64,000 nt of DNA from positions 3,224,001 to 3,288,000 of the forward strand of contig NZ_CP126267.1 of NCBI RefSeq assembly GCF_001864935.2. The letters run 5' to 3'. Source of the DNA: Curtobacterium sp. MCBA15_012. GTDB lineage: Bacteria > Actinomycetota > Actinomycetes > Actinomycetales > Microbacteriaceae. Under the pieces are notes generated by a model. The model searched no databases, was not told where the DNA came from, and was given only the letters and a program-made list of their open reading frames with translations. The position numbers and the translations under genes are program-made. Shown here one piece after another: positions 1 to 64,000 of the stretch; the first letter of the stretch is position 1, and each line of letters begins with the position of its first letter.

Positions 1-3000
1 CCGACCGGGATGCGCCACGGTTCGGTCCCGAACTGCGCGCGGGTGGCGAGGTCGCGCACGCTCACGGCGTCGGGCAGGCGTCCGACCGCGCTCGGCTTGG
101 CGGCGGCGTCCGGCCAGGCTGCGGCGACGTCGGCGACCGCCCGGTCGAGGGGCACGGCAGGCGTGGCAACGTGGCTCTGCAGCTTCGTGGCCGAGTCGAT
201 GAACCGGCCGGGCACGGGCGGCGGGACGTCCTTCGGGCGCACGCCGATCGACGCGTAGTCGTAGGGGTCGGCGAGGCGGAACATCCACTTCTGCGTCGTG
301 ACCTCGTCCATCGCCGAGGGGACCGCCTTCGCGCGCGTCGTCGAGACCGCGAACGAGATCCCGAGCGCCGGCCCCTCCGCGTAGACGCGGTACAGCGCGT
401 CGAGGAGCTGCTGCCCCTCGAAGTCCTGGTACTCGTCACGCAGGGCGGCGAGCCCGTCGATCAGGACGAGCGCGCGTCGTCCGCCCGGCGATGCGCGGCG
501 ACGCTCGAGGTCGGCGCGCAGGTGTCGGAGGAAACGGGCCTGCAGCTCCCCCGCGCCCGGGCCGGAACCCACGTACGCGGTGGTGTGCGGGAGCCGGGCG
601 AGCGGTGCGAGGTCGCCCGCGCCCATGTCGAGCACGAGCAGGTCGAGCTCGGCGGGGTCGGTGGTCCGGGCGGCCTGGAGGGCGATCGAGGTCAGCGCCG
701 TGCTCGTCCCGCTGCCCGGGATCCCCATGAGCATGAGGTTGCCCTCCGACAGGTCCCAGCCGCCGGCGATCTGCCGCTGGTGGTCCGGGTCGTCGGCGAG
801 GGCCACCGGCACGATGCCGCTCGCCGCGGGGAGTGCGTCGAGGTCGACACGCTCCCCGAGCGCCTCGGGCCAGATCGGCCGCGGCGGCGCGTACCCGGCG
901 GCGTCGTTCGCCTGCCGGATCGCGTCGATGAGGACGTCGAGGTCGGTGTCGTCCGACGCGCTCGCAGCGGGCGCGGGAGCCGGGGCGGGGACGCCGAAGA
1001 CGTCGGTGGCGCGGACCGTGACGTCCTGCTCCGCACGCTGGTCGCGGGCACGGCCGGTGACGAGCGCGGTCTGCACCGGCGTGATGTCGTCCTGGCCGAG
1101 CTTCACGAACGCGCGACCGGTCTGCTGCCGACCGATGCCCGCCGCGACCGGCACACCGATGACGTTGGTCGAGTCCTCGCGGCTCTGCACGCGCAGGGCG
1201 ACCCGGAGGTTCGTGTTCGCCAGGATGTCCTCGCTGACGACGCCCGCCGGACGCTGCGTCGCGAGGACCATGTGCACGCCCAGGGTCCGGCCGACGGCGG
1301 CGATGGCGACGAGCGAGGTCAGGACGTCGGGGAACTCCTTGGCCAGCATCGCGAACTCGTCGACCACGAACAGCAGCCGGGGCATCGGCTCGGTCGGGCG
1401 GGTCGCCAGGTAGGCGTCGAGGTTGTCGATGTCCGCACCGGCGCTCGCGAAGACGCGCTGCCGCCGTTCGAGTTCGGCCTCCAGGGCACGGATCGCGCGG
1501 TCGGCGAGCTGCTCGTCGAGGTTGCTGATCGTGCCGATGGTGTGCGGGAGCCGCTCACAGGCGGCGAACGCGGCCCCGCCCTTGAAGTCGACGAGCAGGA
1601 AGTTCAGCCGGGTCGGGTCGTTGCGGGCCGCGAGCCCCGCGACGAGGGACCGCAGGAACTCGCTCTTGCCGGAACCGGTCGTGCCGCCGACGAGGCCGTG
1701 CGGACCGTCCCGGACCAGGTCGATCTCGAGGACGCCGGACTCCGACGAGCCGATGGGCGTCGACGTACCGGTCCGGGTGTCCCACGCGGCGCGGACCCCG
1801 GCGACGGTGGGGCCCTCGTCCATCCCGAGGAGCTCGGGCAGTCGGACCAGGGCGGGCAGGGATGCCCCGGGCACGGTGAGCTCGGGGTCGTCGAAGTGGG
1901 CGACGGCCCGGGCCGTCCGCTCGGCGGTGCGGGCGCTGAGGCCGGCCAGCACGACGTCCTCGACGCGGGTGCGGTCCTCCGGCCGGTAGACGGTGGCTGC
2001 GGCGTCCGCGGCGACCGTCACGATCGTGGTACAGGACGCCGGGAGCTGCTGTTCGTTCGTCGCGATGACGATCCCGCTGACCCGCTGGCGGCGCTCACCG
2101 GGGCGGAGCGAGGCGCCCGGGACCGTCCTGCCCTCGCCGAGGAGGTTGCGCGCGGGAGCGTCGCGCCCCTCGGTGAGGACCTCGGAGTCGATGACGACGA
2201 GCAGGTTCGGGGTCGGCAGCGCCTCGAGCTGTTCGCGCAGGCCCCGGAGCACAGCCGCGCTCTGGTCGCGCTGTGCCGACATCCACCGGGCGCCCGTACT
2301 GCTGCCCGCGACGCGCGTGTGCGGGAGCCAGGAGGCCCAGGACCAGTCCTCCTCGCGGCCCCGGTCGCAGAACACCCCGACCGTCAGGTCCGCCGGCCCG
2401 CAGTGCACGGCCGCCTGCGCCAGGAGGCTCCTGGCCAGGGCGAGCGCACCGTCGCGGTCCCCGACGATGCCGACGACGCCCGCGTCGGACAGGTCGGCCA
2501 CGACCGGAGCCGCCGTCAGTCGGCTGTCGCCGATGGCGGCCTTGGCCTCGTCCTCGAGCTTGGCGGATGCGGCTCGCTGGTCCACCTCGGGACGCCAGGG
2601 AGCATCGCCCGTCCCGGCGTGGAGGCTGAGGAAGTCGTCGTCGGCCGAACGGCGCTGCCAGAGAGCCGTGGTCGGGAGGAGCGCACGGCGCACCACGGTC
2701 GCCGGATCGGGCACGAGTTCCTGCCGCCGGGCCGCCTCCACCGCGGCCGTGGCGGTGATCTCGCCGCGGAACGACTCGACCGCCTCGGCGAAGCGGGTCT
2801 CCTCCTCCTTGAGGTTCTTCGCGCGTCGGTGCTTCTGCTCGAACCACATCCCGATCGCCGTCACGGGGCTGAGCAGGGCGAACAAGGCGAACCGGGCGTC
2901 ACCGAGGAGCAGGACCATCGCGCCGGCGAGCACGAGGGGTGCCGCGACGGTGATCCAGCTGAACTTGGAGGCCGGTGCGACGTCGCGTCGCGTCGGCGGG

Positions 3001-3647
3001 GTCACGGTCTCCACATCGGTGATGCGACCGGGCCGGGGCGGCCGGTTGAACGGGGCGGTGGCCGCCGGGGTGAGGTTCGGCAGCGAACCCGCTGCCGGCA
3101 CCGTGGTCTCCGTGAGATCGGGACGCACCAGCAGCACGGCACCGCCCACGATGACGCTCGTCGCTCCGGTCAGCAGGACGCCGTCCTCGTCGATCCGCTC
3201 GCCCGCGATGACCGTGCCGTTCGTCGAGCCGGCGTCACGGACCCGGACACCGTCGTCCTCGAGTTCGACGGTGCAGTGCTCCCACGAAGCGCTCTCGGTC
3301 GGCAGCACCACGTCGGCCTGGGGGGAACGTCCGACCACGAGGCGACGGTTGTTCGGCACCGGCAGGACCAGCCCGGCGTCGAGTCCGCCCGCGAGCGTGA
3401 CCGTCCAGCCGTCGAGGGGGCGCGGCCGCTCCTCGACGGTCCGGGCGATCCGAGATCCCTCGAGGAGCACGAGGTCCCCCAGCGGGGTGTCCGGACTCGT
3501 CCGGTGTCCGTCGACCGCCAGTGCGTCGTCACCGGTGAGGGTGTGCCCGACGACCGCCGTGACGAGCTGTCCGATCGTGGCCGTCGGCGCCCACCCGTCG
3601 ACCTCGACGGTCTCGCGTCGGTCGTCGAGCTCGATCAGCACGCGCAC
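1..3647 (-). CDS. FHA-domain FtsK/SpoIIIE ATPase of a type VII secretion-like system (EssC/EccC type), 3' end cut off by window
   Basis: The reading frame is open from a GTG at 3647 to base 1, at least 1215 codons. GAGAGGA lies 7 bases before the start. The first ~70 residues look like a small ubiquitin-like fold. An FHA domain follows (~78-165; VVGRSPQADVVL and STNGT), then two membrane helices (~228-266). A FtsK-type ATPase domain has Walker A GGTTGSGKS (Lys ~661) and Walker B LLFVVDEF (~760). A second domain near 975 reads GIPGSGTS, so its Walker lysine is replaced by threonine. This layout is that of T7SS motor proteins, which recruit and export WXG100-type substrates at the membrane. The WXG100 and RHS genes 13 kb away are candidate substrates. 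The family call is firm; the substrate link is inference. The gene ends a three-gene operon, 46 bases after its neighbour. Confidence 0.88.
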   Translation of the reverse strand, partial: MRVLIELDDRRETVEVDGWAPTATIGQLVTAVVGHTLTGDDALAVDGHRTSPDTPLGDLVLLEGSRIARTVEERPRPLDGWTVTLAGGLDAGLVLPVPNNRRLVVGRSPQADVVLPTESASWEHCTVELEDDGVRVRDAGSTNGTVIAGERIDEDGVLLTGATSVIVGGAVLLVRPDLTETTVPAAGSLPNLTPAATAPFNRPPRPGRITDVETVTPPTRRDVAPASKFSWITVAAPLVLAGAMVLLLGDARFALFALLSPVTAIGMWFEQKHRRAKNLKEEETRFAEAVESFRGEITATAAVEAARRQELVPDPATVVRRALLPTTALWQRRSADDDFLSLHAGTGDAPWRPEVDQRAASAKLEDEAKAAIGDSRLTAAPVVADLSDAGVVGIVGDRDGALALARSLLAQAAVHCGPADLTVGVFCDRGREEDWSWASWLPHTRVAGSSTGARWMSAQRDQSAAVLRGLREQLEALPTPNLLVVIDSEVLTEGRDAPARNLLGEGRTVPGASLRPGERRQRVSGIVIATNEQQLPASCTTIVTVAADAAATVYRPEDRTRVEDVVLAGLSARTAERTARAVAHFDDPELTVPGASLPALVRLPELLGMDEGPTVAGVRAAWDTRTGTSTPIGSSESGVLEIDLVRDGPHGLVGGTTGSGKSEFLRSLVAGLAARNDPTRLNFLLVDFKGGAAFAACERLPHTIGTISNLDEQLADRAIRALEAELERRQRVFASAGADIDNLDAYLATRPTEPMPRLLFVVDEFAMLAKEFPDVLTSLVAIAAVGRTLGVHMVLATQRPAGVVSEDILANTNLRVALRVQSREDSTNVIGVPVAAGIGRQQTGRAFVKLGQDDITPVQTALVTGRARDQRAEQDVTVRATDVFGVPAPAPAPAASASDDTDLDVLIDAIRQANDAAGYAPPRPIWPEALGERVDLDALPAASGIVPVALADDPDHQRQIAGGWDLSEGNLMLMGIPGSGTSTALTSIALQAARTTDPAELDLLVLDMGAGDLAPLARLPHTTAYVGSGPGAGELQARFLRHLRADLERRRASPGGRRALVLIDGLAALRDEYQDFEGQQLLDALYRVYAEGPALGISFAVSTTRAKAVPSAMDEVTTQKWMFRLADPYDYASIGVRPKDVPPPVPGRFIDSATKLQSHVATPAVPLDRAVADVAAAWPDAAAKPSAVGRLPDAVSVRDLATRAQFGTEPWRIPV

Positions 3648-3693
3648 GGGGTGGTCCTCTCTCGGGTCCTGTCGTGGTCCTGCAGGGCGACGG

Positions 3694-5169
3694 TCAGCGG
3701 CGGGACGTGTCGGCGAACCAGACGAGCGGTGCCGTCGCCGCGTCGTCCGACGTCGACGCGGGACGCAGGCCGAGGTCCTGCGACGACGCCGCGAGGACCG
3801 TCGCCGGGGTGCGCAACGCCTCGCGGGAACCGAAGTCGAGCGCCGGACCGGCCAGACCGTCGCGCGCCTGCAGGTCGAGCCGGGCGAGCGCATCGGTCAC
3901 GGCTGCGGGCTCGACCGCACGCGCCGAGCCGACGGCTGCGACGAGGGCGACCACGGCGTCGTGGCTCCGGGCGTCCGCGGCTGCAGCGACCGCCGAGAAG
4001 GGACGGTCGCCCGTGAGGCTCTTCGCGTCGGCGTCGTCCGCGAGCACCCGGAGGCCGCCGAGGTACGCCGACATCGCACGACCCTCGGCGTCGGTGGCCA
4101 GGGCTCGGGCATCGTCGGTCTCGACACCGACCGAGCGGAAGTCGCCGCTCAAGCTGCCGCCGGCCTGCGTCAGCGCGGCGGTGAACGCCGGGCTGGTCGC
4201 GTCGGAGGTGAGGACCACGGGCACGGTCACCTTCGCAGCCTGGAGCGCGGCCACGAGAGCACCCTGCCGCGCGCCCGGTCCGCTGAGCACGACGGCATCG
4301 GAGTCGGCAGCCCCTGCCTGGGCACCCGCGGCGCCGTCGAGCGTGCCGTTGGTCGTGTCGACGCCCGTGCGCTGGGCGATGCTCGCGGCCAGGGCCGCCG
4401 TGTCGGGGTCTCGGACGGCGTCGACGAGGTGCGCGACCCGCAGGCCGGCAGGGGCGACACCGCCGAGGTCCACGAGCAGCGGCGACTGCGCACGGCCCAG
4501 GGCCCGCTGGAGCGCGGACGCGACCGAGTCGGTCGACGGCGCCGTCGACCAGGCGTCGTCTGCGGCGGCGGCGTAGGGCGCGACCACCGGGACGCCCGCG
4601 ATCGAGGCGGCGGCGAGGGCCCCGCTCACGTGCTGGCCGGACGTGGCGACGACGATCCCGGCGACGCCCTGCTGGACGAGGGTCTCGACTGCCTTCCGGG
4701 CGCCGTCGACCGACCCGCCGTCGTTCTGCGTGACGAGCTGGACGTCGGTGCCGCCGAGTGCGAGCCGGCGCTCCGCGACGAGGGCGCCCTGCGCGGCATC
4801 GGCCCACTCGGAGCCCTCACCGTCACCGAGGGTGACCACGACACCGATCTTCGTACCGTCGGGGACGTGTCCGACGGTGATCGGCACGGGGGCCGTCGCG
4901 GACACGGCCTCGGCCGGCGCATCGGCGTTCACCCGGACGACCACGATCGCCGCGACCACCGCAGCGGCAGCGAGGACGGCCGTCGAGGCGATGACGACGG
5001 TGCGTCGACGCTTCCTGTCGGAGTCGGGTGCCGTGTCCGGTCCGGTGTCGGTGTCGGTGTCACGGTCGGCGGCGCTGTCGCTGCTGATGGTGGCTCGGTC
5101 GACGGCGTCACTGCCGGCAGCGGTGGGCTCCGGCGCGGGGGCGTCGGCACGGTCGGTGTGGCGGCTCAT
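3694..5169 (-). CDS. Membrane-anchored type 1 periplasmic-binding-like protein (Peripla_BP_6 fold)
   Basis: 491 residues. An acidic, Asp/Thr-rich N-terminus (1-50) ends in DRKRRR, followed by one membrane helix (~57-80). The rest is an extracytoplasmic domain resembling Leu/Ile/Val-type ligand-binding proteins (KIGVVVTLGDGEGSEWADAA, then GIVVATSGQHVSGALAAASI). Ordinary ABC binding proteins are lipoproteins with a short signal; this one is anchored by an internal helix with a ~56-residue cytoplasmic tail, and no ABC transporter genes are beside it. The start overlaps the stop of the upstream lipoprotein gene (ATGA), and the T7SS-like ATPase follows. It may therefore be a sensor or structural part of that secretion system. 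Its ligand is unknown. Confidence 0.8.
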   Translation of the reverse strand: MSRHTDRADAPAPEPTAAGSDAVDRATISSDSAADRDTDTDTGPDTAPDSDRKRRRTVVIASTAVLAAAAVVAAIVVVRVNADAPAEAVSATAPVPITVGHVPDGTKIGVVVTLGDGEGSEWADAAQGALVAERRLALGGTDVQLVTQNDGGSVDGARKAVETLVQQGVAGIVVATSGQHVSGALAAASIAGVPVVAPYAAAADDAWSTAPSTDSVASALQRALGRAQSPLLVDLGGVAPAGLRVAHLVDAVRDPDTAALAASIAQRTGVDTTNGTLDGAAGAQAGAADSDAVVLSGPGARQGALVAALQAAKVTVPVVLTSDATSPAFTAALTQAGGSLSGDFRSVGVETDDARALATDAEGRAMSAYLGGLRVLADDADAKSLTGDRPFSAVAAAADARSHDAVVALVAAVGSARAVEPAAVTDALARLDLQARDGLAGPALDFGSREALRTPATVLAASSQDLGLRPASTSDDAATAPLVWFADTSRR

Positions 5170-7919
5170 CGTGCTCCCCCGATGCGGAAGGCGTACAGGG
5201 TCGTCGAGGTCGCACCCTTCGGGACGTCGTACCGGAACGCGGGCAGCTCGTCGGCGGCGTCGAGCGACGCACGGAACTGCTGCTGCTGGAGCAGGATGCC
5301 GCCCACGTCCTCGGCGCGGACGTTGGCGTACCCGGCCGCGTTCTGCGAGGCGAGCGCCAGCTGGTAGTCGGCGGAGTCGGACTTCGCGGCGCTGGTCGCC
5401 ATCGCGCCCAGGATCCCGGAGCCGTTCACCTTCCGGTCGCCCAGGTCGAGCATGACCCGGTTGAGGTCGCCGGAGAGGAGCGTGTTCGCTCCCTCGACGT
5501 CACGGACCGAGGCGCTCGTGCTCGCGTCGATGCGCTGCAGGCTCGCCGCGGTCTGGCTGCTCACCGATGCGGCGAGTTCGCTGCCCTGCTGCTGGAGCGT
5601 GCCCTTCTGCTGGTCGATCGTGCCCTTGGAGTCGCTCGTGACCTCCTGCGCGGTGGTGCGGAGTCCGGCGATCGACTGGTCGAAGGCCTGGATGACCGAC
5701 TCGCGGCTGGCGCCGGCGGTGTCGCTGACCTTCCGCACCTGGTCGTCGATGAGCGCCTGCACCTGCTTGCTCGAGTCGTCGGACGCCTGCTGGAACGCCG
5801 CGCGGACGGCGTCCTGGAGCTTCGACTGCTGGTCGGCGACCTTGACGAGCTGCCCGTTGACCACCGCCCCGCTGGCCGCGGCCTGCCCGACACGGTCCTG
5901 CAGGTCGCGGACCGACCCACTGACCGACCCGTCGTCGGCCGCGATCGCCGATCGGACCTGCTGCACGCCCCCACGGAGCGCACCGACGGACGCGGCCAGG
6001 GTGTTCGTGGCCGCACCGACACCGGTCGTCGACTGCCGGTCGGTCTCGGCGATGAGTGCGTCCCAGGCGGACGCCTGCTGCGCGAGCCGCTCGTCCATGG
6101 GCGTGTCGAAGCCGAGGCCGGGTCGCAGCGTGGTGCCGTCTGCAGCACCCGGGCACGGCGTGGCGGTGAGGTACCCGCGAAGCGCGTCCGCGTCGACCTG
6201 GTCGATACGGCCGAGCGTCACCAGGCCACAGACCTGGTCGGCGAGAGCCCGGTTCTGCGACTGCAGTGAGGTGTTGAAGAACGGTCCGTCCGGAGCGTCG
6301 CCGAGCACGCCACGCGCGCTCCGAGCACGTTGGTTGATGCTCGCAAGACCCTCCTGGACGGGGCGGACCGACTGCTCGGTCGTCGTGATCAGGGCGTCCA
6401 ACTCCGTCAGTGCCTCGTCGACGCTGCCGTCGTCGCTTCCGACGTTCTCGAGCCGGCTCGCGATCTCGGCGAGCTGGTCGTTCAGCGCCTTCGACTGCGC
6501 GATCGCCGTCTTCGACAGGTTCGGGTCGAGCCCGGCCGCGAGCTCCTGCCCCTTCGAGACCAGGCCGATGAGCGAGGTGTTGACCGCAGCCGACGACGCC
6601 CAGAGCGCACAGGTCAACGAGCCACGGGCCTCCTCGCTGGCGCACGCCGTCGCGTCCGGCGACGCCGGACCGACCGACGCGGCGAGCTGCGCGCTCACCT
6701 GCTGCTTGCACTGCTCACTCGCATCGGCGTAGCCGTCGAGCTGCGAGGAGATGCGGAGCAGGTTCGCGTAGACGCTGCCGCGCGCCCCGTCGGACTTCGG
6801 CATGCTCTTGCAGACGTCGCCCTCGAGGACCGGCGTCGGGGCGGTGGCCGACGTGTCCCCGAGCAGCGCGTCGAGGCTGCTCGTCGTCTGCTGCAGCTGC
6901 TGCAGCACCGTGGACTGCGTCGCCTGGACGGTCGAGCCGAGATCGCCGTTCAACGACGTGAGCTGACCGGAGAGCGACTGCATTGTGCTCGCGAGTGACG
7001 AGCTGCTGTCCTTGAGACGCTCCGCGGTGCGCACGCCGAGGGTCTGCGAGGTCGTCTCGAGGTTCGACCGGACCTCGGTGATCGTGCCACCGGCGCGCGC
7101 GAGGACCTCGTTCACCTGGGCGATGAGGTCGATGGTGCGGCGCTGGAGGGCGAGTTCGGAGTCGGTCTGCGACCCGAACGCACCGTTCATCACGCCCGTC
7201 GTCGAGAGATCCGTCGTGAGGCCGGGCTGCGCTGCGACGTCGAACGCCGGCGTCGACAGGTCCTCGACGTCGGCGACGAGGTGCAGCGTGCTGCTCGCCC
7301 CCGAGGTCGGCGGTGCGAGCAGACGGCCCCACTGCACGACCGCGTCGCCGTCGCCGTTCGTGCTCACGACACCGTCCGTCGCGGCGCCGCCGTCGACCGC
7401 CTGGGTGACGACCCGGTCGGGCCGCACGCCGGGGAGCACCGTCGAGGCCGCGATGCTGAACGGCGCGCCGACCAGGGCCGGCGTCGTCCGCGCGGAACCG
7501 GCCACGTCGTAGGAGATGTTCTTCGGCCGGACGGTCAGGTTCTCGATCGTCAGGTCGATCTCGACGCGACCCGAGTACCCGTCGAGGTCGCTGAGGTCGG
7601 TACCCGACCGCTTGTCGGTCGTGTACTGCGTCGTGATGCGGAGCGGGAGGTCTGCCGCGGCGTCGGCGGCCTCGTGCTGCGTGGTCTTCGAGGACGAACG
7701 GTCGCCGGCCACCGAGATGGTCGTGTCCGACACCGCGCTGACGGCACCGTTCGTCGTGAGCACGGTGTCGACGGTCTGCAGGACCCGTGACGGGTCCGCG
7801 ACCTGGTCCTGATCTGCGGTGCAGCCCACGAGCACCAGCGCGAGCGCGCCGGTGATGGCCACGCCACCGATCAGTCGGTCACCTGTTCGTGCTCCGGTCC
7901 CCCCGGCGCGCCTGAGCAT
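5166..7919 (-). CDS. Large exported lipoprotein, Ser/Ala/Gln-rich and largely helical, unknown function
   Basis: 917 residues from ATG 7919, chosen because GAGGGGGA lies 8 bases upstream; a GTG directly before it is also possible. The N-terminus is a lipoprotein signal with lipobox VLVGC (Cys33). The first third is beta-rich (resembling a surface domain). From ~230 onward the sequence is a long run of heptad-like helices rich in Gln, Ser, Ala and Asp, with a Cys-containing insertion (~400-600), reminiscent of tape-measure or coiled-coil surface proteins. It is the first gene of an operon with the periplasmic-binding-like protein and the T7SS-like ATPase. I do not recognise the family. A cell-wall-spanning or scaffold role in secretion is speculation from context. 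Confidence 0.78.
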   Translation of the reverse strand: MLRRAGGTGARTGDRLIGGVAITGALALVLVGCTADQDQVADPSRVLQTVDTVLTTNGAVSAVSDTTISVAGDRSSSKTTQHEAADAAADLPLRITTQYTTDKRSGTDLSDLDGYSGRVEIDLTIENLTVRPKNISYDVAGSARTTPALVGAPFSIAASTVLPGVRPDRVVTQAVDGGAATDGVVSTNGDGDAVVQWGRLLAPPTSGASSTLHLVADVEDLSTPAFDVAAQPGLTTDLSTTGVMNGAFGSQTDSELALQRRTIDLIAQVNEVLARAGGTITEVRSNLETTSQTLGVRTAERLKDSSSSLASTMQSLSGQLTSLNGDLGSTVQATQSTVLQQLQQTTSSLDALLGDTSATAPTPVLEGDVCKSMPKSDGARGSVYANLLRISSQLDGYADASEQCKQQVSAQLAASVGPASPDATACASEEARGSLTCALWASSAAVNTSLIGLVSKGQELAAGLDPNLSKTAIAQSKALNDQLAEIASRLENVGSDDGSVDEALTELDALITTTEQSVRPVQEGLASINQRARSARGVLGDAPDGPFFNTSLQSQNRALADQVCGLVTLGRIDQVDADALRGYLTATPCPGAADGTTLRPGLGFDTPMDERLAQQASAWDALIAETDRQSTTGVGAATNTLAASVGALRGGVQQVRSAIAADDGSVSGSVRDLQDRVGQAAASGAVVNGQLVKVADQQSKLQDAVRAAFQQASDDSSKQVQALIDDQVRKVSDTAGASRESVIQAFDQSIAGLRTTAQEVTSDSKGTIDQQKGTLQQQGSELAASVSSQTAASLQRIDASTSASVRDVEGANTLLSGDLNRVMLDLGDRKVNGSGILGAMATSAAKSDSADYQLALASQNAAGYANVRAEDVGGILLQQQQFRASLDAADELPAFRYDVPKGATSTTLYAFRIGGAR

Positions 7920-8197
7920 CACGATCGTCCCCCTCAAGAATCGACTGCTCCTCCGATGGTAGCGACGGAGCACCTCGCCGACCGGCTTCTCCACAGGGAT
8001 CCTGGCCCCCGTTCGGGCCACGGCGCACCTGCTCCCACGGCCGGGTCCCGGCTTGACCAGCGTCGGTGAACTGTTATTCTGCACATGTGTTCTGGGGGGA
8101 TCGCCGAACGGACCGACGGTCGGCGGAGCACGGACGTCGGGCTGGTCGGCAACACGCGTTGCCGGCCAGTCCGCGCTCGCTCGGTACGGTGTGACGC

Positions 8198-8821
8198 ATG
8201 TGGACCACGGTGCTGTCACTGGGCATCGCCCTCGTCGTCGGCTACGCGATCGTCGTGCTGGTCAAGGTCACGACGGAGCGGCGCGACGAGCGACGGGCCG
8301 ACCGAGGCCTGGAGCTCCCGCGCGAGGCCGGCGCCATCGTCACCGTCCGCCTCCGTCGATGGCAGTGGATGACCATCGCCGTCGTCTCGATCCTGTTCGC
8401 GGTCGTCGGGGCACTCGCAACGGTGGTGACGGTCACTGCGCTCGCCTCGGGAGCGTCCGGCTCCGACGCGGGGCCGGGACCGGCGATCACCGCCGGGGCG
8501 ATCCTGCTGTGCGGCGTCGGTGGCCTCCTGCTGTCCGGTTCGATGCGGCGGACCCGGATCCTCGGGATGGACGACCACGTGTTGGTCCGGCAGGGGTTCC
8601 GTGCCGAACGACGCGTCGCGGTGTCCGAGATCGCCGCGGTGCTGCCCCTCGCGAACCAGTACGGCGGACTCGAGGGCCGTGCGGCCGACGGCAGCCGGTT
8701 GTTCTCGGTGATGGGTCTAGCCCGCGGCTTCACGGCGTTCGAGGAGTACCTCGACGAGCGCATCGAGCGGCCGGATCACCCGGACCCGACGGCGCCCTGG
8801 GTCCCGCCGGCAGCGGGATGA
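8198..8821 (+). CDS. Membrane protein with PH-like C-terminal domain, unknown function
   Basis: 207 residues. There are three likely membrane helices (~4-24, 58-82, 92-110). The soluble tail (RILGMDDHVLVRQGFRAERRVAVSEIAAVLP) has the look of a bacterial PH-like domain, which usually sits on the membrane surface. A TACGGT box ends 7 bases before the ATG and no Shine-Dalgarno is visible, so the mRNA is probably leaderless. The gene is divergent from the secretion operon and its stop lies 8 bases from the convergent small membrane protein gene. Function unknown. Confidence 0.72.
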   Translation: MWTTVLSLGIALVVGYAIVVLVKVTTERRDERRADRGLELPREAGAIVTVRLRRWQWMTIAVVSILFAVVGALATVVTVTALASGASGSDAGPGPAITAGAILLCGVGGLLLSGSMRRTRILGMDDHVLVRQGFRAERRVAVSEIAAVLPLANQYGGLEGRAADGSRLFSVMGLARGFTAFEEYLDERIERPDHPDPTAPWVPPAAG

Positions 8822-8829
8822 TCGAGCGG

Positions 8830-9288
8830 TCAGGGCTCGACACGGTGGTCGTAGGCGGCCGGTGAGATCCCGACTGTTGCCAGGACGTCCCGCAGTCGGT
8901 ACGTCGCTTCTCCGACCGTGAACCGAGCCCGGCGCGATTGCTCGAGCGCCTTCGCGACGCGGTCGGCGTTGAACGAGTTGATCCCGTCCTGCAGCAAGAT
9001 CTTGCCGCACTCCTCGGTCACCACCACGACCTGCGTACCGCCCCCTCCACCGCCGCGGAAGGATCGGCTCGACTCGGAACCCGTTGCTGCGCTGCGGACG
9101 GTACAGGTGACGGACATCCGGTGACCATCGTCGTACGAGATGAGCGCGACCGGGACGACGAAGAACAGCAGCGCGGGGAGGACGATGACCAGCAACACGA
9201 GGAAGATCCCGACGGCGGGGCGCTTCTTCGTCGTCAGGGCCGTGGCTCTGTGCCTCAGGGTTCCCGCCCCCCTCCTCGAACCGACCAC
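8830..9288 (-). CDS. Small membrane-anchored exported protein, paralogue of the protein behind the RHS gene
   Basis: About 152 residues if read from GTG 9288; the start is uncertain because the frame stays open to 9414 and the best Shine-Dalgarno (AGGAGG) lies inside the frame before CTG codons. One membrane helix (GIFLVLLVIVLPALLFFVV) precedes an exported domain. That domain shares SYDDGHRMSVTCTV, the SSRSFRG turn, EECGKILL and ATYRLRDVL with the protein at 10446-10835. Both keep two cysteines, suiting a disulfide outside the cell. It may be an orphan immunity gene or a relic of an earlier RHS tip; that is inference. Function unknown. Confidence 0.65.
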   Translation of the reverse strand: MVGSRRGAGTLRHRATALTTKKRPAVGIFLVLLVIVLPALLFFVVPVALISYDDGHRMSVTCTVRSAATGSESSRSFRGGGGGGTQVVVVTEECGKILLQDGINSFNADRVAKALEQSRRARFTVGEATYRLRDVLATVGISPAAYDHRVEP

Positions 9289-9468
9289 CGTCCCGATGAC
9301 GATCGTCGTGCGACCTTCGTGTTGACGGCACCTCGGGATGATCCCTCCCCGAGTATTCTTCCCCAGCTCGATCCCACCTGTCGAACACCGATTACTCCGA
9401 TGGGACGAACGCAATTTAGCGCACCGTTCACTTCACCTGGCTGCGTCCTCCGTCGCTAGGCTCCGGTC

Positions 9469-9744
9469 ATGTTCGGACGGCGATCACCGAGGCAGACCGG
9501 TCCAGTACTCCCTGCACCGGACGAATGGCGTGACGATGCGCTCGTGATGGCTGCGAGCATCGAGGAGCTCGGTCTGCTCCACCGCGCGCAGGTCGTCCTC
9601 CGCGTCGAGTGTTCCGGCAGCACGGCGTCCTTCCGCGCGGAGGAGGTCATCTCGCTGCTCGACCGCCGAACGCAACGCGTCGAGTCCGACACCACGCCGC
9701 TCGCGTTCCTCGTGTCGGCGGGGCGCCGCAGGGGCTCGCGGTGA
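9469..9744 (+). CDS. Small hypothetical protein, possibly frameshifted near its end
   Basis: 91 residues from an ATG that follows TAGGCT by six bases (leaderless pattern). No domain is recognised; it is a small mixed helix/strand protein (IEELGLLHRAQVVLRVECSG). Just before its stop the frame ends in Arg-rich sequence (GRRRGSR). The +1 frame continues with protein-like sequence (VSVEFRSTPQVDYVIHTVSG) to a stop at 9881-9883. A one-base slip, either real or a sequencing error, would give one ~137-residue protein. It sits between the two paralogous small membrane protein genes near the RHS tip. Confidence 0.5.
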   Translation: MFGRRSPRQTGPVLPAPDEWRDDALVMAASIEELGLLHRAQVVLRVECSGSTASFRAEEVISLLDRRTQRVESDTTPLAFLVSAGRRRGSR

Positions 9745-9958
9745 GGTGCCCGGTGACGTGTCGGTCGAGTTTCGGTCCACGCCGCAGGTCGACTACGTGA
9801 TCCACACGGTCAGCGGAGAGGATGCCGCAAGACTGCGCGAGTGGCTGGCGAAGGGCGGCGCTTCCGGCACGGGCTCCGACTGACGGGTCGTACCGGGTGA
9901 GGTCCTCTCCCCCGCCGCTCTCACGCTGGCGCGAACGAGTTCACGACCGGCGCGACCT

Positions 9959-10189
9959 TCAGGTCCGCAGGAAGCCCCTCAGGTCGAACGCGCTCTTCTC
10001 TGCCCCGAAGCGATACGGCCCGCCAGGCACAACTTGCTCGGCGAAGCGTTGCATGTTCGCCCGTGTGACGTCCTGTTGGTACAGCAGGTTGCCGCACGCG
10101 GTCTCGAGAGCACGGTCCGCCGCAACGCGGATCCCGTCTCGGCCGGACGAGCCGAGCAACGGCTTGCTCCACGCGGCGAGTCGGGTTCA
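9959..10189 (-). pseudogene. Possible remnant of a coding cassette (about 75 residues open, no good start)
   Basis: This minus-strand frame between two stops reads like protein (ALETACGNLLYQQDVTRANM, then AEKSAFDLRGFLRT) with balanced composition. It lacks an ATG/GTG with a ribosome site; the only starts are TTG or weaker. It may be the tail of a displaced RHS tip or an old immunity gene. No family recognised; it could also be chance. Confidence 0.3.
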
Positions 10190-10286
10190 CGGAGCGTCGC
10201 CGGAGCGGCATCAACAGCTCCGGCGCACTCCACTTGCGCCACCCTCGGTCTCCCGGCCGGGTGCTCGCTCCTGGGAACTGCGAAGG

Positions 10287-10380
10287 GCCCGAACTGCGCG
10301 ATCGGGCGATGTCAGCGCACACCACCGGAGGCCCGAACTGCGCGATCGGGCGATGTCAGCGCACACCACCGGAGGCCCGA
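10287..10380. repeat. 44-bp tandem repeat, 2.1 copies
   Basis: Two identical 44-bp units (10287-10330, 10331-10374) begin GCCCGAACTGCGCGATCGGG, followed by the start of a third. Each unit holds the inverted repeat CCCGA/TCGGG. It lies in the gene-poor gap behind the RHS-linked gene. Confidence 0.9.
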
Positions 10381-10445
10381 ACCTCGGTCTCACCCGTTCC
10401 CCGCCTCCGAAGCACCGCAACGATGGGTCGCCTCGTCGGATCCTC

Positions 10446-10835
10446 TCAGTCAGGTCGCTGGACTTCGACGGACTGATTGATTGCCCGAAGCTGATCCCTG
10501 AAGCGGTAGGAGGCGGCTCCGACGATGAACTCGTAGGTCTGTCCCGCGTGGAACTCTGCTGCGATCCTCGGAGCGCTTGAGGCAGTCACCTGCCTCCGGA
10601 TGAACACCGTGCCACAGTCGGGCGAATCGATCCGCACTTGGTTGTACGTCGCGCCGACCCCCCTCACGGACCTCGACGAACCGTCGCCGGCAACTGCGGA
10701 ACTGACGACACACTTCACTGTCAGTGGGTGTGACGCGTCGTAGGCCTTCAAACTGATCGGTGCAACGAAGATCAGCGCGATGACGACCAGCACCCCGAGG
10801 AGCCAGGTGCCGAAGATGAGCTTCTTGGCTCGCAT
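10446..10835 (-). CDS. Small membrane-anchored exported protein, candidate RHS immunity protein
   Basis: 129 residues from ATG 10835, with AAGGA six bases upstream; a GTG at 10865 would add ten residues. A basic N-terminus and one membrane helix (~5-27) precede an extracytoplasmic domain with two cysteines (VKCVVSSA, PDCGTVFI). It lies directly downstream of the RHS gene on the same strand, 31-61 bases after its stop. That is where polymorphic-toxin loci place the immunity gene. A paralogue lies at 8830-9288. The export topology would suit protection against a toxin acting at the membrane or outside it. Function is inferred from position only. Confidence 0.65.
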   Translation of the reverse strand: MRAKKLIFGTWLLGVLVVIALIFVAPISLKAYDASHPLTVKCVVSSAVAGDGSSRSVRGVGATYNQVRIDSPDCGTVFIRRQVTASSAPRIAAEFHAGQTYEFIVGAASYRFRDQLRAINQSVEVQRPD

Positions 10836-10896
10836 CGAGCGTTCCTTGCGCTTCTGCTGGGTCACTGATTCTTGCTTTCTTCTCGATGCTTGGCGG

Positions 10897-13800
10897 TCAG
10901 TGCTTCGGCGCCGTCGGTCCGATCGACCCATCCAGGACACCGTTGACGGCGTCCTGGAGCAGATCACCACCTCGATCACCGTTCGGATCGAGCATCTCAG
11001 TTCCGACACTTCCGAGGCCTCCGACGAGCCGATCAGTCGTCTCACCCACCACCGTGGTCCATCGGGCGACGTTCGGCGCAACTGCGTGGGCGCTCCATCC
11101 TTCTGGGTAGTGCGGCGTGATCGGAAGGTTTTCTGTGACGGCCGAGGTCACCTTGCTTCCGATCACGCTCAGGCCCGCACCGGTTCCGAATCCCGTGGCC
11201 GCTGACTGGACGTAGCCCCCGAGCGTCTTGGGTTCACCATCCGAGTCCATGCCGTACTCGATGGAACTGGTCGTAGCACCGGAGATCCCAGACGCGCCCG
11301 CGGCCCTTCCCGTCGACGAGAAGGCGATCGACGAGGCCCTTTGCACGACCGGGCTGGCGGCCCTCCCGACGATCGGGCCGAGCTTGGCCAGGCCAGTCGC
11401 CGCGATACCGCCGACCGCCCCGCCGACACCACCGATCAAGGTGTCGACTCCGACTTTCTTCCAATCGACCTGACCGGTCGTCGCCTTCTGACTACCGATC
11501 GAGACGCCACCCCCGATCAGTGCCCCCGAGGCTGCGCCGATCAGCGCGACCCCGACAGGCCCGCCGACACCCGTGAACATGAGACCGACACCGAGTGCGA
11601 CCGCCCCCGCCGCGGCGACGTACTCCCAGTTGTCGTCCCACCATTGTCCGACCGCCGCGAACGCCCCCTGGTTCGCATCCCGGTACGCCTGGATGTCCGC
11701 GTCCGTCGCCGGCCGCAACCCCAGCGGGTCGACGGCGTGCACGGGGTCGTTCCCCGCGTAGGAGTACGGGCTCGCGGACCACGCCGCCCCGAGCACGGGC
11801 GACAGCGGGTCCGTCGACAGGAAGCCCTTCACCCCCGGGTCGTAGACACGCGCACCGAGCCACTCGAGCCCGCCGACGGACACGCCGCCGCTCGCGGTCA
11901 GCGCGACACCGCCGGGGAGGGCGACACCGCCCGGCAACGTGGTGCCTCCGACGGCCTCGAGCACGGCCCAGGGATCGGACGGATCGGTCGCACGCGCGCT
12001 CCGCCACCCGGGCGCCGTCCACACGGCGTCGATCGCCACCACACCGCCGGGGAGGTCGAGGACGTCCGCGCCCCCGATGCACACCAGACCCGGCACGCTC
12101 GCCGCGGAGTCCCACCACGTCTCGGCACCACCGACCGAGGCCAGTTCACCCAGTGCGTCCGTCCAGAGGTCGGTCCGCGCGGTCTCGGCGTACGAGGCGT
12201 CCCGGCTCGTGATCCCGGCGAGGGTGCCGAGGGCGGACCAGGCGTACTCGACGGTCGAACCGTCGGCGTCGGTCCGGCGGACCCGTCGACCGAGGCCGTC
12301 GTACCGGTACTCGGTCCGGACGCCCCCTTGCTCCGTGGCGACGAGCTCGCCGGCGAGGTCGTACGTGGAGCGCGTCTCCGTCCCGTCGACGAGCTCGCGG
12401 ACCAGTCGGCCGCCGGCGTCGTACTCCCACTCGGAGTCGCCGGCCCGGACGAGCTGACCGGCGGCGTCGTACCGGTGCTCGATCCGCCCGTGAGGCCCGT
12501 CGATCGCGGTGATGCGGCCGTCGTCGTCCCGCTCGATGCGCGTGGTCGTGACGCCGTCGGAGGAGGTCGTCGTGTGCGCGACCAACGCGCCGCGTTCGTA
12601 GGACCACGACTGCACGAGGTCGCCCGTGACCGACTCGACGATGCGGCCGGAGGCGTCGTACCGGAACGTCGCCGCGCCGAGGCGGTCCCGCTCGACGGCG
12701 GTCGCGCGTCCGGCGGCGTCGCGGCGCCAGGTCGTCCTGGTCCCGGACGGGTCGGTGCGTGCGGAGCGGCGCCCGTCGGCGTCGTACTCCCAGCGGATCG
12801 CGTCGGCTCCGCGACTGCGACGGACGAGGAGTCCGCGCCGGTCGTACTCGAGTTCGTGGTCGACCGTCAGGCCGGCTCCCCGGGTGTGGTCGGTGACGAC
12901 CACGGTCCGGCCGACTGGGTCGCGGCGCGCCTCGGTCTGCACCTGCCCGTCGACGAGGACCTGGTGCTCCCGCCCGGCACCGTCGTACGTCCACGCCGTC
13001 GTCCGACCGTCGGGGTCGGTCTGCTCGACGCGGCGTCCGGCCGCATCGAGACGCACGGCCGTGCGCCGCCCGAGCGGATCCGTGACGGCGACGAGGCGGT
13101 CGGCCTGGTCGTACTCGCGGCGCGTCACGCCGCCGGCGGGATCGGTGGTCGCGACCACACGGCCACGCTCGTCGTACTCGTGGTGGGTGACCCCGCCGAG
13201 CCCGTCGACGACCTCGACGACCTGCCCGGCTGCGTCGTGGCGGAAGCGACGTCGACCGAAGCGTGCGTCGTGGACCGAGACGAGCCTCCCGGCCGCGTCC
13301 CAGCGGTACCGACTCGTTCCCGCACCGGCCGTCGTCTGCTCGACCACGCGCCCGACCGCGTCGTAGGTGGTCCGCTCGACGTCGCCCGTGGGCGACGTGC
13401 GCGCCACGACCCGCGAGTCGACGTCGTAGGTCAGCGTGGTGCGCGCCCCGGTCGCGTCCACGGCGGCAGACGGACGCCCGCACGTGTCGTACTCGTAGGC
13501 GGTGCGCGCCCCGGAGGGCGCGACGACGGCCGTCACCCGCCCCGCGAGGTCGCGTTCGATGCGGGTCAGACCGCCCTCGCCGTCGACGAGCTCGACCGGG
13601 CGCCCGGCCGCGTCGTAGGTGACGAGCTCGGAGCCGGCCTCGGCGCTCGTCGACTCGACGGGACGACCGAACTCGTCGAACCGGACGGTCGTGGTCGAGA
13701 ACGCGTCCCGCAGGGTCGCGACACCCGTCGCGACGTCCCGCGCGACGTCCTGACGGACGCCCGTCGGGTCGATCGTCGCGGTGATGCTGCCGTTCGCGTC

Positions 13801-16248
13801 GTACTCGCGACGCCACGTCGCGCCCGTCGGGTCGGAGACGGCCAGGAGGCGCGACAACGCGTCGTGCGCGAAGGTCCAGACCGCGTCACCCGGCAGGGTC
13901 AGGGACGCCAGGTTGCCCTGGTCGTCGAAGGAACGGATGACGCGTCGTCCGAGCGGGTCGGTCGTCGCGCGGAGTTCCCCGTCGGGCCCGTACTCGAAGG
14001 TCGTCGTCCCGCCCAGCGGGTCGGTGACCGCCGAGACGCGGCCGGCGGCGGTGTGCTCGAAGCGCCACGTCGCGCCGTCCGGGTCGCGGCGCTCGTGCAG
14101 CAGGCCGGCACCGTCGTAGCGGTACTCGGTCCGGGCCCCGGACGGGCTCGTCACCGCGGTGGGGCGTCCAGCGGGGTCACGCTCGATGCGCGCGGTGTCG
14201 CCGACGGCGTTCGTCGTGGCGACGAGCTCGCCGTGCTCGTCGTGCTCGAGGAACAGGACGACGCCGGTCGGGTCGACGACGCGGGTCAGCAGCCCGTCCG
14301 ACCACGTGAGTTCGGTGCGCCCGCCGACGGGATCGGTGATGACCGACGGGTCGCGGTCGTCACCGCGGTACTCGTAGGTGACCACACCGCCGGACTCGGC
14401 GACCACGGTCGTCGTGCGGTCCTGGTCGTCGTAGCCGTAGGTGACGTCCCCGCCGGAGGGCGTGACGGTGCGGATCCGTCGTCCGCGCTCGTCGTACGCG
14501 TGGACCGTGACGGAGCCGTCGCGTTCGGTGACCGACACGAGGTTGCCGTGCCGGTCGTAGCTCATCGACTGCCGGTGGTCGTCCGAGTCGACGACGCCCA
14601 CGAGCCGACCCTTGGCGTCGGCGAGGTAGGAGTTCGACCGGGACCCGTCGTGGTCGGAGACCACGGTGACACGGCCGGGGAGGTAGGCGAAGCGGACGGC
14701 CCGGCCGTGCGGGCTCACCTGCTCGACGACGCGACGGTGGTCGTCGTAGGTGTTGTCGACCTCGACGACGCCGTCCGCGCTCGTCACGGTGGTGACGAGG
14801 TCGTCGTCGTTCCAGCCGTACCGGCGGGCGCCCGCGGCACCGACGACCGAGACCAGTCGTCCGCGGTCGTCGTACTCGTACTCGACGCGTCGACCGTCCG
14901 AGCCCCGCACCACGGCGACGCGCCCTGATGCGTACTCGACGTCGATCGCGCGACCGCGCTCGTGGACGAGCCGTCGGACCGATCCGTCCTCGTCGCGTTC
15001 GACACGCACCGCGGTCCCCGGTCCGCCGCGCTCGCCGAGCCAGACGCCCGAACGGGTGAACTCGATGCGTCCACCGGTGTTGTCGCGGACGACGAGCCGG
15101 TCCTGCTCGGCCACGAGCCACCGGTTCTCCCCGACACCGCGCTCCCACCCGTCCGCCGCCCGGGGGAAGCGGACCTGCCGGCCGTCTGCCCCGACGAAGG
15201 AGGCACCGTCGTCGTCCAGCTCGAGGCGGGTCTCGAGGACCGAGGCCCAGCCGGGCCCGAAGAGCCCGACGTGGTCGTCGAGCGAGTTGTACATCCGCGT
15301 GATCCGCAGGGCCGGCGAGGACCCCGGGAAGTCGAGGTCGGTCTCGGGCTCGAGGAAGTTGCCCGTGGTGGTGTTCACCGGGTCCATCGAGAACCCGGTC
15401 GTCGGCTGCGCGCCGTACGCCGAGGGCGGGTCGAACTGCAGCTCGGAGCGCGTCGCGGCGACGCCGGCAGCCTGCAGCGCCGCCGCCAGTGCGGAGTCGG
15501 CGACGGTGGACACGGTGCCTTCTCCACCGGCGGCGGCGAAGGCGTCGGCGACGGTGTTCGCCCACTGGACGTCGCGGTCGTTCGCGGCGAGCCACTGCTC
15601 GAACGCGCTGACCAGGTTGCCCGCGTCGATGTGCCCCCACGAGCACCGCGCCGCGAAGTCCTGCAGCGCACCCCGGACCGCAGCGGGCTTCCCGTCGAGG
15701 TCGCGGTTCATCCCGGAGCAGGCCGTCGCGAAGGAGCGGAGGTCCGCCGGACGCGCCGACGAGGTCCCCCCGCCGCCACCGCCCCCCGCGCCCGGGTCCG
15801 GGGTCTCCCGCGGTCGTGCGGTCACGTTCGGCGCCGGGAAGGTCGGTGCGGGCTCGTTGCCGGCCTTCGGCATCGGGTCGAGCTGCCACGCCTCGGTCCA
15901 CCACTCCTCGATGCCGCTGCGCGCGTCCTCGCGGGCTTGCCACTCCCGCGCGGTCTTCCGGCGTGCCCGCTCGGCCGCTGCCGCTTCCTTCATCGTGTCG
16001 ACCCAGCCGGCGATGGTGCGGAGCGTCTCGACGATGGTGCGCCCGTCACCCGCAGCGGTCGAGGCGTTCTGGGTGAAGAGCTCGGAGAACCGGCCGCGGA
16101 ACTCCTGCGACGCCGTGTTGACGGCGGTCTGGCGGGAGCCCGCCTGGCCACTGACGGCGTTGGCGGCCGCGTCGAGCGCACGCTTCAGGGCGTCGGCGGT
16201 CGCGTCGTCGAACTGGATCGGCTCCGTGTTCGCGTGGATCTGGGCCAT
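10897..16248 (-). CDS. RHS/YD-repeat polymorphic toxin-like protein with WXG/LXG-like N-terminus
   Basis: 1783 residues from ATG 16248. Residues 1-150 are mostly helical with Trp-rich turns (GIEEWWTEAWQLDP near 114), like the WXG100/LXG export domains of T7SS effectors. A Pro/Gly linker follows, then a DUF6531-type segment (PVNTTTGNFLEPETDLDF, ~283). About 1050 residues of YD repeats (YDAAGR, YDERGR) come next, and the RHS core ends at DPLGLRP (~1506-1512). The 271-residue tip starts with two Gly/Ala-rich hydrophobic stretches, typical pre-toxin linkers, and ends in a polar tail that I cannot assign to any toxin family. The tip DNA is less GC-rich than the core. The upstream open frame to 16383 is low-complexity and was not used as start. 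Confidence 0.88.
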   Translation of the reverse strand: MAQIHANTEPIQFDDATADALKRALDAAANAVSGQAGSRQTAVNTASQEFRGRFSELFTQNASTAAGDGRTIVETLRTIAGWVDTMKEAAAAERARRKTAREWQAREDARSGIEEWWTEAWQLDPMPKAGNEPAPTFPAPNVTARPRETPDPGAGGGGGGGTSSARPADLRSFATACSGMNRDLDGKPAAVRGALQDFAARCSWGHIDAGNLVSAFEQWLAANDRDVQWANTVADAFAAAGGEGTVSTVADSALAAALQAAGVAATRSELQFDPPSAYGAQPTTGFSMDPVNTTTGNFLEPETDLDFPGSSPALRITRMYNSLDDHVGLFGPGWASVLETRLELDDDGASFVGADGRQVRFPRAADGWERGVGENRWLVAEQDRLVVRDNTGGRIEFTRSGVWLGERGGPGTAVRVERDEDGSVRRLVHERGRAIDVEYASGRVAVVRGSDGRRVEYEYDDRGRLVSVVGAAGARRYGWNDDDLVTTVTSADGVVEVDNTYDDHRRVVEQVSPHGRAVRFAYLPGRVTVVSDHDGSRSNSYLADAKGRLVGVVDSDDHRQSMSYDRHGNLVSVTERDGSVTVHAYDERGRRIRTVTPSGGDVTYGYDDQDRTTTVVAESGGVVTYEYRGDDRDPSVITDPVGGRTELTWSDGLLTRVVDPTGVVLFLEHDEHGELVATTNAVGDTARIERDPAGRPTAVTSPSGARTEYRYDGAGLLHERRDPDGATWRFEHTAAGRVSAVTDPLGGTTTFEYGPDGELRATTDPLGRRVIRSFDDQGNLASLTLPGDAVWTFAHDALSRLLAVSDPTGATWRREYDANGSITATIDPTGVRQDVARDVATGVATLRDAFSTTTVRFDEFGRPVESTSAEAGSELVTYDAAGRPVELVDGEGGLTRIERDLAGRVTAVVAPSGARTAYEYDTCGRPSAAVDATGARTTLTYDVDSRVVARTSPTGDVERTTYDAVGRVVEQTTAGAGTSRYRWDAAGRLVSVHDARFGRRRFRHDAAGQVVEVVDGLGGVTHHEYDERGRVVATTDPAGGVTRREYDQADRLVAVTDPLGRRTAVRLDAAGRRVEQTDPDGRTTAWTYDGAGREHQVLVDGQVQTEARRDPVGRTVVVTDHTRGAGLTVDHELEYDRRGLLVRRSRGADAIRWEYDADGRRSARTDPSGTRTTWRRDAAGRATAVERDRLGAATFRYDASGRIVESVTGDLVQSWSYERGALVAHTTTSSDGVTTTRIERDDDGRITAIDGPHGRIEHRYDAAGQLVRAGDSEWEYDAGGRLVRELVDGTETRSTYDLAGELVATEQGGVRTEYRYDGLGRRVRRTDADGSTVEYAWSALGTLAGITSRDASYAETARTDLWTDALGELASVGGAETWWDSAASVPGLVCIGGADVLDLPGGVVAIDAVWTAPGWRSARATDPSDPWAVLEAVGGTTLPGGVALPGGVALTASGGVSVGGLEWLGARVYDPGVKGFLSTDPLSPVLGAAWSASPYSYAGNDPVHAVDPLGLRPATDADIQAYRDANQGAFAAVGQWWDDNWEYVAAAGAVALGVGLMFTGVGGPVGVALIGAASGALIGGGVSIGSQKATTGQVDWKKVGVDTLIGGVGGAVGGIAATGLAKLGPIVGRAASPVVQRASSIAFSSTGRAAGASGISGATTSSIEYGMDSDGEPKTLGGYVQSAATGFGTGAGLSVIGSKVTSAVTENLPITPHYPEGWSAHAVAPNVARWTTVVGETTDRLVGGLGSVGTEMLDPNGDRGGDLLQDAVNGVLDGSIGPTAPKH

Positions 16249-16274
16249 GGTCGGTTCCCCCCGGAGTGTGCATC

Positions 16275-16372
16275 GCACTGGTCGTGCTGGTCGTGCTGGT
16301 CGTGCTGGTCGCACGGGTCGTGCTGATCGCACGGGTCGTGCTGATCGCACGGGTCGTGCTGGTCGCGGCCGT
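16275..16372. repeat. 9-bp tandem repeat array
   Basis: About ten 9-base units of the types GTCGTGCTG and GTCGCACGG/ATCGCACGG lie head to tail between the WXG100 gene and the RHS start. It is a minisatellite; unit number could change the spacing of the RHS leader. Confidence 0.85.
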
Positions 16373-16387
16373 CCCCCGACCACGGAC

Positions 16388-16419
16388 GCCCGGGCCGTCC
16401 AGGTTCGGACGGCCCGGGC
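16388..16419 (-). terminator. Strong hairpin between WXG100 and RHS genes
   Basis: Perfect 13-bp inverted repeat (arms GCCCGGGCCGTCC / GGACGGCCCGGGC, loop of 6), 15 bases past the WXG100 stop. There is no clear U tract. It probably ends or attenuates WXG100 transcripts so that RHS is made at a lower level. Confidence 0.7.
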
Positions 16420-16434
16420 GGTGGAGTCGGCTGG

Positions 16435-16716
16435 CTAGGCGCCGCCACCCGCGGTGAAGATGTCCTGCGAGATCTTGTCGAGCTGGGTGCGGAGCTGCTC
16501 GAGCTCCGTCTTCGCCTTGTCCAGCGCCGCCTTCGTCTCCGGCCAGGTCGATCCGCGGAACGTCGACGCGAGCGGGCCGTCCCACACGTTCGAGTCCGAC
16601 AGGATGCGACCCTGCGCGTCGAGCTGCGAGATCTGGTCGGTGAAGCCGCCGTTGACGATCGACTGGATCTGCCGGATGGCGGTCTTGGCCTGCTCGGTGG
16701 AGAGCACACGTGACAT
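16435..16716 (-). CDS. WXG100-family (ESAT-6-like) protein
   Basis: 93 residues from ATG 16716, with GAGG six bases upstream. The length is typical and the WxG turn (VWDG, Trp45-Gly47) lies between two helices. These proteins form helical hairpin dimers exported by type VII systems, often with or as partners of effectors. It sits 187 bases ahead of the RHS gene on the same strand, so it is a plausible partner for export of the RHS protein by the ATPase at the left edge. Confidence 0.9.
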   Translation of the reverse strand: MSRVLSTEQAKTAIRQIQSIVNGGFTDQISQLDAQGRILSDSNVWDGPLASTFRGSTWPETKAALDKAKTELEQLRTQLDKISQDIFTAGGGA

Positions 16717-16991
16717 GGTGAACCTCGTTCCTTTCGTAGCTGCACCCCCGCGCAGTGGAATCCCCCCGGAGGCTCTGACGCCGCCCACCATACCCACGAA
16801 CGCCGACCCATGTCACCGACTGTATTTCGTGACGATCCCTCCCCTGTTCGGGGGACAGGTGCTTTGCCGACGTTCCCTCGGCGGTACGGGGGCCTCCCGG
16901 TGCTCCTCCACACGAGACTCGTTCACCCCCGCTTTCCACACCGTCCACCCCGCTCCCCCCGGCAGCAGGGGCCGGGTGGCAGGATGTGGCC

Positions 16992-19157
16992 ATGGACACC
17001 GAACCGCAGCTCGACGGCGAATCCGTCGCACCCGACCTGGACGACTTCGACGAGGTCGTCGAGATCGAGCACGAGTCGCTGCCGACGGACCGCTACTTCG
17101 ATCGTGAGCTGAGCTGGCTCCGGTTCAACCAGCGGGTCCTCGAACTCGGCGAGGACCGGACGCAGCCGCTGCTCGAGCGCGCCAACTTCCTCGCGATCTT
17201 CGCCTCGAACCTCGACGAGTTCTTCATGGTCCGCGTGGCCGGCCTGAAGCGGCGCATCGACACCGGGATCGCCGTACCGACGAACGTCGGCCGCGCCCCG
17301 AGCGACGTCCTGCGCGACATCGCGGCCAAGGCCCACGAGCTGCAGGACCGGCACGCCGCGGCCTTCATCCACTCCCTCAAGCCCGACCTCGACGCCGCCG
17401 GCATCCACGTCGAGCACTGGTCCGACCTCGACGAGGCCGACCGGCTGCGCATGCGCGAGTACTTCAACGAGCGGATCTTCCCGGTCCTCATGCCGCTCGC
17501 GGTCGACCCAGCACACCCCTTCCCGTACATCTCGGGGTTGTCGCTGAACCTCGCCGTGCGGGTGCGCAACCCGAAGTCGCAGCGGCAGGAGTTCGCGCGC
17601 CTCAAGGTGCCGCAGAACTTCTCCCGCTTCATCACGCTGCCCGACGACGGCAGCGGTCGCCTCCGGTTCATCCCGCTCGAGGACCTGATCGCGAACCACC
17701 TCGACGACCTGTTCCCGGGCATGGAGGTCCTCGAGCACCACGTGTTCCGCGTCACCCGCAACGAGGACGTCGAGATCGAGGAGGACGAGGCCGAGAACCT
17801 CATCCAGGCCCTCGAGCGCGAGCTCCTGCGCCGCCGCTTCGGCCCGCCCATCCGTCTCGAGATCACCGAGGACATGGACCCGGTGACCCTGGACCTGCTC
17901 GTCCGCGAGCTCGACATCACCGAGCAGGAGGTCTTCCGCCTGCCGTCGCCGCTCGACCTCGGCGGCCTGTTCGAGATCGCCAAGATCGCGCGTCCGGACC
18001 TGCACTACCCGAAGCACGTGCCGACCACACCCGTGCAGTTCCAGCCCGGCGAACCGAACACGAAGCCCGACCTGTTCCGCGCCATCGCCGCCCGCGACGT
18101 GCTCGTCCACCACCCGTACGAGTCCTTCGCGACGAGCGTGCAGGCGTTCCTCGAGCAGGCCGCTGCCGACCCGAACGTGCTGGCGATCAAGCAGACGCTC
18201 TACCGCACCTCCGGCGACAGCCCGATCGTCGAGGCCCTGATCGACGCCGCCGCCGCGGGCAAGCAGGTGCTCGCGCTGGTCGAGATCAAGGCACGCTTCG
18301 ACGAACAGAACAACATCACGTGGGCCCGCAAGCTCGAGAAGGCCGGCGTGCACGTCGTGTACGGCCTGGTCGGGCTGAAGACGCACTCCAAGCTGGTGCT
18401 CGTCATCCGGCAGGAGGGCGGCACGCTCAAGCACTACAGCCACATCGGCACGGGCAACTACAACCCCAAGACCTCGCGCATCTACGAGGACATGGGTCTG
18501 TTCACCGCCGACGACGTCGTGGGCAAGGACCTCACCCGACTGTTCAACGAGCTGTCGGGCTACGCGATCGAGAAGAAGTTCAAGCGTCTCCTCGTCGCGC
18601 CGCTCCACCTGCGGAAGGGGCTCGTGAAGCGCATCCAGCACGAGGCGGCGAACGCGGCGGCCGGTCGGCCCTCGGGCATCCGGATCAAGGTCAACTCGAT
18701 GGTCGACGAGCAGATCATCGACGCCCTGTACCTCGCGAGCCAGGCCGGGGTCCCGGTGGACGTGTGGGTCCGCGGCATCTGCTCGCTCAAGCCCGGCCTC
18801 GAGGGCGTCAGCGAGACCATCCGCGTCCGGAGCGTCGTCGGACGGTACCTCGAGCACTCCCGGGCGTTCGCGTTCCACAACGACGGCGACCCCGCCGTGT
18901 TCATCGGTTCCGCCGACATGATGCACCGGAACCTCGACCGCCGCGTCGAGGCCCTCGTCCGACTCTCCGACCCCGCGCACGTGGCCGAGGTGCAGGAGAT
19001 GTTCGACCTGGCCATGGCGGAGACCACGAGCTCGTGGCACCTCGAGTCCGACGGCGAGTGGACGCGGCACTCGACGGACGACGACGGTCGGCCGCTCGAC
19101 GACGTGCAGAACGTCCTCATGCGCAAGATCTCCGCCCGGAAGCGCTCGACCCGGTGA
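16992..19157 (+). CDS. ppk: Polyphosphate kinase 1
   Basis: 721 residues from ATG 16992 (a GTG six bases earlier is possible). It makes polyphosphate chains from ATP reversibly. The N-terminal helical domain starts with the usual [17 protein letters not shown]. Two phospholipase-D-like catalytic domains carry the phosphohistidine segment [12 protein letters not shown] and the later [16 protein letters not shown]. Length is normal for the family. It overlaps the next gene by four bases. In mycobacteria ppk1 also neighbours mutT1. CAGGAT ends six bases before the ATG, so the mRNA may be leaderless. Confidence 0.97.
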
Positions 19158-20101
19158 GCGGCGGGACCGCGAAGCCCGTCGTCGCGGCGGGTGCGGTCGT
19201 GTGGCGCGAGCACGCGGGCGGCCCGCTCGTGCTGCTGGTGCACCGCGACCACCACAAGGACGTCTCGTTCGCCAAGGGCAAGGTCGACCCCGGTGAGAGC
19301 GTGCCGACGACCGCGGTCCGCGAGATCGAGGAGGAGACCGGGTACCGCGTGCACCTCGGCGCACCGCTCGGCACGGCCGAGTACGTGCTGCCCAGCGGAC
19401 GGGACAAGGTGGTGCACTACTGGTCGGCGCGGGTCTCCGGCAAGGAGTACGACCGCGCCGGGACCTTCCGGCCGAACGACGAGGTCGCGGCCGTCGAGTG
19501 GGTGCCGATCGACCAGGCCCGGAAACGATTGACCTACGACCGTGACGTCGCGATCCTCGACCGGTTCGCCGAGCGCGTCGCCGCCGGGGAGCACCGGACC
19601 TTCGCCCTCATCGCGCTCCGGCACGCCAAGACGATCCCCGGCTCCGAGTGGGACGGGCCGGACGCGACGCGCCCGCTCCTGCCCGTCGGCCGGTCGCAGG
19701 CGAAGGCGGCCGCTGCGCCGGTCGCCGCGTTCGGACCGAAGAAGATCGTCAGCAGTACTGCGGCCCGGTGCCTCGCGACCGTCGAGCCGCTGTCCGCCCG
19801 GACGCACGTCGGCGTCGCGAGCACGCCCGACATCAGCCAGGAGGCCCACGACCGCGGTGCCGCGGACGTCAAGGGCGTGGTGCGGAAGCGCCTCGACAAG
19901 GGCAAGTCGACCGTCCTGTGCTCGCACGGGCCCGTGCTGCCGGACATCATCGCGCGGATCGCGGCGGTGACGGCGGACGACAGTCGACGGTTCGACCTGC
20001 GGCGGGCGGCGATGCTCTCGGTCGGCGACTTCGCCGTGATGCACATCGCCGGGGACAAGCTCGTGGCGGTCGAGACCCACCGGAACACCGTCCCCGCCTG
20101 A
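19154..20101 (+). CDS. mutT1: MutT1-like Nudix hydrolase fused to a histidine phosphatase
   Basis: 315 residues from GTG 19154, overlapping the ppk stop (GTGA). The Nudix box is complete (from G42: [16 protein letters not shown]), which in MutT enzymes binds Mg and cleaves nucleoside di- or triphosphates. The C-terminal half is a SixA-like histidine phosphatase (LRHAKT, His157; [10 protein letters not shown]). This two-domain layout is that of mycobacterial MutT1, which removes 8-oxo-dGTP and diadenosine polyphosphates. Position beside ppk also matches. The exact substrate here is inferred. Confidence 0.92.
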
Positions 20102-20390
20102 TGCGACCGGCCCGGCGCGACCGGTCCGACACCACCCGCTTGACGTGACCGGCCCGGCGCGGCCGGCCCGGCGCGACCGGTCCGACACCACCCGCTTGAC
20201 GTGACCGGCCCGGCGCGGCCGGCCTGACGCGACCGGTCCGACACCACCCGCCTGACGCAGCCGGCCCGACGCAACCGGTCCGACGCCACGCGACTGACGC
20301 GACCGGGCTGACTCGACCGGCCCGACGCAACCGGTCCGACGCGACCGGCCCGGACGGCTCCGGCCTGACGCAGCCGGCCCGACGAGACGT
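20102..20390. repeat. 56-bp tandem repeats decaying into 14-bp subunits
   Basis: Units of 56 bp at 20109-20164 and 20165-20220 are near identical; a third (20221-20276) is degenerate. Shorter motifs like GCGACCGGTCCGAC continue to ~20360. It is non-coding; frames across it are low-complexity. Confidence 0.85.
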
Positions 20391-20653
20391 TCCCGGCAAC
20401 GGCAGGCGCCCGAGCGAGCGGCACCGCCGAGCTGCGCCGTCCTCCCCCGGCCGAGCGCACACCGCGACCGCGACCGCCGGCCCCGTGCCGCGCACTGGAG
20501 GACCCCCACCGCCCCGACCGCGACCGCGCCCACCGGACCCGCACCGCGCCTCCCGACCGATGCATCCGCATGCGCCCACCGGACGCACGCCGATCCCGAT
20601 CCTGCACCCGGTCCGGAGCCGCCGCACGGCGCCCACGGTCACGACAACCCCTC
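20391..20653. other. Non-coding GC-rich gap before the pst promoter
   Basis: About 260 bases of skewed, low-complexity sequence. I see no gene or strong structure before the PHO box. Confidence 0.5.
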
Positions 20654-20671
20654 GTTCACCTCCCGTTCACC
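20654..20671 (+). promoter_or_regulatory. PHO box (PhoP binding site) of the pst operon
   Basis: Two GTTCACC direct repeats, GTTCACCTCCCGTTCACC, start exactly 11 bases apart. This is the repeat unit and spacing of actinobacterial PHO boxes bound by phosphorylated PhoP under phosphate limitation. It lies 111 bases before pstS; a possible -10 (TACAGT) follows at 20702. Confidence 0.85.
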
Positions 20672-20781
20672 AGTGCGCGTGATCCCCGTCACCTCGCGTC
20701 CCTACAGTCGCTCCCGGGTCAGCACCGGCCCGCGGGACCAGCAGCGGTCCCACCTGCACTGACATCCCCGAAGGGACCCCT

Positions 20782-21891
20782 GTGAACATCAAGCGAATCG
20801 GCACGGTCGCGGCGATCGCGATCGCCGGCGCGGTCGCGCTCTCCTCCTGCGCGGCGAACGAGGACGCGGGCGCTGGCGCCTCCGCCACGTCGAGCTCCGG
20901 CACCGACTACTCGAAGCTCTCGGGCACGCTGACCGGCTCGGGCTCCTCCGCACAGCAGACCGCCGAGGCCACCTGGGCCGCCGGCTTCCAGAGCGTCGCC
21001 TCGGGCGCCACGGTGAACTACTCGCCCGACGGCTCCGGCGCGGGCCGCAAGAACTTCATGTCCGGCGCCGCCGACTTCGCCGGCTCCGACGCCGCGCTGA
21101 AGGACGAGGAGCTCGCGGGCACGTTCGAGAAGTGCGCCGCGGACTCGAAGGCCATCGACATCCCGGTCTACATCTCCCCGATCGCCATCGCCTACAAGGT
21201 CGACGGCGTCAAGGAGCTCACCCTCGACGCAAAGACGATCGCGGGCATCTTCTCCGGCAAGATCACGAAGTGGAACGCTCCGGAGATCGCCTCGCTCAAC
21301 AAGAGCGCCGACCTTCCGGACGCGGCCATCACGGTCGTCCACCGCTCGGACGACTCCGGCACGACGCAGAACTTCTCGGAGTACGTCTCCGCGAACGCGA
21401 GCGACGTCTGGACCGAGAAGCCGAGCCAGACCTTCCCGTACCAGGTCGGCGACAGCGCGAAGGGCACCTCGGGTGTGGCCTCGGCCATGGCGAGCGCCTC
21501 GAACGCGATCACCTACATCGACGACTCGGGCGCGGGTGACCTCGACAAGGCGAAGCTCATGGTCGGTTCCACGGCCACCGAGATCTCGGCCGAGGGCGCT
21601 GCCAAGGTCGTCGCGGACTCGAAGACGGTCGCCGGCCGTGCGGACAACGACCTCGCGATCGACATCAACCGCAAGGACACCGCGAAGGGTGCGTGGCCGC
21701 TGGTCCTCGTCTCCTACGCGATCGCCTGCCAGGAGTACAAGGACTCCGCGAAGGGTGAGCTCGTGAAGGGCTACCTGGACTACGTCGTCTCGAAGGACGC
21801 GCAGGACGCGGCCGCGAAGGAGGCCAAGTCGGCCGCCCTCTCGTCCGACCTGGCGGAGAAGGCCGCGAAGGCCGTCGCCTCCATCAAGTAA
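20782..21891 (+). CDS. pstS: Phosphate ABC transporter, phosphate-binding lipoprotein
   Basis: 369 residues from GTG 20782 with GAAGGGA upstream. Lipobox ALSSC (Cys23) anchors it outside the cell. PstS family segments are clear: SGSSAQQTAEATW, SPDGSGAGRKNFMSGAADFAG and the phosphate-binding HRSDDSGTTQNFSEY. It delivers phosphate to PstCA. It is the first gene of pstSCAB behind a PHO box. A strong hairpin follows its stop, fitting surplus production of the binding protein over the permease. Confidence 0.97.
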   Translation: MNIKRIGTVAAIAIAGAVALSSCAANEDAGAGASATSSSGTDYSKLSGTLTGSGSSAQQTAEATWAAGFQSVASGATVNYSPDGSGAGRKNFMSGAADFAGSDAALKDEELAGTFEKCAADSKAIDIPVYISPIAIAYKVDGVKELTLDAKTIAGIFSGKITKWNAPEIASLNKSADLPDAAITVVHRSDDSGTTQNFSEYVSANASDVWTEKPSQTFPYQVGDSAKGTSGVASAMASASNAITYIDDSGAGDLDKAKLMVGSTATEISAEGAAKVVADSKTVAGRADNDLAIDINRKDTAKGAWPLVLVSYAIACQEYKDSAKGELVKGYLDYVVSKDAQDAAAKEAKSAALSSDLAEKAAKAVASIK

Positions 21892-21903
21892 GGCCCGCTG
21901 AGC

Positions 21904-21943
21904 GCCCGGACGTCGATCCCACCCACCTGGTCGACGTCCGGGC
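21904..21943 (+). terminator. Hairpin after pstS
   Basis: Perfect 13-bp inverted repeat (GCCCGGACGTCGA / TCGACGTCCGGGC, loop 14), 12 bases past the pstS stop. It likely stabilises pstS mRNA or terminates part of the transcripts before pstC. Confidence 0.75.
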
Positions 21944-21964
21944 ACTCGCCCGTCCGGCATGCAG

Positions 21965-22165
21965 CGAGCGCCAGCGCCAGCGCCAGCGCCAAGCACCAAG
22001 CACCAAGCACCAAGCACCACGCACCAAGCAAGCACCACGCGCCACGCACCACGCACCAAGCACCAAGCACCAAGCACCAAGCACCAAGCACCAAGCACCA
22101 AGCACCAAGCAAGCACCACGCACCACGCACCACGCACCAACCAAGAACCACGCACCGAGCACCAC
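21965..22165. repeat. Hexamer and heptamer repeat array between pstS and pstC
   Basis: Four GCCAGC-type hexamers are followed by about two dozen 7-base units alternating CCAAGCA and CCACGCA. The region lacks a gene. As RNA it would be almost unstructured, between the pstS hairpin and the pstC ribosome site. Confidence 0.88.
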
Positions 22166-22228
22166 CCCGCAGCAGCACTCCCCCCGCCGCTCCCCCACGG
22201 AGCCCGGCCTCCCTCCGACAGGAGTCCC

Positions 22229-23176
22229 ATGACGACCGCACCGGCCCAGCCAGGGGCCACCGTCCCCACCAAGCCGAAGCCCGTCGTCCGCGTCGGCGAC
22301 CGCGTGTTCTCCGCGGCGTCCGTCATCGCGGGTGGCCTGATCCTCTTCGTGCTCGTGCTCGTCGCCGCCTTCCTGGTCTGGCAGAGCATCCCCGCCTTCA
22401 GCGCGAAGGTCGGCGAGCTGCCGAACAACGCGACGAACTTCTGGGACTACGTCGGTCCGCTCGTCTTCGGCACGGTCTGGTCCGCGCTCATCGCGCTGGT
22501 GATCGCCGTGCCGCTGTCGCTCGGCATCGCGCTCTTCATCTCGCACTACGCGCCGCGCCGCGTGGCCCCGGTCCTCGGCTACGTCATCGACCTGCTGGCA
22601 GCGGTGCCGTCGGTCGTCTACGGCCTCTGGGGCATCGTGGTGCTGGCGCCGTTCGTGAAGCCGTTCTACGGGTTCCTCAACGAGCACCTCGGCTGGATCC
22701 CGCTCTTCTCCGGCCAGGTCTCCGGCACCGGCCGCACGATCCTCACCGCATCGATCGTCCTCGCGGTGATGGCGATCCCGATCATGACCGCCGTCATGCG
22801 TGAGATCTTCCTGCAGGCACCGCGCCTCAACGAGGAGGCCGCCCTGGCCCTCGGTGCGACCCGCTGGGAGATGATCCGCCTGTCGGTCCTGCCGTTCGCC
22901 AAGTCCGGCATCGTGTCCGCGATCATGCTCGGGCTCGGCCGCGCGCTCGGCGAGACGATGGCGATCGCGCTCGTGCTGTCGGTGTCGACGAACGTCACCT
23001 TCCAGATGCTCACCTCGCTGAACCCGTCGACCATCGCCGCGAACATCGCGCTGCAGTTCGCCGAGGCCTCGGGCACGGCGCTGAACGCCCTCGTCGCGTC
23101 CGGCCTGATCCTCTTCGTCATCACCCTGGTCATCAACATGCTGGCGCGCTACATCGTGCGCAAGCGGGTCTCCTGA
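22229..23176 (+). CDS. pstC: Phosphate ABC transporter permease
   Basis: 315 residues from ATG 22229, with AGGAG five bases upstream; frames reaching into the repeat array were not used. Six membrane helices and the permease EAA loop (NEEAALALGATRWEMIRLSVLP, split here by family alignment) identify it. It forms the membrane channel with PstA. It is cotranscribed with pstA (14-base gap). Confidence 0.95.
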   Translation: MTTAPAQPGATVPTKPKPVVRVGDRVFSAASVIAGGLILFVLVLVAAFLVWQSIPAFSAKVGELPNNATNFWDYVGPLVFGTVWSALIALVIAVPLSLGIALFISHYAPRRVAPVLGYVIDLLAAVPSVVYGLWGIVVLAPFVKPFYGFLNEHLGWIPLFSGQVSGTGRTILTASIVLAVMAIPIMTAVMREIFLQAPRLNEEAALALGATRWEMIRLSVLPFAKSGIVSAIMLGLGRALGETMAIALVLSVSTNVTFQMLTSLNPSTIAANIALQFAEASGTALNALVASGLILFVITLVINMLARYIVRKRVS

Positions 23177-23190
23177 GAGGTCACGCCCCG

Positions 23191-24276
23191 ATGTCCCTCG
23201 CTCTCCGTCAGTCCGGCCTCGCCGGCAACGTCTACGCCAACGGCAAGCTGCACCGGTCCGTGCCGTGGCTGCTGCTCGTCGGCTCCTGGGTCGCCCTGGT
23301 CGCGGTCTTCGCGCTCCTGAACGCCGGCGGCTCCGTCAAGGACTTCAACGTCGTCGCGGCACTGTTCCTCGGCACGGTCCTGTTCGACGTGCTCATCGTG
23401 GTCGTCTCGCGGATCGTCGAGGGCGGACGCCAGGCGGTCGACCGCCTCATCACCTCGCTCGTCGTCACGGCCTTCGTCATCGCGGTGCTCCCGCTGGTGT
23501 CGCTGCTGTGGACGGTCCTCGCGGACGGGCTGGCCCGCTTCGACGCGCAGTTCTTCTCGTACTCGATGCGCGGCGTCATCTCCGAGGGCGGCGGCGCCGT
23601 CCACGCCCTGATCGGCACGCTGCAGATCACCCTGTTCGCGGCGCTCATCTCGGTGCCGATCGGCCTCCTCACCTCGATCTACCTCGTCGAGTACGGCAAG
23701 GGTGCGCTCGCGAAGGGCATCACGTTCTTCGTGGACGTCATGACGGGCATCCCGTCGATCGTCGCCGGTCTGTTCGCCTACTCGCTGTTCGCGCTCTTCC
23801 TCGGCCCCGGTGCCCGCTTCGGCCTGGTCGGCTCGGTCGCCCTGAGCGTCCTGATGATCCCGATCGTCGTGCGTTCCACCGAGGAGGTCCTGAAGATCGT
23901 CCCGATGGAGCTCCGCGAGGCCTCGTACGCGCTCGGCGTCCCGAAGTACCTGACGATCCTCAAGATCGTGCTCCCGACGTCCCTCGCCGGCATCACCACG
24001 GGCGTGATGCTCTCGATCGCCCGGGTCATCGGCGAGACGGCCCCGCTGCTCGTCACGGCCGGCTTCACCGCGAGCATGAACTACGACCTGTTCAAGGACC
24101 CGATGATGACGCTGCCGGTGTTCGCGTACACGCAGTACTCCCAGCAGGGCGCCAACCCGGTGCCGTTCGTCGACCGGGCCTGGACCGCGGCGCTGCTGCT
24201 CATCCTCATCGTGATGGTGCTCAACCTGCTGGCCCGCTTCATCACCCGACTCTTCGCCCCCAAGCTGTCGCGCTAG
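23191..24276 (+). CDS. pstA: Phosphate ABC transporter permease
   Basis: 361 residues with a weak GAGAGG site 11 bases upstream. It is longer than average PstA because of an extra N-terminal pair of helices (~23-90) before the permease domain. The EAA loop ([20 protein letters not shown]) and the terminal helix pair are typical. It pairs with PstC and is driven by PstB. The gap to pstB is 88 bases. Confidence 0.95.
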
Positions 24277-24364
24277 CCGCGGGCAGCGTCCCGCCGCCAC
24301 CGGCGGGCAGCGCCGTCAGCAGCAGCACCACCCCGGCAACGACCACCCACCCCGAAGGAATCAC

Positions 24365-25144
24365 GTGTCCAAGCGCATCGAGGTCGACGGCCTCAACGTC
24401 TACTACTCGAAGTTCAAGGCGGTCGAGGGCGTCGACATGACGATCGAGCCCCGCACCGTGACCGCGTTCATCGGCCCCTCCGGCTGCGGCAAGTCCACCT
24501 TCCTCCGCACGCTGAACCGCATGCACGAGGTCATCCCCGGCGCGTACGTCGAGGGCTCCGTGAAGGTCGACGGCGACGACCTGTACGGCGCGGGCGTCGA
24601 CCCGGTGCTCGTCCGTCGCCAGGTCGGCATGGTGTTCCAGCGACCGAACCCGTTCCCGACGATGTCGATCAAGGACAACGTCCTCGCGGGCGTGAAGCTC
24701 AACAACAAGCGCATCTCGAAGTCGGAGTCGCAGGACATCGTCGAGCGCTCCCTGCAGGGCGCGAACCTGTGGAACGAGGTCAAGGACCGCCTCGACAAGC
24801 CCGGCATGGGCCTGTCCGGCGGCCAGCAGCAGCGCCTGTGCATCGCGCGGGCGATCGCGGTGCAGCCGGACGTGCTGCTCATGGACGAGCCCTGCTCGGC
24901 GCTCGACCCGATCTCGACCCTCGCCATCGAGGACCTCATCGAGGAGCTCAAGAAGGACTTCACGATCGTGATCGTGACGCACAACATGCAGCAGGCGTCG
25001 CGTGTGAGCGACAAGACCGCGTTCTTCAACATCGCGGGCACGGGTGCGCCGGGCAAGCTCATCGAGTACGACGACACCGCGACGATCTTCTCGAACCCGT
25101 CGGTGCAGGCCACCGAGGACTACGTCTCGGGTCGCTTCGGGTGA
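24365..25144 (+). CDS. pstB: Phosphate ABC transporter ATPase
   Basis: 259 residues from GTG 24365 with GAAGGA upstream. Walker A GPSGCGKS (37-44), signature LSGGQQQR, Walker B VLLMDEP and switch His in VTHNMQQ are intact. It powers PstCA. It is the last gene of the operon; no phoU is within the window. A composite terminator follows. Confidence 0.97.
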
Positions 25145-25177
25145 TCGGCCGTCCGCCCGTCTGCTGACGGTCGGCCT

Positions 25178-25219
25178 GGAGGCCCGGTGCACGTCCGCCA
25201 CGGACGGCACCGGGCCTCC
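25178..25219 (+). terminator. Composite terminator hairpin after pstB
   Basis: Outer perfect 13-bp arms (GGAGGCCCGGTGC / GCACCGGGCCTCC) enclose a second hairpin CGTCCG-CCA-CGGACG, with one bulged base. A very stable end of the pst operon, facing the convergent anti-sigma gene. Confidence 0.85.
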
Positions 25220-25299
25220 TGCGGTTGCGCCCGGCAACTCCCGCTCCCGGTCCGCTCGCTCGCCCGTTCCCGCCCCCGTTCCCGCCCCCGCTCCCACGG

Positions 25300-25352
25300 A
25301 TGGAGCAGGAATCGTCGGGTGACGTCAGCGAACCCGACGTCGACTGCTCCAT
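25300..25352. repeat. ATGGAGCAG palindromic element, copy A
   Basis: Arms ATGGAGCAG/CTGCTCCAT (9 bp), a 4-base internal mismatch, then CGTCGGGT/ACCCGACG (8 bp) around an 11-base loop. Related copies lie at 25366 and 41094. Confidence 0.85.
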
Positions 25353-25365
25353 CGACCGACCGCGG

Positions 25366-25418
25366 ATGGAGCAGGAAACGTCGTGTGGCGCCGACGGACC
25401 CGACGTCGACTGCTCCAT
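25366..25418. repeat. ATGGAGCAG palindromic element, copy B
   Basis: Same 53-base length and outer arms as copy A, inner arm CGTCG/CGACG, larger loop. It is in direct orientation 66 bases from copy A. Confidence 0.85.
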
Positions 25419-25559
25419 CGACGGGACGGTGCGCGCGCGGAACGTTCCCCGGAGGCCGACACGCGCGGTGACGGGCGGGCACGACATCCCCGGAGCGCGC
25501 GAGCGCTCCGAGGACGAGGCACGAGCCGGGTCAGGCCTGGTTCGTGGGGACGAGCCGGG

Positions 25560-26522
25560 TCAGGCCCGGTTCGTGGGGACGGCCATGAGCGGCGTCGTGG
25601 TCGGCTGGTCCGACCCGCCCGCCGGCTCGACGGTCATGCCGATCGACGCGCCCTTCGCCAGGGTGCCGTCGAGGACCGCGGTGTGCACGCCGTCGGGAGC
25701 CGCATCGACGAGTCCGGCCGGCTTGACCTTGCCGTTCGTGCCCTCGGCGTCGATGTACCAGAGCTCGTAGGTGTGCCCGGACGGTGCCGACTGGACGCCG
25801 TCGAGGATGACGGCCGACTTGCCGACCTCGTGCGACCAGATGACCGTCGCCGTGCCGCCGCCGGGGACCGCTGCGGTCGTGCGACCGAAGTCCCGCGCGG
25901 CGTAGATGCTGTCGATCGTGCCCGAGGCCTGCGTGGTGCCCGGTCCGGACTGCTCGTCCTGGCCGATGACCCCGCCGACGCCGAGCCCGACGCCGAGGAA
26001 GACGACCGCGACCGCTGCCGCTGCCGACAGGGCAGCCGCGGGGCGCTGGAACCAGCGACGACGTGCGGCTGCGGTCGCGCGGCCCTCGGCCACGGAGCCG
26101 TCACCGCGACGGATGCGGGTGTCGCCCGCGGCACTGTCGCGTGCGGTCGGGAGTTCCGAGACGGGCGCGAGGTCGTCGTCCCGGGCCGGGGCGTCGTCGG
26201 ACGCGGCCGACGTGGCGGCGGCGGGGCGCGCCTCCAGGCCGGCTGCGGCGTCCTGCGCACCGGGGGCCGCAGCACCCAGTGCGGGGACCTGCGGGGTCCG
26301 CGCGATCTGGGCCATGAGCGACGCCTTCAGCGCAGCCGGGGGCTCGATCGGCTCGACCGCGTAGGCGAGCTGCAGCGCGGTCTCGCGCAGCGAATCGGTC
26401 TCGGCCTGCAGTTCGGGGGCCGTGGTGAGCGCGTGCTCCAGGAGTGCGCGCTCGTCGTCCGACAGGGCGTCCAGCGCGTGGGACCCGGTGAGCAGCGCGG
26501 GGTCGTCGTGGCGTTCGGTCAT
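25560..26522 (-). CDS. rskA: Anti-sigma-K factor (RskA-like)
   Basis: 320 residues. The N-terminal anti-sigma domain (SHALDALSDDERALLEHAL) binds the sigma factor inside the cell. A long Ala/Asp-rich linker and one membrane helix (~185-207) precede the extracytoplasmic RskA domain (IWSHEVGKSAVILDG, HTYELWYIDAEG). Regulated cleavage of such factors releases SigK. Its start overlaps the sigK stop by four bases (ATGA), the usual pairing. The linker is longer than in mycobacterial RskA. Confidence 0.93.
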   Translation of the reverse strand: MTERHDDPALLTGSHALDALSDDERALLEHALTTAPELQAETDSLRETALQLAYAVEPIEPPAALKASLMAQIARTPQVPALGAAAPGAQDAAAGLEARPAAATSAASDDAPARDDDLAPVSELPTARDSAAGDTRIRRGDGSVAEGRATAAARRRWFQRPAAALSAAAAVAVVFLGVGLGVGGVIGQDEQSGPGTTQASGTIDSIYAARDFGRTTAAVPGGGTATVIWSHEVGKSAVILDGVQSAPSGHTYELWYIDAEGTNGKVKPAGLVDAAPDGVHTAVLDGTLAKGASIGMTVEPAGGSDQPTTTPLMAVPTNRA

Positions 26523-27118
26523 GACGTCACCCCCATCTCGTCTCGGAGTCGGATCATCCCGTCACGGAGACGGGTCTTGACGGTGCCGATCGGGACACCG
26601 AGCCGTTCGGCCATCTCGCTGTGCGAGTAGCCGCCGTAGTACGCGAGCTGCACCGCCTGGCGCTGGAACTCGGTGAGCTTGCCGAGCGCCCGGCTGACCC
26701 GCTCGTGCTCGATGCGGATCTCGACGGACTCGGACACCTGGTCGAACCCGGACTCGAGGTCACGGATGCCGATCTTGGTGTCCCGGTCGTGCGAGGCCTG
26801 CGAGGCCCGCACCCGGTCGACCGCTCGGCGGTGCGCCATGGTGAGGACCCAGCTGGCCGCGGTGCCGCGAGCCCGGTCGAAGCGGGTGGCCTGCTGCCAG
26901 ACCTCGAGGAAGACCTCCTGCGTGACCTCTTCCGACTGTGCACGGTCCCGGAGCAGGCGCGTGACGAGTCCGAGCACGCGTCCGGACAGGGCGTCGTACA
27001 GTTCGGCGAAGGCCGCCTGGTCTCCGGCGGCGACGCGGACGAGCAGGTCGTCCGGCGACGCGGGGGCGGGCTCGTCCGAGCGCCAGGTCTCCGTGTCGCG
27101 TTCCACGAGGGCAAGCAT
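26519..27118 (-). CDS. sigK: ECF RNA polymerase sigma factor SigK
   Basis: 199 residues from ATG 27118. The longer open frame to 27715 is low-complexity and was rejected. Region 2 (AQSEEVTQEVFLEVWQQATR, then WVLTMAHRRAVDRVR) and region 4 (YYGGYSHSEMAERLGVPIGT) are complete. It directs polymerase to a stress or surface-redox regulon held in check by the cotranscribed anti-sigma factor. The upstream DNA is a repeat-rich gap. Confidence 0.93.
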   Translation of the reverse strand: MLALVERDTETWRSDEPAPASPDDLLVRVAAGDQAAFAELYDALSGRVLGLVTRLLRDRAQSEEVTQEVFLEVWQQATRFDRARGTAASWVLTMAHRRAVDRVRASQASHDRDTKIGIRDLESGFDQVSESVEIRIEHERVSRALGKLTEFQRQAVQLAYYGGYSHSEMAERLGVPIGTVKTRLRDGMIRLRDEMGVTS

Positions 27119-27396
27119 TGCAGGTTTCCCCCCTCTCGGTTGCGGTCGGCGCCGACCCTCGGAGTCGGTTCGCAGGTCGGGTGCAGGTGTCGTGTTCCTC
27201 GCGGCGGCGTTCGGTGGGTACAGGGGCGGGGGCCGCAGGACCCGCAGGGAATTGACCGGCGGGTACCGGACCGGGTCACACGAGCCCCCGCTGCGACGTC
27301 CGCGAGGAGCGTCACACCAGTTGTTCGGTGCGGGGGCTGCGGCGGATTGGGGCGATCTGCGGTCGGTGCCGCTGGGCCCGGCGGTGTGCCTGCCTG

Positions 27397-27550
27397 CGGC
27401 TTGTCGGCGGGCCTGACCGTGTGCCTGTCGGCGGGCCTGACCGTGTGCCTGTCGGCGGGCCTGACCGCGTGACCGTGCGCCTGTCGCCGGGCCTGGCCGT
27501 GTGCCTGTCGCCGGGCCTGGCCGTGTGCCGGTCGGCGGGCCTGTCCGCGG
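27397..27550. repeat. 24-bp tandem repeat upstream of sigK
   Basis: About six units of the type GTGCCTGTCGGCGGGCCTGA plus CCGT, two of them identical (27421-27444, 27445-27468), the others with C-for-G changes. Non-coding. Confidence 0.88.
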
Positions 27551-27628
27551 CACGCCCGACCGCGCTCCGTGTCCACCGAGAGTGAACACGCGCACACGCG
27601 CAGCGGGTGTCTCGTACAGTTGGTGTCG

Positions 27629-27706
27629 CCGGGCCGCAGCAAGCCCCGGGCTCCAAAATTCGCCGCTTCGAGCGGCCTCGCGCCGAGAGGCGCTTCTGCG
27701 GCCCGG
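27629..27706 (+). ncRNA. Candidate structured RNA (multi-branched fold)
   Basis: A perfect 11-bp closing stem (CCGGGCCGCAG / CTGCGGCCCGG) encloses two perfect hairpins, GCCGCT-TCG-AGCGGC and GCGCC-GAGA-GGCGC, and a weak GCC/GGC pair. A TACAGT box lies at 27615-27620, so a plus-strand transcript would begin almost at the stem. It does not match tRNA rules. It could instead be a complex terminator of the minus-strand gene ending at 27911. Strand and function are uncertain. Confidence 0.4.
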
Positions 27707-27910
27707 TCTTCGCATGTCCGGGGCCGGTCGGCCGGTTCCGGCTGTCGACTCAGGTCGGTCTGCCGCCGTCGCTGCGTCGGTCTTCCGCCGTCGTGCGCCG
27801 ATCGTCCGCCGTCGGTTCGTCGGTGCGTCGGCCTGGAGGCGCGGCTCGTGTCCGGCGCCTGGCGCACCTCCGCGAGCGGTCGGCAGGGCGATCCGCCCCG
27901 CGGCAGGTGG

Positions 27911-28540
27911 TCAGTCCAGGCTGTCGCGGCGCCAGAGCGACGCCGCCTCGGTCAGGTCCGCCGCGAGCTCGACGAGTCGCAGGGCCCGCTGCGTCAGCTC
28001 GGCGGCCCGGTCCCCCGCGGTCAGGTCGGCGTCGTCCGCCACCGAGGTCGCACCGGCCGCCGTCAGCCGACAGAACGCCGCACCACGATCGAGCGCCACC
28101 GCGAGGTCGCCCGTGTACAGACCGTGCAGGATGCGGTCGGCGAGCGTGAGGATCTCCGCCGGACCCGTGGGCTGCTCGGCACCCGCCACCGCCTGGTCGA
28201 TCGTGCCGATCCGCTCGGCGCCGCGCTGGAAGAAGTACGCGATCTCGTCGGGGTTCTGCCGGATCACCGTCCGCACCAGGTAGATGCGCCAGAGCGCCCC
28301 CGGCAGGGTGTGCGCCCCGACGCGCGCCCACAGCTCGGCGATCGCGTCGATGCCGTGCACGTCCGTGTAGGTGACGAGCCGCTCGACCACGGCCGGGTCC
28401 GGGTCCTGACGCACCCGGTGCAGCAGCGCGTTCGCCGTCTCGTGCGCCACCCGGTTCACGACCGCGGGGTCCTCGCCACCCGGGAGCGCGGCGAACTCCT
28501 GGTCGGTGAAGTGGACGGGACGGTGGTGATCGCGAGGCAC
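27911..28540 (-). CDS. Conserved-looking helical protein of unknown function
   Basis: 209 residues from GTG 28540, chosen because TACACT ends exactly six bases before it and the frame upstream is not protein-like; the mRNA is probably leaderless. The protein is soluble and helical (ETANALLHRVRQDPDPAVVE, then AELWARVGAHTLPGALWRIY). No motif I can assign; DNA-binding or regulatory roles cannot be shown. It is divergent from the small membrane protein at 28667. Confidence 0.75.
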   Translation of the reverse strand: MPRDHHRPVHFTDQEFAALPGGEDPAVVNRVAHETANALLHRVRQDPDPAVVERLVTYTDVHGIDAIAELWARVGAHTLPGALWRIYLVRTVIRQNPDEIAYFFQRGAERIGTIDQAVAGAEQPTGPAEILTLADRILHGLYTGDLAVALDRGAAFCRLTAAGATSVADDADLTAGDRAAELTQRALRLVELAADLTEAASLWRRDSLD

Positions 28541-28666
28541 CCGGGCAGTGTAGGCGCGGCCGGTGACGCCGACGCCTGCCGTTCGCCGAGAACGCAACCG
28601 GCCGGATCCGCGTACCGTACTCGCGCAGGGAGGAACCTCTCCCGCACGTCGACAAGAGGAAGCTCC

Positions 28667-28828
28667 ATGAACGCCCTGCTCGTCATCCTGGCCGTGATCG
28701 CGGTCGTCCTGCTGTTCGTCGGTGGCTTCACCGCGAGCCTGAAGTTCCTGCTGTGGGTCGGCATCGTGCTGCTCGTCATCGCAGTGGTCATGTGGCTCCT
28801 CCGCACCCTGACGGGCCGGCGCAGCTGA
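28667..28828 (+). CDS. Small hydrophobic membrane protein
   Basis: 53 residues from ATG 28667 with AAGAGGA six bases upstream. Nearly the whole protein is two membrane helices (~4-22 and ~27-46) with a basic tail (RTLTGRRS). Such short hydrophobic proteins are common in actinobacteria and often stress-induced; no function is shown here. It precedes the tRNA gene. Confidence 0.75.
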   Translation: MNALLVILAVIAVVLLFVGGFTASLKFLLWVGIVLLVIAVVMWLLRTLTGRRS

Positions 28829-28882
28829 GTCGTCCCGCACCCGCACGAACGAGAGGCCCTCACCCGCTAGCCTTGCGGGTGA

Positions 28883-28955
28883 GGGCCTCTAGCTCAGTTG
28901 GTAGAGCACCGGACTTTTAATCCGAGGGTCGTGGGTTCGAGCCCCACGGGGCCCA
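28883..28955 (+). tRNA. tRNA-Lys (anticodon UUU)
   Basis: 73 bases. The acceptor stem GGGCCTC pairs with GGGGCCC (one T-G pair). D-arm AGCTCAGTTGGTAGAGC, anticodon loop CTTTTAA (TTT) and T-arm GTGGG-TTCGAGC-CCCAC are intact. The 3' CCA is not encoded. Confidence 0.97.
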
Positions 28956-28960
28956 CCCCA

Positions 28961-29090
28961 AAGTCTCCCGAGCTCCGCCTTTTCATCCGAGGGTCGTGGG
29001 TTCGAGCCCCACGGGGCCCACCCCACAGTCTCCCGAGCTCCGCCTTTTCATCCAAGGGTCGTGGGTTCGAGCCCCACGGGGCCCACCCCT
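28961..29090. repeat. Two tandem 65-bp copies of the tRNA-Lys 3' half (attachment-site-like)
   Basis: Units 28961-29025 and 29026-29090 each end in a nearly exact copy of the tRNA from the anticodon (CTTTTCATCC) to the acceptor end. Both are preceded by CTCCCGAGCTCCGC. They lack the 5' half and cannot be tRNAs. Repeats of a tRNA 3' end are what site-specific integration at tRNA genes leaves behind. No integrase is present in the window, so they may be scars or spare att sites. Confidence 0.88.
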
Positions 29091-29289
29091 TCTCCTGATC
29101 TCTGGCCCGCGCGAGCAGCACTCCCGGCCCGTTCGGGGTACAACCCGGGTTCAGCATGTTCATGGTGCGCACATCGCACAGTCCAGTCCCCGTTCAGCGG
29201 TTTGCCGATCTGCCGCCGATAGTGTCGTCTCCGGTCCCGACCACCGGGATCACGAGACACCAGCACCACGAGAACGAACGGGGTACACC
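29091..29289. other. Leader region of the 106-residue protein gene
   Basis: About 200 bases after the tRNA copies. I see no gene or clear structure. Confidence 0.4.
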
Positions 29290-29610
29290 GTGACCGAGCA
29301 CATCGACGCCACGCGAGCCAGCACCACCGGTGACGCGCGCCGCATCGTCGAGCTCGCCGCAGCGACGAACACCAGCATGAGCAACCAGCTCCTCCTCGAC
29401 ACCCTGCGCCGCAACGCGCAGGTCACCGCACGGCACATCCGCGACGACTTCGTCGAGGTCGCGACCGCCACGACCGTCCTCGGCTACGTCTGCCGTCAGC
29501 AGTCCGAGTACGTCGCGCTCCGCGGGGACGACCCGGCCTGGGCGCAGGAGGTCGGCCGCTACGGCACCGAGGCGCTCGCGATCGAGGCGCTCCGCATGCG
29601 CCGCGCCTGA
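29290..29610 (+). CDS. Small helical hypothetical protein
   Basis: 106 residues from GTG 29290; the ribosome site is weak (CGGGG). It is soluble and helical (ARRIVELAAATNTSMSNQLL, then DDFVEVATATTVLGYV). No family recognised. It is the only gene in the short interval between the tRNA repeats and a bidirectional terminator, a position where integrated DNA often sits. Codon use is nevertheless typical of the host. Confidence 0.65.
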   Translation: MTEHIDATRASTTGDARRIVELAAATNTSMSNQLLLDTLRRNAQVTARHIRDDFVEVATATTVLGYVCRQQSEYVALRGDDPAWAQEVGRYGTEALAIEALRMRRA

Positions 29611-29777
29611 GCGGCGACCGCGGTTCCCGAGCCGGCGCGCAGCCGCCCACAGCCCCGGTCCAGACGACGAGGGCGCGACCGACGGCAGTCCGACAACCGG
29701 ACCCTTCCCGCGCCCGGCACCACAGTGCCCACAGCGCGCACAGGGCACGCACGGCCCACAGCACGCATCGCACACCG

Positions 29778-29819
29778 CACACGACGAAGGCCACCCCGCG
29801 GGGTGGCCTTCGTCGTGTG
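29778..29819. terminator. Bidirectional terminator, perfect 42-bp palindrome
   Basis: Arms of 21 bases (CACACGACGAAGGCCACCCCG and its complement) meet without a spacer, with an A-rich left and T-rich right flank within the arms. It lies between the convergent ends of the 106-residue gene and galM. Confidence 0.88.
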
Positions 29820-29846
29820 GTCGCCGGTGTCGTACCGGCCCGTCCG

Positions 29847-30782
29847 TCAGGACCAGACGCGGCGGATCCCCCACGTACCGGTCCACGACTCGTCGGGCTC
29901 GAGCCACCGCAGCCCCTCGCCGGAGTTCAGCGCGTTCGCCGGCGCGGTCATCGGCTCGACGGCCACGGCGAGCCCGGTGCCCTCCCCGCGCGGGAACTCG
30001 CGCGAGGTGAACACCTGCACGTACGGGAACGACGCGTCCTGCCACAGCTCGACACCGTCACCCTCGGGGCCGCGCAACGTCGTGCGCCGCACACCCTCGG
30101 CGTCGGGCGTGACGTCCCGGTACGCGGTGTCGAGGTCGGCGTCCCCCGCGCGCACCCCGCCGCGGAGGTCGTAGGGCGTCCCCGCGACGTCGACGGTGCC
30201 GTCCGGGATCTTGTGCTCGTCGACCGTGAAGGCCGTCGCGGCGTCCAGGGTCACGACGAGGTCCTCGGCGGGGGTGTCGCCGGCGCGGAGGTAGGGGTGC
30301 GCCCCGACCGCGAACGGAGCCCGAACGCCGGAGCGGTTCACGATCGTGTGGGTCACCCGGATCCCGTCGTCGACGAGCTCGTGGTGCACGCGGGTCTCGA
30401 GGGTGAACGGCCACCCGTGCTGCGGGTGGATCGTCGCCTGCTGCTCGATCCCCGACTCGGTCTGCGACACCACGCGGTACGGCGAGAACCGCAGCAGCCC
30501 GTGGGATGCGTTGCCGTACTTGGGCTCGGTGACGTCCAACTGCTGGCGCTTGCCGTCGAGCTCCCACACGGCGCCGGCGACCCGGTTCGGCCACGGCACG
30601 AGCACGATGCCGTCCGCGCCGGGCGGCAGCGAGGTCACCGGGAACGGCTCGGTGAGGTCGAAGCCCGCGACCCGGAGTTCGCGGATGCCCGCGGCGACCT
30701 CGGTGACGACGGCCTCGACGACGCCGTCCGGTCCGGCGTGGTGGAGGCGGTACTGCCCTCCGGTCGGTGCTGCTGCGGTCAT
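29847..30782 (-). CDS. galM: Aldose 1-epimerase (galactose mutarotase)
   Basis: 311 residues from ATG 30782, overlapping the deoR stop (ATGA). It interconverts alpha and beta sugar anomers before GalK acts. Family segments include PWPNRVAGAVW (the substrate-binding Arg region), HGLLRF, the catalytic VGAHPYLRAG, and AVAVEPMTAPANA with the catalytic Glu. Together with the divergent galT-galK it supplies most of the Leloir pathway; galE is not in the window. Confidence 0.93.
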   Translation of the reverse strand: MTAAAPTGGQYRLHHAGPDGVVEAVVTEVAAGIRELRVAGFDLTEPFPVTSLPPGADGIVLVPWPNRVAGAVWELDGKRQQLDVTEPKYGNASHGLLRFSPYRVVSQTESGIEQQATIHPQHGWPFTLETRVHHELVDDGIRVTHTIVNRSGVRAPFAVGAHPYLRAGDTPAEDLVVTLDAATAFTVDEHKIPDGTVDVAGTPYDLRGGVRAGDADLDTAYRDVTPDAEGVRRTTLRGPEGDGVELWQDASFPYVQVFTSREFPRGEGTGLAVAVEPMTAPANALNSGEGLRWLEPDESWTGTWGIRRVWS

Positions 30783-31663
30783 GCGGTGTCGTCCTTCCCT
30801 GCGGGTCGGTCTGGTGCTGGTGTCGGAGTCGGTCCGTCTGCCGGTGGCGCTCCCCCGTCGGCGACGACCACCTCGACCCCGGCGGACCGGACCCGTTCGA
30901 CCGCCTCGGCCGGGGCGTCCGCGGTGACGACCACGTCGATGTCCCGGAGTGCCCGGACGACACCGAGGTGTGCCCGGTCGAACTTCGATCCGTCGACCAC
31001 CACGACCGTACGCCGTGCGGTCGCGGCGAGCATCCGCTTGGCCTCGGCCTCGGGCAGGTTGACGTTGGTGAGCCCGTGCTCGACGTCGAGCCCCGTCCCG
31101 CCGAGGAACGCCACGTCGGCGGCGATCATCGGCAGCACGGCGTTGTTCAGCGGTGCGACCAGGGAGTGCTGGAGCGGACGCAGGGTCCCGCCGGTCACCA
31201 CGACCGTGAACCGCGGCACGGCGCGTTCGAGCGCCAGTGCGGTCGTCAGCGAGTTCGTCACGACGGTCACGTCGACCAGGTCGGCGCGGGCCACGAGCGC
31301 CTCGGCCACGGCGGCGGGCGTCGTCCCGACGTCGAGGACCACGCACTGCCCGGACCGGACGAGGTCGGCCGCAGCGCGGCCGATCGCGGCCTTCGCGACC
31401 TGGTGCTCGACCGCGGTCTCCTCGAGGGGGCGCTCGCCCGGACCGGCCCCGAGGCGGACCGCACCGCCGCGCACCCGCCGGATCCGCGCCTCCAGGTCGA
31501 GTGTGGCGAGGTCCTGGCGGACCGTCACCTCACTCGTGCCCAGGGCGGCGGCGAGCGATGCCGTGCGGACGAGTCCGGGCGCGCCCTCGACGATCGACAC
31601 GATCCGGTCCTGCCGGAGCGGCGCTGGCAGGGATCCGGCGAGGAAGAGGTCGTCGTCGCGCAC
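30779..31663 (-). CDS. DeoR-family transcriptional regulator of the gal genes
   Basis: 294 residues from GTG 31663; longer starts (GTG 31681, TTG 31699) would run through the operator. The N-terminal winged helix is typical (RQDRIVSIVEG, TSEVTVRQDLATLDLEARIRRVRGGA). The C-terminal sugar-phosphate sensing domain (DVGTTPAAVAEAL, VTNSLTTALALER) follows. DeoR proteins are usually repressors released by a sugar phosphate. Being divergent from galTK and cotranscribed with galM, it most likely controls galactose use. Confidence 0.9.
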   Translation of the reverse strand: MRDDDLFLAGSLPAPLRQDRIVSIVEGAPGLVRTASLAAALGTSEVTVRQDLATLDLEARIRRVRGGAVRLGAGPGERPLEETAVEHQVAKAAIGRAAADLVRSGQCVVLDVGTTPAAVAEALVARADLVDVTVVTNSLTTALALERAVPRFTVVVTGGTLRPLQHSLVAPLNNAVLPMIAADVAFLGGTGLDVEHGLTNVNLPEAEAKRMLAATARRTVVVVDGSKFDRAHLGVVRALRDIDVVVTADAPAEAVERVRSAGVEVVVADGGAPPADGPTPTPAPDRPAGKDDTA

Positions 31664-31695
31664 CGGGCTAGCTTCGCGCACTTCCGCAGGCTTTC

Positions 31696-31721
31696 GCAAC
31701 GCTTCGGTTGCTTGCTAGTGT
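31696..31721 (+). promoter_or_regulatory. galT promoter with DeoR-type operator
   Basis: The inverted repeat GCAAC-gcttcg-GTTGC (31696-31711) directly precedes the -10 TAGTGT (31716-31721). Six bases later galT starts (GTG 31728). Repeated TTTCG/CTTCG words fit DeoR sites. The operator overlaps the spacer, so binding would block polymerase. Confidence 0.65.
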
Positions 31722-31727
31722 GAGCCG

Positions 31728-32821
31728 GTGATCACCAAGCGCGTGACGACGCTCGCCGACGGCCGCGAGCTCATCTACTTCGACGACGCCGACACGCAGC
31801 TGCCCGCCGAGCGCAGCATCGACGCGCGTGTCCTCGACCCCCGCCCCGAGACCGCGCGGATGCGACAGGACGTCCTCACGGGCGAGTGGGTGTCGATCGC
31901 GGCGAGCCGGCAGAACCGGGTGTTCCTGCCGCCGGCCGACCAGGACCCGCTGGCGCCGCAGACGCCCGCGAACCCCTCCGAGATCCCGAGCCGCTACGAC
32001 GTCGCGGTGTTCGAGAACCGGTCGCCCTCGTTCGGCCCCCTGCTCGAGGCAGACGACGCCCCCGAGTCGCTCGAGTCGCTGTCCGACGTCGGCCTGAACC
32101 GACAGCTCCGGAGCGTCGGTCGGTGCGAGGTCGTGTGCTTCTCGCCCGCGACCGAGGGCTCCTTCGCGTCGATCACGGAGTCGCGCGCGCGCACCGTCGT
32201 CGAGGCCTGGGCGGACCGCACCGCTGCCCTGTCGGCGATGCCCGGCATCCAGCAGGTGTTCCCGTTCGAGAACCGCGGCGAGGCGATCGGCGTCACGCTG
32301 CACCACCCGCACGGGCAGATCTACTCGTACCCGTACGTCACCCCGCGCACGCAGCGTCTGCTCGCGTCGATCGAGCGCTTCGGCCCCGACCTGTTCGAGC
32401 AGCACCTGGCGAACGAGCGGGCCTCGGAGCGCGTGGTGCTGCAGGGCGAGCACTTCACGGCCTTCGTGCCGTTCGCCGCGCGCTGGCCGATCGAGGTCCA
32501 CATGCTGCCGCACCGGCACGTGCCGGACTTCGCCGGGCTGACCGACGCCGAGAAGGACGAGCTCGCGTCGATGCACCTCCGCCTGACCCGCGGGCTCGAC
32601 GCGCTGTACGACACCCCGACGCCGTACATCGCCGCCTGGCACCAGGCCCCGGTCCACGTCGGCCGGGACACCGTGCGGCTCATGCTGCAGATCACGTCGC
32701 CGCGTCGTGCGGCGGACAAGCTGAAGTTCCTGGCCGGCAGCGAAGCCGCCATGGGCGCCTGGATCGGGGACCTCGTGCCCGAGAAGGCCGCCGAGTTCAT
32801 CCGAGGAGGGATCGAGCGCGC

Positions 32822-32825
<4 letters not shown>
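31728..32825 (+). CDS. galT: Galactose-1-phosphate uridylyltransferase
   Basis: 365 residues from GTG 31728, leaderless by spacing to TAGTGT. It moves UMP between UDP-glucose and galactose 1-phosphate. The catalytic HHPHGQIY motif is present (192-199, nucleophile His195). RQDVLTGEWVSIAASRQNR and the later EVHMLPHRHVPDF are typical. Length is normal. It overlaps galK (ATGA). Confidence 0.96.
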
Positions 32826-33958
<1,133 letters not shown>

Positions 33959-34058
33959 CGTCTGCGGGGCGCGCGCTTGGCGCGCGCGGCGCGCTTGGCG
34001 CGCGGTGCGCGCTTGGCGCGCGCGGCGCGAAGCGCGCGCTGCGGTTCGAACTGCCTCA

Positions 34059-34118
34059 GCACAACAGGAAGCAGCTCGCACCACGGAATTCCGTGGTGCG
34101 AGCTGCTTCCTGTTGTGC
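34059..34118. terminator. Perfect 60-bp palindrome between galK and folD
   Basis: Arms of 30 bases meet at GGAA|TTCC (34088/34089); the left arm begins GCACAACAGGAAGCAGCTCG. No mismatch. It is placed between convergent genes, so it may terminate both. Its length is unusual for a terminator and would extrude a cruciform. Confidence 0.85.
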
Positions 34119-34152
34119 GGGACGCGCGGACGTCGTCCGGCAGCGAGACGGC

Positions 34153-34194
34153 GGACGGGAGGCGCGTGGCGGGCCCCCGCCGCGCCTCCCGTCC
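34153..34194. repeat. GGACGGGAGGC hairpin
   Basis: Arms GGACGGGAGGCGCG / CGCGCCTCCCGTCC (14 bp) around 14 bases. The arm word recurs at 37681, 37742, 46854-46895 and 55978. Confidence 0.75.
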
Positions 34195-34221
34195 GGCGGG
34201 CTGGCGGCTCACCGGCATCGT

Positions 34222-34268
34222 GAAAGCGACAGATCCTGGCGGATGTTCCGCCAGGATCTGTCGCTTCC
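34222..34268. repeat. Hairpin with 22-base arms and an extra right-arm copy downstream
   Basis: Left arm begins GAAAGCGACAGATCCTGGCG, right arm ends GATCTGTCGCTTCC, loop TGT, one mismatch. GATCTGTCGCTTCCGC recurs alone ~30 bases later. Confidence 0.85.
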
Positions 34269-34454
34269 GCGAGGAGGACGGCGATCGGCGGGCGTGATCT
34301 GTCGCTTCCGCATGGGAGACGACCGACGCCGGCGCCAACGCCGGGCGCAGGCCTCGCCGACCGCACCCGAGCGCAGGCCCCACCGACCGCAGCCGAGCGC
34401 CGGCGCCAGCACCAGCGCGAGCGCAGGCGAGCGCACCCGAGCGCCCCCGCCCGC

Positions 34455-35414
34455 CTAGTGCAGGTGGCGCTCCGCGGCCTCGACCACGTTCTTCATGAGC
34501 ATCGCGCGGGTCATCGGGCCGACCCCGCCCGGCGTCGGCGACAGGAACCCGGCGACCGACGCGACCGCGGGGTCGACGTCGCCGCGGAGCTTCGCCTTGC
34601 CGGTGCCCTCGTCGAGGACCCGGCTGATGCCGACGTCGATCACGGCCGCACCGGGCTTGACCCAGTCCGGCTGCACGAGTCCGGCGACCCCGGCCGCGGC
34701 GACGATGATGTCGGCGCGACGGCACTCGGCCGCGACGTCCTCGGTCAGCGAGTGCGTCAGGGTCGCGGTGGCCTCGAGGCGGGTGAGCAGCAGGCCGAGC
34801 GGCCGGCCGACGGTCAGTCCCTGCCCGATGATCGTGACGTGCCGACCGCGGATCGGGACGTCGTACGCCTCGAGCATCGCGACGATGCCGCGCGGGGTGC
34901 ACGGCAGCGGGGCGTCGATCGTGCCCGCACCACCGGGGACCGCGAGGACGAGCTCGCCGAGGTTCGTCGGGTGCAGGCCGTCGGCGTCCTTGGCGGGGTT
35001 CATCAGCTCGAGCATCGGGATGGGGTCGATGCCCTGCGGGAGCGGCAGCTGCACGATGAACGCGGTGACCCGGGGGTCGTCGTTCATCTGCAGGATCGCC
35101 GCGCGGATGTCCGCCGCACTCGCGGTCTCGGGCAGGTCGATGCGGATCGAGTCGAGCCCGATCTGCGCCGAGTCACGGTGCTTGCCCGCGACGTACGACA
35201 CCGAGCCGGGGTTCTGCCCGACCATGATCGTGCCGAGTCCGGGCCGGAAGCCGTGGTCGTGCAACCGGTCGATGCGGACCTTCAGGTCGTCGAGCGTGCG
35301 GGCGGCGAGGGCGGTGCCGTCGATGCGGACGGCAGAGCCCTCCCCCGCCCACAGCGCGCGCGGCAGGTCGGCCACGGCGCCCTCCACGCGACCATCGGCC
35401 ACGGCGCCGCTCAC
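34455..35414 (-). CDS. folD: Bifunctional methylene-tetrahydrofolate dehydrogenase / methenyl-tetrahydrofolate cyclohydrolase
   Basis: 319 residues from GTG 35414, overlapping the glyA stop (GTGA). It interconverts methylene-, methenyl- and 10-formyl-THF with NADP. Signatures: [13 protein letters not shown] (catalytic Lys), [35 protein letters not shown] (one residue off the usual GRSxxVG), and [14 protein letters not shown]. It has ~30 extra N-terminal residues over typical FolD; an internal start is possible. Its pairing with glyA links serine hydroxymethylation to formyl-THF. Confidence 0.93.
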
Positions 35415-36700
35415 GCGTAGAGCGGGAACGCGTCGGTCAGGGCCTTCACCCGGGCCGAGAGCGCTGCGACGTCCGGGTTCGGCATGAGCGTCAGCGCGAT
35501 GACGTCCGCCACCTCGGCGAACTCGGCGTCGCCGAAGCCGCGGGTCGCCAGCGCCGAGGTGCCGATGCGGACACCCGAGGTGACCATCGGCGGGCGCGGG
35601 TCGAACGGCACGGAGTTGCGGTTCACGGTGATGCCGACCTCGTGCAGGAGGTCCTCGGCCTGCTTGCCGTCGACCTCGGACTCGCGCAGGTCGACGAGCA
35701 CCAGGTGCACGTCGGTGCCGCCGGTGAGGACGTCGATGCCGGCGGCCTTGGCGTCGGGCTGCGTGAGCCGGGCGGCGAGCGCCTGCGCACCGCGGATGGT
35801 GCGCTCCTGGCGGTCCTTGAACTCCGGGGTGCCGGCGAGGAGGAACGCGGTGGCCTTCGCCGCGATGACGTGCATCAGCGGGCCGCCCTGCTGGCCCGGG
35901 AACACGGCCGAGTTGAGCTTCTTGAACAGCGTCTCGTCGTTCGACAGGATGATGCCCGAGCGGGGACCGGCGAGCGTCTTGTGCACGGTCGAGGACACGA
36001 CGTGTGCGTGCGGGACGGGCGAGGGGTGCAGACCCGCGGCGACGAGACCGGCGAAGTGCGCCATGTCGACCCAGAGCTTCGCGCCGACCTCGTCGGCGAT
36101 CTCGCGGAACTTGGCGAAGTCGAGCTGGCGGGGGTACGCCGACCAGCCCGCGATGAGGACCTTCGGCTGGTGCTCGATCGCCTTGGCGCGGATGTCGTCG
36201 TAGTCGACCTCGAAGGTCTCGGGGTCGACGCCGTACGAGACCGCGTTGTAGATGCGGCCGGAGAAGTTGAGCTTCATGCCGTGGGTCAGGTGCCCGCCGT
36301 GTGCGAGCTCGAGGCCGAGGATGGTGTCCCCGGCGCTGGCGATGGCGTGCAGGACCGCGGCGTTCGCGGTGGCACCGGAGTGCGGCTGCACGTTCGCGTA
36401 CGCGGCGCCGAACAGGGCCTTCGCACGGTCGATGGCGAGCTGCTCGGCGACGTCGACGTACTCGCAGCCGCCGTAGTAGCGCTTGCCGGGGTAGCCCTCG
36501 GCGTACTTGTTCGTGAGCACCGAGCCCTGGGACTCGAGGATCGCGCGCGGCACGAAGTTCTCGGACGCGATCATCTCGAGGAAGTCGCGCTGCCGGCCGA
36601 GCTCCTGCTGCAGGACGGCGGCGATCTCCGGGTCGACCTCGGAGAGGGGGGCGTTGAAGGACGACTGGGTCGCGGTGGGCGACAGGTCGGTGATGGACAC
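35411..36700 (-). CDS. glyA: Serine hydroxymethyltransferase
   Basis: 429 residues from GTG 36700 with GAGGAG five bases upstream. PLP enzyme converting serine and THF to glycine and methylene-THF. The PLP lysine is Lys241 ([13 protein letters not shown]). [15 protein letters not shown] and [10 protein letters not shown] are typical. It is the first gene of a glyA-folD operon. Confidence 0.97.
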
Positions 36701-36876
36701 GGGACTCCTCGTTGTCGTTCCGTCGCGCGCGTGCACGACGTGGTGGACGGTTGGGCGCGGCCCAGGCGTACGGCTGCGCTCCGTGTCAGGTGTCGCTCCC
36801 CGATGGTGACCCATCCAACGCCAGTCGCGACCCCCCGATCGTACCGAGCGGCCCGGTCCGTGTCACCCTTGTCCAC

Positions 36877-36906
36877 ATGAACCCGAGCAGCCTCGTCGTC
36901 GCATGA
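36877..36906 (+). CDS. Nine-codon upstream ORF coupled to clpS
   Basis: ATG 36877 to TGA 36906 encodes MNPSSLVVA and its stop overlaps the clpS start as ATGA. CACCCT lies seven bases before its ATG, so the transcript may begin here. clpS lacks its own Shine-Dalgarno, so ribosomes finishing this peptide could reinitiate. It could also be chance. Confidence 0.4.
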   Translation: MNPSSLVVA

Positions 36907-37202
36907 GCCTGGCGAGCCCCGACCTCGACGAGCGCACCGACCTGCGCGCCCGCCACGACGTCCCGTGGACGACCGTGGTGTGGGACGACCCGGTGAACCT
37001 CATGTCGTACGTCACCTACGTCTTCCAGACGTACTTCGGGTTCGGGCGCGACCGGGCCGACCGGCTGATGCGGCAGGTGCACGAGGACGGCCGGGCGGTC
37101 GTCGCGTCGGGTGCCCGCGAGGCGATGGAACGCCACGTCGAGGCGATGCACGGCTACGGCCTCCAGGCGACCGTCGAACGCGCACCGGGAGCGGACGCGT
37201 GA
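36903..37202 (+). CDS. clpS: ATP-dependent Clp protease adaptor
   Basis: 99 residues. ClpS binds N-end-rule substrates and hands them to the Clp unfoldase. The core WTTVVWDDPVNLMSYVTYVF and VHEDGRAVVASGAREAMERH matches the family, including the degron-binding Asp-Asp-Pro-Val-Asn segment. It overlaps the next gene (GTGA), the conserved clpS-DUF2017 pair of actinobacteria. Confidence 0.95.
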   Translation: MSLASPDLDERTDLRARHDVPWTTVVWDDPVNLMSYVTYVFQTYFGFGRDRADRLMRQVHEDGRAVVASGAREAMERHVEAMHGYGLQATVERAPGADA

Positions 37203-37675
37203 TCCCGTTCGTCCGCCGCGCCGACGGCCTGCACCTCGGGATGTCCTCCGGCGAGCGCAGCGTCCTCGCGAGCCTCGTCGAGCAGCTGCAGCAGGTGCTC
37301 GAGGGCGACCTGGCCGCCGACCCGGTGTCGGCGCGGATGTTCCCCGAGGCCTACCCGGGTGACGCCGAGGCGAGCGCGGAGTTCGCGAAGTACACCCGCT
37401 CCGACCTGCTCGCCCAGAAGACGACGAACGCGGGCACCGTGCACGCCTGGCTGACGGGTGCCCACGACGGCGCCCTGACCGCCGAGGACGAGCAGGCCTG
37501 GCTGCGCGCCCTGACCGACCTGCGGCTGACGATCGCCGAGCGGCTCGGCATCGTGGACGCCGCCTCCGAGGAGGCGTCGTACACCGGTGACGCCGGTGTC
37601 GGCCTCCGTGACGTGTACGACTGGGTCGGGTACGTGCAGGAACACCTGGTCACCTCGCTCACCTCCCAGCGCTGA
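37199..37675 (+). CDS. DUF2017 family protein
   Basis: 158 residues from GTG 37199, overlapping the clpS stop. It is helical and acidic (SGERSVLASLVEQLQQVLEG, then DLRLTIAERLGI). DUF2017 proteins sit beside clpS across actinobacteria. Function is unknown; a role in Clp-dependent proteolysis is guessed from context. Confidence 0.88.
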   Translation: MIPFVRRADGLHLGMSSGERSVLASLVEQLQQVLEGDLAADPVSARMFPEAYPGDAEASAEFAKYTRSDLLAQKTTNAGTVHAWLTGAHDGALTAEDEQAWLRALTDLRLTIAERLGIVDAASEEASYTGDAGVGLRDVYDWVGYVQEHLVTSLTSQR

Positions 37676-37776
37676 CGGACGGACGGGAGGCGCGGCCCGC
37701 CCCCGCCCCGTCGGTCACCCCGTCGGCTCCCCGCGGTGGACGGACGGGAGGCCCGCCCCGGCTCCGCCGCACCGGG

Positions 37777-38649
37777 TCACTCCATCAGTTCCCCGCGGTG
37801 GTCCGCCGCCCACTCCCGGAGGGACCGGGGCGCGGTGCCCGTGATCCGGCTCACGTCGTCGCTCATCACGTCGACGCCGTCGAGGCCGCGGCGGAGCACC
37901 CGGCCGAACTGCTGGCGCAGCCCCTCGGCCTGCCACGCGGGCACGCCGCCGGCCCGGACCACCGCGCGGTACACCCGGCTCGGCAGGTGCAGCGGGCGGA
38001 CGCGTCGGCCGAGCCCGGCGGAGAGCTCACCGGCGATGCCCGCGGCGTCGAGCGCGCGCGGACCGGTGAGGACGGGTTCGGTGCCGTCGTGGTCGTCGCT
38101 CGTCAGCACTGCGGCCGCGGTCCGGGCGATGTCGACGGTGTCGATCCAGCCCGCCCGACCCCGCCCGGTGGTGTGCGGGTACCAGCCGCGTCGGATCGCC
38201 GGGGCCGAGGGCACGAGGTTCGTCATGAACGCCGAGGGGTGCAGGATCGTCCAGGCGAGCCCGCTCTCGCGCACGAGCCGGTCCGTCCGCCAGGCGGCAG
38301 CAGCCCACGGCATCGGCGAGTGCTCGGCCGCGTCCCCGCCGGACAGGTGCACGATCCGCGGGACCCCGGCGCGCTGCGCTGCCCGGACCCCGGCCTCGCC
38401 CTGCTCGGCCTGCCGCTCGCTGACCGGCGTGACGAGGAAGAACCGGTCGACGCCGTCGAGGGCGCGCGTGAGCGCATCGACGTCGTCGAGGTCGGCGAGG
38501 CGCGCGTCGACGCCGCGCTCCCGCAGGCGGTCGGCCTGCTCGGAACGCCGGACGACGGCGCGGACGTCCGCCCCGGACGCGTGCAGCAGGGCGAGGGTCT
38601 TCCCGCCGACGTCCCCGGTGACGCCGGTGATCGCGATCGTGTCGGTCAT
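37777..38649 (-). CDS. NmrA-like NAD(P)-binding oxidoreductase
   Basis: 290 residues from ATG 38649 with GGAGGA upstream. Rossmann fold with an atypical SDR dinucleotide motif (ITGVTGDVGGKTLALL) and the NmrA-type LHPSAFMTNL segment. No canonical Tyr-xxx-Lys catalytic pair, as in quinone or sensor-type NmrA proteins. It is divergent from a MarR gene, a pairing common for regulated quinone or electrophile detoxification. Substrate unknown. Confidence 0.87.
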   Translation of the reverse strand: MTDTIAITGVTGDVGGKTLALLHASGADVRAVVRRSEQADRLRERGVDARLADLDDVDALTRALDGVDRFFLVTPVSERQAEQGEAGVRAAQRAGVPRIVHLSGGDAAEHSPMPWAAAAWRTDRLVRESGLAWTILHPSAFMTNLVPSAPAIRRGWYPHTTGRGRAGWIDTVDIARTAAAVLTSDDHDGTEPVLTGPRALDAAGIAGELSAGLGRRVRPLHLPSRVYRAVVRAGGVPAWQAEGLRQQFGRVLRRGLDGVDVMSDDVSRITGTAPRSLREWAADHRGELME

Positions 38650-38712
38650 GCTCGGTCCTCCGTCCAAGAATCAGTTTTCTGTTACTCGACCGTACGCCGG
38701 TACCCTGGAGTC
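38650..38712. promoter_or_regulatory. Divergent promoter between nmrA-like and marR genes
   Basis: The -10 TACCCT (38701-38706) lies six bases before the marR GTG. The AT-rich word ATCAGTTTTCTG, with the palindrome CAG-TTTT-CTG, is a candidate MarR operator serving both genes. Confidence 0.55.
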
Positions 38713-39171
38713 GTGTCAAGTGACGGCTCGGTGACCCCCGACGACATCGACGCGATCGCCGCGTGGACGGTGGTCCGAGCCGCCCGCGAACTCGCCCGCC
38801 GCCTCGGCGAGGACCTCGCGCACCTCGACCTGACCCCCGTCGAGTTCGGCGCACTCGTCCAGCTCGCCGCCGCCGACCACCTCAGCCAGGCCGACCTCGC
38901 CCGGGCCGTCGGGATCCGCCCGCAGAGCACGGCGACGCTGGTGGCCGCGCTCGGGACGCGGGGACTGGTCGAGCGGGGCGCCGCGCCGGGCCGGGGACGC
39001 GCCTCCCGGCTGCACCTGACGCCCGCCGGACGCGAGCTGCTGGCGGCCGCGTGGCCGATCGCGCAGGCGAGCAACGCGTGGTTCCCGGACGGCGGCACGG
39101 CCGTCGCGGCTGCGCTCCGGCCGTTCACGAGCGGGAACGCGACCGCCGAGGGGGCGGACGGCGTCGCCTGA
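38713..39171 (+). CDS. MarR-family transcriptional regulator
   Basis: 152 residues from GTG 38713, leaderless by spacing. Winged-helix core: LSQADLARAVGIRPQSTATL, then wing GRGRASRLHLTPAGREL. It likely represses the divergent NmrA-like gene and itself and is released by a small molecule. It resembles the MarR encoded 49 bases downstream but is a separate protein. Confidence 0.9.
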   Translation: MSSDGSVTPDDIDAIAAWTVVRAARELARRLGEDLAHLDLTPVEFGALVQLAAADHLSQADLARAVGIRPQSTATLVAALGTRGLVERGAAPGRGRASRLHLTPAGRELLAAAWPIAQASNAWFPDGGTAVAAALRPFTSGNATAEGADGVA

Positions 39172-39184
39172 TCGACAGGCAACC

Positions 39185-39213
39185 TTGCAAGTTCGGCTGT
39201 CGAGGATTATCGT
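39185..39213 (+). promoter_or_regulatory. Promoter and likely operator of the second MarR gene
   Basis: -35 TTGCAA (39185-39190), 17-base spacer, -10 TATCGT (39208-39213), then six bases to GTG 39220. The palindrome CTTGCAAG overlaps the -35, so self-repression is likely. Confidence 0.75.
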
Positions 39214-39219
39214 TCCGGT

Positions 39220-39639
39220 GTGGAACCACACGTCGCACTCGCGGTCGACCTGCTGACCCTGCACGGCCGCATCCGGCGGACCCTGCTCACGGGCAAGGCC
39301 GACGAGGTGACCGCGTCGCAGACCGCCGCACTCGGCCGACTGCTGCGGTACGGCGAGGCGACGGTCGCCGACCTCGCCCGCGCCGAGGGCGTCCGACCGC
39401 AGTCCATGGGCGCGACCGTCCAGGCACTCGTCGACCTCGGCCTGGCGGAGCGACGACCGGACCCCGCCGACGGGCGTCGCACCCTCGTCCGCGCCACCGA
39501 GACCGGGGAACGCGCCCGCGAGGAGGCCTGGTCGACCCGCACGGGCGTCCTCGCCGAGCGACTCGCGACCCTGTCCGACGCCGACCGCGACACGGTCGCC
39601 CAGGCCGTCGCGCTGCTCGCCCCGCTCACCGAACCCTGA
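39220..39639 (+). CDS. MarR-family transcriptional regulator of the MFS exporter
   Basis: 139 residues from a leaderless GTG. Winged-helix region ATVADLARAEGVRPQSMGAT and wing RPDPADGRRTLVRAT are typical. It lies directly ahead of the MFS gene with only 18 bases to that gene's inferred start, so the two form a repressor-exporter operon. Confidence 0.92.
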   Translation: MEPHVALAVDLLTLHGRIRRTLLTGKADEVTASQTAALGRLLRYGEATVADLARAEGVRPQSMGATVQALVDLGLAERRPDPADGRRTLVRATETGERAREEAWSTRTGVLAERLATLSDADRDTVAQAVALLAPLTEP

Positions 39640-39657
39640 CCCAGGAAGAAGCCCGCC

Positions 39658-41067
39658 ACGCCCACCACCGCGAACCGTCCCGACACCGGTGCCGTCCCGA
39701 CCACCGGGAGCGGCTTCGGCGCCAAGCTCCTCGTCCCCGTCCTGGTCGGGCCGCTCCTCAACCCGATCAACACCACGATGGTCGCCGTCGCCCTCGCCCC
39801 GATCTCGCGCGACCTCGGCATCGGGGCGTCGCAGGCGATCTGGCTCGTCGCCGCCCTGTACCTGGCGAGCGCGGTGGCCCAGCCGACGATGGGCAAGCTC
39901 GCCGACCGGTTCGGGCCGAAGAAGGTGTTCCTCACCGGACTCGTCATCGTCGGTGTCGCCGGCGTCGTGCCCGAGCTGCTGACGGGCTTCGGCGGCGCGA
40001 TCACCGCGCGGGTGCTCATCGGGATCGGGACGTCCTCCGCGTACCCGGCGGCGCTCACCACGCTGCGGCAGCACTCGGCCCGGATCGGCAAGCCGACGCC
40101 GCCGCTCGTCCTCGGCGCGCTGTCGATCACCTCGCTCGTGTCCGCCGCCGCGGGGCCACCCCTCGGCGGGGTCCTCGTCGCGGCGTTCGGCTGGCACGCG
40201 ATCTTCCTCGTCAACGTGCCGCTCGCGGTGTTCGGGATCGTGGTCGCTGCGCTGTGGTTGCCCTCGGACCGGCTCCGCCCGCGCGACCCCGACGAGCTGC
40301 CGGTGCGCACGGCGCTCGACCCGGTCGGCATGCTGCTCACCACCGGGACGGTGTCGGCGCTGCTCGTGTTCCTGCTCGACCTGCGGCAGGGCTGGTGGTG
40401 GCTGCTCGGCGTCGCGGTGGCGCTGCTCGTCGCCCTCGTCCTCTGGGAACTCCGCGCCGTGCGGCCCTTCGTCGACGTGCGCCTGCTCGCCCGGAACGGT
40501 GCCCTGTCGCGCACGTACGCCCGGCTCTTCCTGACGTACCTGCTCGCGTACACGATGACGTACGGGTTCTCGCAGTGGGTGCAGGACGTCGCGGGCTACC
40601 CGAGCGACGTCGCCGGGTACCTGCAGCTCCCGGCCGCGGTGGTCGCCGGCGTCGTGTCGTTCCTGGTCGCCCGGAGGACCGCGGTGCGCCGACCCCTCGT
40701 CGTCGCGGCGCTCGTCCCGCTCGTCGGCGCCGCGCTCCTGCTGTTCCTGCACGCCGGGTCGCCGCTCGTGCTGCTGCTCGTGGTGCCGGCGCTGTTCGGG
40801 GTGCCGCAGGCCCTGGCCTCGGTGTCGAACCAGGCGGCGCTGTACCGGGTCGTGCCGTCGGAGTACATCGGGACCGCGGCGGGGCTGTCCCGGACGAGCA
40901 TCTACATCGGGGCGATCGCGGCGTCCTCGCTCATCGGCGGGGTGTTCGGCCAGGCCCCGACCACGCCGGACCTGCACGTGCTCGCGTGGGTGATGCTCGG
41001 GGTCGCGGTGCTGCTGTCCGTGCTGACGCTCGCCGACCGTGCGCTCGCCCGGGCCGACGCGCGCTGA
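39658..41067 (+). CDS. MFS drug exporter (DHA2-like), apparent ACG start
   Basis: About 469 residues if read from 39658. There are 12-14 membrane helices and the MFS motif GKLADRFGPKKVF. The open frame begins at 39640, and family-like sequence (GAKLLVPVLVGPLLNPINTT) lies before the first ATG at 39778, which would delete part of helix 1. No ATG, GTG or TTG occurs there. A good Shine-Dalgarno, AGGAAG, sits nine bases before ACG 39658, exactly where a start is expected. Either ACG is used or an ATG was lost by a T-to-C change. Annotators would probably choose 39778. Likely exports toxic compounds sensed by the upstream MarR protein. Confidence 0.85.
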   Translation, partial: TPTTANRPDTGAVPTTGSGFGAKLLVPVLVGPLLNPINTTMVAVALAPISRDLGIGASQAIWLVAALYLASAVAQPTMGKLADRFGPKKVFLTGLVIVGVAGVVPELLTGFGGAITARVLIGIGTSSAYPAALTTLRQHSARIGKPTPPLVLGALSITSLVSAAAGPPLGGVLVAAFGWHAIFLVNVPLAVFGIVVAALWLPSDRLRPRDPDELPVRTALDPVGMLLTTGTVSALLVFLLDLRQGWWWLLGVAVALLVALVLWELRAVRPFVDVRLLARNGALSRTYARLFLTYLLAYTMTYGFSQWVQDVAGYPSDVAGYLQLPAAVVAGVVSFLVARRTAVRRPLVVAALVPLVGAALLLFLHAGSPLVLLLVVPALFGVPQALASVSNQAALYRVVPSEYIGTAAGLSRTSIYIGAIAASSLIGGVFGQAPTTPDLHVLAWVMLGVAVLLSVLTLADRALARADAR

Positions 41068-41093
41068 GCGGGCCGCGCCTCCCGGCCGCGCGG

Positions 41094-41146
41094 ATGGAGC
41101 AGGAAACGTCGAGTGACCGGCCGCCACCCGACGTTTCCTGCTCCAT
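41094..41146. repeat. ATGGAGCAG palindromic element, copy C
   Basis: Perfect 17-bp arms ATGGAGCAGGAAACGTC / GACGTTTCCTGCTCCAT plus partial pairing inside. The 53-base length and outer sequence match copies A and B 16 kb away. It lies just behind the MFS gene and may terminate it. Confidence 0.88.
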
Positions 41147-41230
41147 CCCGGGACGGGGACGGGGGACGGGGGACGGGGGACGGGAACGCAGACGGGGGGG
41201 GGGGGACGGGGACGGGAACGGGGGCGGGGC
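41147..41230. repeat. GGGGACG repeats with a 12-G homopolymer
   Basis: Short GGGGGAC-type units run from 41154 and include twelve consecutive G at 41194-41205, 66 bases before the purU -10. Such tracts slip easily. The plus strand is nearly all purine. Confidence 0.85.
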
Positions 41231-41282
41231 CGGGGACGCACCCGACCGCGGACGGGCGCACCGCGCCCGGTACCCTGATCCG

Positions 41283-42143
41283 GTGACCGACCCGACCCCC
41301 ACGCACTGGACCCTCACGCTCGTCTGCGACGACCGGCCAGGGATCGTGCACGCCGTCTCCGGAGCCGTCGTGGCGGCGAACGGCAACATCACCGAGTCGC
41401 AGCAGTTCTCGAGCGCCGACACGAACACGTTCTTCATGCGCCTGCAGGTGATGGCGCCGGTCGACCGCGCCGCGTTCGAGCAGGCCCTCGCGCCCGTGGT
41501 CGAGCGGTACGACGCCCGCGTGCAGCTCGACGTCGTCGGTCGGCCGCTCCGCACGCTCGTGCTCGTGTCGAAGGCCGGGCACTGCCTGAACGACCTGCTG
41601 TACCGGCAGCGCGGCGGGCAGCTCCCGATCGAGGTGCCGCTCGTCCTGTCGAACCACCCCGACCTGTCCGAGCTGGCCGCGTTCTACTCGGTGCCGTTCG
41701 AGCACCGTCCGGTCACCGACCCGGCGTCGAAGCAGGCGATGGAGCAGCGCATCCTCGACGCCGTGGACGAGCACGACATCGAACTCGTCGTCCTGGCGCG
41801 GTACATGCAGATCCTGTCGCCGGAGCTCTGCGCCGCGCTCGAGGGCCGCGCCGTCAACATCCACCACTCCTTCCTGCCGGGTTTCAAGGGCGCGAACCCC
41901 TACCGGCAGGCGCACGCGCGGGGCGTGAAGCTCATCGGCGCGACGGCGCACTTCGTGACGAGCGACCTCGACGAGGGCCCGATCATCGAGCAGAACGTCG
42001 TCCGGGTCGACCACACGAAGGACCCGTCCGAGCTCGTGTCCATCGGCCAGGACGAAGAGTCCCGCACCCTCACCCAGGCGGTCCGCTGGATCGCCGAGGA
42101 CCGCGTGCTCCTGGACGGCGCCCGCACCATCATCTTCAGGTAG
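41283..42143 (+). CDS. purU: Formyltetrahydrofolate deformylase
   Basis: 286 residues from GTG 41283; TACCCT ends six bases upstream, so probably leaderless. An N-terminal ACT domain (LTLVCDDRPGIVHAVSGAVV) precedes the formyltransferase fold (VVLARYMQILSPELC, AVNIHHSFLPGFKGANPYRQ). It releases formate from 10-formyl-THF, balancing the glyA-folD one-carbon pool. Six bases separate it from the next gene. Confidence 0.96.
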   Translation: MTDPTPTHWTLTLVCDDRPGIVHAVSGAVVAANGNITESQQFSSADTNTFFMRLQVMAPVDRAAFEQALAPVVERYDARVQLDVVGRPLRTLVLVSKAGHCLNDLLYRQRGGQLPIEVPLVLSNHPDLSELAAFYSVPFEHRPVTDPASKQAMEQRILDAVDEHDIELVVLARYMQILSPELCAALEGRAVNIHHSFLPGFKGANPYRQAHARGVKLIGATAHFVTSDLDEGPIIEQNVVRVDHTKDPSELVSIGQDEESRTLTQAVRWIAEDRVLLDGARTIIFR

Positions 42144-42149
42144 GACCGC

Positions 42150-42557
42150 ATGACGAACGCACCGCAGAGCCCCGTCGACTGGGGCGAGGTCCCACCGCCC
42201 GTCGACCCGGCAGCGCCCCGTCACCGCCTGGACGGGTGGGGCGTCCTGCGCATCGTCGTGTGCGCGTTCGGCCTGCTGTCGCTCGCGATCTGGGGCTACT
42301 GGTCGTGGATCCTGCCCTGGCCCGGGTACCTGTTCATGGTCGGGGCGCCGCTGTTCGCCGCCGTCGTGTGGTTCTTCTTCCGGTCGCCGCGGTCGCCGAT
42401 CGACACCGACGTCGTCGGCAAGGTGATCGTCGAGACCGCGCTGGTCGTGGCCGCCGCAGCGTGCTGGGTGTCGATCGGGCTGCCGGTGGTCGGGCTCGTG
42501 TTCGTGCTGGTGGCGGCGGTGTCCGGGGTGGTCGCGTTCCGTCGGGAGACGGCGTGA
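42150..42557 (+). CDS. Small membrane protein, probably DUF2568 (YrdB-like)
   Basis: 135 residues from ATG 42150. Four membrane helices (~32-48, 57-77, 92-108, 112-129) with Trp- and Pro-rich loops (YWSWILPWPGYLFMVGAPLF), the pattern of YrdB/DUF2568 proteins. Its stop overlaps nagA (GTGA). Function unknown; the family assignment is moderate. Confidence 0.75.
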   Translation: MTNAPQSPVDWGEVPPPVDPAAPRHRLDGWGVLRIVVCAFGLLSLAIWGYWSWILPWPGYLFMVGAPLFAAVVWFFFRSPRSPIDTDVVGKVIVETALVVAAAACWVSIGLPVVGLVFVLVAAVSGVVAFRRETA

Positions 42558-43795
42558 GCGACGCGTCCGGCGCCGGCCGGGTCCCCGGGTCCGGTCCCGT
42601 CCCCGGCGTGGTCCCCGGCCTGGAGGCGCGGCGCACGCTGGTCCGCGCGTCGCACGTCGTCGACGCGGCCGGGTCCACCGCCGACGGCTGGGTCCTGCTC
42701 GCGGGTGACGTGATCGAGGCGGTCGGGGCCGGCCCGGTGGGGCTCGACCCGGTCTCGCCCGGCCGCGGTCCGGGTGCGGACGTCGAGGTCGTCGACCTCG
42801 GCGACGCCGTCCTGACGCCCGGGTTCGTCGACCTGCACGGCCACGGCGGGGGTGGAGCCGCCTACGAGGACGACACGTTCGACGCCGCCCTCGCCGTGCA
42901 CCGAGCGCACGGCACGACCCGGTCGGTGCTGTCCCTCGTCGCGAACCCGATCCCGTCCCTGGTGGCATCGCTCGACCGCATCCGTGCCGTCGCGGCCACC
43001 GACCCGCTCGTCCTCGGCGTGCACCTCGAGGGGCCGTTCCTCTCGCCGCACAACAAGGGCGCGCACAACGCCTCGTTCCTGCTCGACCCGACACCGGCCA
43101 CCGTCGAGACCCTGCTCGAGGCCGGAGACGGTGTCCTCCGCCAGGTGACGATCGCGCCCGAGCTGCCGGGAGCGCTCGACGCCGTCCGCCGCTTCACCGC
43201 CGCCGGGGTCACCGTCGCCGTCGGGCACACCGTCTGCTCGTACGACCAGGCCCGGGCCGCGTTCGACGCCGGCGCCACCCTGCTCACGCACGCGTGCAAC
43301 GCCATGCCGGGGCTGCACCACCGTGCGCCGGGACCGATCGCCGCCGCGCTCGAGGACGACCGGGTGACGCTCGAACTCATCCTCGACGGCGTGCACGTGC
43401 ACCCCGCCGTCGCCCGTGTCCTGCTCCGCGGGGCGCCGGGACGGGTCGCGCTCATCACCGACGCGATGGGTGCCGCCGGGTCACCGGACGGCTCGTACGC
43501 GCTCGGGTCACTCGCCGTCACCGTGACCGACGGGGTCGCGCGCGTGGCGGGCACCGACACGATCGCGGGGTCGACGCTCACCCAGGACCAGGCCCTGCGG
43601 CTCGCGGTCTCGGCGGCGGGGGTCTCGCTGCCCGACGCCGTCGGTGCGCTCACCGCCGTCCCCGCTGCCGCGCTCGGGGCCGGGGACCGGCTCGGGCGGA
43701 TCGCACCCGGGTACGCGGCGGACCTGGTGGCGCTGTCGCCAGGGCTCGACGTGCTGCGGGTGTGGGGCGCCGGGCGCGAGCTGCCGACCGACTGA
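42554..43795 (+). CDS. nagA: N-acetylglucosamine-6-phosphate deacetylase
   Basis: 413 residues from GTG 42554. Amidohydrolase that removes acetate from GlcNAc-6-P, feeding NagB. Metal and catalytic motifs: DLHGHGGGG, HLEGPFLS, VGHT, THACNAMPGLHHR and the catalytic Asp in ITDAMGAAG. The N-terminus has a Gly/Pro-rich extension of ~28 residues. It is the third gene of the purU operon; nagB lies 1.4 kb downstream on the other strand. Confidence 0.95.
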   Translation: MSDASGAGRVPGSGPVPGVVPGLEARRTLVRASHVVDAAGSTADGWVLLAGDVIEAVGAGPVGLDPVSPGRGPGADVEVVDLGDAVLTPGFVDLHGHGGGGAAYEDDTFDAALAVHRAHGTTRSVLSLVANPIPSLVASLDRIRAVAATDPLVLGVHLEGPFLSPHNKGAHNASFLLDPTPATVETLLEAGDGVLRQVTIAPELPGALDAVRRFTAAGVTVAVGHTVCSYDQARAAFDAGATLLTHACNAMPGLHHRAPGPIAAALEDDRVTLELILDGVHVHPAVARVLLRGAPGRVALITDAMGAAGSPDGSYALGSLAVTVTDGVARVAGTDTIAGSTLTQDQALRLAVSAAGVSLPDAVGALTAVPAAALGAGDRLGRIAPGYAADLVALSPGLDVLRVWGAGRELPTD

Positions 43796-43933
43796 CGACG
43801 CGCGCCGCGCGGACCACGGTGCGCACGCCGTCTGGGTGGGCACCCGTCCGCACCGAGCACGCCGTCCGTGCGGAGCGCCCGCCCGCGCCGAGCCCGTCCG
43901 ACACCCCGACCCCCTCGGTGCCAGGCTGGCCGC

Positions 43934-45103
43934 ATGAGCGTCATGGTCTCGCCGTTCGATGCCCGCCGCGACCGCACGAGCGAGAAGTACACCGCGTACC
44001 CCGCCGACGTACTGCCGATGTTCGTCGCCGAGATGGACTCCGTGCCCGCCGAACCGATCCGCGAGGCCCTCGCCCGAGCCGTCACGAACGGGGACACCGG
44101 CTACCTCGGGCACACCCGGGTCCTGCCCGAGGTGTTCGCCGACTTCGCCGCTCGCCGGTGGGGGTGGGACGTCGACCCCGACCTCGTCCGGACCACCACG
44201 GACGTGTCCGTCGCGGCCGTCGAGGTGCTGCGCCGGGTGATCGCCCCGGGTGACCAGGTCGTCGTGATGCCGCCCGTGTACCCGCCGTTCTGGGACTACG
44301 TGCACGAGGCCGGCGGGGTCGTGACCGAGGTCCCGCTCGTCGCCCCCGAGGGCGAACCGGACCCGTTCGGCACCACGGCCGGGTGGCGGATCGACCTCGA
44401 CGGCCTGCGCCGGGCCTTCGCCGAGGGCGCCCGCACCGTGCTGCTCTGCAACCCGCACAACCCGCTCGGGCTCGTGCACCCCCGGGAGTCGCTCGTCGCC
44501 CTCGCGCAGCTCGCGGCCGAGTGGGACGCCGTGGTGGTGTCGGACGAGATCCACGCGCCGCTCACGCACGCCGACGCGGTGTTCACGCCCTTCCTGACCT
44601 GTGGGCCCGAGGCGGTCGAGCACGGGGTCGCCCTGACGAGCGCGAGCAAGGCGTGGAACCTGGCCGGGACGAAGTGCGCGCTCATGGTGGGCGCGTCCGA
44701 CCGTGCCCGGGGCTGGTTCGACGGCCTGCCCGTCGAGGTCGTCGAGCGGACGGGCATCCTCGGCTACACCGCGAGCGTGGCGGCGTTCCGCGACGGCGAG
44801 CCATGGCTGGCGTCAGTCCTGGCGGAGCTCGCGGCGAACCGACGGGTGCTCGCCGAGGAGCTCGGCACACTGCTGCCCGGCGCGGGGTACCGGCAGCCGC
44901 AGGCGTCGTACCTGGCCTGGCTCGACCTGCGGGCCCTGCCGTGGGGCGACGACCCCGCGCTGCTCCTGGTCGAGCGGGCGAAGGTCGCGCTGACGAACGG
45001 GCGGGACTTCGGGCGGCAGGGGGTCGGGCACGCCCGGCTCAACTTCGGGTGCTCCGAGGAGACCCTGCGTGAGGGGCTCGCCCGCCTGGCCGCCGCCCGC
45101 TGA
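43934..45103 (+). CDS. MalY/PatB-type PLP aminotransferase (cystathionine beta-lyase-like)
   Basis: 389 residues from ATG 43934; CAGGCT ends six bases before it. Fold-type I PLP enzyme with NPHNPLG, VSDEIHAPL and PLP lysine Lys239 in TSASKAWNLAGTKCA. PFDARRDRTSEKYTAYP at the start and DMDS-like AEMDSVPAEPI are typical of MalY/PatB proteins, which cleave cystathionine or cysteine conjugates. The true substrate cannot be read from sequence. Confidence 0.9.
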   Translation: MSVMVSPFDARRDRTSEKYTAYPADVLPMFVAEMDSVPAEPIREALARAVTNGDTGYLGHTRVLPEVFADFAARRWGWDVDPDLVRTTTDVSVAAVEVLRRVIAPGDQVVVMPPVYPPFWDYVHEAGGVVTEVPLVAPEGEPDPFGTTAGWRIDLDGLRRAFAEGARTVLLCNPHNPLGLVHPRESLVALAQLAAEWDAVVVSDEIHAPLTHADAVFTPFLTCGPEAVEHGVALTSASKAWNLAGTKCALMVGASDRARGWFDGLPVEVVERTGILGYTASVAAFRDGEPWLASVLAELAANRRVLAEELGTLLPGAGYRQPQASYLAWLDLRALPWGDDPALLLVERAKVALTNGRDFGRQGVGHARLNFGCSEETLREGLARLAAAR

Positions 45104-45171
45104 CACCCGACGCGCACCGCACCCTCACACGACGTCCGCAGCCCGGCCAGCACCCGCGCCGCAGCGCCCCG

Positions 45172-45957
45172 TCACTCGAACCGCTGCCACTCGGGCTTGT
45201 TCGCGTACGTGTACCGGTAGTAGTCGGCGAGGCGCAAGCCGGCCGCGGCCTCCTCGTCGACGACGACCGTCGCGTGCTCGTGCAGCTGCAGCGCCGACCC
45301 GGGGACGAACGACGACAGCGGCCCCTCGACCGCGGCGGCGACGGCGTCGGCCTTCGCGGATCCCTGGGCGACGAGCACGAGCTCGCGGGCCTCGAGGATC
45401 GTCCCGAGCCCCTGCGTCATGCAGTGCGTCGGCACCTGGTCGAGCGAGTCGAAGAAGCGGGCGTTGGCCTCGCGCGTCGAGGGTGCGAGCGTCTTGATGC
45501 GGGTGCGCGAGGCGAACGACGACGTCGGCTCGTTGAACCCGATGTGCCCGTTCGCCCCGATGCCGAGGATCTGCACGTCGACCCCACCAGCGGCGCGGAT
45601 CGCGGCGTCGTACTCCTTGGCCGCGAACGCCAGGTCGGCGGCCCGGCCGTCCGGCACGCGGACCCGAGCGGGGTCGAACCCGAGCGGCTCCACGACGTCC
45701 CGGGCGATGACGCTCGCGTAGGACTCCGGGTGCTCGAGCGGGATGCCGACGTACTCGTCGAGCGCGAACCCGCGGGCGGCGCCGAACGACACCTCCCCCG
45801 CCTCGACCCGGCGTCGCAGGTCGGCGTAGATCCCCTGCGGACTCGACCCCGTCGCCAGGCCCACGACGGCGGACGGCTTCTCGGTCACGACGGACGCGAT
45901 CTTCGCTGCGGCCACACGCCCGACCTCGGCCGGCGTCGGCAGGATGATGATCTCCAC
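45172..45957 (-). CDS. nagB: Glucosamine-6-phosphate deaminase
   Basis: 261 residues from GTG 45957; TACGCT ends six bases upstream, so leaderless. It converts glucosamine-6-P to fructose-6-P and ammonia. Signature LGIGANGHIGFNEP, catalytic region GFALDEYVGI and the THCMTQGLGTIL segment are intact. A dre-like operator overlaps its promoter. Confidence 0.96.
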   Translation of the reverse strand: MEIIILPTPAEVGRVAAAKIASVVTEKPSAVVGLATGSSPQGIYADLRRRVEAGEVSFGAARGFALDEYVGIPLEHPESYASVIARDVVEPLGFDPARVRVPDGRAADLAFAAKEYDAAIRAAGGVDVQILGIGANGHIGFNEPTSSFASRTRIKTLAPSTREANARFFDSLDQVPTHCMTQGLGTILEARELVLVAQGSAKADAVAAAVEGPLSSFVPGSALQLHEHATVVVDEEAAAGLRLADYYRYTYANKPEWQRFE

Positions 45958-45963
45958 GCCGCC

Positions 45964-46009
45964 AGCGTACTGGTCATGACCACTTCGCGACAGGGGTGGG
46001 CGGTAGCGT
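45964..46009. promoter_or_regulatory. Divergent leaderless promoters flanking a dre-like (DasR/NagR) operator
   Basis: ACTGGTCATGACCACT (45969-45984) contains the perfect palindrome TGGTCATGACCA. It differs from the DasR consensus ACTGGTCTAGACCACT only at the two central bases. It touches the nagB -10 (complement of 45964-45969). The Nudix -10 TAGCGT is at 46004-46009. GlcNAc-derived phosphates should lift repression. Confidence 0.82.
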
Positions 46010-46015
46010 GAGGGC

Positions 46016-46495
46016 ATGCCCACCCCCGACTTCGTCCTGTCCCTCCGCGCGAAGATCGGCACGGACCTGCTCTGGCTGACCGGTGTGACCGCCGTCGTGA
46101 CCCGCGGCGAGGGCGACGCCCGCGAGCTGCTCGTCGTCCGTCGCGCTGACACGGGCGCGTACACGCCGGTGACGGGCATCGTCGACCCGGGCGAGGAGCC
46201 CGCGGTCGCCGCCGAACGCGAGGTCCTCGAGGAGGCCGACGTCGTCGCGGTCGCCGAACGTCTGGCGTGGGTGCAGGTCCTGCCCGAGATGACGTACCCG
46301 AACGGGGACCGCGCGCAGTACCTCGACCTGGTGTTCGCGTGCCGCTGGGTCTCCGGCACGCCCGCGCCCGCCGACGGCGAGAACACCGAGGCGTTCTGGG
46401 CACCGCTCGACGCGCTCCCCGAGATGTCCGCGGACATGCGGGCCCGCGTCGCCGCCGCACTGGCCGACGAGCGGGAGGCGCGCTTCGAGCGCTGA
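46016..46495 (+). CDS. Nudix hydrolase
   Basis: 159 residues from a leaderless ATG. The Nudix box is GIVDPGEEPAVAAEREVLEE, with Asp replacing the final Gly, which is tolerated in some members. The C-terminal part resembles ADP-ribose or NADH-type hydrolases only loosely; substrate unknown. It shares an intergenic operator with nagB, so it may be induced with amino-sugar use. Confidence 0.88.
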   Translation: MPTPDFVLSLRAKIGTDLLWLTGVTAVVTRGEGDARELLVVRRADTGAYTPVTGIVDPGEEPAVAAEREVLEEADVVAVAERLAWVQVLPEMTYPNGDRAQYLDLVFACRWVSGTPAPADGENTEAFWAPLDALPEMSADMRARVAAALADEREARFER

Positions 46496-46518
46496 CCCGG
46501 CCCCGGCGGGTCACCAGC

Positions 46519-46752
46519 TCAGCGACGACCCCGTCGCCGGGGCCCGTCCCGCCGTCGCCGAGGGCCACGCTCCCGCAGCCGTACGAGCGCGAGGCCGGCG
46601 AGCACGGACACCACACCGATGCCGACCCTGCTCGCGATCACGACCCAGCGCACGTCCGAGCCCGTCTGGACGCCCGTGAGCACGGCGACCGCGCCGAAGC
46701 CGGCGAGCAGGACGGCGACGGCCGCCGCCGACGTCCCGGTCCTGCGATCCAC
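46519..46752 (-). CDS. Small two-helix membrane protein
   Basis: 77 residues from GTG 46752, with GAGGGA six bases upstream. Two membrane helices (~8-28, 36-56) and a strongly basic tail (RERGPRRRRDGPRRRGRR). Convergent with the Nudix gene (23-base gap). No family recognised. Confidence 0.6.
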   Translation of the reverse strand: MDRRTGTSAAAVAVLLAGFGAVAVLTGVQTGSDVRWVVIASRVGIGVVSVLAGLALVRLRERGPRRRRDGPRRRGRR

Positions 46753-46853
46753 CAGCACTCCCTCGGTTCCGTGCGGCGAGCCTACCGGACTGATGTTCCA
46801 CATGCAGCGCGAGCGCAGGTCCGCCGAGTCGGTCGCGGTGGTGAGGAGACGCC

Positions 46854-46895
46854 GGACGGGAGGCACGGTGCCAGGCCGCCACGCGCCTCCCGTCC
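46854..46895. repeat. GGACGGGAGGC hairpin
   Basis: Inverted arms GGACGGGAGGC / GCCTCCCGTCC (11 bp) around 20 bases. It lies between two minus-strand genes and could terminate the ABC operon. Confidence 0.65.
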
Positions 46896-47004
46896 GCGGC
46901 GCGGAGCCGACGTCACGGCCGCAGCGACAGCCCACGGGCAGCGTGCCCCGCGAGGTGTCGCCCAGCGCGTGGGTCGCAGCGCAACGCGCCCGACCACGTG
47001 CGCG

Positions 47005-48075
47005 CTACACGAGCCGCGCGACCGCGACCGGGGCGCCGAGCAGGCGCAGCGCGACCGGGTCGCCCGGGGTGCGGCGATCACCGACCTCGTGCTGGACGGT
47101 CACGACGGTGTCGTCGTCGAGCCGGACCGTGGTGCGCCGGATCGAGCCGAGGAAGCTCGAGGCCACGACCGTGCCGGTGACGCCCTCTGCGGCGAAGGCG
47201 ACGTCCTCGGGCCGGACGTGTGCGATCACCGGACCGTCGGGTGCCGAGCCGTCGAGCGCGGGCACCCGGAAGCCGTACACGAACACGTCCCCGCCGCGCA
47301 GGTCGCCCCGGAGCCGGTTCGACTGCCCGACGAAGTCCGCCGTGAACGCCGACGACGGGGTGCGGTAGAGCTCCTCGGGCGTCCCGACCTGCTCGATGCC
47401 GCCGTCGTGCATCACCGCGATCCGGTCGGAGACGGCGAGCGCCTCCTCCTGGTCGTGGGTGACGAACACGGTGGTGATGCCGAGGTCGCTCTGGATGCGT
47501 CGGATCTCGTCGCGGAGGGACACGCGCACCTTGGCGTCGAGCGCCGACAGCGGCTCGTCGAGCAGCAGGACCCGGGGGCGGGTGACGAGCGCGCGGGCGA
47601 GGGCGACGCGCTGCTGCTGGCCGCCCGAGAGCTGGTGCGGGTAGCGGTCGGCGAAGTCCCCGAGGTGCACCATGTCGAGCGCGTCGACGACCCGGGAGCG
47701 GCGCTCGACGGGCGGGACCCGTCGCATCTCGAGCCCGAACGACACGTTCTGGCGCACCGTCATGTGCGGGAACAGCGAGTACTGCTGGAACACCATGCCG
47801 ATGTCCCGCCGCTCCACCGGGGTGTGCGCGACGTCGGCACCGTCGATGCGGATCGCGCCGGCGTCGATCGCCTCGAGCCCGGCGAGCGCCCGGAGCGCGG
47901 TGGTCTTGCCGCAGCCCGACGGTCCGAGCAGCGAGACGAACTCCCCCGGCTCGATGCGGAGCGACAGCCCGGCCAGGGCGCGGTGCGTGCCGTAGTGCTT
48001 CTCGACGGCCTCGAGCTCGACGGCCGCGCCCTCGGCGGCGAGGGACGCCGGTGCGGCTGGGGCGGTGACGGTCAT
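47005..48075 (-). CDS. ABC transporter ATPase, PotA/FbpC-like
   Basis: 356 residues from ATG 48075, overlapping the permease stop (ATGA). Walker A GPSGCGKTT, signature [15 protein letters not shown], Walker B VLLLDEPLSALD and VTHDQEEAL are complete. A C-terminal TOBE domain (VIAHVRPEDVAFA) follows. This type powers import of polyamines, iron(III) or aminoethylphosphonate. Last gene of a four-gene operon. Confidence 0.93.
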   Translation of the reverse strand: MTVTAPAAPASLAAEGAAVELEAVEKHYGTHRALAGLSLRIEPGEFVSLLGPSGCGKTTALRALAGLEAIDAGAIRIDGADVAHTPVERRDIGMVFQQYSLFPHMTVRQNVSFGLEMRRVPPVERRSRVVDALDMVHLGDFADRYPHQLSGGQQQRVALARALVTRPRVLLLDEPLSALDAKVRVSLRDEIRRIQSDLGITTVFVTHDQEEALAVSDRIAVMHDGGIEQVGTPEELYRTPSSAFTADFVGQSNRLRGDLRGGDVFVYGFRVPALDGSAPDGPVIAHVRPEDVAFAAEGVTGTVVASSFLGSIRRTTVRLDDDTVVTVQHEVGDRRTPGDPVALRLLGAPVAVARLV

Positions 48076-49037
48076 GCGGACTCCTTGGTGCGGGACCTGC
48101 GGGACACCCCGACGCGGCCGATGAGGACGAGCAGCACGAAGCCGAACAGCAGTGCGGCGAGCGAGAACACCGCCGCGACGTACGGGTCGGTCGACTGCAC
48201 GAGCAGCAGCGCGGTCTGGAACGTGGTCCGGGACAGGAACGAGGCGAGGGTGTACTCGCCGAGGACGACGGTGATGGTGAGGAAGCACGCGGCGGTGATC
48301 CCGCGGCGGAGGTTCGGCAGCAGGATGCGCCACGTCACGGTCCACCACGAGGCCCCGAGCGTGCGGGCGGCCTCGGACAGGGTCGTGACGTCGACGGCGG
48401 TCAGCGCGGTCGCGATCGGACGGAACGCGAACGGCAGCGCCACGATCCCGACGGCGAACGAGAGCGTCCACGCGTCCGACCCGAGGACCTGCGCCACCAC
48501 CTGGTACACGGGGACGAACCCGACGACGAGCACGACGACCGGCACGGTGATCGGCACGAGGCAGACGAACTCGAGCACGCGCCGGAGCCGCGGGTACCGC
48601 ATCGCGGTGATGACCTGCGCGGGCAGCAGCACGAGCAGCACGATCCCGACCGTGATGAGGGCGATGAGCAGGGACGCCCCGAGCCCGTCGAACACCGGCT
48701 GGTAGGTGGCCGCGTTCGCCGGGTCGACGATCGCGGCGTAGTGGTCGAGGGTCAGGCCGCCGTCGGTCCCCTGGCGGAAGGTGAACTGCACGAGGGCGAC
48801 GAACGGGACGGCACTCACGAGGCCGACGACGACCAGCACGATCGCCGCGGTGACCCGTGACGGGGCGACGCCGAAGCGGCGGGGGCGGGGCGCGCCTCCA
48901 GACCGGCCCGCCCGTTCACGCGGCGGACGCGGGCCGGCGGTGCCCACCGCGCCGCCCGTCGGACGCGTGCCGACGGCGGCTGCCGTCCGACGCGGGCCGC
49001 CGGGCCCACCCGTCGGACGCGTGCCGACGGCGCTCAC
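48072..49037 (-). CDS. ABC transporter permease (second subunit)
   Basis: 321 residues from GTG 49037, overlapping the first permease (GTGA). Six helices and EAA loop (SEAARTLGASWWTVTWRILL). The N-terminus carries a low-complexity Pro/Arg/Gly stretch coded by repeats of GGACGCGTGCCGACGGC-like DNA (48956-49031), absent from typical permeases. It pairs with the neighbouring permease. Confidence 0.92.
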   Translation of the reverse strand: MSAVGTRPTGGPGGPRRTAAAVGTRPTGGAVGTAGPRPPRERAGRSGGAPRPRRFGVAPSRVTAAIVLVVVGLVSAVPFVALVQFTFRQGTDGGLTLDHYAAIVDPANAATYQPVFDGLGASLLIALITVGIVLLVLLPAQVITAMRYPRLRRVLEFVCLVPITVPVVVLVVGFVPVYQVVAQVLGSDAWTLSFAVGIVALPFAFRPIATALTAVDVTTLSEAARTLGASWWTVTWRILLPNLRRGITAACFLTITVVLGEYTLASFLSRTTFQTALLLVQSTDPYVAAVFSLAALLFGFVLLVLIGRVGVSRRSRTKESA

Positions 49038-50056
49038 CGCTGCCACCGTGCTGCCCGGCGCTGCAGCAGCGCGTAGGCACCCATCACGACCGCCATCACC
49101 ACGACCATGCCGAGCGCGAGCACCCCGGCGACGTTCTGCAGGCCGAGGACGGTCTCGCTCGTGAGCTGCGCGCGGATCGTCAGCGGGACGATGCCGCCCT
49201 GCGAGATGAGCGCGGCGGCCGTCGCGAAGGACGAGAACGCGTTCGCGAACAGGAGCAGGAGCGATCCCCAGAACGCCGGGGCGAGGACCGGCAGCGCGAC
49301 CCGGCGCCAGTAGGTCCCGCGCGGGGCGCCGAGGGTGGCCGCAGCCTCGCCCCACTGGGTCTTCACGCCCTCGAGCGCGGGCATGAACGTGAGGACCATC
49401 AGCGGGACCTGGAACGAGACGTAGGGCAGGACGAGCCCGGGGACCGTGTACAGGAACGTGCCGTTCGCGTTGATGTCGACACCGAGGGTGGACACGAGCC
49501 ACGTCGTCACGAGGCCCTGCGCGCCGATCGTCGCGATGAAGGCGAAGGCGAGCATGACGCCGCCGAACTGCGCGAGCACGCTCGCCGCGGCGTCGATCAG
49601 GGACCGGACGAGCCCGTCCGGGTCGAGCGCGGCGAGCGCCCAGCAGACGACGGCCCCGACGACGGCACCGATCACGGCCGAGACCGCCGAGAGGCCGAAC
49701 GAGCCGCCGAACGCACGGAGGACGGACGGGTCGGAGAACGCGGCGAGGTTGGCGAGGGTGAACGCGCCGTCGCCCGTGGTGAACCCGCTGCCGACCGCGA
49801 TCGCGGCGGGGACGGCGAGGAACAGCAGGACGTACGCGGCGAAGGGGGTGAGCCCGAGCCAGGCGAGGCCGGGGCGACGCCGGACACGGGGGGCCGCGTC
49901 GCGGCGAGCGGTCGCGGCCGGTCCGGACGTGCCGGGGCTGCCGTGCCCGGCGGTCGTGCCGGGCTGGCCGGCACCGGCGGCGGGGTCGGACGTGGGTGCG
50001 GTGCTCGTGGCGGCCGGACCCGCGGTCCGTGGCCCCGCCGCTGGTGCCGTCGTCAT
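49034..50056 (-). CDS. ABC transporter permease (first subunit)
   Basis: 340 residues from ATG 50056. A disordered Pro/Ala/Gly-rich N-terminus (~1-60) precedes six helices and the EAA loop (GEAAATLGAPRGTYWRRVAL). PotB/FbpB-like. The binding-protein gene ends five bases upstream. Confidence 0.92.
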   Translation of the reverse strand: MTTAPAAGPRTAGPAATSTAPTSDPAAGAGQPGTTAGHGSPGTSGPAATARRDAAPRVRRRPGLAWLGLTPFAAYVLLFLAVPAAIAVGSGFTTGDGAFTLANLAAFSDPSVLRAFGGSFGLSAVSAVIGAVVGAVVCWALAALDPDGLVRSLIDAAASVLAQFGGVMLAFAFIATIGAQGLVTTWLVSTLGVDINANGTFLYTVPGLVLPYVSFQVPLMVLTFMPALEGVKTQWGEAAATLGAPRGTYWRRVALPVLAPAFWGSLLLLFANAFSSFATAAALISQGGIVPLTIRAQLTSETVLGLQNVAGVLALGMVVVMAVVMGAYALLQRRAARWQR

Positions 50057-50061
50057 GCGCC

Positions 50062-51204
50062 TCAGGACCCCATCGTGGTGGACCACTTCGCAGCGAGGAC
50101 CTTCGCGGCCTCGGTGACCTGCGCGTCGGTCAGCTCGACGGTGTCCTTCGGCATGCCACCGGCGGCCTTGAGGGCGTCGGCGTCGACCTTGCCGGACTGC
50201 TCCATCGCGGCGAGGGTCGACGGGAAGGCGCCCGCCTGCAGGTACAGGTTCTGCGCCTCCGGGCTGGCGATGTACTCCTGCCAGAGCCGCGCGGCCGCCG
50301 GGTGCGGGGCGTCCTTGTTGATGGCCTGCGAGTAGTACGAGCCGAGGGCCTTCCCCTCCGGGATGACCGTCTTCCAGTTCTTGTTCCCGCTCGCACCGGC
50401 GGCCGGACCCCACGCGAGGTTGTTGTACGACCACTGCACGACGACCGGGGTCTCGCCCGAGGCCACCGTCGCCTGCGTCGGCAGGACGTTCTGGAAGTTG
50501 CCGGCCTGCTTGAGCTTGCCGAAGTAGTCGACGCCCTTCGTGATGTCGTCGGCCGAACCGCCGTTCTCGAGCGCGGCGAGGTACACGGCGCTCGCGGCCT
50601 GGTTCGCCTGCGTCGGGTCGCCCGCGATCGAGACCTTGCCCTTGTACTCGCTGCCGAGCAGGTCGTTCAGGTCCTTCGGCGCCTTGGTGATCTTCGAGGA
50701 GTCGTAGCCGATCGACATGAGGCCCGTGTAGTCACGGGTCCACTTGCCGTCCGCGTCCTTCAGGTCCTCCGGGATGTCCGACCAGTTCGCCACCTTGTAG
50801 TCGGTGAGCAGCCCGAGGTTCTGCTGCATCACGGCGTTGCCGAGGTCGAGCACGTCGGGGGCGGTGGACTGGCCCTTCTGCGACTTCACCGCGGCGACCT
50901 CGTCGGCGCTCGACCCGTTGGGGTTCGCCGAGGTGATCGTGATGCCGGGGTACTTCTTCTCGAAGCCGGCGATGATCTTGCCGTAGTTCGCCCAGGTGGG
51001 CGGGAGGGCGATGACGTTGAGCTTGCCCTCGGCCTTCGCGGCCTGCACGAGGGCGTCCATGCCGCCGCCTGCCTGGGCGCTGGTGGCGGTCTTCCAGTCG
51101 GTGTCGCTCGACGTCGCCGCGCTGCTCGTCGCCGAGCAGCCGGCGAGGGTGACGACGGCCGCGGCGGCGAGGGCGATGCCGGCGAGGGTACGGGTGTGCT
51201 GCAC
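50062..51204 (-). CDS. ABC transporter substrate-binding lipoprotein
   Basis: 380 residues from GTG 51204 with AAAGG nine bases upstream. Lipobox TLAGC (Cys22). Class-C type binding fold (ANYGKIIAGFEKKYPGITIT, VQWSYNNLAWGP). Relatives bind polyamines, iron(III) or phosphonates; ligand residues cannot be judged here. It heads an operon with two permeases and an ATPase. Confidence 0.92.
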   Translation of the reverse strand: MQHTRTLAGIALAAAAVVTLAGCSATSSAATSSDTDWKTATSAQAGGGMDALVQAAKAEGKLNVIALPPTWANYGKIIAGFEKKYPGITITSANPNGSSADEVAAVKSQKGQSTAPDVLDLGNAVMQQNLGLLTDYKVANWSDIPEDLKDADGKWTRDYTGLMSIGYDSSKITKAPKDLNDLLGSEYKGKVSIAGDPTQANQAASAVYLAALENGGSADDITKGVDYFGKLKQAGNFQNVLPTQATVASGETPVVVQWSYNNLAWGPAAGASGNKNWKTVIPEGKALGSYYSQAINKDAPHPAAARLWQEYIASPEAQNLYLQAGAFPSTLAAMEQSGKVDADALKAAGGMPKDTVELTDAQVTEAAKVLAAKWSTTMGS

Positions 51205-51588
51205 GGGGTGCGCCTTTCGGGTGCGGGGGTGCCCGGATCGGGGGGCCGGGGCGGGGTCCTGGTTGCGGTTCGGTGCTGGTCGGTGCGGTCCGGGTCCGGT
51301 GGGGCCGGGTCCGGGTCTCCGGGGCCGGTGGGCCGGGTCCCGGCATCCCGGGCCCGGTGGTCCGGGTCCCGGCATCCGGGTCTTGTCGTCCGGAGCCGCG
51401 TCCGGGACGATCGTGGACGCGGCCGGTTTCCGCGTCCTGCCGCGGCGGTGAACGATGGCGGAACAGCGGGTGCGGCTGTACGGTTTCGCTTGTCCGGCGG
51501 GACGGTCCGCTGGTCCGGTGGCCCGGTCCACCTGTTCGCTCGCTCGCTGGTCCGCGCCGATGGCGCGTTCTGCGGTCTGGAGGCACGG
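51205..51588. other. Divergent intergenic region with GGGTCCCGGCATCC repeats
   Basis: 384 bases, no gene. Tandem 25-30 bp units containing CCGGGTCCCGGCATCC occur at 51335-51385. Promoters for both divergent genes should lie here, but I see no clear box. Confidence 0.55.
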
Positions 51589-52026
51589 ATGCGGTTCACG
51601 ACGACGGTTCTGCAGGCACGGGGGACGGCCACCGGACCGCCCGTGCCGCCGGAGGTCGTCGAGGCGCTCGGCGCCGGGGGTCGCCCGGCCGTGGTCGTCA
51701 CGATCGACGGCGGCTACACCTACCGGTCCACGATCGGGGTGATGGGCGGACAGTCGCTCGTCCCGCTGTCGGCCGAGCACCGCCGCGCTGCGGGCATCGC
51801 GGCCGGGGACACCGTCGACGTCACGCTCGAGGTCGACACCCTGCCGCGGACCGTCGACGTGCCGGAGGACCTGGCGCACGCGTTCGAGGCGGCCGGGGTG
51901 CGGGCGGCGTTCGAGACGCTGTCGAACTCACGGCAGCGCGCGCTCGTCGACCCGGTGGTGCAGGCTAAGGCGCCGGAGACCCGGCAGCGGCGCATCGACA
52001 AGGCCGTGGAGGCTCTGCAGGGCTGA
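51589..52026 (+). CDS. YdeI/OmdA and DUF1905-like protein
   Basis: 145 residues from ATG 51589 with GGAGG six bases upstream. N-terminal DUF1905-like beta domain (YRSTIGVMGGQSLVPLSAEH, AGDTVDVTLEVDT) and C-terminal YdeI/OmdA helical tail (LSNSRQRALVDPVVQAKAPE, RIDKAVEALQ). Molecular role not established. Confidence 0.85.
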   Translation: MRFTTTVLQARGTATGPPVPPEVVEALGAGGRPAVVVTIDGGYTYRSTIGVMGGQSLVPLSAEHRRAAGIAAGDTVDVTLEVDTLPRTVDVPEDLAHAFEAAGVRAAFETLSNSRQRALVDPVVQAKAPETRQRRIDKAVEALQG

Positions 52027-52140
52027 GCGGGGACAGCGCGCCTGGATGGCGTCGCCTGGATGGCGTGGTCGGTCGTTCCGGGCGTCCCTGGTGGTCCAGG
52101 ACGACCGGGTACGCCCGTTCCGGCCGGGTGTCCGGTGCGG

Positions 52141-53004
52141 TCAGCCGCCGAGCTCCACCAGCACGCGCGGGATCTCGGCGAGCAGTTCGCTCGCCAGGTA
52201 GCCGAGCGGGCCGACCTGCACGGCGAGACGGTCGCCCGCCGCGGCGTGCACGGAGGACGCCCACGCCGCCGCCTGTGCCGGGTCGGCCCCACGTGCGAGC
52301 AGCCCGACGACGACACCGGAGAGGACGTCGCCGCTCCCGCTGGTCCCCAGGCCTCCGGCACCGGTGCCCTTCACCCAGACCCGGCCGTCCGGTGCGGCGA
52401 CGACGTCCGACAGTGCGACGACCGCGCCGAACCGCTCGGCGATCTCCCGGGCGTCGGCGACGTCGTCCTCGCCGCAGTCCCGTCCGAGCAGCCGTTCGGC
52501 CTCGCCGCTGTTCGGGGTCATCACGAGGCGTCCGCGCAGGGGTTCGAGGCGGTCGGCCACGTCCGCCGCGACGCCGAGCGCGAAGGCGTCGAGCACGACC
52601 TTCGTCTCCGGTCCGACGACGTCCGCGATCCGTGCCACGAGGTCACGAGCACCGTCGGGATGGTCGAGTCCGGGGCCGATCAGGACCGCGTCCGCGCTGC
52701 CGGCGTCGTCCGCGGCCGCGTCGATCGCGCCGACCGCGATGTGGCCGGCGTCGTCCTCGTCGAGGGGCTGGACGCCGGACTCCGGGACGGCGACGGACAC
52801 CTCCGCTGCGACGCTCGCCGCGACGGCGAGGGTGAGCCGCCCCGCGCCGACCCGGAGTGCGGCGAGCGCCGAGAGCATCGCCGCACCCGGTGTCCGTGCC
52901 GCTCCCCCGATGACGAGCACCTGCCCACGGCCGTACTTGCCCGCGCCGGGCTCCGGGAGCGGCCACTGCCGCAGGGCGTTCGGGGTGATCGGCTCAGGCG
53001 ACAC
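52141..53004 (-). CDS. nnrD: ADP-dependent NAD(P)H-hydrate dehydratase
   Basis: 287 residues from GTG 53004, overlapping the phosphatase gene by 11 bases. Ribokinase-like fold that repairs hydrated NAD(P)H. Family motifs: KYGRGQVLVIGGAARTPGAA, the MTPNSGEAERL region, and GTSGSGDVLSG with the catalytic Asp. The epimerase (YjeF N-terminal) domain is absent, so the partner is elsewhere. Confidence 0.92.
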   Translation of the reverse strand: MSPEPITPNALRQWPLPEPGAGKYGRGQVLVIGGAARTPGAAMLSALAALRVGAGRLTLAVAASVAAEVSVAVPESGVQPLDEDDAGHIAVGAIDAAADDAGSADAVLIGPGLDHPDGARDLVARIADVVGPETKVVLDAFALGVAADVADRLEPLRGRLVMTPNSGEAERLLGRDCGEDDVADAREIAERFGAVVALSDVVAAPDGRVWVKGTGAGGLGTSGSGDVLSGVVVGLLARGADPAQAAAWASSVHAAAGDRLAVQVGPLGYLASELLAEIPRVLVELGG

Positions 53005-53734
53005 GGGTGTCGTCCTTCCGCCCGCTGTGCTCGGTGACCTCGTCGTCGTCGAGGTGGCCGACGGCCGAGAACTCCTCGAGCGACCACGGTGCGCCGACGG
53101 TGTCCCGTCGGAGTCGCGTGAGCGAGGCGTTCGCCACGGTGTGCTCGGCCGCGAAGGCCATCAGCTCCGGTTCGTCCAGGTCGAGGCACACGGCCACGGT
53201 GAGCATCACGACGGCGTCGTGCGCCGCGACGAGCAGCCGCTCCGGTCCGTCGAGCCGGTCGACGTCGTGCAGCAGCGACCGGAGGCGCAGCATCACGTCC
53301 GCCCAGGACTCCCCGCCCGCCGGCCGGTGGTAGTACTTGCCGAGCCACTGCCGCCGGCGTTCCTCGTCCGGGTACCGGTGCTGCACGCCCTGTCGGGTGA
53401 GCAGGTCGAGCACGCCGAGCTCACGGTCCCGGAGCCGTTCGTCCACGCGCCGGGTGGGCTCGTCGATGCCGCCCGCCTCGAGCGCGGTGCGGATCGTCTG
53501 CTGCGCCCGCAGGTACGGCGACACCCAGAGCTGCACCGGCACGTCGTCGACGCCGCGGTCCGCGAGCTCACGGCCGAGCGCCCGCGACTGCTCCCGACCC
53601 AGCGGGCTCAGCGGGACGTCGGCGTCCCGGTGTCCCGCGTCGATCACGTCTGCTCCGTCGGCCTCGGCGCGGGCAGCGGCGACGTTCGCCTCCGACTCCC
53701 CGTGGCGCACGAGCCAGATCTCCCTGACAGCCAT
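52994..53734 (-). CDS. Histidine phosphatase (phosphoglycerate mutase-like)
   Basis: 246 residues from ATG 53734; TACCGT ends six bases upstream (leaderless). Catalytic LVRHGESEAN (His11), Arg in SPYLRAQQT, Glu in DERLRDRELG and second His in VAAHDAVVM are intact. Small-molecule or sugar phosphatase; substrate unknown. First gene of a pair with nnrD. Confidence 0.9.
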   Translation of the reverse strand: MAVREIWLVRHGESEANVAAARAEADGADVIDAGHRDADVPLSPLGREQSRALGRELADRGVDDVPVQLWVSPYLRAQQTIRTALEAGGIDEPTRRVDERLRDRELGVLDLLTRQGVQHRYPDEERRRQWLGKYYHRPAGGESWADVMLRLRSLLHDVDRLDGPERLLVAAHDAVVMLTVAVCLDLDEPELMAFAAEHTVANASLTRLRRDTVGAPWSLEEFSAVGHLDDDEVTEHSGRKDDTRVA

Positions 53735-53781
53735 GGCGCCACGGTAACCAGGCCCCGCTGTGCCCCTTCACCGCCTCGGGC

Positions 53782-54747
53782 TCACCACGTCGGTCGGCTC
53801 GGACGAGCGCTGCGCACCGGGCGGACCGGGCACGGCAGACCGGCGGCACGGAACCGACGGACGAGGAGGTCCGGGTCGAACAGGTCTCGCCACTCGAGGC
53901 GGACGATCGCTCGGACGACCGGGACGGTGAGCAGTCGCTCGTGCCGTCGTTTCTCGGCCACGAAGACCTCGGTCGGGGAACGGCCGTCGCGGTAGCGCTC
54001 CTGCGAGTACTTCGCCCGTCCGTCGATCTCGATCACGACCCCGTGGTCCGGGAACCAGAAGTCGACCGAGTACCGGTGACCGTCCACGACGAAGTCCTGC
54101 TGGAGCACCGGTGTCGGGAGTCCGAGTTCGAGGAAGACCACCCGCGCGAACGACTCCGCCGGCGAACCCGAGCGGCCGTCCGACAGCTCGAGCACCCGCT
54201 CCACGGTCCGGCGGCTCCGAGCACGCGGGTCGACCGCCGCTCGGAGCGTCGCTCGCGTCGTCCCGGTCGCGAGAACCCGGTCGGTGACGACCACGGCGGT
54301 CCGCAGGTCGGCGGCCGAGGCGATGTCCACCACGGTCCGCGGGACGGAGGTGACCGAGATGCCGTGCGCCTGCTCGCGTTCGTCGTCATCGAGCGGCCGG
54401 GTGTGGAGCACGAGATCGGCGGTCCGTCGGCGGTACATCGACTCGGGCACGGTGGCGTGCACGGGGACGCCCCACCCCTTCAGGACGGGGAGGCCGTGGA
54501 TCGCTGCCGCTGACACGTGCGACGCGGAGGCCCGGGTGCCGAGCCGACCGAGCCGTCCGTGGACGCGCGTGACGTACCGCTGCCGGGGCCCGGCGGCGTC
54601 CCACAGCGCACCCTCGACGAAGGCGTTCGGCCCGACGCGGACCAGGCGGTCGGGCCCGGCGATCCTGGTCCGCCGTCGCAGGGTCGTCGCGTCGCAGGAG
54701 GTCTCCCGCGCCGGACCCGCGCGGAGGATCGGAAGAGGTCGTTGCAT
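53782..54747 (-). CDS. DUF559 (Vsr-like nuclease fold) protein with antitoxin-like N-terminus
   Basis: 321 residues from ATG 54747 (an ATG eight codons earlier is possible). The N-terminal part resembles the AbiEi-type domain found in many actinobacterial proteins. The C-terminal DUF559 core (VDFWFPDHGVVIEIDGRAKY, then EVFVAEKRRHERLL) has the acidic and basic residues of a Vsr/PD-(D/E)XK-like nuclease. No partner toxin gene is adjacent, so a toxin-antitoxin role is not supported. Confidence 0.85.
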   Translation of the reverse strand: MQRPLPILRAGPARETSCDATTLRRRTRIAGPDRLVRVGPNAFVEGALWDAAGPRQRYVTRVHGRLGRLGTRASASHVSAAAIHGLPVLKGWGVPVHATVPESMYRRRTADLVLHTRPLDDDEREQAHGISVTSVPRTVVDIASAADLRTAVVVTDRVLATGTTRATLRAAVDPRARSRRTVERVLELSDGRSGSPAESFARVVFLELGLPTPVLQQDFVVDGHRYSVDFWFPDHGVVIEIDGRAKYSQERYRDGRSPTEVFVAEKRRHERLLTVPVVRAIVRLEWRDLFDPDLLVRRFRAAGLPCPVRPVRSARPSRPTW

Positions 54748-54865
54748 GCCTCGACGGTGCCCGATCGCCACGGCCGGACGGAGGCCGACGTCGAGAACTG
54801 TGGACGAGCCTCCAGGCCGTCGCCCCTGTGGAGGAGGCGACCGACCGCCGTACCGAGCACGATCG

Positions 54866-54902
54866 GGCGTACCTGGTCGGTCGATGCGACCAGGTACGCC
54901 CG
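54866..54902 (-). terminator. Hairpin ending the mannoside operon
   Basis: Perfect 15-bp arms GGGCGTACCTGGTCG / CGACCAGGTACGCCC, loop 7, 33 bases past the mannosidase stop. A near copy of the right arm (CAGGTATGCCCGGAA) follows at 54911. Confidence 0.82.
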
Positions 54903-54934
54903 GAACAGCCAGGTATGCCCGGAACCACCCCGCC

Positions 54935-57900
54935 TCAGCCCCGCCGCACCCGCAGCGTGACGATCTCGAACGGCCGCATCGTCAGCACGACCCGTTCCCC
55001 GGCGCCCCACGACCCCGACCCCAGCGGCCGCTCGAGCAGGTCCACCCGCTCGACCGCCGCGACGTCGAACCCGAGGTCCACGCCCACGTCCGCCGCACGG
55101 CCGCCGGTCGCCTCGTACAGCCGCACGACGACGTCGCCCGAGCGGTCCTCGGCGAGCTTGACCGCCTCGACGAACACCTGCGGCGACGACACCGTCACGA
55201 GCGGCTCGACCGTGGCCGAGCCCGGCACGGCGCGCACCGGCAGGTTGAGCCGGTAGCCGGAGTCCGCCGCGTCGAGCACCGAGTCGCCGACGCGCAGCAC
55301 CGTGCGGAACACGTGGTGCCCCTGGTCGGCGTGCGGGTCCGGGAAGGTCGGCGCGCGCAGGAGCGACTCGCGCACGAGCGTCGTGGTCCCGCCGTCCGGA
55401 CGGGTCGAGCGGGTGATGTCGTGCCCGTAGGTCGAGTCGTTCGCGACCGCGACACCGAACCCCGGCTCGGCGACGTGCACCCAGCGGTGCGCGGACGTCT
55501 CGAATCGGGCCATGTCCCACGAGGTGTTCTGGTGCGTCGGCCGGTCGATGTGCCCGAACTGGATCTCGCTCGACGCCGCGGCCGCCCGCACGTCGAGCGG
55601 GAACGCGAGCTTGAGGAGCTTCTGCCGCTCGTGCCACTCGACCTCGGTCTCGACGAGCAGCTCCGGCTGCCCGACGACCGCCGAGTACCGCGTGGTGATC
55701 GACGAGGACCCGAACGGCCGCTCGACGACGACGGTGTCGCCCTCGACCGTGACCGACGCGGCCGCGAGCACGGTCCCGTTCCGCTGGTAGGCGCGGTCGA
55801 TGTCCCACGCCTCCCACTGGTTCGGGGTGTCGCGGAACACCGTGTACTGCGCGGCGACGGCCCCGGGGGCGACCGCGTCCCGACCGGACCGGTGCTCGAC
55901 GAGGGAGACGACGTGGCCGTCCGCGTCGATGGTCGCGGTGACGACGCCGGTGTCGAACACCAGGTGGTCGCCGTGTCGGACGGGAGGCACGGGTCGCGCC
56001 GCGTCGGCGGGCGCACCTCCCAGCGCGGTCACCCCGTCCGCCGCCACCGGCGCGGCGTTGAAGCGCACCACCCGACCGCCGTCGGCGGTGCCGCCGCCGG
56101 TCGCGAGCACGCTCGTCGCGCTGCCGATGAGCTCCTCGAGCACGGCGGCGACCCGGGCGTACTCGGCCTCGGCGTTCTCGTAGACCCACGCGATCGACGA
56201 CCCCGGCAGGATGTCGTGGAACTGCTGGAGCAGGACCGTGTGCCACACCGACTCGAGTGCGTCGTACGGGTACTCGGTGCCGTGCCGGACCGCGGCGGTC
56301 GCGGCCCAGGTCTCGGCCTCGCGGAGCAGGTGCTCGGAGCGGCGGTTGCCCTGCTTCGTGCGGATCTGCGACGTGTAGGTCCCGCGGTGGAACTCGAGGT
56401 ACATCTCCCCGGACCACACCGCGGGGGTCGGCAGCGCGCGCTCGAGCTCCTCGAACACCTGCGCCGGGGTCCCGAGGTCGACCCGGGGCGACCCGTCCAG
56501 GTCGTGCTGCCGGCGGGCCGCGGCGACCATCTCACGCGTGGGGCCACCACCGCCGTCGCCGAAGCCGTACAGCAGCATCGAGGTGTTCGCGACGCCGCGC
56601 TCCTTGTTCTGCCGTTCACCGCGGTGCAGGTCGGCCGCCGAGACGTCCGAGTTGTACGTGTCGGCCGGGGGCAGGTGGGTCAGGACGCGCGAGCCGTCGA
56701 TGCCCTCCCAGTGGAACGAGGTGTGCGGGATGACGTTCGTCTCGTTCCACGAGGGCTTCTGCGTCACGAACCACTTCGAGCCGGCGGCACGGACGATCTG
56801 GGGCAGGGCGCCGGTGTAGCCGAACGAGTCGGGTAGCCACGCCTCGGGGGTGTCGACGCCGAACTCCTCGAGGAAGAACCGCTTGCCCGCGACGAACTGG
56901 CGGGCAAGGGCCTCGCCGCCGGGCAGGTTCGTGTCCGACTCCACCCACATGCCGCCGACCGGGATCCAGCGTCCCTCGGCGACGCGCTGCGTGATCCGTG
57001 CCCAGATCGACGGGTAGCCGTCCCGGATCCAGGCGTACTGCTGCGCCGACGAGCACGCGAAGGTGAAGTCGGGGTCGCGGTCCATCAGGTCGAGGACGTT
57101 CGAGAACGTGCGCGCGCACTTCCGCACCGTCTCGCGCACCGGCCAGAGCCAGGCGGAGTCGATGTGGGCGTGCCCGACGGCGATCGCCCGGTGCGCGGCG
57201 GCGCTGGCGGGCACGGCGAGGGCGGGCGCGAGGACCTCCCGCGCCGCCGCGGCGGTGCCGGCGACGTCGTCGGGGTCCAGGGCGTCGGCGACCCGTTCGA
57301 GCACGCGGAGCAGGTCGGCCCCGCGGGTGCCGTCGGTCGGCAGCTCGGCCATCAGACCCCGGAGCACCCGGACGTCCTGCTGCAACTCCCACACCGTGTC
57401 GTCGCGCTCGACGAGCTCCAGGGCACGGAGCCGGTAGATCGGCTCCGTGCCGGCGGTGGCCCGCGACCCGAGCGGCGTCGCACCCTGGAAGTGGTCGCCG
57501 CCGATGTCCGGGTTCGCGGCCGCCTCGACGTAGAGCTCGAACGTGCCGCCCGCCCCGACCTCGAGCGGCACGGTGTCGTTGAGCGGCTCGATGCCCTTCA
57601 CGGTCGTGCCGTCCGGACGCCAGGCGAGGCCCTCCGCCTGGAACCCGGGCTGGCGCCCCGAGAACCCGAGGTCGACCCGCAGCTCGGCGGTCGTGCCGGG
57701 GTCGGTGCCGAAGTCGGCGGGCACCGTCCCGCGCACCCGGAACCAGGTCGTCCCCCACGGTCGTCCACCCCAGGCGTCGCCGACCCGGAACGGCGTGTAC
57801 TCGGCCGCGACGGCCTCGGCGAACGGGACGGGTTCGCCGGGGACCTGCCACGCGTCGATCGTGACCGGGGCCGACCGCCGCAGGACGGCGGGGTCGATCC

Positions 57901-57955
57901 GGTCGCGGACGAGTCGGGCGATCCGGGCTTCGACGAGCGGTTCGTCGTGGTGCAT
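54935..57955 (-). CDS. Alpha-mannosidase, glycoside hydrolase family 38
   Basis: 1006 residues from ATG 57955 with AAGGA nine bases upstream; the longer frame is a shadow of the permease. Zinc site AHIDSAWLWP (~264), nucleophile Asp in LPDSFGYTGALPQI (~376), and a C-terminal beta domain are typical. No signal peptide, so it acts in the cytosol on imported mannosides. It is the last gene of an operon with a CUT1-type importer. Confidence 0.95.
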   Translation of the reverse strand: MHHDEPLVEARIARLVRDRIDPAVLRRSAPVTIDAWQVPGEPVPFAEAVAAEYTPFRVGDAWGGRPWGTTWFRVRGTVPADFGTDPGTTAELRVDLGFSGRQPGFQAEGLAWRPDGTTVKGIEPLNDTVPLEVGAGGTFELYVEAAANPDIGGDHFQGATPLGSRATAGTEPIYRLRALELVERDDTVWELQQDVRVLRGLMAELPTDGTRGADLLRVLERVADALDPDDVAGTAAAAREVLAPALAVPASAAAHRAIAVGHAHIDSAWLWPVRETVRKCARTFSNVLDLMDRDPDFTFACSSAQQYAWIRDGYPSIWARITQRVAEGRWIPVGGMWVESDTNLPGGEALARQFVAGKRFFLEEFGVDTPEAWLPDSFGYTGALPQIVRAAGSKWFVTQKPSWNETNVIPHTSFHWEGIDGSRVLTHLPPADTYNSDVSAADLHRGERQNKERGVANTSMLLYGFGDGGGGPTREMVAAARRQHDLDGSPRVDLGTPAQVFEELERALPTPAVWSGEMYLEFHRGTYTSQIRTKQGNRRSEHLLREAETWAATAAVRHGTEYPYDALESVWHTVLLQQFHDILPGSSIAWVYENAEAEYARVAAVLEELIGSATSVLATGGGTADGGRVVRFNAAPVAADGVTALGGAPADAARPVPPVRHGDHLVFDTGVVTATIDADGHVVSLVEHRSGRDAVAPGAVAAQYTVFRDTPNQWEAWDIDRAYQRNGTVLAAASVTVEGDTVVVERPFGSSSITTRYSAVVGQPELLVETEVEWHERQKLLKLAFPLDVRAAAASSEIQFGHIDRPTHQNTSWDMARFETSAHRWVHVAEPGFGVAVANDSTYGHDITRSTRPDGGTTTLVRESLLRAPTFPDPHADQGHHVFRTVLRVGDSVLDAADSGYRLNLPVRAVPGSATVEPLVTVSSPQVFVEAVKLAEDRSGDVVVRLYEATGGRAADVGVDLGFDVAAVERVDLLERPLGSGSWGAGERVVLTMRPFEIVTLRVRRG

Positions 57956-57987
57956 GGAGTGGTTCCTTTCCAGCAGGGAGGCGGGTG

Positions 57988-58890
57988 TCAGCCCTTGATG
58001 CCGCCGGCGAGGGCGTTCGCCCCGCCGAGGCCGCGCGAGACGAGGACGTAGAGGGCGATGACGGGCACGGAGTAGACGATCGAGAACGCGGCGAGCTGCC
58101 CGTACGCGACGGCTCCGTTCTGCCCGAAGAAGTTGAAGATGCTCACGGCGGCGGGCACCTTGTCGGGCGAGAGCAGCAGGACGAAGGGGACGAAGAAGTT
58201 CCCCCACGCCTGGATGAACACGAAGATGAACACGACCGCGATGCCCGGGCGCATGAGCGGGATGACGATCCGCCACAGCGTGGTGAACATCGAGGCGCCG
58301 TCGGTCCACGCGGCCTCCTCGAGCGAGATCGGCACCGAGTCCATGAAGTTCTTCGCCATCCAGATCGCCATCGGCAGGCTCGTGGCGGCGAGGAAGAAGA
58401 TGCAGCCCCACACGTTGTCGATCAGGTTGAGCGACACGAACAGTGCGTACACGGGCACCATCATCGCGGTGACCGGCAGACCGGTGCCGAACAGGATGCT
58501 GTACAGGAACGGCTTGTTGACGCGCATCTTGTAGCGGGACAGCGGGTACGCGGCGAGGATCGCGACGACGACCGTGACGACCGCGGTGCCGCCGGAGAGC
58601 AGCAGGCTGTTGCCGAGCGGGATGAACGACAGTTCGGGCGTGAGCACCTTCGTGAAGTTGTCGAGCGTGAACTGCGTCGGGAGCTTCACGGACAGCGACG
58701 CCTGCGTGTCGAACGAGGCGAGCACGAGCCAGAGCAGCGGCACCGCGAAGCACACCGCGATGACGAGCAGCACGACGTTCGACACCCAGCGCATGGTGCG
58801 GCCGCGCGGCGACGTCATGTGCAGCGAGCCCGGGGCGGTGACCGAGCGCGTGACGTTCGACACGGGGCGGTCGGGGACGGTGACGGCCAT
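57988..58890 (-). CDS. Sugar ABC transporter permease (MalG-like)
   Basis: 300 residues from ATG 58890, sharing one base with the previous stop. Six helices and EAA loop (LEEAAWTDGASMFTTLWRIV). CUT1 family. It pairs with the permease upstream; no ATPase gene is in the operon. Confidence 0.94.
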   Translation of the reverse strand: MAVTVPDRPVSNVTRSVTAPGSLHMTSPRGRTMRWVSNVVLLVIAVCFAVPLLWLVLASFDTQASLSVKLPTQFTLDNFTKVLTPELSFIPLGNSLLLSGGTAVVTVVVAILAAYPLSRYKMRVNKPFLYSILFGTGLPVTAMMVPVYALFVSLNLIDNVWGCIFFLAATSLPMAIWMAKNFMDSVPISLEEAAWTDGASMFTTLWRIVIPLMRPGIAVVFIFVFIQAWGNFFVPFVLLLSPDKVPAAVSIFNFFGQNGAVAYGQLAAFSIVYSVPVIALYVLVSRGLGGANALAGGIKG

Positions 58891-59840
58891 CAGTCGACCT
58901 CCGGCTTCAGGGCCTTGATGTAGATGATCGAGAACACGGCACCGACCACGAGCAGGATCGTCGCGATCGCGGTCCCGAAGCCGAGCTGCGAGAACTTGAA
59001 CGCCTCCTGGTACGCCAGGATCGGCAGCGTCGACGAGTTCGTGCCCGGGCCGCCGCCGGTCATCACGAAGATGAGCGTGAACACCGACAGGGTCTGCAGC
59101 GTCGTGAGCATGAGGTTCGTCGAGATGGACCGCCGGATCACCGGCAGCGTGATGTAGACGAGCCGTTGCCACCCGGCCGCACCGTCCATCTCGGCCGACT
59201 CGGTGATCTCCTCGGGGACCTCCTGCACGGCGGCGGAGTACACGAGCATCGAGAACGCGGTGCCGCGCCAGATGTTCGCCAGGACGACGGCGACCATCGG
59301 GTACGTGTACAACCAGTTCGCCCCGGTGATCCCGATCGACGACAGGACCGTGTTGAGCGTGCCGGTGTCGTTGAAGAACGCGTACGCCGCGAACGACGCC
59401 ACGATCTCCGGCAGCACCCAGGCCGCGACGACGAACGTGCCGACGACCGCGCGGACGACCCGGTTCGCGCTGCGCATGAGGAGCGCCAGCCCGAGTCCGA
59501 GGACGTTCTGGCCGACGACCGCCGAGGCGAGCAGGAACACGATCGTGAGGACGACGGACTTCGGGAAGTCCGGGTCCTGGAACAGTTCGACGTAGTTCTG
59601 CAGGCCGACGAACTGCTGGTTCGCGGCGCTCGCGCCGGTCAGCGCCGAGTTGGTGAAGGACCCGTAGAAGGACGAGACGACGGGGCCGAGCAGGAAGACG
59701 ACGAGCAGGACGACGGCCGGCAGCAGCGGGACCGCTCGGCTCGCCTGCCGCAGGGTGCGCCGCCGACGCGGCGTCGGCGGATCGGTGCGCTTCGGCGCAC
59801 CGGGCGCCGACAGCGTCGGCGCGAGGGGGGTGGTTGACAC
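58890..59840 (-). CDS. Sugar ABC transporter permease (MalF-like)
   Basis: 316 residues from GTG 59840 with GGAAGG eight bases upstream. Six helices and loop EITESAEMDGAAGWQRLVYI. A basic, Pro-rich N-terminus precedes helix 1. CUT1 family, importing oligosaccharides bound by the upstream lipoprotein. Confidence 0.94.
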   Translation of the reverse strand: MSTTPLAPTLSAPGAPKRTDPPTPRRRRTLRQASRAVPLLPAVVLLVVFLLGPVVSSFYGSFTNSALTGASAANQQFVGLQNYVELFQDPDFPKSVVLTIVFLLASAVVGQNVLGLGLALLMRSANRVVRAVVGTFVVAAWVLPEIVASFAAYAFFNDTGTLNTVLSSIGITGANWLYTYPMVAVVLANIWRGTAFSMLVYSAAVQEVPEEITESAEMDGAAGWQRLVYITLPVIRRSISTNLMLTTLQTLSVFTLIFVMTGGGPGTNSSTLPILAYQEAFKFSQLGFGTAIATILLVVGAVFSIIYIKALKPEVD

Positions 59841-59889
59841 GGTGGTTGCCTTCCGGGTGCGCCAGGGGGTCTGCGAAGGTGGGGAGGGA

Positions 59890-59934
59890 CGGACTGGAGG
59901 CGCGGTGCACGTGGTGAGCCGCGCCTCCAGTCCG
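59890..59934 (-). terminator. Hairpin between binding-protein and permease genes
   Basis: Perfect 16-bp arms CGGACTGGAGGCGCGG / CCGCGCCTCCAGTCCG, loop 13, 17 bases past the binding-protein stop. It probably protects or limits transcripts so that binding protein exceeds permease, as after pstS. Confidence 0.78.
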
Positions 59935-59950
59935 TCGACGGGTCGCGCCG

Positions 59951-61312
59951 CTACCCGGCGTCGACGGTGTTCTTCTCGCCGACCACCTGTTGGACCGACC
60001 GGTCGTAGGCCTTCGCGGCCTGGGCGGGTGTCTGCTGCCCGGTCATCACGGACTCCATGGCGACCTGGATCGCGTTCGAGACCTGCGAGTAGTCGCTCGT
60101 CGCGGGACGGAAGTTGGTGTGCTGCACCAGCCCCGAGAAGAACGAGAACGTCGGGTTCGCACCCGTGTACGTCGGGTCCTCGGCGACGTCCTTCCGGACC
60201 GCGATCTGGCTGTTCTCGGTGTCGTACTTCAGGGAACCGTCCTTGCTCAGGAAGGTCGAGATGAAGTCGAACGCCGCCTTCGGGTTCTTCGAGTTCTTGC
60301 CCACCGCGAGCGTCCAGCCGCCGGACATCGAGTTGTAGCCCGGCTCCTGGCCGTTCTGCGTCGGGAAGGGCGCCTGCCCCATCACGTCGTTCCACTGCTT
60401 CCACGGAGCGGTGCCGGACTCGAGCCACGAGCCCGACTGCCACGAGCCGTCGAGGTCGATCGCGAGCTTGCCCTGCGGCAGCCACGTCTGCGTGATGGTC
60501 GTGCCGACGTTCGTGTCGAGCGCCTGCTGCGGGGTCGGGCCGAGGCCGCCCTGGTAGACGTCCTCGACGAACTGCAGCGAGTCCTGGAACTGCTTCGAGC
60601 CGACGACCCACTTCTTGTCCTTGTACAGCGTGTTGCCGTCGCCCTCCGCGCCGTACAGGAGCATCTCGAATCCCTGCATGGTGGACGCTTCGCCCTGCGC
60701 CTTGCCGGAGTAGATGTTGAACGGGATGACGCCCGCGTCCTTCTCCTTGATGGTCTTCGCGGCGGCGAGCACGTCGTCCCAGGTCTTGGGCTCCCACGGG
60801 ACGGGCAGGCCGACCTTGGCGAAGATGTCCTTGTTGTACCAGAGCGCCCGGGTGTCGGTGCCCATCGAGACGCCGTAGATCTTGCCGTCGTCACCCTGTC
60901 CGGCCTGCTTGGCGTTGTCGTAGAACTGGTCCCAGTCCTTCCACTTCGCCACGTAGTCGTCGAGGGGCAGCAGGTAGCCGGCCTCGGCGTCGGACTTGAT
61001 GAGGAAGGTGTCCTCGTACATGACGTCCGGAGCGGTCGCGGGCGCCTTGTTCATGAGCGCGAGCTTCGTGTAGTAGTCGTTGCCCTGGGCCTGGATCGGG
61101 ACGAGCGTGACCGTCTTGCCGGGGTTGGCCTTCTCGTACTCGGTCTTGACCTCCTTCATCTGGGCGTCGAGCTGCTGGAAGGCGCCGTACTTCTGGTAGG
61201 CGATCTTGATCGTGTCGCTCGAGGCGGACCCCGAGCTGGAACAGCCAGCCAGCCCGACCGCGGCGACTGCCACGGCTGCGAGGCCGGCGATGATGCGGGT
61301 GCGGCGTTTCAT
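59951..61312 (-). CDS. Sugar ABC transporter substrate-binding lipoprotein
   Basis: 453 residues from ATG 61312 with AAAGGAG six bases upstream. Lipobox GLAGC (Cys24). SBP_bac_1 fold (LMNKAPATAPDVMYED, TLAVGKNSKNPKAAFDFI). By operon with a GH38 enzyme the ligand is probably a mannoside or mannan fragment; inferred. First gene of the ROK-regulated operon. Confidence 0.94.
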   Translation of the reverse strand: MKRRTRIIAGLAAVAVAAVGLAGCSSSGSASSDTIKIAYQKYGAFQQLDAQMKEVKTEYEKANPGKTVTLVPIQAQGNDYYTKLALMNKAPATAPDVMYEDTFLIKSDAEAGYLLPLDDYVAKWKDWDQFYDNAKQAGQGDDGKIYGVSMGTDTRALWYNKDIFAKVGLPVPWEPKTWDDVLAAAKTIKEKDAGVIPFNIYSGKAQGEASTMQGFEMLLYGAEGDGNTLYKDKKWVVGSKQFQDSLQFVEDVYQGGLGPTPQQALDTNVGTTITQTWLPQGKLAIDLDGSWQSGSWLESGTAPWKQWNDVMGQAPFPTQNGQEPGYNSMSGGWTLAVGKNSKNPKAAFDFISTFLSKDGSLKYDTENSQIAVRKDVAEDPTYTGANPTFSFFSGLVQHTNFRPATSDYSQVSNAIQVAMESVMTGQQTPAQAAKAYDRSVQQVVGEKNTVDAG

Positions 61313-61360
61313 CGGTGCTCCTTTGCACGGGATGTCCGCGGGCTCCGTCACCCGCGCGCA

Positions 61361-61395
61361 GGATTAGTACAGCGTGTGGACTTAATCCGTGTCAA
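61361..61395 (-). promoter_or_regulatory. Promoter of the mannoside operon with ROK operator in the spacer
   Basis: On the minus strand a perfect -35 TTGACA (61395-61390) is followed 18 bases later by -10 TGTACT (61371-61366). Between and across them lie two inverted half-sites, GGATTAAGTCCACA and GGATTAGTACA (61361-61388). Such sites suit ROK repressors; the ROK gene is the next one upstream. Confidence 0.78.
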
Positions 61396-61718
61396 GGGGT
61401 GCGGGTCACGGATCGGCGTCGGATCGGTGGTCGTGCGGGGTGGGTTCGGTCGTGCGGGGTCGCGGGGTCGCACGGTCGCGGGGTCGCGGGGTTGCGGGGT
61501 TGCGGGGTTGCGCGGTTGCGGGGTTGCGCGGTTGCGAGCGACACCGCCGCTGTCGTCCGACGTCCGCGATGTCGCACGGGGCCGGCGGGTCGGCGCCGTG
61601 CGCTGGCGGGACGCATCCACGCGCTGGCGAGCGACAGCGCCGCTGTCGTCCGACGTCCGCGATGTCGCGCGGCGCTGCCGGGTCGACCCGGCGCCCGATC
61701 ACCCCGCGGCGAGCGGGG
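61396..61718. repeat. Short tandem repeats and a 43-bp direct repeat between the ROK gene and its operon
   Basis: GGTTGCGG-type octamers run from 61459 to 61535. Then a 43-bp sequence beginning GCGAGCGACA occurs twice (61535-61577 and 61626-61668) with two differences; it contains CGACAGCG/CGCTGTCG-like inverted words. No gene. Confidence 0.8.
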
Positions 61719-63089
61719 TCAGTGCCGGATGAGCAGCGCGCTCGCCCGCGGGGACAGTGCGGCGTCGAGCACGAGGCACGCCGCTCCGACCGCCGCGACG
61801 TCCGCACCCCGACCACTGTCCTGCACCGCGATCGGGTGCTTCGGGACGAGGTTCCGGGAACCGATCACGGCCTCGCGGGCGGCGGGCAGCGCGACCGGGG
61901 CGATGTCGGACCAGAACGGACCCCCGAACACGACCCGGTCGACGTCGAGCAGGTTGACGATGAGCACGACCGCGTTGCCCATCACGGTGCCGGCATCGGC
62001 CGCGAGCGACACCGCCGCCGGGTCGCCCGCGCGGATCGCCTCGCCGAGGGCGGCCCAGGAGCGCTGTACCGCGGCGACGTCCTCGACACCGACGTCGAGC
62101 ACACCGACGTCGAGCACACCGGCACCGGCACCGGCACCGGCACCGGGTTCGCCAGCCCCGCCGCCGAGCCCGCCGCCGTCGGCCACCGCACCGCCGTGAC
62201 CACCGCGCGTCCCGTCCACCCCGAGCCGCAGCCCCCGCGCCGCCCCCACCCGCAGCAGCCGACCGGGTGCCACGGTCGCCCCGACCTCCCCGCGGGAGCC
62301 GGACCCCTCGGGCGTCCCGGCGAGGGCACCCTGCTCGACCATGATGTGCCCGGCGTCCCCGGCGTTCGACCCCACCCCGCGGACGGGCTCGTGGTCGATC
62401 GCGAGCCCCACGCCGAAGCCGGTGCCGAAGTACACGAAGGCGAAGTTCCGCGCCGAGGACTCCCCCGCCAGGAACATCTCGCCGACCACCGCCGCGGTGA
62501 CGTCCTTCTCGAGCAGCACCGGGAAGCCCGTGGCCTCGGCGATCGCGTCGCGCAGCGGCACGTCGCGCCACCGGGGCAGGAACGGCGGGTCGAGCACCAC
62601 GCCGGCGTCGACGTCGATCGGTCCGGGGCTCGCGATGCCGACCCCGAGCACCGCCTCGACGTCGACGCCCGCCCCGCCGACGAGCCGTCCGACCGCCGAG
62701 GCGATCGTGCGCACGACCTCGGTCGGGTCCTCGGCGGACGGGGTCGAGGTCGTGGACTCCGCGACGACGGACCCGGCCAGGTCGAGGAGCACGTACGTCA
62801 CGACCGCGGGGTCGACGTGCACGCCGACCGCGAACCGGCTCGAGGCCTCGAGCCGCAGGATCGTCCGGGGCTTGCCGCGTCCGGCGACGACCGTGCCCGA
62901 CTCGACGATCATCCCGGCGTCGATGAGGAAGCGGGTCACGTTCGACACGGTCTGCGCGCTGAGGCCCGTCCGTGCGGCGAGCTCCACCCGACTCAGTCCG
63001 TCGGGCGAGCGGCGGACGGCGTCGAGCACGACGGTGCGGTTGAAGCCGCCGATCGACGGCATGTTCGCGCCGCGTCGGTGCTCCGCCAT
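61719..63089 (-). CDS. ROK-family transcriptional repressor with low-complexity insert
   Basis: 456 residues from ATG 63089; TAGGGT ends seven bases upstream. N-terminal winged helix (LSRVELAARTGLSAQTVSNV) and ROK sugar-kinase-like domain (GVGIASPGPIDVDAG, GTGFGVGLAIDHEP, GDAGHIMVEQ). Where ROK proteins carry the zinc motif CxCGxxGCxE this one has ~55 Gly/Ala/Val-rich residues, including VLDVG repeats coded by a 15-bp DNA repeat (62083-62115). It probably represses the mannoside operon; the insert may change ligand response. Confidence 0.9.
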   Translation of the reverse strand: MAEHRRGANMPSIGGFNRTVVLDAVRRSPDGLSRVELAARTGLSAQTVSNVTRFLIDAGMIVESGTVVAGRGKPRTILRLEASSRFAVGVHVDPAVVTYVLLDLAGSVVAESTTSTPSAEDPTEVVRTIASAVGRLVGGAGVDVEAVLGVGIASPGPIDVDAGVVLDPPFLPRWRDVPLRDAIAEATGFPVLLEKDVTAAVVGEMFLAGESSARNFAFVYFGTGFGVGLAIDHEPVRGVGSNAGDAGHIMVEQGALAGTPEGSGSRGEVGATVAPGRLLRVGAARGLRLGVDGTRGGHGGAVADGGGLGGGAGEPGAGAGAGAGVLDVGVLDVGVEDVAAVQRSWAALGEAIRAGDPAAVSLAADAGTVMGNAVVLIVNLLDVDRVVFGGPFWSDIAPVALPAAREAVIGSRNLVPKHPIAVQDSGRGADVAAVGAACLVLDAALSPRASALLIRH

Positions 63090-63287
63090 GTCCGCGACCC
63101 TACCGCGACGGATCAGCCCCTCCAGGACGGACGACGCGCGCGCAGCGGCGCCGCCGCCGACACCACCCGCAGCAGCGACGGCCGAGGCGCCGGATCACCG
63201 GCCACCACGACTCTGACACCGCAACGGTGCTGCAACGGTGGCGTCACCGTCCTGGCCCCCGACCGGGTGCACCGATACCCTGACCCC

Positions 63288-63743
63288 ATGTCCGACCTGC
63301 GCCTCGTAGAACTCTCCGCGACCACGGCAGCCGCGGCCAACTCCCTGACGCTCAAGCCGGGGCAGGAGGAGTTCGTCCAGCCGACGACCTACGGCGTCGC
63401 CGAGTCCGACGTCAAGCCGAGCTCGGCCTGGACCCGTGTCGTCCTCGACGGTGACGAGGTGGTCGGCATGATCATCGGCACCTTCGACGAGGACAACGCC
63501 GCCGAGGAGCTCCGCAGCGCGATCTGGCGCGTCAACGTCGCCGCGTCGGCACAGGGTCGTGGCGTCGGTCGCTTCGCAGTGCACGGCCTGGCGGACGAGG
63601 CCCGCAGCCGCGGCTTCGAACGGTTGACGGTCGTCTACGAGCCCGGCGGTGAGGTCGGCCCCGAGGCCTTCTTCCGCGCACTCGGCTTCTCGGTGGTCCG
63701 CGAGACCCAGTACGGCGACCACTTCGCCTCGCTGACGCTCTGA
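63288..63743 (+). CDS. GNAT-family N-acetyltransferase
   Basis: 151 residues from ATG 63288; TACCCT ends six bases upstream (leaderless). The acetyl-CoA loop VAASAQGRGVGRFAVHGL and RALGFSVVRETQYGDHF are typical; EFVQPTTYGVAESD at the start recalls diamine or spermidine acetyltransferases. Substrate not certain. It overlaps the next frame. Confidence 0.9.
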   Translation: MSDLRLVELSATTAAAANSLTLKPGQEEFVQPTTYGVAESDVKPSSAWTRVVLDGDEVVGMIIGTFDEDNAAEELRSAIWRVNVAASAQGRGVGRFAVHGLADEARSRGFERLTVVYEPGGEVGPEAFFRALGFSVVRETQYGDHFASLTL

Positions 63744-64000
63744 CCGACGACGCGGCCGGCACGCCCGACCCCGAGGACTTCGGCGCCGCCGTCGCCGAGG
63801 TCGTCCGGTGCATCCCGGCGGGCCGGGTGATGACCTACGGCGACGTCGCGGCGGCGCTCGGCTCGCGCGCGTCCCGCGCGGTCGGCAAGGTGATGGCGCA
63901 CGAGGGCTCCGACCTGCCGTGGTGGCGCGTGGTCCGGTCCGGCGGGCTGCCGCCGGTGCGGCACGAGGCCCGCGCGCTCGAGCACTACCGCGTCGAGGGG
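63740..64000 (+). CDS. Alkyltransferase-like (ATL) DNA-binding protein, cut by window end
   Basis: At least 87 residues. The fold of the MGMT DNA-binding domain is clear (RCIPAGRVMTYGDVAAALGS, SRAVGKVMAHEG). The active-site Cys of PCHRV is replaced: LPWWRVVRSGG. Trp at that place marks ATL proteins, which bind alkylguanine and recruit nucleotide excision repair. The start is unclear: the frame opens with CTG 63740 overlapping the GNAT stop; the first ATG (63830) would remove the conserved helix. Confidence 0.85.
   Translation, partial: MTDDAAGTPDPEDFGAAVAEVVRCIPAGRVMTYGDVAAALGSRASRAVGKVMAHEGSDLPWWRVVRSGGLPPVRHEARALEHYRVEG

Follow-up and report, generated by a model that had tools for sequence, protein, structure and literature searches.

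Gene order at the locus

The window, the whole stretch of 64,000 nucleotides of Curtobacterium sp. MCBA15_012 DNA that was analysed, carries on its minus strand an operon in which a WXG100-like gene is followed by an RHS gene of 1783 codons and then by a gene for a 129-residue protein with one predicted membrane helix. The first gene (16435..16716), recognized from the list of open reading frames and from profile matches, encodes a small protein of 93 residues that is likely to be a co-export partner. The WXG100 neighbour named in the sequence-only reading is thus present just upstream of the RHS gene, but as a WXG100-like protein, with scores of 16.7 of 27.3 bits for PF06013 and 19.3 of 44.85 bits for TIGR03930, both under the curated cut-offs.

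The RHS frame, read from its ATG, spans 10897-16248. Its assignment is upheld by matches to PF05593 over 27 stretches, by the presence of DUF6531, and by a TIGR03696 Rhs core at residues 1461-1512 that scores above its cut-off (39.3 bits vs 32.5). The protein begins with a putative export or trafficking domain, residues 1-116 (15901..16248), delimited in an alignment of 11 RHS proteins including that of the window. The RHS/YD shell, placed by profile matches (11716..15900), ends in the Rhs-associated core with the motif DPLGL. C-terminal to DPLGL is a 272-residue tip, comprising a shared pretoxin part of hydrophobic helices (11395..11715; tip protein search, hydropathy and alignment) and a variable C-terminal domain of 165 residues (10900..11394), the candidate toxin, which comparisons and a model describe as helical and rich in Gly, Ala and Ser. 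The candidate cognate immunity gene for the 129-residue protein (10446..10835) begins 61 bp after the RHS stop, with no other gene in between.

Behind the operon, and likewise on the minus strand, are a degenerate copy of the immunity gene that retains the C-terminal part only (9959..10159; HMM E=1.1e-9, model positions 66-114 of 122) and a second, orphan immunity paralogue with an uncertain start codon (8830..9216). A small membrane protein on the opposite, plus strand (8198..8821; ORF list and profile scan) ends this array; kinship of this PH-like neighbour with the longer proteins in which the immunity domain occurs was considered and dropped, the match being weak (E=0.055). Next on the minus strand are a 967-residue protein with a lipoprotein-like N terminus, possibly an envelope component (5166..8069), and a 491-residue protein with an N-terminal hydrophobic segment and a weak match to periplasmic binding proteins (3694..5169). 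Profile scans gave no confident family match for either.

The gene for an EssC/EccC-like ATPase (1..3690, minus strand) starts about 7 kb downstream of the operon and extends past the left end of the window. In it, profile scans detect an FHA domain (45.7 bits) and three FtsK/SpoIIIE stretches (FtsK, 158.7 bits); the scores for TIGR03928 (464 bits) and TIGR03924 (372 bits) are both under the curated cut-offs. A Ser/Thr kinase gene (Pkinase, 170.3 bits) adjoins the ATPase gene beyond the window. The T7SSd locus set, consisting of an EssC-like ATPase with FHA, a WXG100-like gene and a Ser/Thr kinase, is therefore present.

Type VII export, as proposed from the sequence alone, is supported by this context, since the EssC-like gene and the WXG100-like gene just upstream both recur in relatives. 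An EssC match stands no more than 16 kb from 30 of the 53 immunity clusters of the genus. A WXG100 gene precedes the RHS N-terminal domain at 14 of the 19 loci examined, the window counted, and also in Arthrobacter gallicola; none was found in the examined stretches of L118 and L120 of genome G271. The WXG100–RHS pairing recurs in further genomes. Judged from gene context, the RHS protein is very likely exported by a type VII system, and the locus, which recurs in the genus, would link RHS proteins of Actinomycetota with type VII machinery.

The N terminus of the RHS protein, which had been described as a WXG/LXG-like helical segment, is not of that kind by profile: no WXG or LXG Pfam match was obtained for any of the 11 aligned N-termini at E<=1. 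It is instead a conserved domain with an invariant F-x-G-x-F, for which PDB sequences gave no match (best E 0.18). A protein of G271 that has the same tip family but no RHS repeats also possesses the domain (31% identity, E=6e-18); there it is joined directly to the tip, with no RHS between, and a small gene then follows.

Linkage, matched divergence and displaced modules

A search for the tip in 66 genomes of the genus gave 31 rows. These comprise 21 RHS-fused tips (that of G188 in a short frame of 664 residues), three detached fragments, and seven matches in other frames of 800-909 residues at E 1e-5 to 1e-3, which were not counted as tips. An immunity-family homologue lies 69-145 bp downstream of every one of the 21 RHS-fused tips, 18 of them non-redundant, confirming the earlier placement of the small gene in the immunity position; three near-duplicates (L065, L067 and L080) were left out of the divergence test and the tree. 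Outside the genus, such a gene lies within 160 bp at four of six tip places, a count that excludes a 28-residue fragment; at one place it is about 600 bp away, and one weak fragment is without any. A profile scan of genome contigs with a close tip alignment gave four loci, among them L125, which was treated as chance, having no match to the tip profile. The gene-order search returned three of 396 genomes, that of the window included. From the gene orders compared, recurrence of WXG100 with RHS and of tip with small gene exceeds chance.

Across 18 loci the RHS core is 61-97% identical, whereas tip identity is 24-78%. Tip divergence is correlated with that of the adjacent small gene (r=0.76, p=0.0001; 18 pairs), and not with that of the RHS core (r=0.05, p=0.26; 18 pairs) or of the second gene of the array (r=-0.12, p=0.82, n=13). 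The pretoxin, too, diverges in step with its tip (r=0.64, p=0.0001), so that this behaviour is not peculiar to the small gene. With close pairs removed, the correlation between tip and immunity drops to r=0.32 (145 pairs); for 13 collapsed tips it is r=0.31 (p=0.024), and tip and immunity agree on the nearest locus in only 7 of 18 cases.

Co-divergence would also be expected of linked genes that travel as a unit, whether or not their products bind.

Modules displaced from their RHS genes provide a second record. Five of six detached tip remnants have a small gene behind them, and the sixth has none. In each of the five, the intact tip and the first-position immunity gene that score best both come from one source locus out of 21, with a partial immunity match in L082 and a narrow margin in L074. 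Because the comparisons establish by computation, beyond the gene order itself, linkage, matched divergence and displaced modules, the immunity position can be raised to a predicted toxin–immunity pair. That the tip and the 129-residue protein form such a module is proposed with high confidence, toxicity itself being inferred.

The tip and its predicted membrane-anchored partner

The tip is untyped, as had been noted: a profile search names no family (best Pfam E 0.025), PDB sequences give nothing confident (best E 0.033), and a fold search gave no match at E<=0.001. Its model is helical but weak (pLDDT 66, pTM 0.40). Glycine dominates the most conserved columns, accounting for all four at 95% conservation and for 9 of 17 at 80%, where the others are two Asn and single A, Y, S, D, P and H. 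No acidic, basic, His or Cys residue occupies a column that is invariant or conserved at 90% among the 21 tips. An orphan or degenerate tip was ruled out, since conserved columns run to the end of the domain (G259 invariant; G263, G266 and P267 in >=90% of 35 aligned sequences, with L069 ending slightly earlier).

The tip proper is insufficiently hydrophobic to form a classical membrane helix, because KD19 is <=1.4 in 21 tips; the shared pretoxin alone reaches 1.9-2.5, that of the window up to 1.9. Glycine-zipper motifs are mildly enriched in the tip (73 vs 57.9 +/- 7.9 in shuffles; 17 of 500 shuffles as high); the stretch of pretoxin that was tested has fewer of them than its shuffles (6 vs 16.9; 500 of 500 as high). 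A conserved G95xxxG99xxxG103 lies close to the pretoxin end. In the tip protein search, which scored the 7982 candidates sharing most words and thus gives counts that are lower bounds, 40 of at least 79 matching proteins cover <=40% of the query. The tip occupies a slot in which other C-termini follow the shared pretoxin, and a few of these contain catalogued toxin domains, PF14436 and PF15656 among them.

The small protein directly behind the RHS gene had been called exported; membrane-anchored is the better label. It is modelled (pLDDT 89.8) as a transmembrane helix (residues 2-35) followed by a beta domain with a conserved cysteine pair, Cys42 and Cys74, and the predicted topology places the beta domain outside the membrane. 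At other loci, the genes in this slot encode soluble proteins after one tip class of different appearance (six loci, some of them nearly identical) and hydrophobic membrane proteins after three more glycine-rich tip types (seven loci). These loci were picked because they hold immunity hits, so the presence of such genes there is no evidence, and the contrast in composition between the tip classes is modest (Gly 15-16% vs 17-24%).

Possible mode of action and alternatives

The operon is probably an antibacterial polymorphic toxin operon, whose type-VII-exported RHS toxin would act at the outer face of the membrane and be neutralized there by the 129-residue protein. The WXG100 partner and the N-terminal domain would bring the RHS protein to the nearby FHA-EssC machine. 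The shell would hold the tip, which is probably released by a cut after DPLGL, a motif known from other Rhs proteins. On or close to a target cell, the glycine-rich helical tip, together with the hydrophobic helices of the pretoxin, may act on the outer face of, or inside, the cytoplasmic membrane. Of the earlier suggestion that the tip acts at the membrane, the extracytoplasmic side is retained, because the partner protein is membrane-anchored, and an extracytoplasmic or membrane site is likely. The leading candidate for the mode itself is insertion of the tip and dissipation of the membrane potential, although a depolarizing or pore-forming action is advanced tentatively. The 129-residue protein, its helix in the membrane and its beta domain on the outer side, would neutralize the cognate tip at that site.

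An enzyme of the wall zone, with lipid II or peptidoglycan as a possible substrate, would make the anchored protein a TipC-like inhibitor of that enzyme. There is a precedent in TelC/TipC, described as having N-terminally anchored immunity with an outside domain and several paralogues per operon (PMC6193138), and the topology predicted for the small protein is the same as that of TipC. Such an enzyme is nevertheless unlikely, given the glycine-dominated conserved columns, the lack of acidic, basic, His and Cys residues among the best conserved of them, an all-helical though weak model, and the searches of Pfam, PDB sequences and folds that gave no confident match. A tip so poor in catalytic-looking residues, glycine-rich and helical in its model, might be expected of a non-toxic structural or anchoring RHS end, with the small protein as a membrane adaptor or chaperone for display or export, and relatives of the small protein do exist without RHS nearby. 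The occasional toxin domains in the slot after the shared pretoxin, the joint displacement of tip and small gene and their retention as orphans make this very improbable, and divergence in step with the tip instead of the RHS core is not what an adaptor would be expected to show. A shade less probable again is action of the tip in the target cytoplasm with the small protein as a bystander travelling with it. Hitch-hiking can produce co-divergence, and the correlation is modest among distant pairs; against this, the two genes adjoin in the window, their linkage holds across genera, and orphan copies are kept in multi-gene arrays.

The proposed pair and its machinery have counterparts among known systems. 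TspA/TsaI of Staphylococcus aureus is described as a type VII toxin with a polymorphic C-terminal domain and outside-membrane action, next to membrane-bound immunity with several homologues at the locus; TspA has 469 residues and TsaI five predicted membrane helices, as against one helix and a beta domain here, the toxins being compared by description (PMC7456083). TelC/TipC of Streptococcus intermedius resembles the predicted pair in the N-terminal membrane segment of the immunity protein, in a wall-zone inhibitory domain and in paralogues in the operon, but TelC is a lipid II phosphatase, whereas no set of catalytic residues is apparent in the present tip, and the soluble domain of TipC, described with a seven-stranded sheet, is larger than the present beta domain (PMC6193138). 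EsxX/ExiCD of S. aureus is a reported case of a type VII toxin that depolarizes membranes and whose membrane immunity genes also occur as orphans in antitoxin islands; EsxX has an LXG scaffold with an extended glycine zipper, and its immunity consists of two polytopic membrane proteins and a soluble pair (PMC12744356). Tse5/Tsi5 of Pseudomonas aeruginosa combines an RHS shell, a membrane-active tip and membrane-bound immunity (PMC9637101, PMC10684867, PMC12744356), but is a Gram-negative, type VI system, set beside the present pair by description (PMC9637101, PMC10684867). Similar in its machinery is the T7SSd of Olsenella uli, also of the Actinomycetota, with an FHA-containing EssC-like ATPase, WXG100, a Ser/Thr kinase and an adjoining RHS protein with an unknown tip; its immunity protein is predicted to be cytoplasmic, unlike the anchored protein here, and T7SSd also includes TsdH and TsdI, the latter large, with a signal peptide and a C-terminal membrane helix (PMC11217815). 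The main text of that paper contains neither 'Curtobacterium' nor 'Microbacteri-'. The present pair would extend these examples with an extracytoplasmic immunity protein of one membrane helix, directed against a glycine-rich tip.

Homologues of the small protein away from RHS genes, which the sequence-only reading had named as counting against it, do occur, as 17 of the 84 rows of the tree. Eight of the 17 are solitary and nine are C-terminal to a longer membrane protein. Most form clades of their own; three array rows sit inside the fused clade, and L085, one of the solitary rows, clusters with two copies adjacent to RHS genes. In our analysis an immunity family with orphans would explain these members better than rejection of the pairing, and another role is possible for the non-RHS forms. 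The immunity genes of ExiCD are reported as orphans too (PMC12744356).

The further copies in the window may be orphans left by tip exchange, and may protect against the tips of other strains. It is conceivable, at somewhat less than even likelihood, that all these features describe one toxin–immunity family of Actinomycetota, unnamed in the libraries searched: glycine-rich helical RHS tips with a T7SSd-like launch, acting at the outer side of the membrane, and single-helix blockers with a disulfide-bonded beta domain, whose arrays, renewed by tip displacement, would be both a record of and a shield against other strains' tips in Curtobacterium. The candidate pair is directly testable, with 18 natural variants and orphan copies in the same genome. 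The orphan at 8830-9216 groups with the first-position immunity protein of G196, and its specificity is predicted to be closer to that protein (65% identity) than to the immunity protein of its own tip (38%).

Tip and small protein at the RHS locus

The tip of the RHS protein and the small protein encoded behind it constitute a well-supported predicted toxin–immunity family, carried by an RHS protein that is probably exported by type VII secretion. A single contig of 3.58 Mb holds the window, at positions 3,224,001–3,288,000. On its minus strand a WXG100-like gene (16435–16716) precedes the RHS gene (10897–16248; 1783 residues), and 61 bp past the RHS stop comes the gene for the 129-residue candidate immunity protein (10446–10835), followed by a degenerate partial copy of that gene (9959–10159) and a second paralogue (8830–9216). 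A site scan from 9900 to 17000 finds no terminator-like site and places one promoter-like site immediately 5′ of the WXG100 gene; this is in keeping with a single operon of the first three genes, such scans being weak evidence. In the gap that separates the degenerate copy from the first immunity gene, a 44-nt sequence stands in two exact tandem copies (10286–10373), and low-complexity stretches at 19950–20600 and 21900–22400 translate to repeated short units, e.g. APSTKHQ and SGRLRQAG. Of the named relatives, Curtobacterium sp. UCD-KPL2560, whose tip domain is identical, is nearest by tip.

When the C-terminal 273 residues of the RHS protein were used as query, with scoring confined to the 7982 candidates with most shared words, at least 79 proteins matched. 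At least 40 of these span no more than 40% of the query, namely its initial, hydrophobic pretoxin stretch; they have other C-termini attached, on a few of which there are listed toxin domains (e.g. PF14436, PF15656); coverage is 97% or more in at least 20 and intermediate in at least 19. This split marks the protein up to about residue 1618, including the pretoxin (11395–11715), as a common stalk and the last 165 residues (10900–11394) as the exchangeable part. Among the matches listed, the latter is found in records named Curtobacterium, Arthrobacter, Paenarthrobacter and Leifsonia.

To map the two genes, 66 genomes of the genus were searched separately with the tip and with the small protein; the places were fetched and both were mapped by profiles. 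Tip matches occur in 27 genomes, with 21 RHS-fused places, and small-protein matches in 42. A small-family gene lies 69–145 bp downstream of the RHS-fused tip in all 21 (18 non-redundant). The gene order is conserved in Arthrobacter gallicola and two further genera; among six tip places outside the genus, a 28-residue fragment being excluded, the small gene is within 160 bp in four, about 600 bp away in one, and absent behind one weak fragment. At L118 in genome G271 a counterpart of the window's RHS N-terminal domain (E=6e-18 to it) is joined directly to the tip without RHS repeats, again with the small gene next; this locus also neighbours additional tip and immunity copies. Small-family genes at loci with other tips were not counted as evidence, since those loci had been selected for holding them. 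By conserved gene order, tip and small gene form a pair.

Matched divergence and displaced tips

Over the 18 non-redundant loci, the distances between tips correlate with the distances between the small proteins encoded next to them (r=0.76, p=0.0001) and also with pretoxin distances (r=0.64, p=0.0001). Neither the RHS core (r=0.05, p=0.26) nor, where there is one, the second small gene (r=−0.12, p=0.82, n=13) shows such a correlation. The correlation with the small protein owes much to a few close pairs; r is 0.32 among pairs with at most 60% tip identity and 0.31 (p=0.024) after collapse to 13 tips, and the nearest locus by tip is the nearest by small protein in 7 of 18.

Six detached tip remnants are found 3′ of RHS genes whose present tip is another one or another variant of the same tip; five of the remnants have a small gene behind them. 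For each of these five, one and the same locus of the 21 supplies both the best-scoring intact tip and the best-scoring first-position small protein, the weak spots being a partial small gene at L082 and a narrow margin at L074. In a tree of 84 small-family members, first-position copies are interspersed with array copies (17 changes for 18 rows), clustering no more than they do when labels are shuffled. Such a pattern would result if tips were replaced repeatedly while immunity was retained.

The sequence-only reading had held that homologues of the small protein unlinked to RHS genes would refute the toxin–immunity reading. Some do exist, 8 of the 84 rows being solitary and 9 forming the C-terminal part of longer membrane proteins elsewhere, and most of these form clades of their own; three array rows fall within the fused clade, and L085, a solitary row, sits beside two first-position copies. 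PMC12744356 reports orphan immunity genes of type VII toxins; even so, those solitary and fused members may serve some other role. The immunity-type beta domain is C-terminal in longer membrane proteins away from RHS at L105, L106, L107, L109 and L111–L115, and array rows at the RHS loci L083, L095 and L108 group with longer membrane proteins.

Proposed site and mode of action

The small protein is confidently modeled (pLDDT 89.8) with a beta domain behind a single long helix at its N-terminus; across 73 small-family sequences Cys42 is invariant and the conservation of Cys74 is at least 90%. The orientation of membrane proteins follows the positive-inside rule, by which the modeled beta domain would lie outside.

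In sister genomes the same slot holds, at six loci (some near-identical: L068, L083, L087, L088, L089, L092), a tip class judged by eye to be alpha/beta; it is followed by a soluble open frame of 99–118 residues that has no hydrophobic stretch and opens 1–2 bp past the RHS stop. Behind each of three other, glycine-rich types at seven loci (L074, L091, L095 and L108; L079; L099 and L081) comes a hydrophobic membrane protein; these types are possibly further membrane-acting tips. Glycine content differs modestly, 15–16% in the alpha/beta-looking class versus 17–24%, and Pfam named none of the six tips, out of these 13, that were scanned.

The tip itself is modeled as helical but weakly so (pLDDT 66). 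Glycines are foremost among its conserved columns, zipper motifs are slightly enriched in it but not in the pretoxin stretch tested, and the tip proper is not strongly hydrophobic. Given these features, the topology of the small protein and the slot comparison, the tip likely acts at the outer face of the membrane; depolarisation as its mode of action is a more tentative proposal.

The nearest workings would be those of TspA/TsaI (PMC7456083), EsxX/ExiCD (PMC12744356) and TelC/TipC (PMC6193138), type VII toxins whose immunity proteins are embedded in the membrane or attached to it and are frequently multi-copy. Membrane immunity to CDI ionophore tips is likewise diverse and specific (PMC11630599). 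By sequence the pair belongs to none of the families tested, and no description of it was found in the open-literature papers searched on Curtobacterium with Rhs or type VII secretion, or among the listed open-literature matches for Microbacteriaceae with related terms. The predicted toxin–immunity family would be ordinary in kind and new as a family, with interest in its candidate mode of action.

Probable export of the RHS protein

An EssC-like ATPase gene, which combines FHA with three FtsK stretches, runs off the window's left end (1–3690, minus strand; TIGR03928 464 bits, below the cut-off of 778); a divergent Ser/Thr kinase gene adjoins it. EssC-type matches at E≤1e-40 occur in 64 of the 66 genus genomes, at one to four places each and not always at the RHS locus; none in these genomes exceeds the curated cut-off. 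At this threshold only Bacillus subtilis matched among 14 control genomes; since 11 of the 14 matched at a looser one, only strong matches were counted. An EssC match lies within 16 kb of 30 of 53 immunity clusters. A Curtobacterium genome announcement (PMC8830320) did not identify type VII secretion genes, yet noted a WXG100 gene; this contrasts with the 64 of 66, and its strain may lie outside the 66.

The WXG100 neighbour noticed in the sequence-only reading is borne out: such a gene lies upstream of the RHS N-terminal domain in 14 of 19 loci examined, the window included, and in A. gallicola. It is absent from five of the 19, one of which has no recognisable N-terminal domain in the fetched stretch. 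The description of the RHS N-terminus as WXG/LXG-like was not supported by profile, no WXG or LXG profile matching it; this region is conserved, and F-x-G-x-F is invariant in the aligned N-termini. The layout resembles T7SSd, beside which an RHS protein is noted in PMC11217815. Export of the RHS protein by type VII secretion is thus probable. Elsewhere in the same genome (L136, G000:C1:1955000-1974500) another EssC-like gene (TIGR03928 548 bits) has three WXG100 matches close to it, of which one is above the Pfam cut-off, so that the genome probably has two type VII loci.
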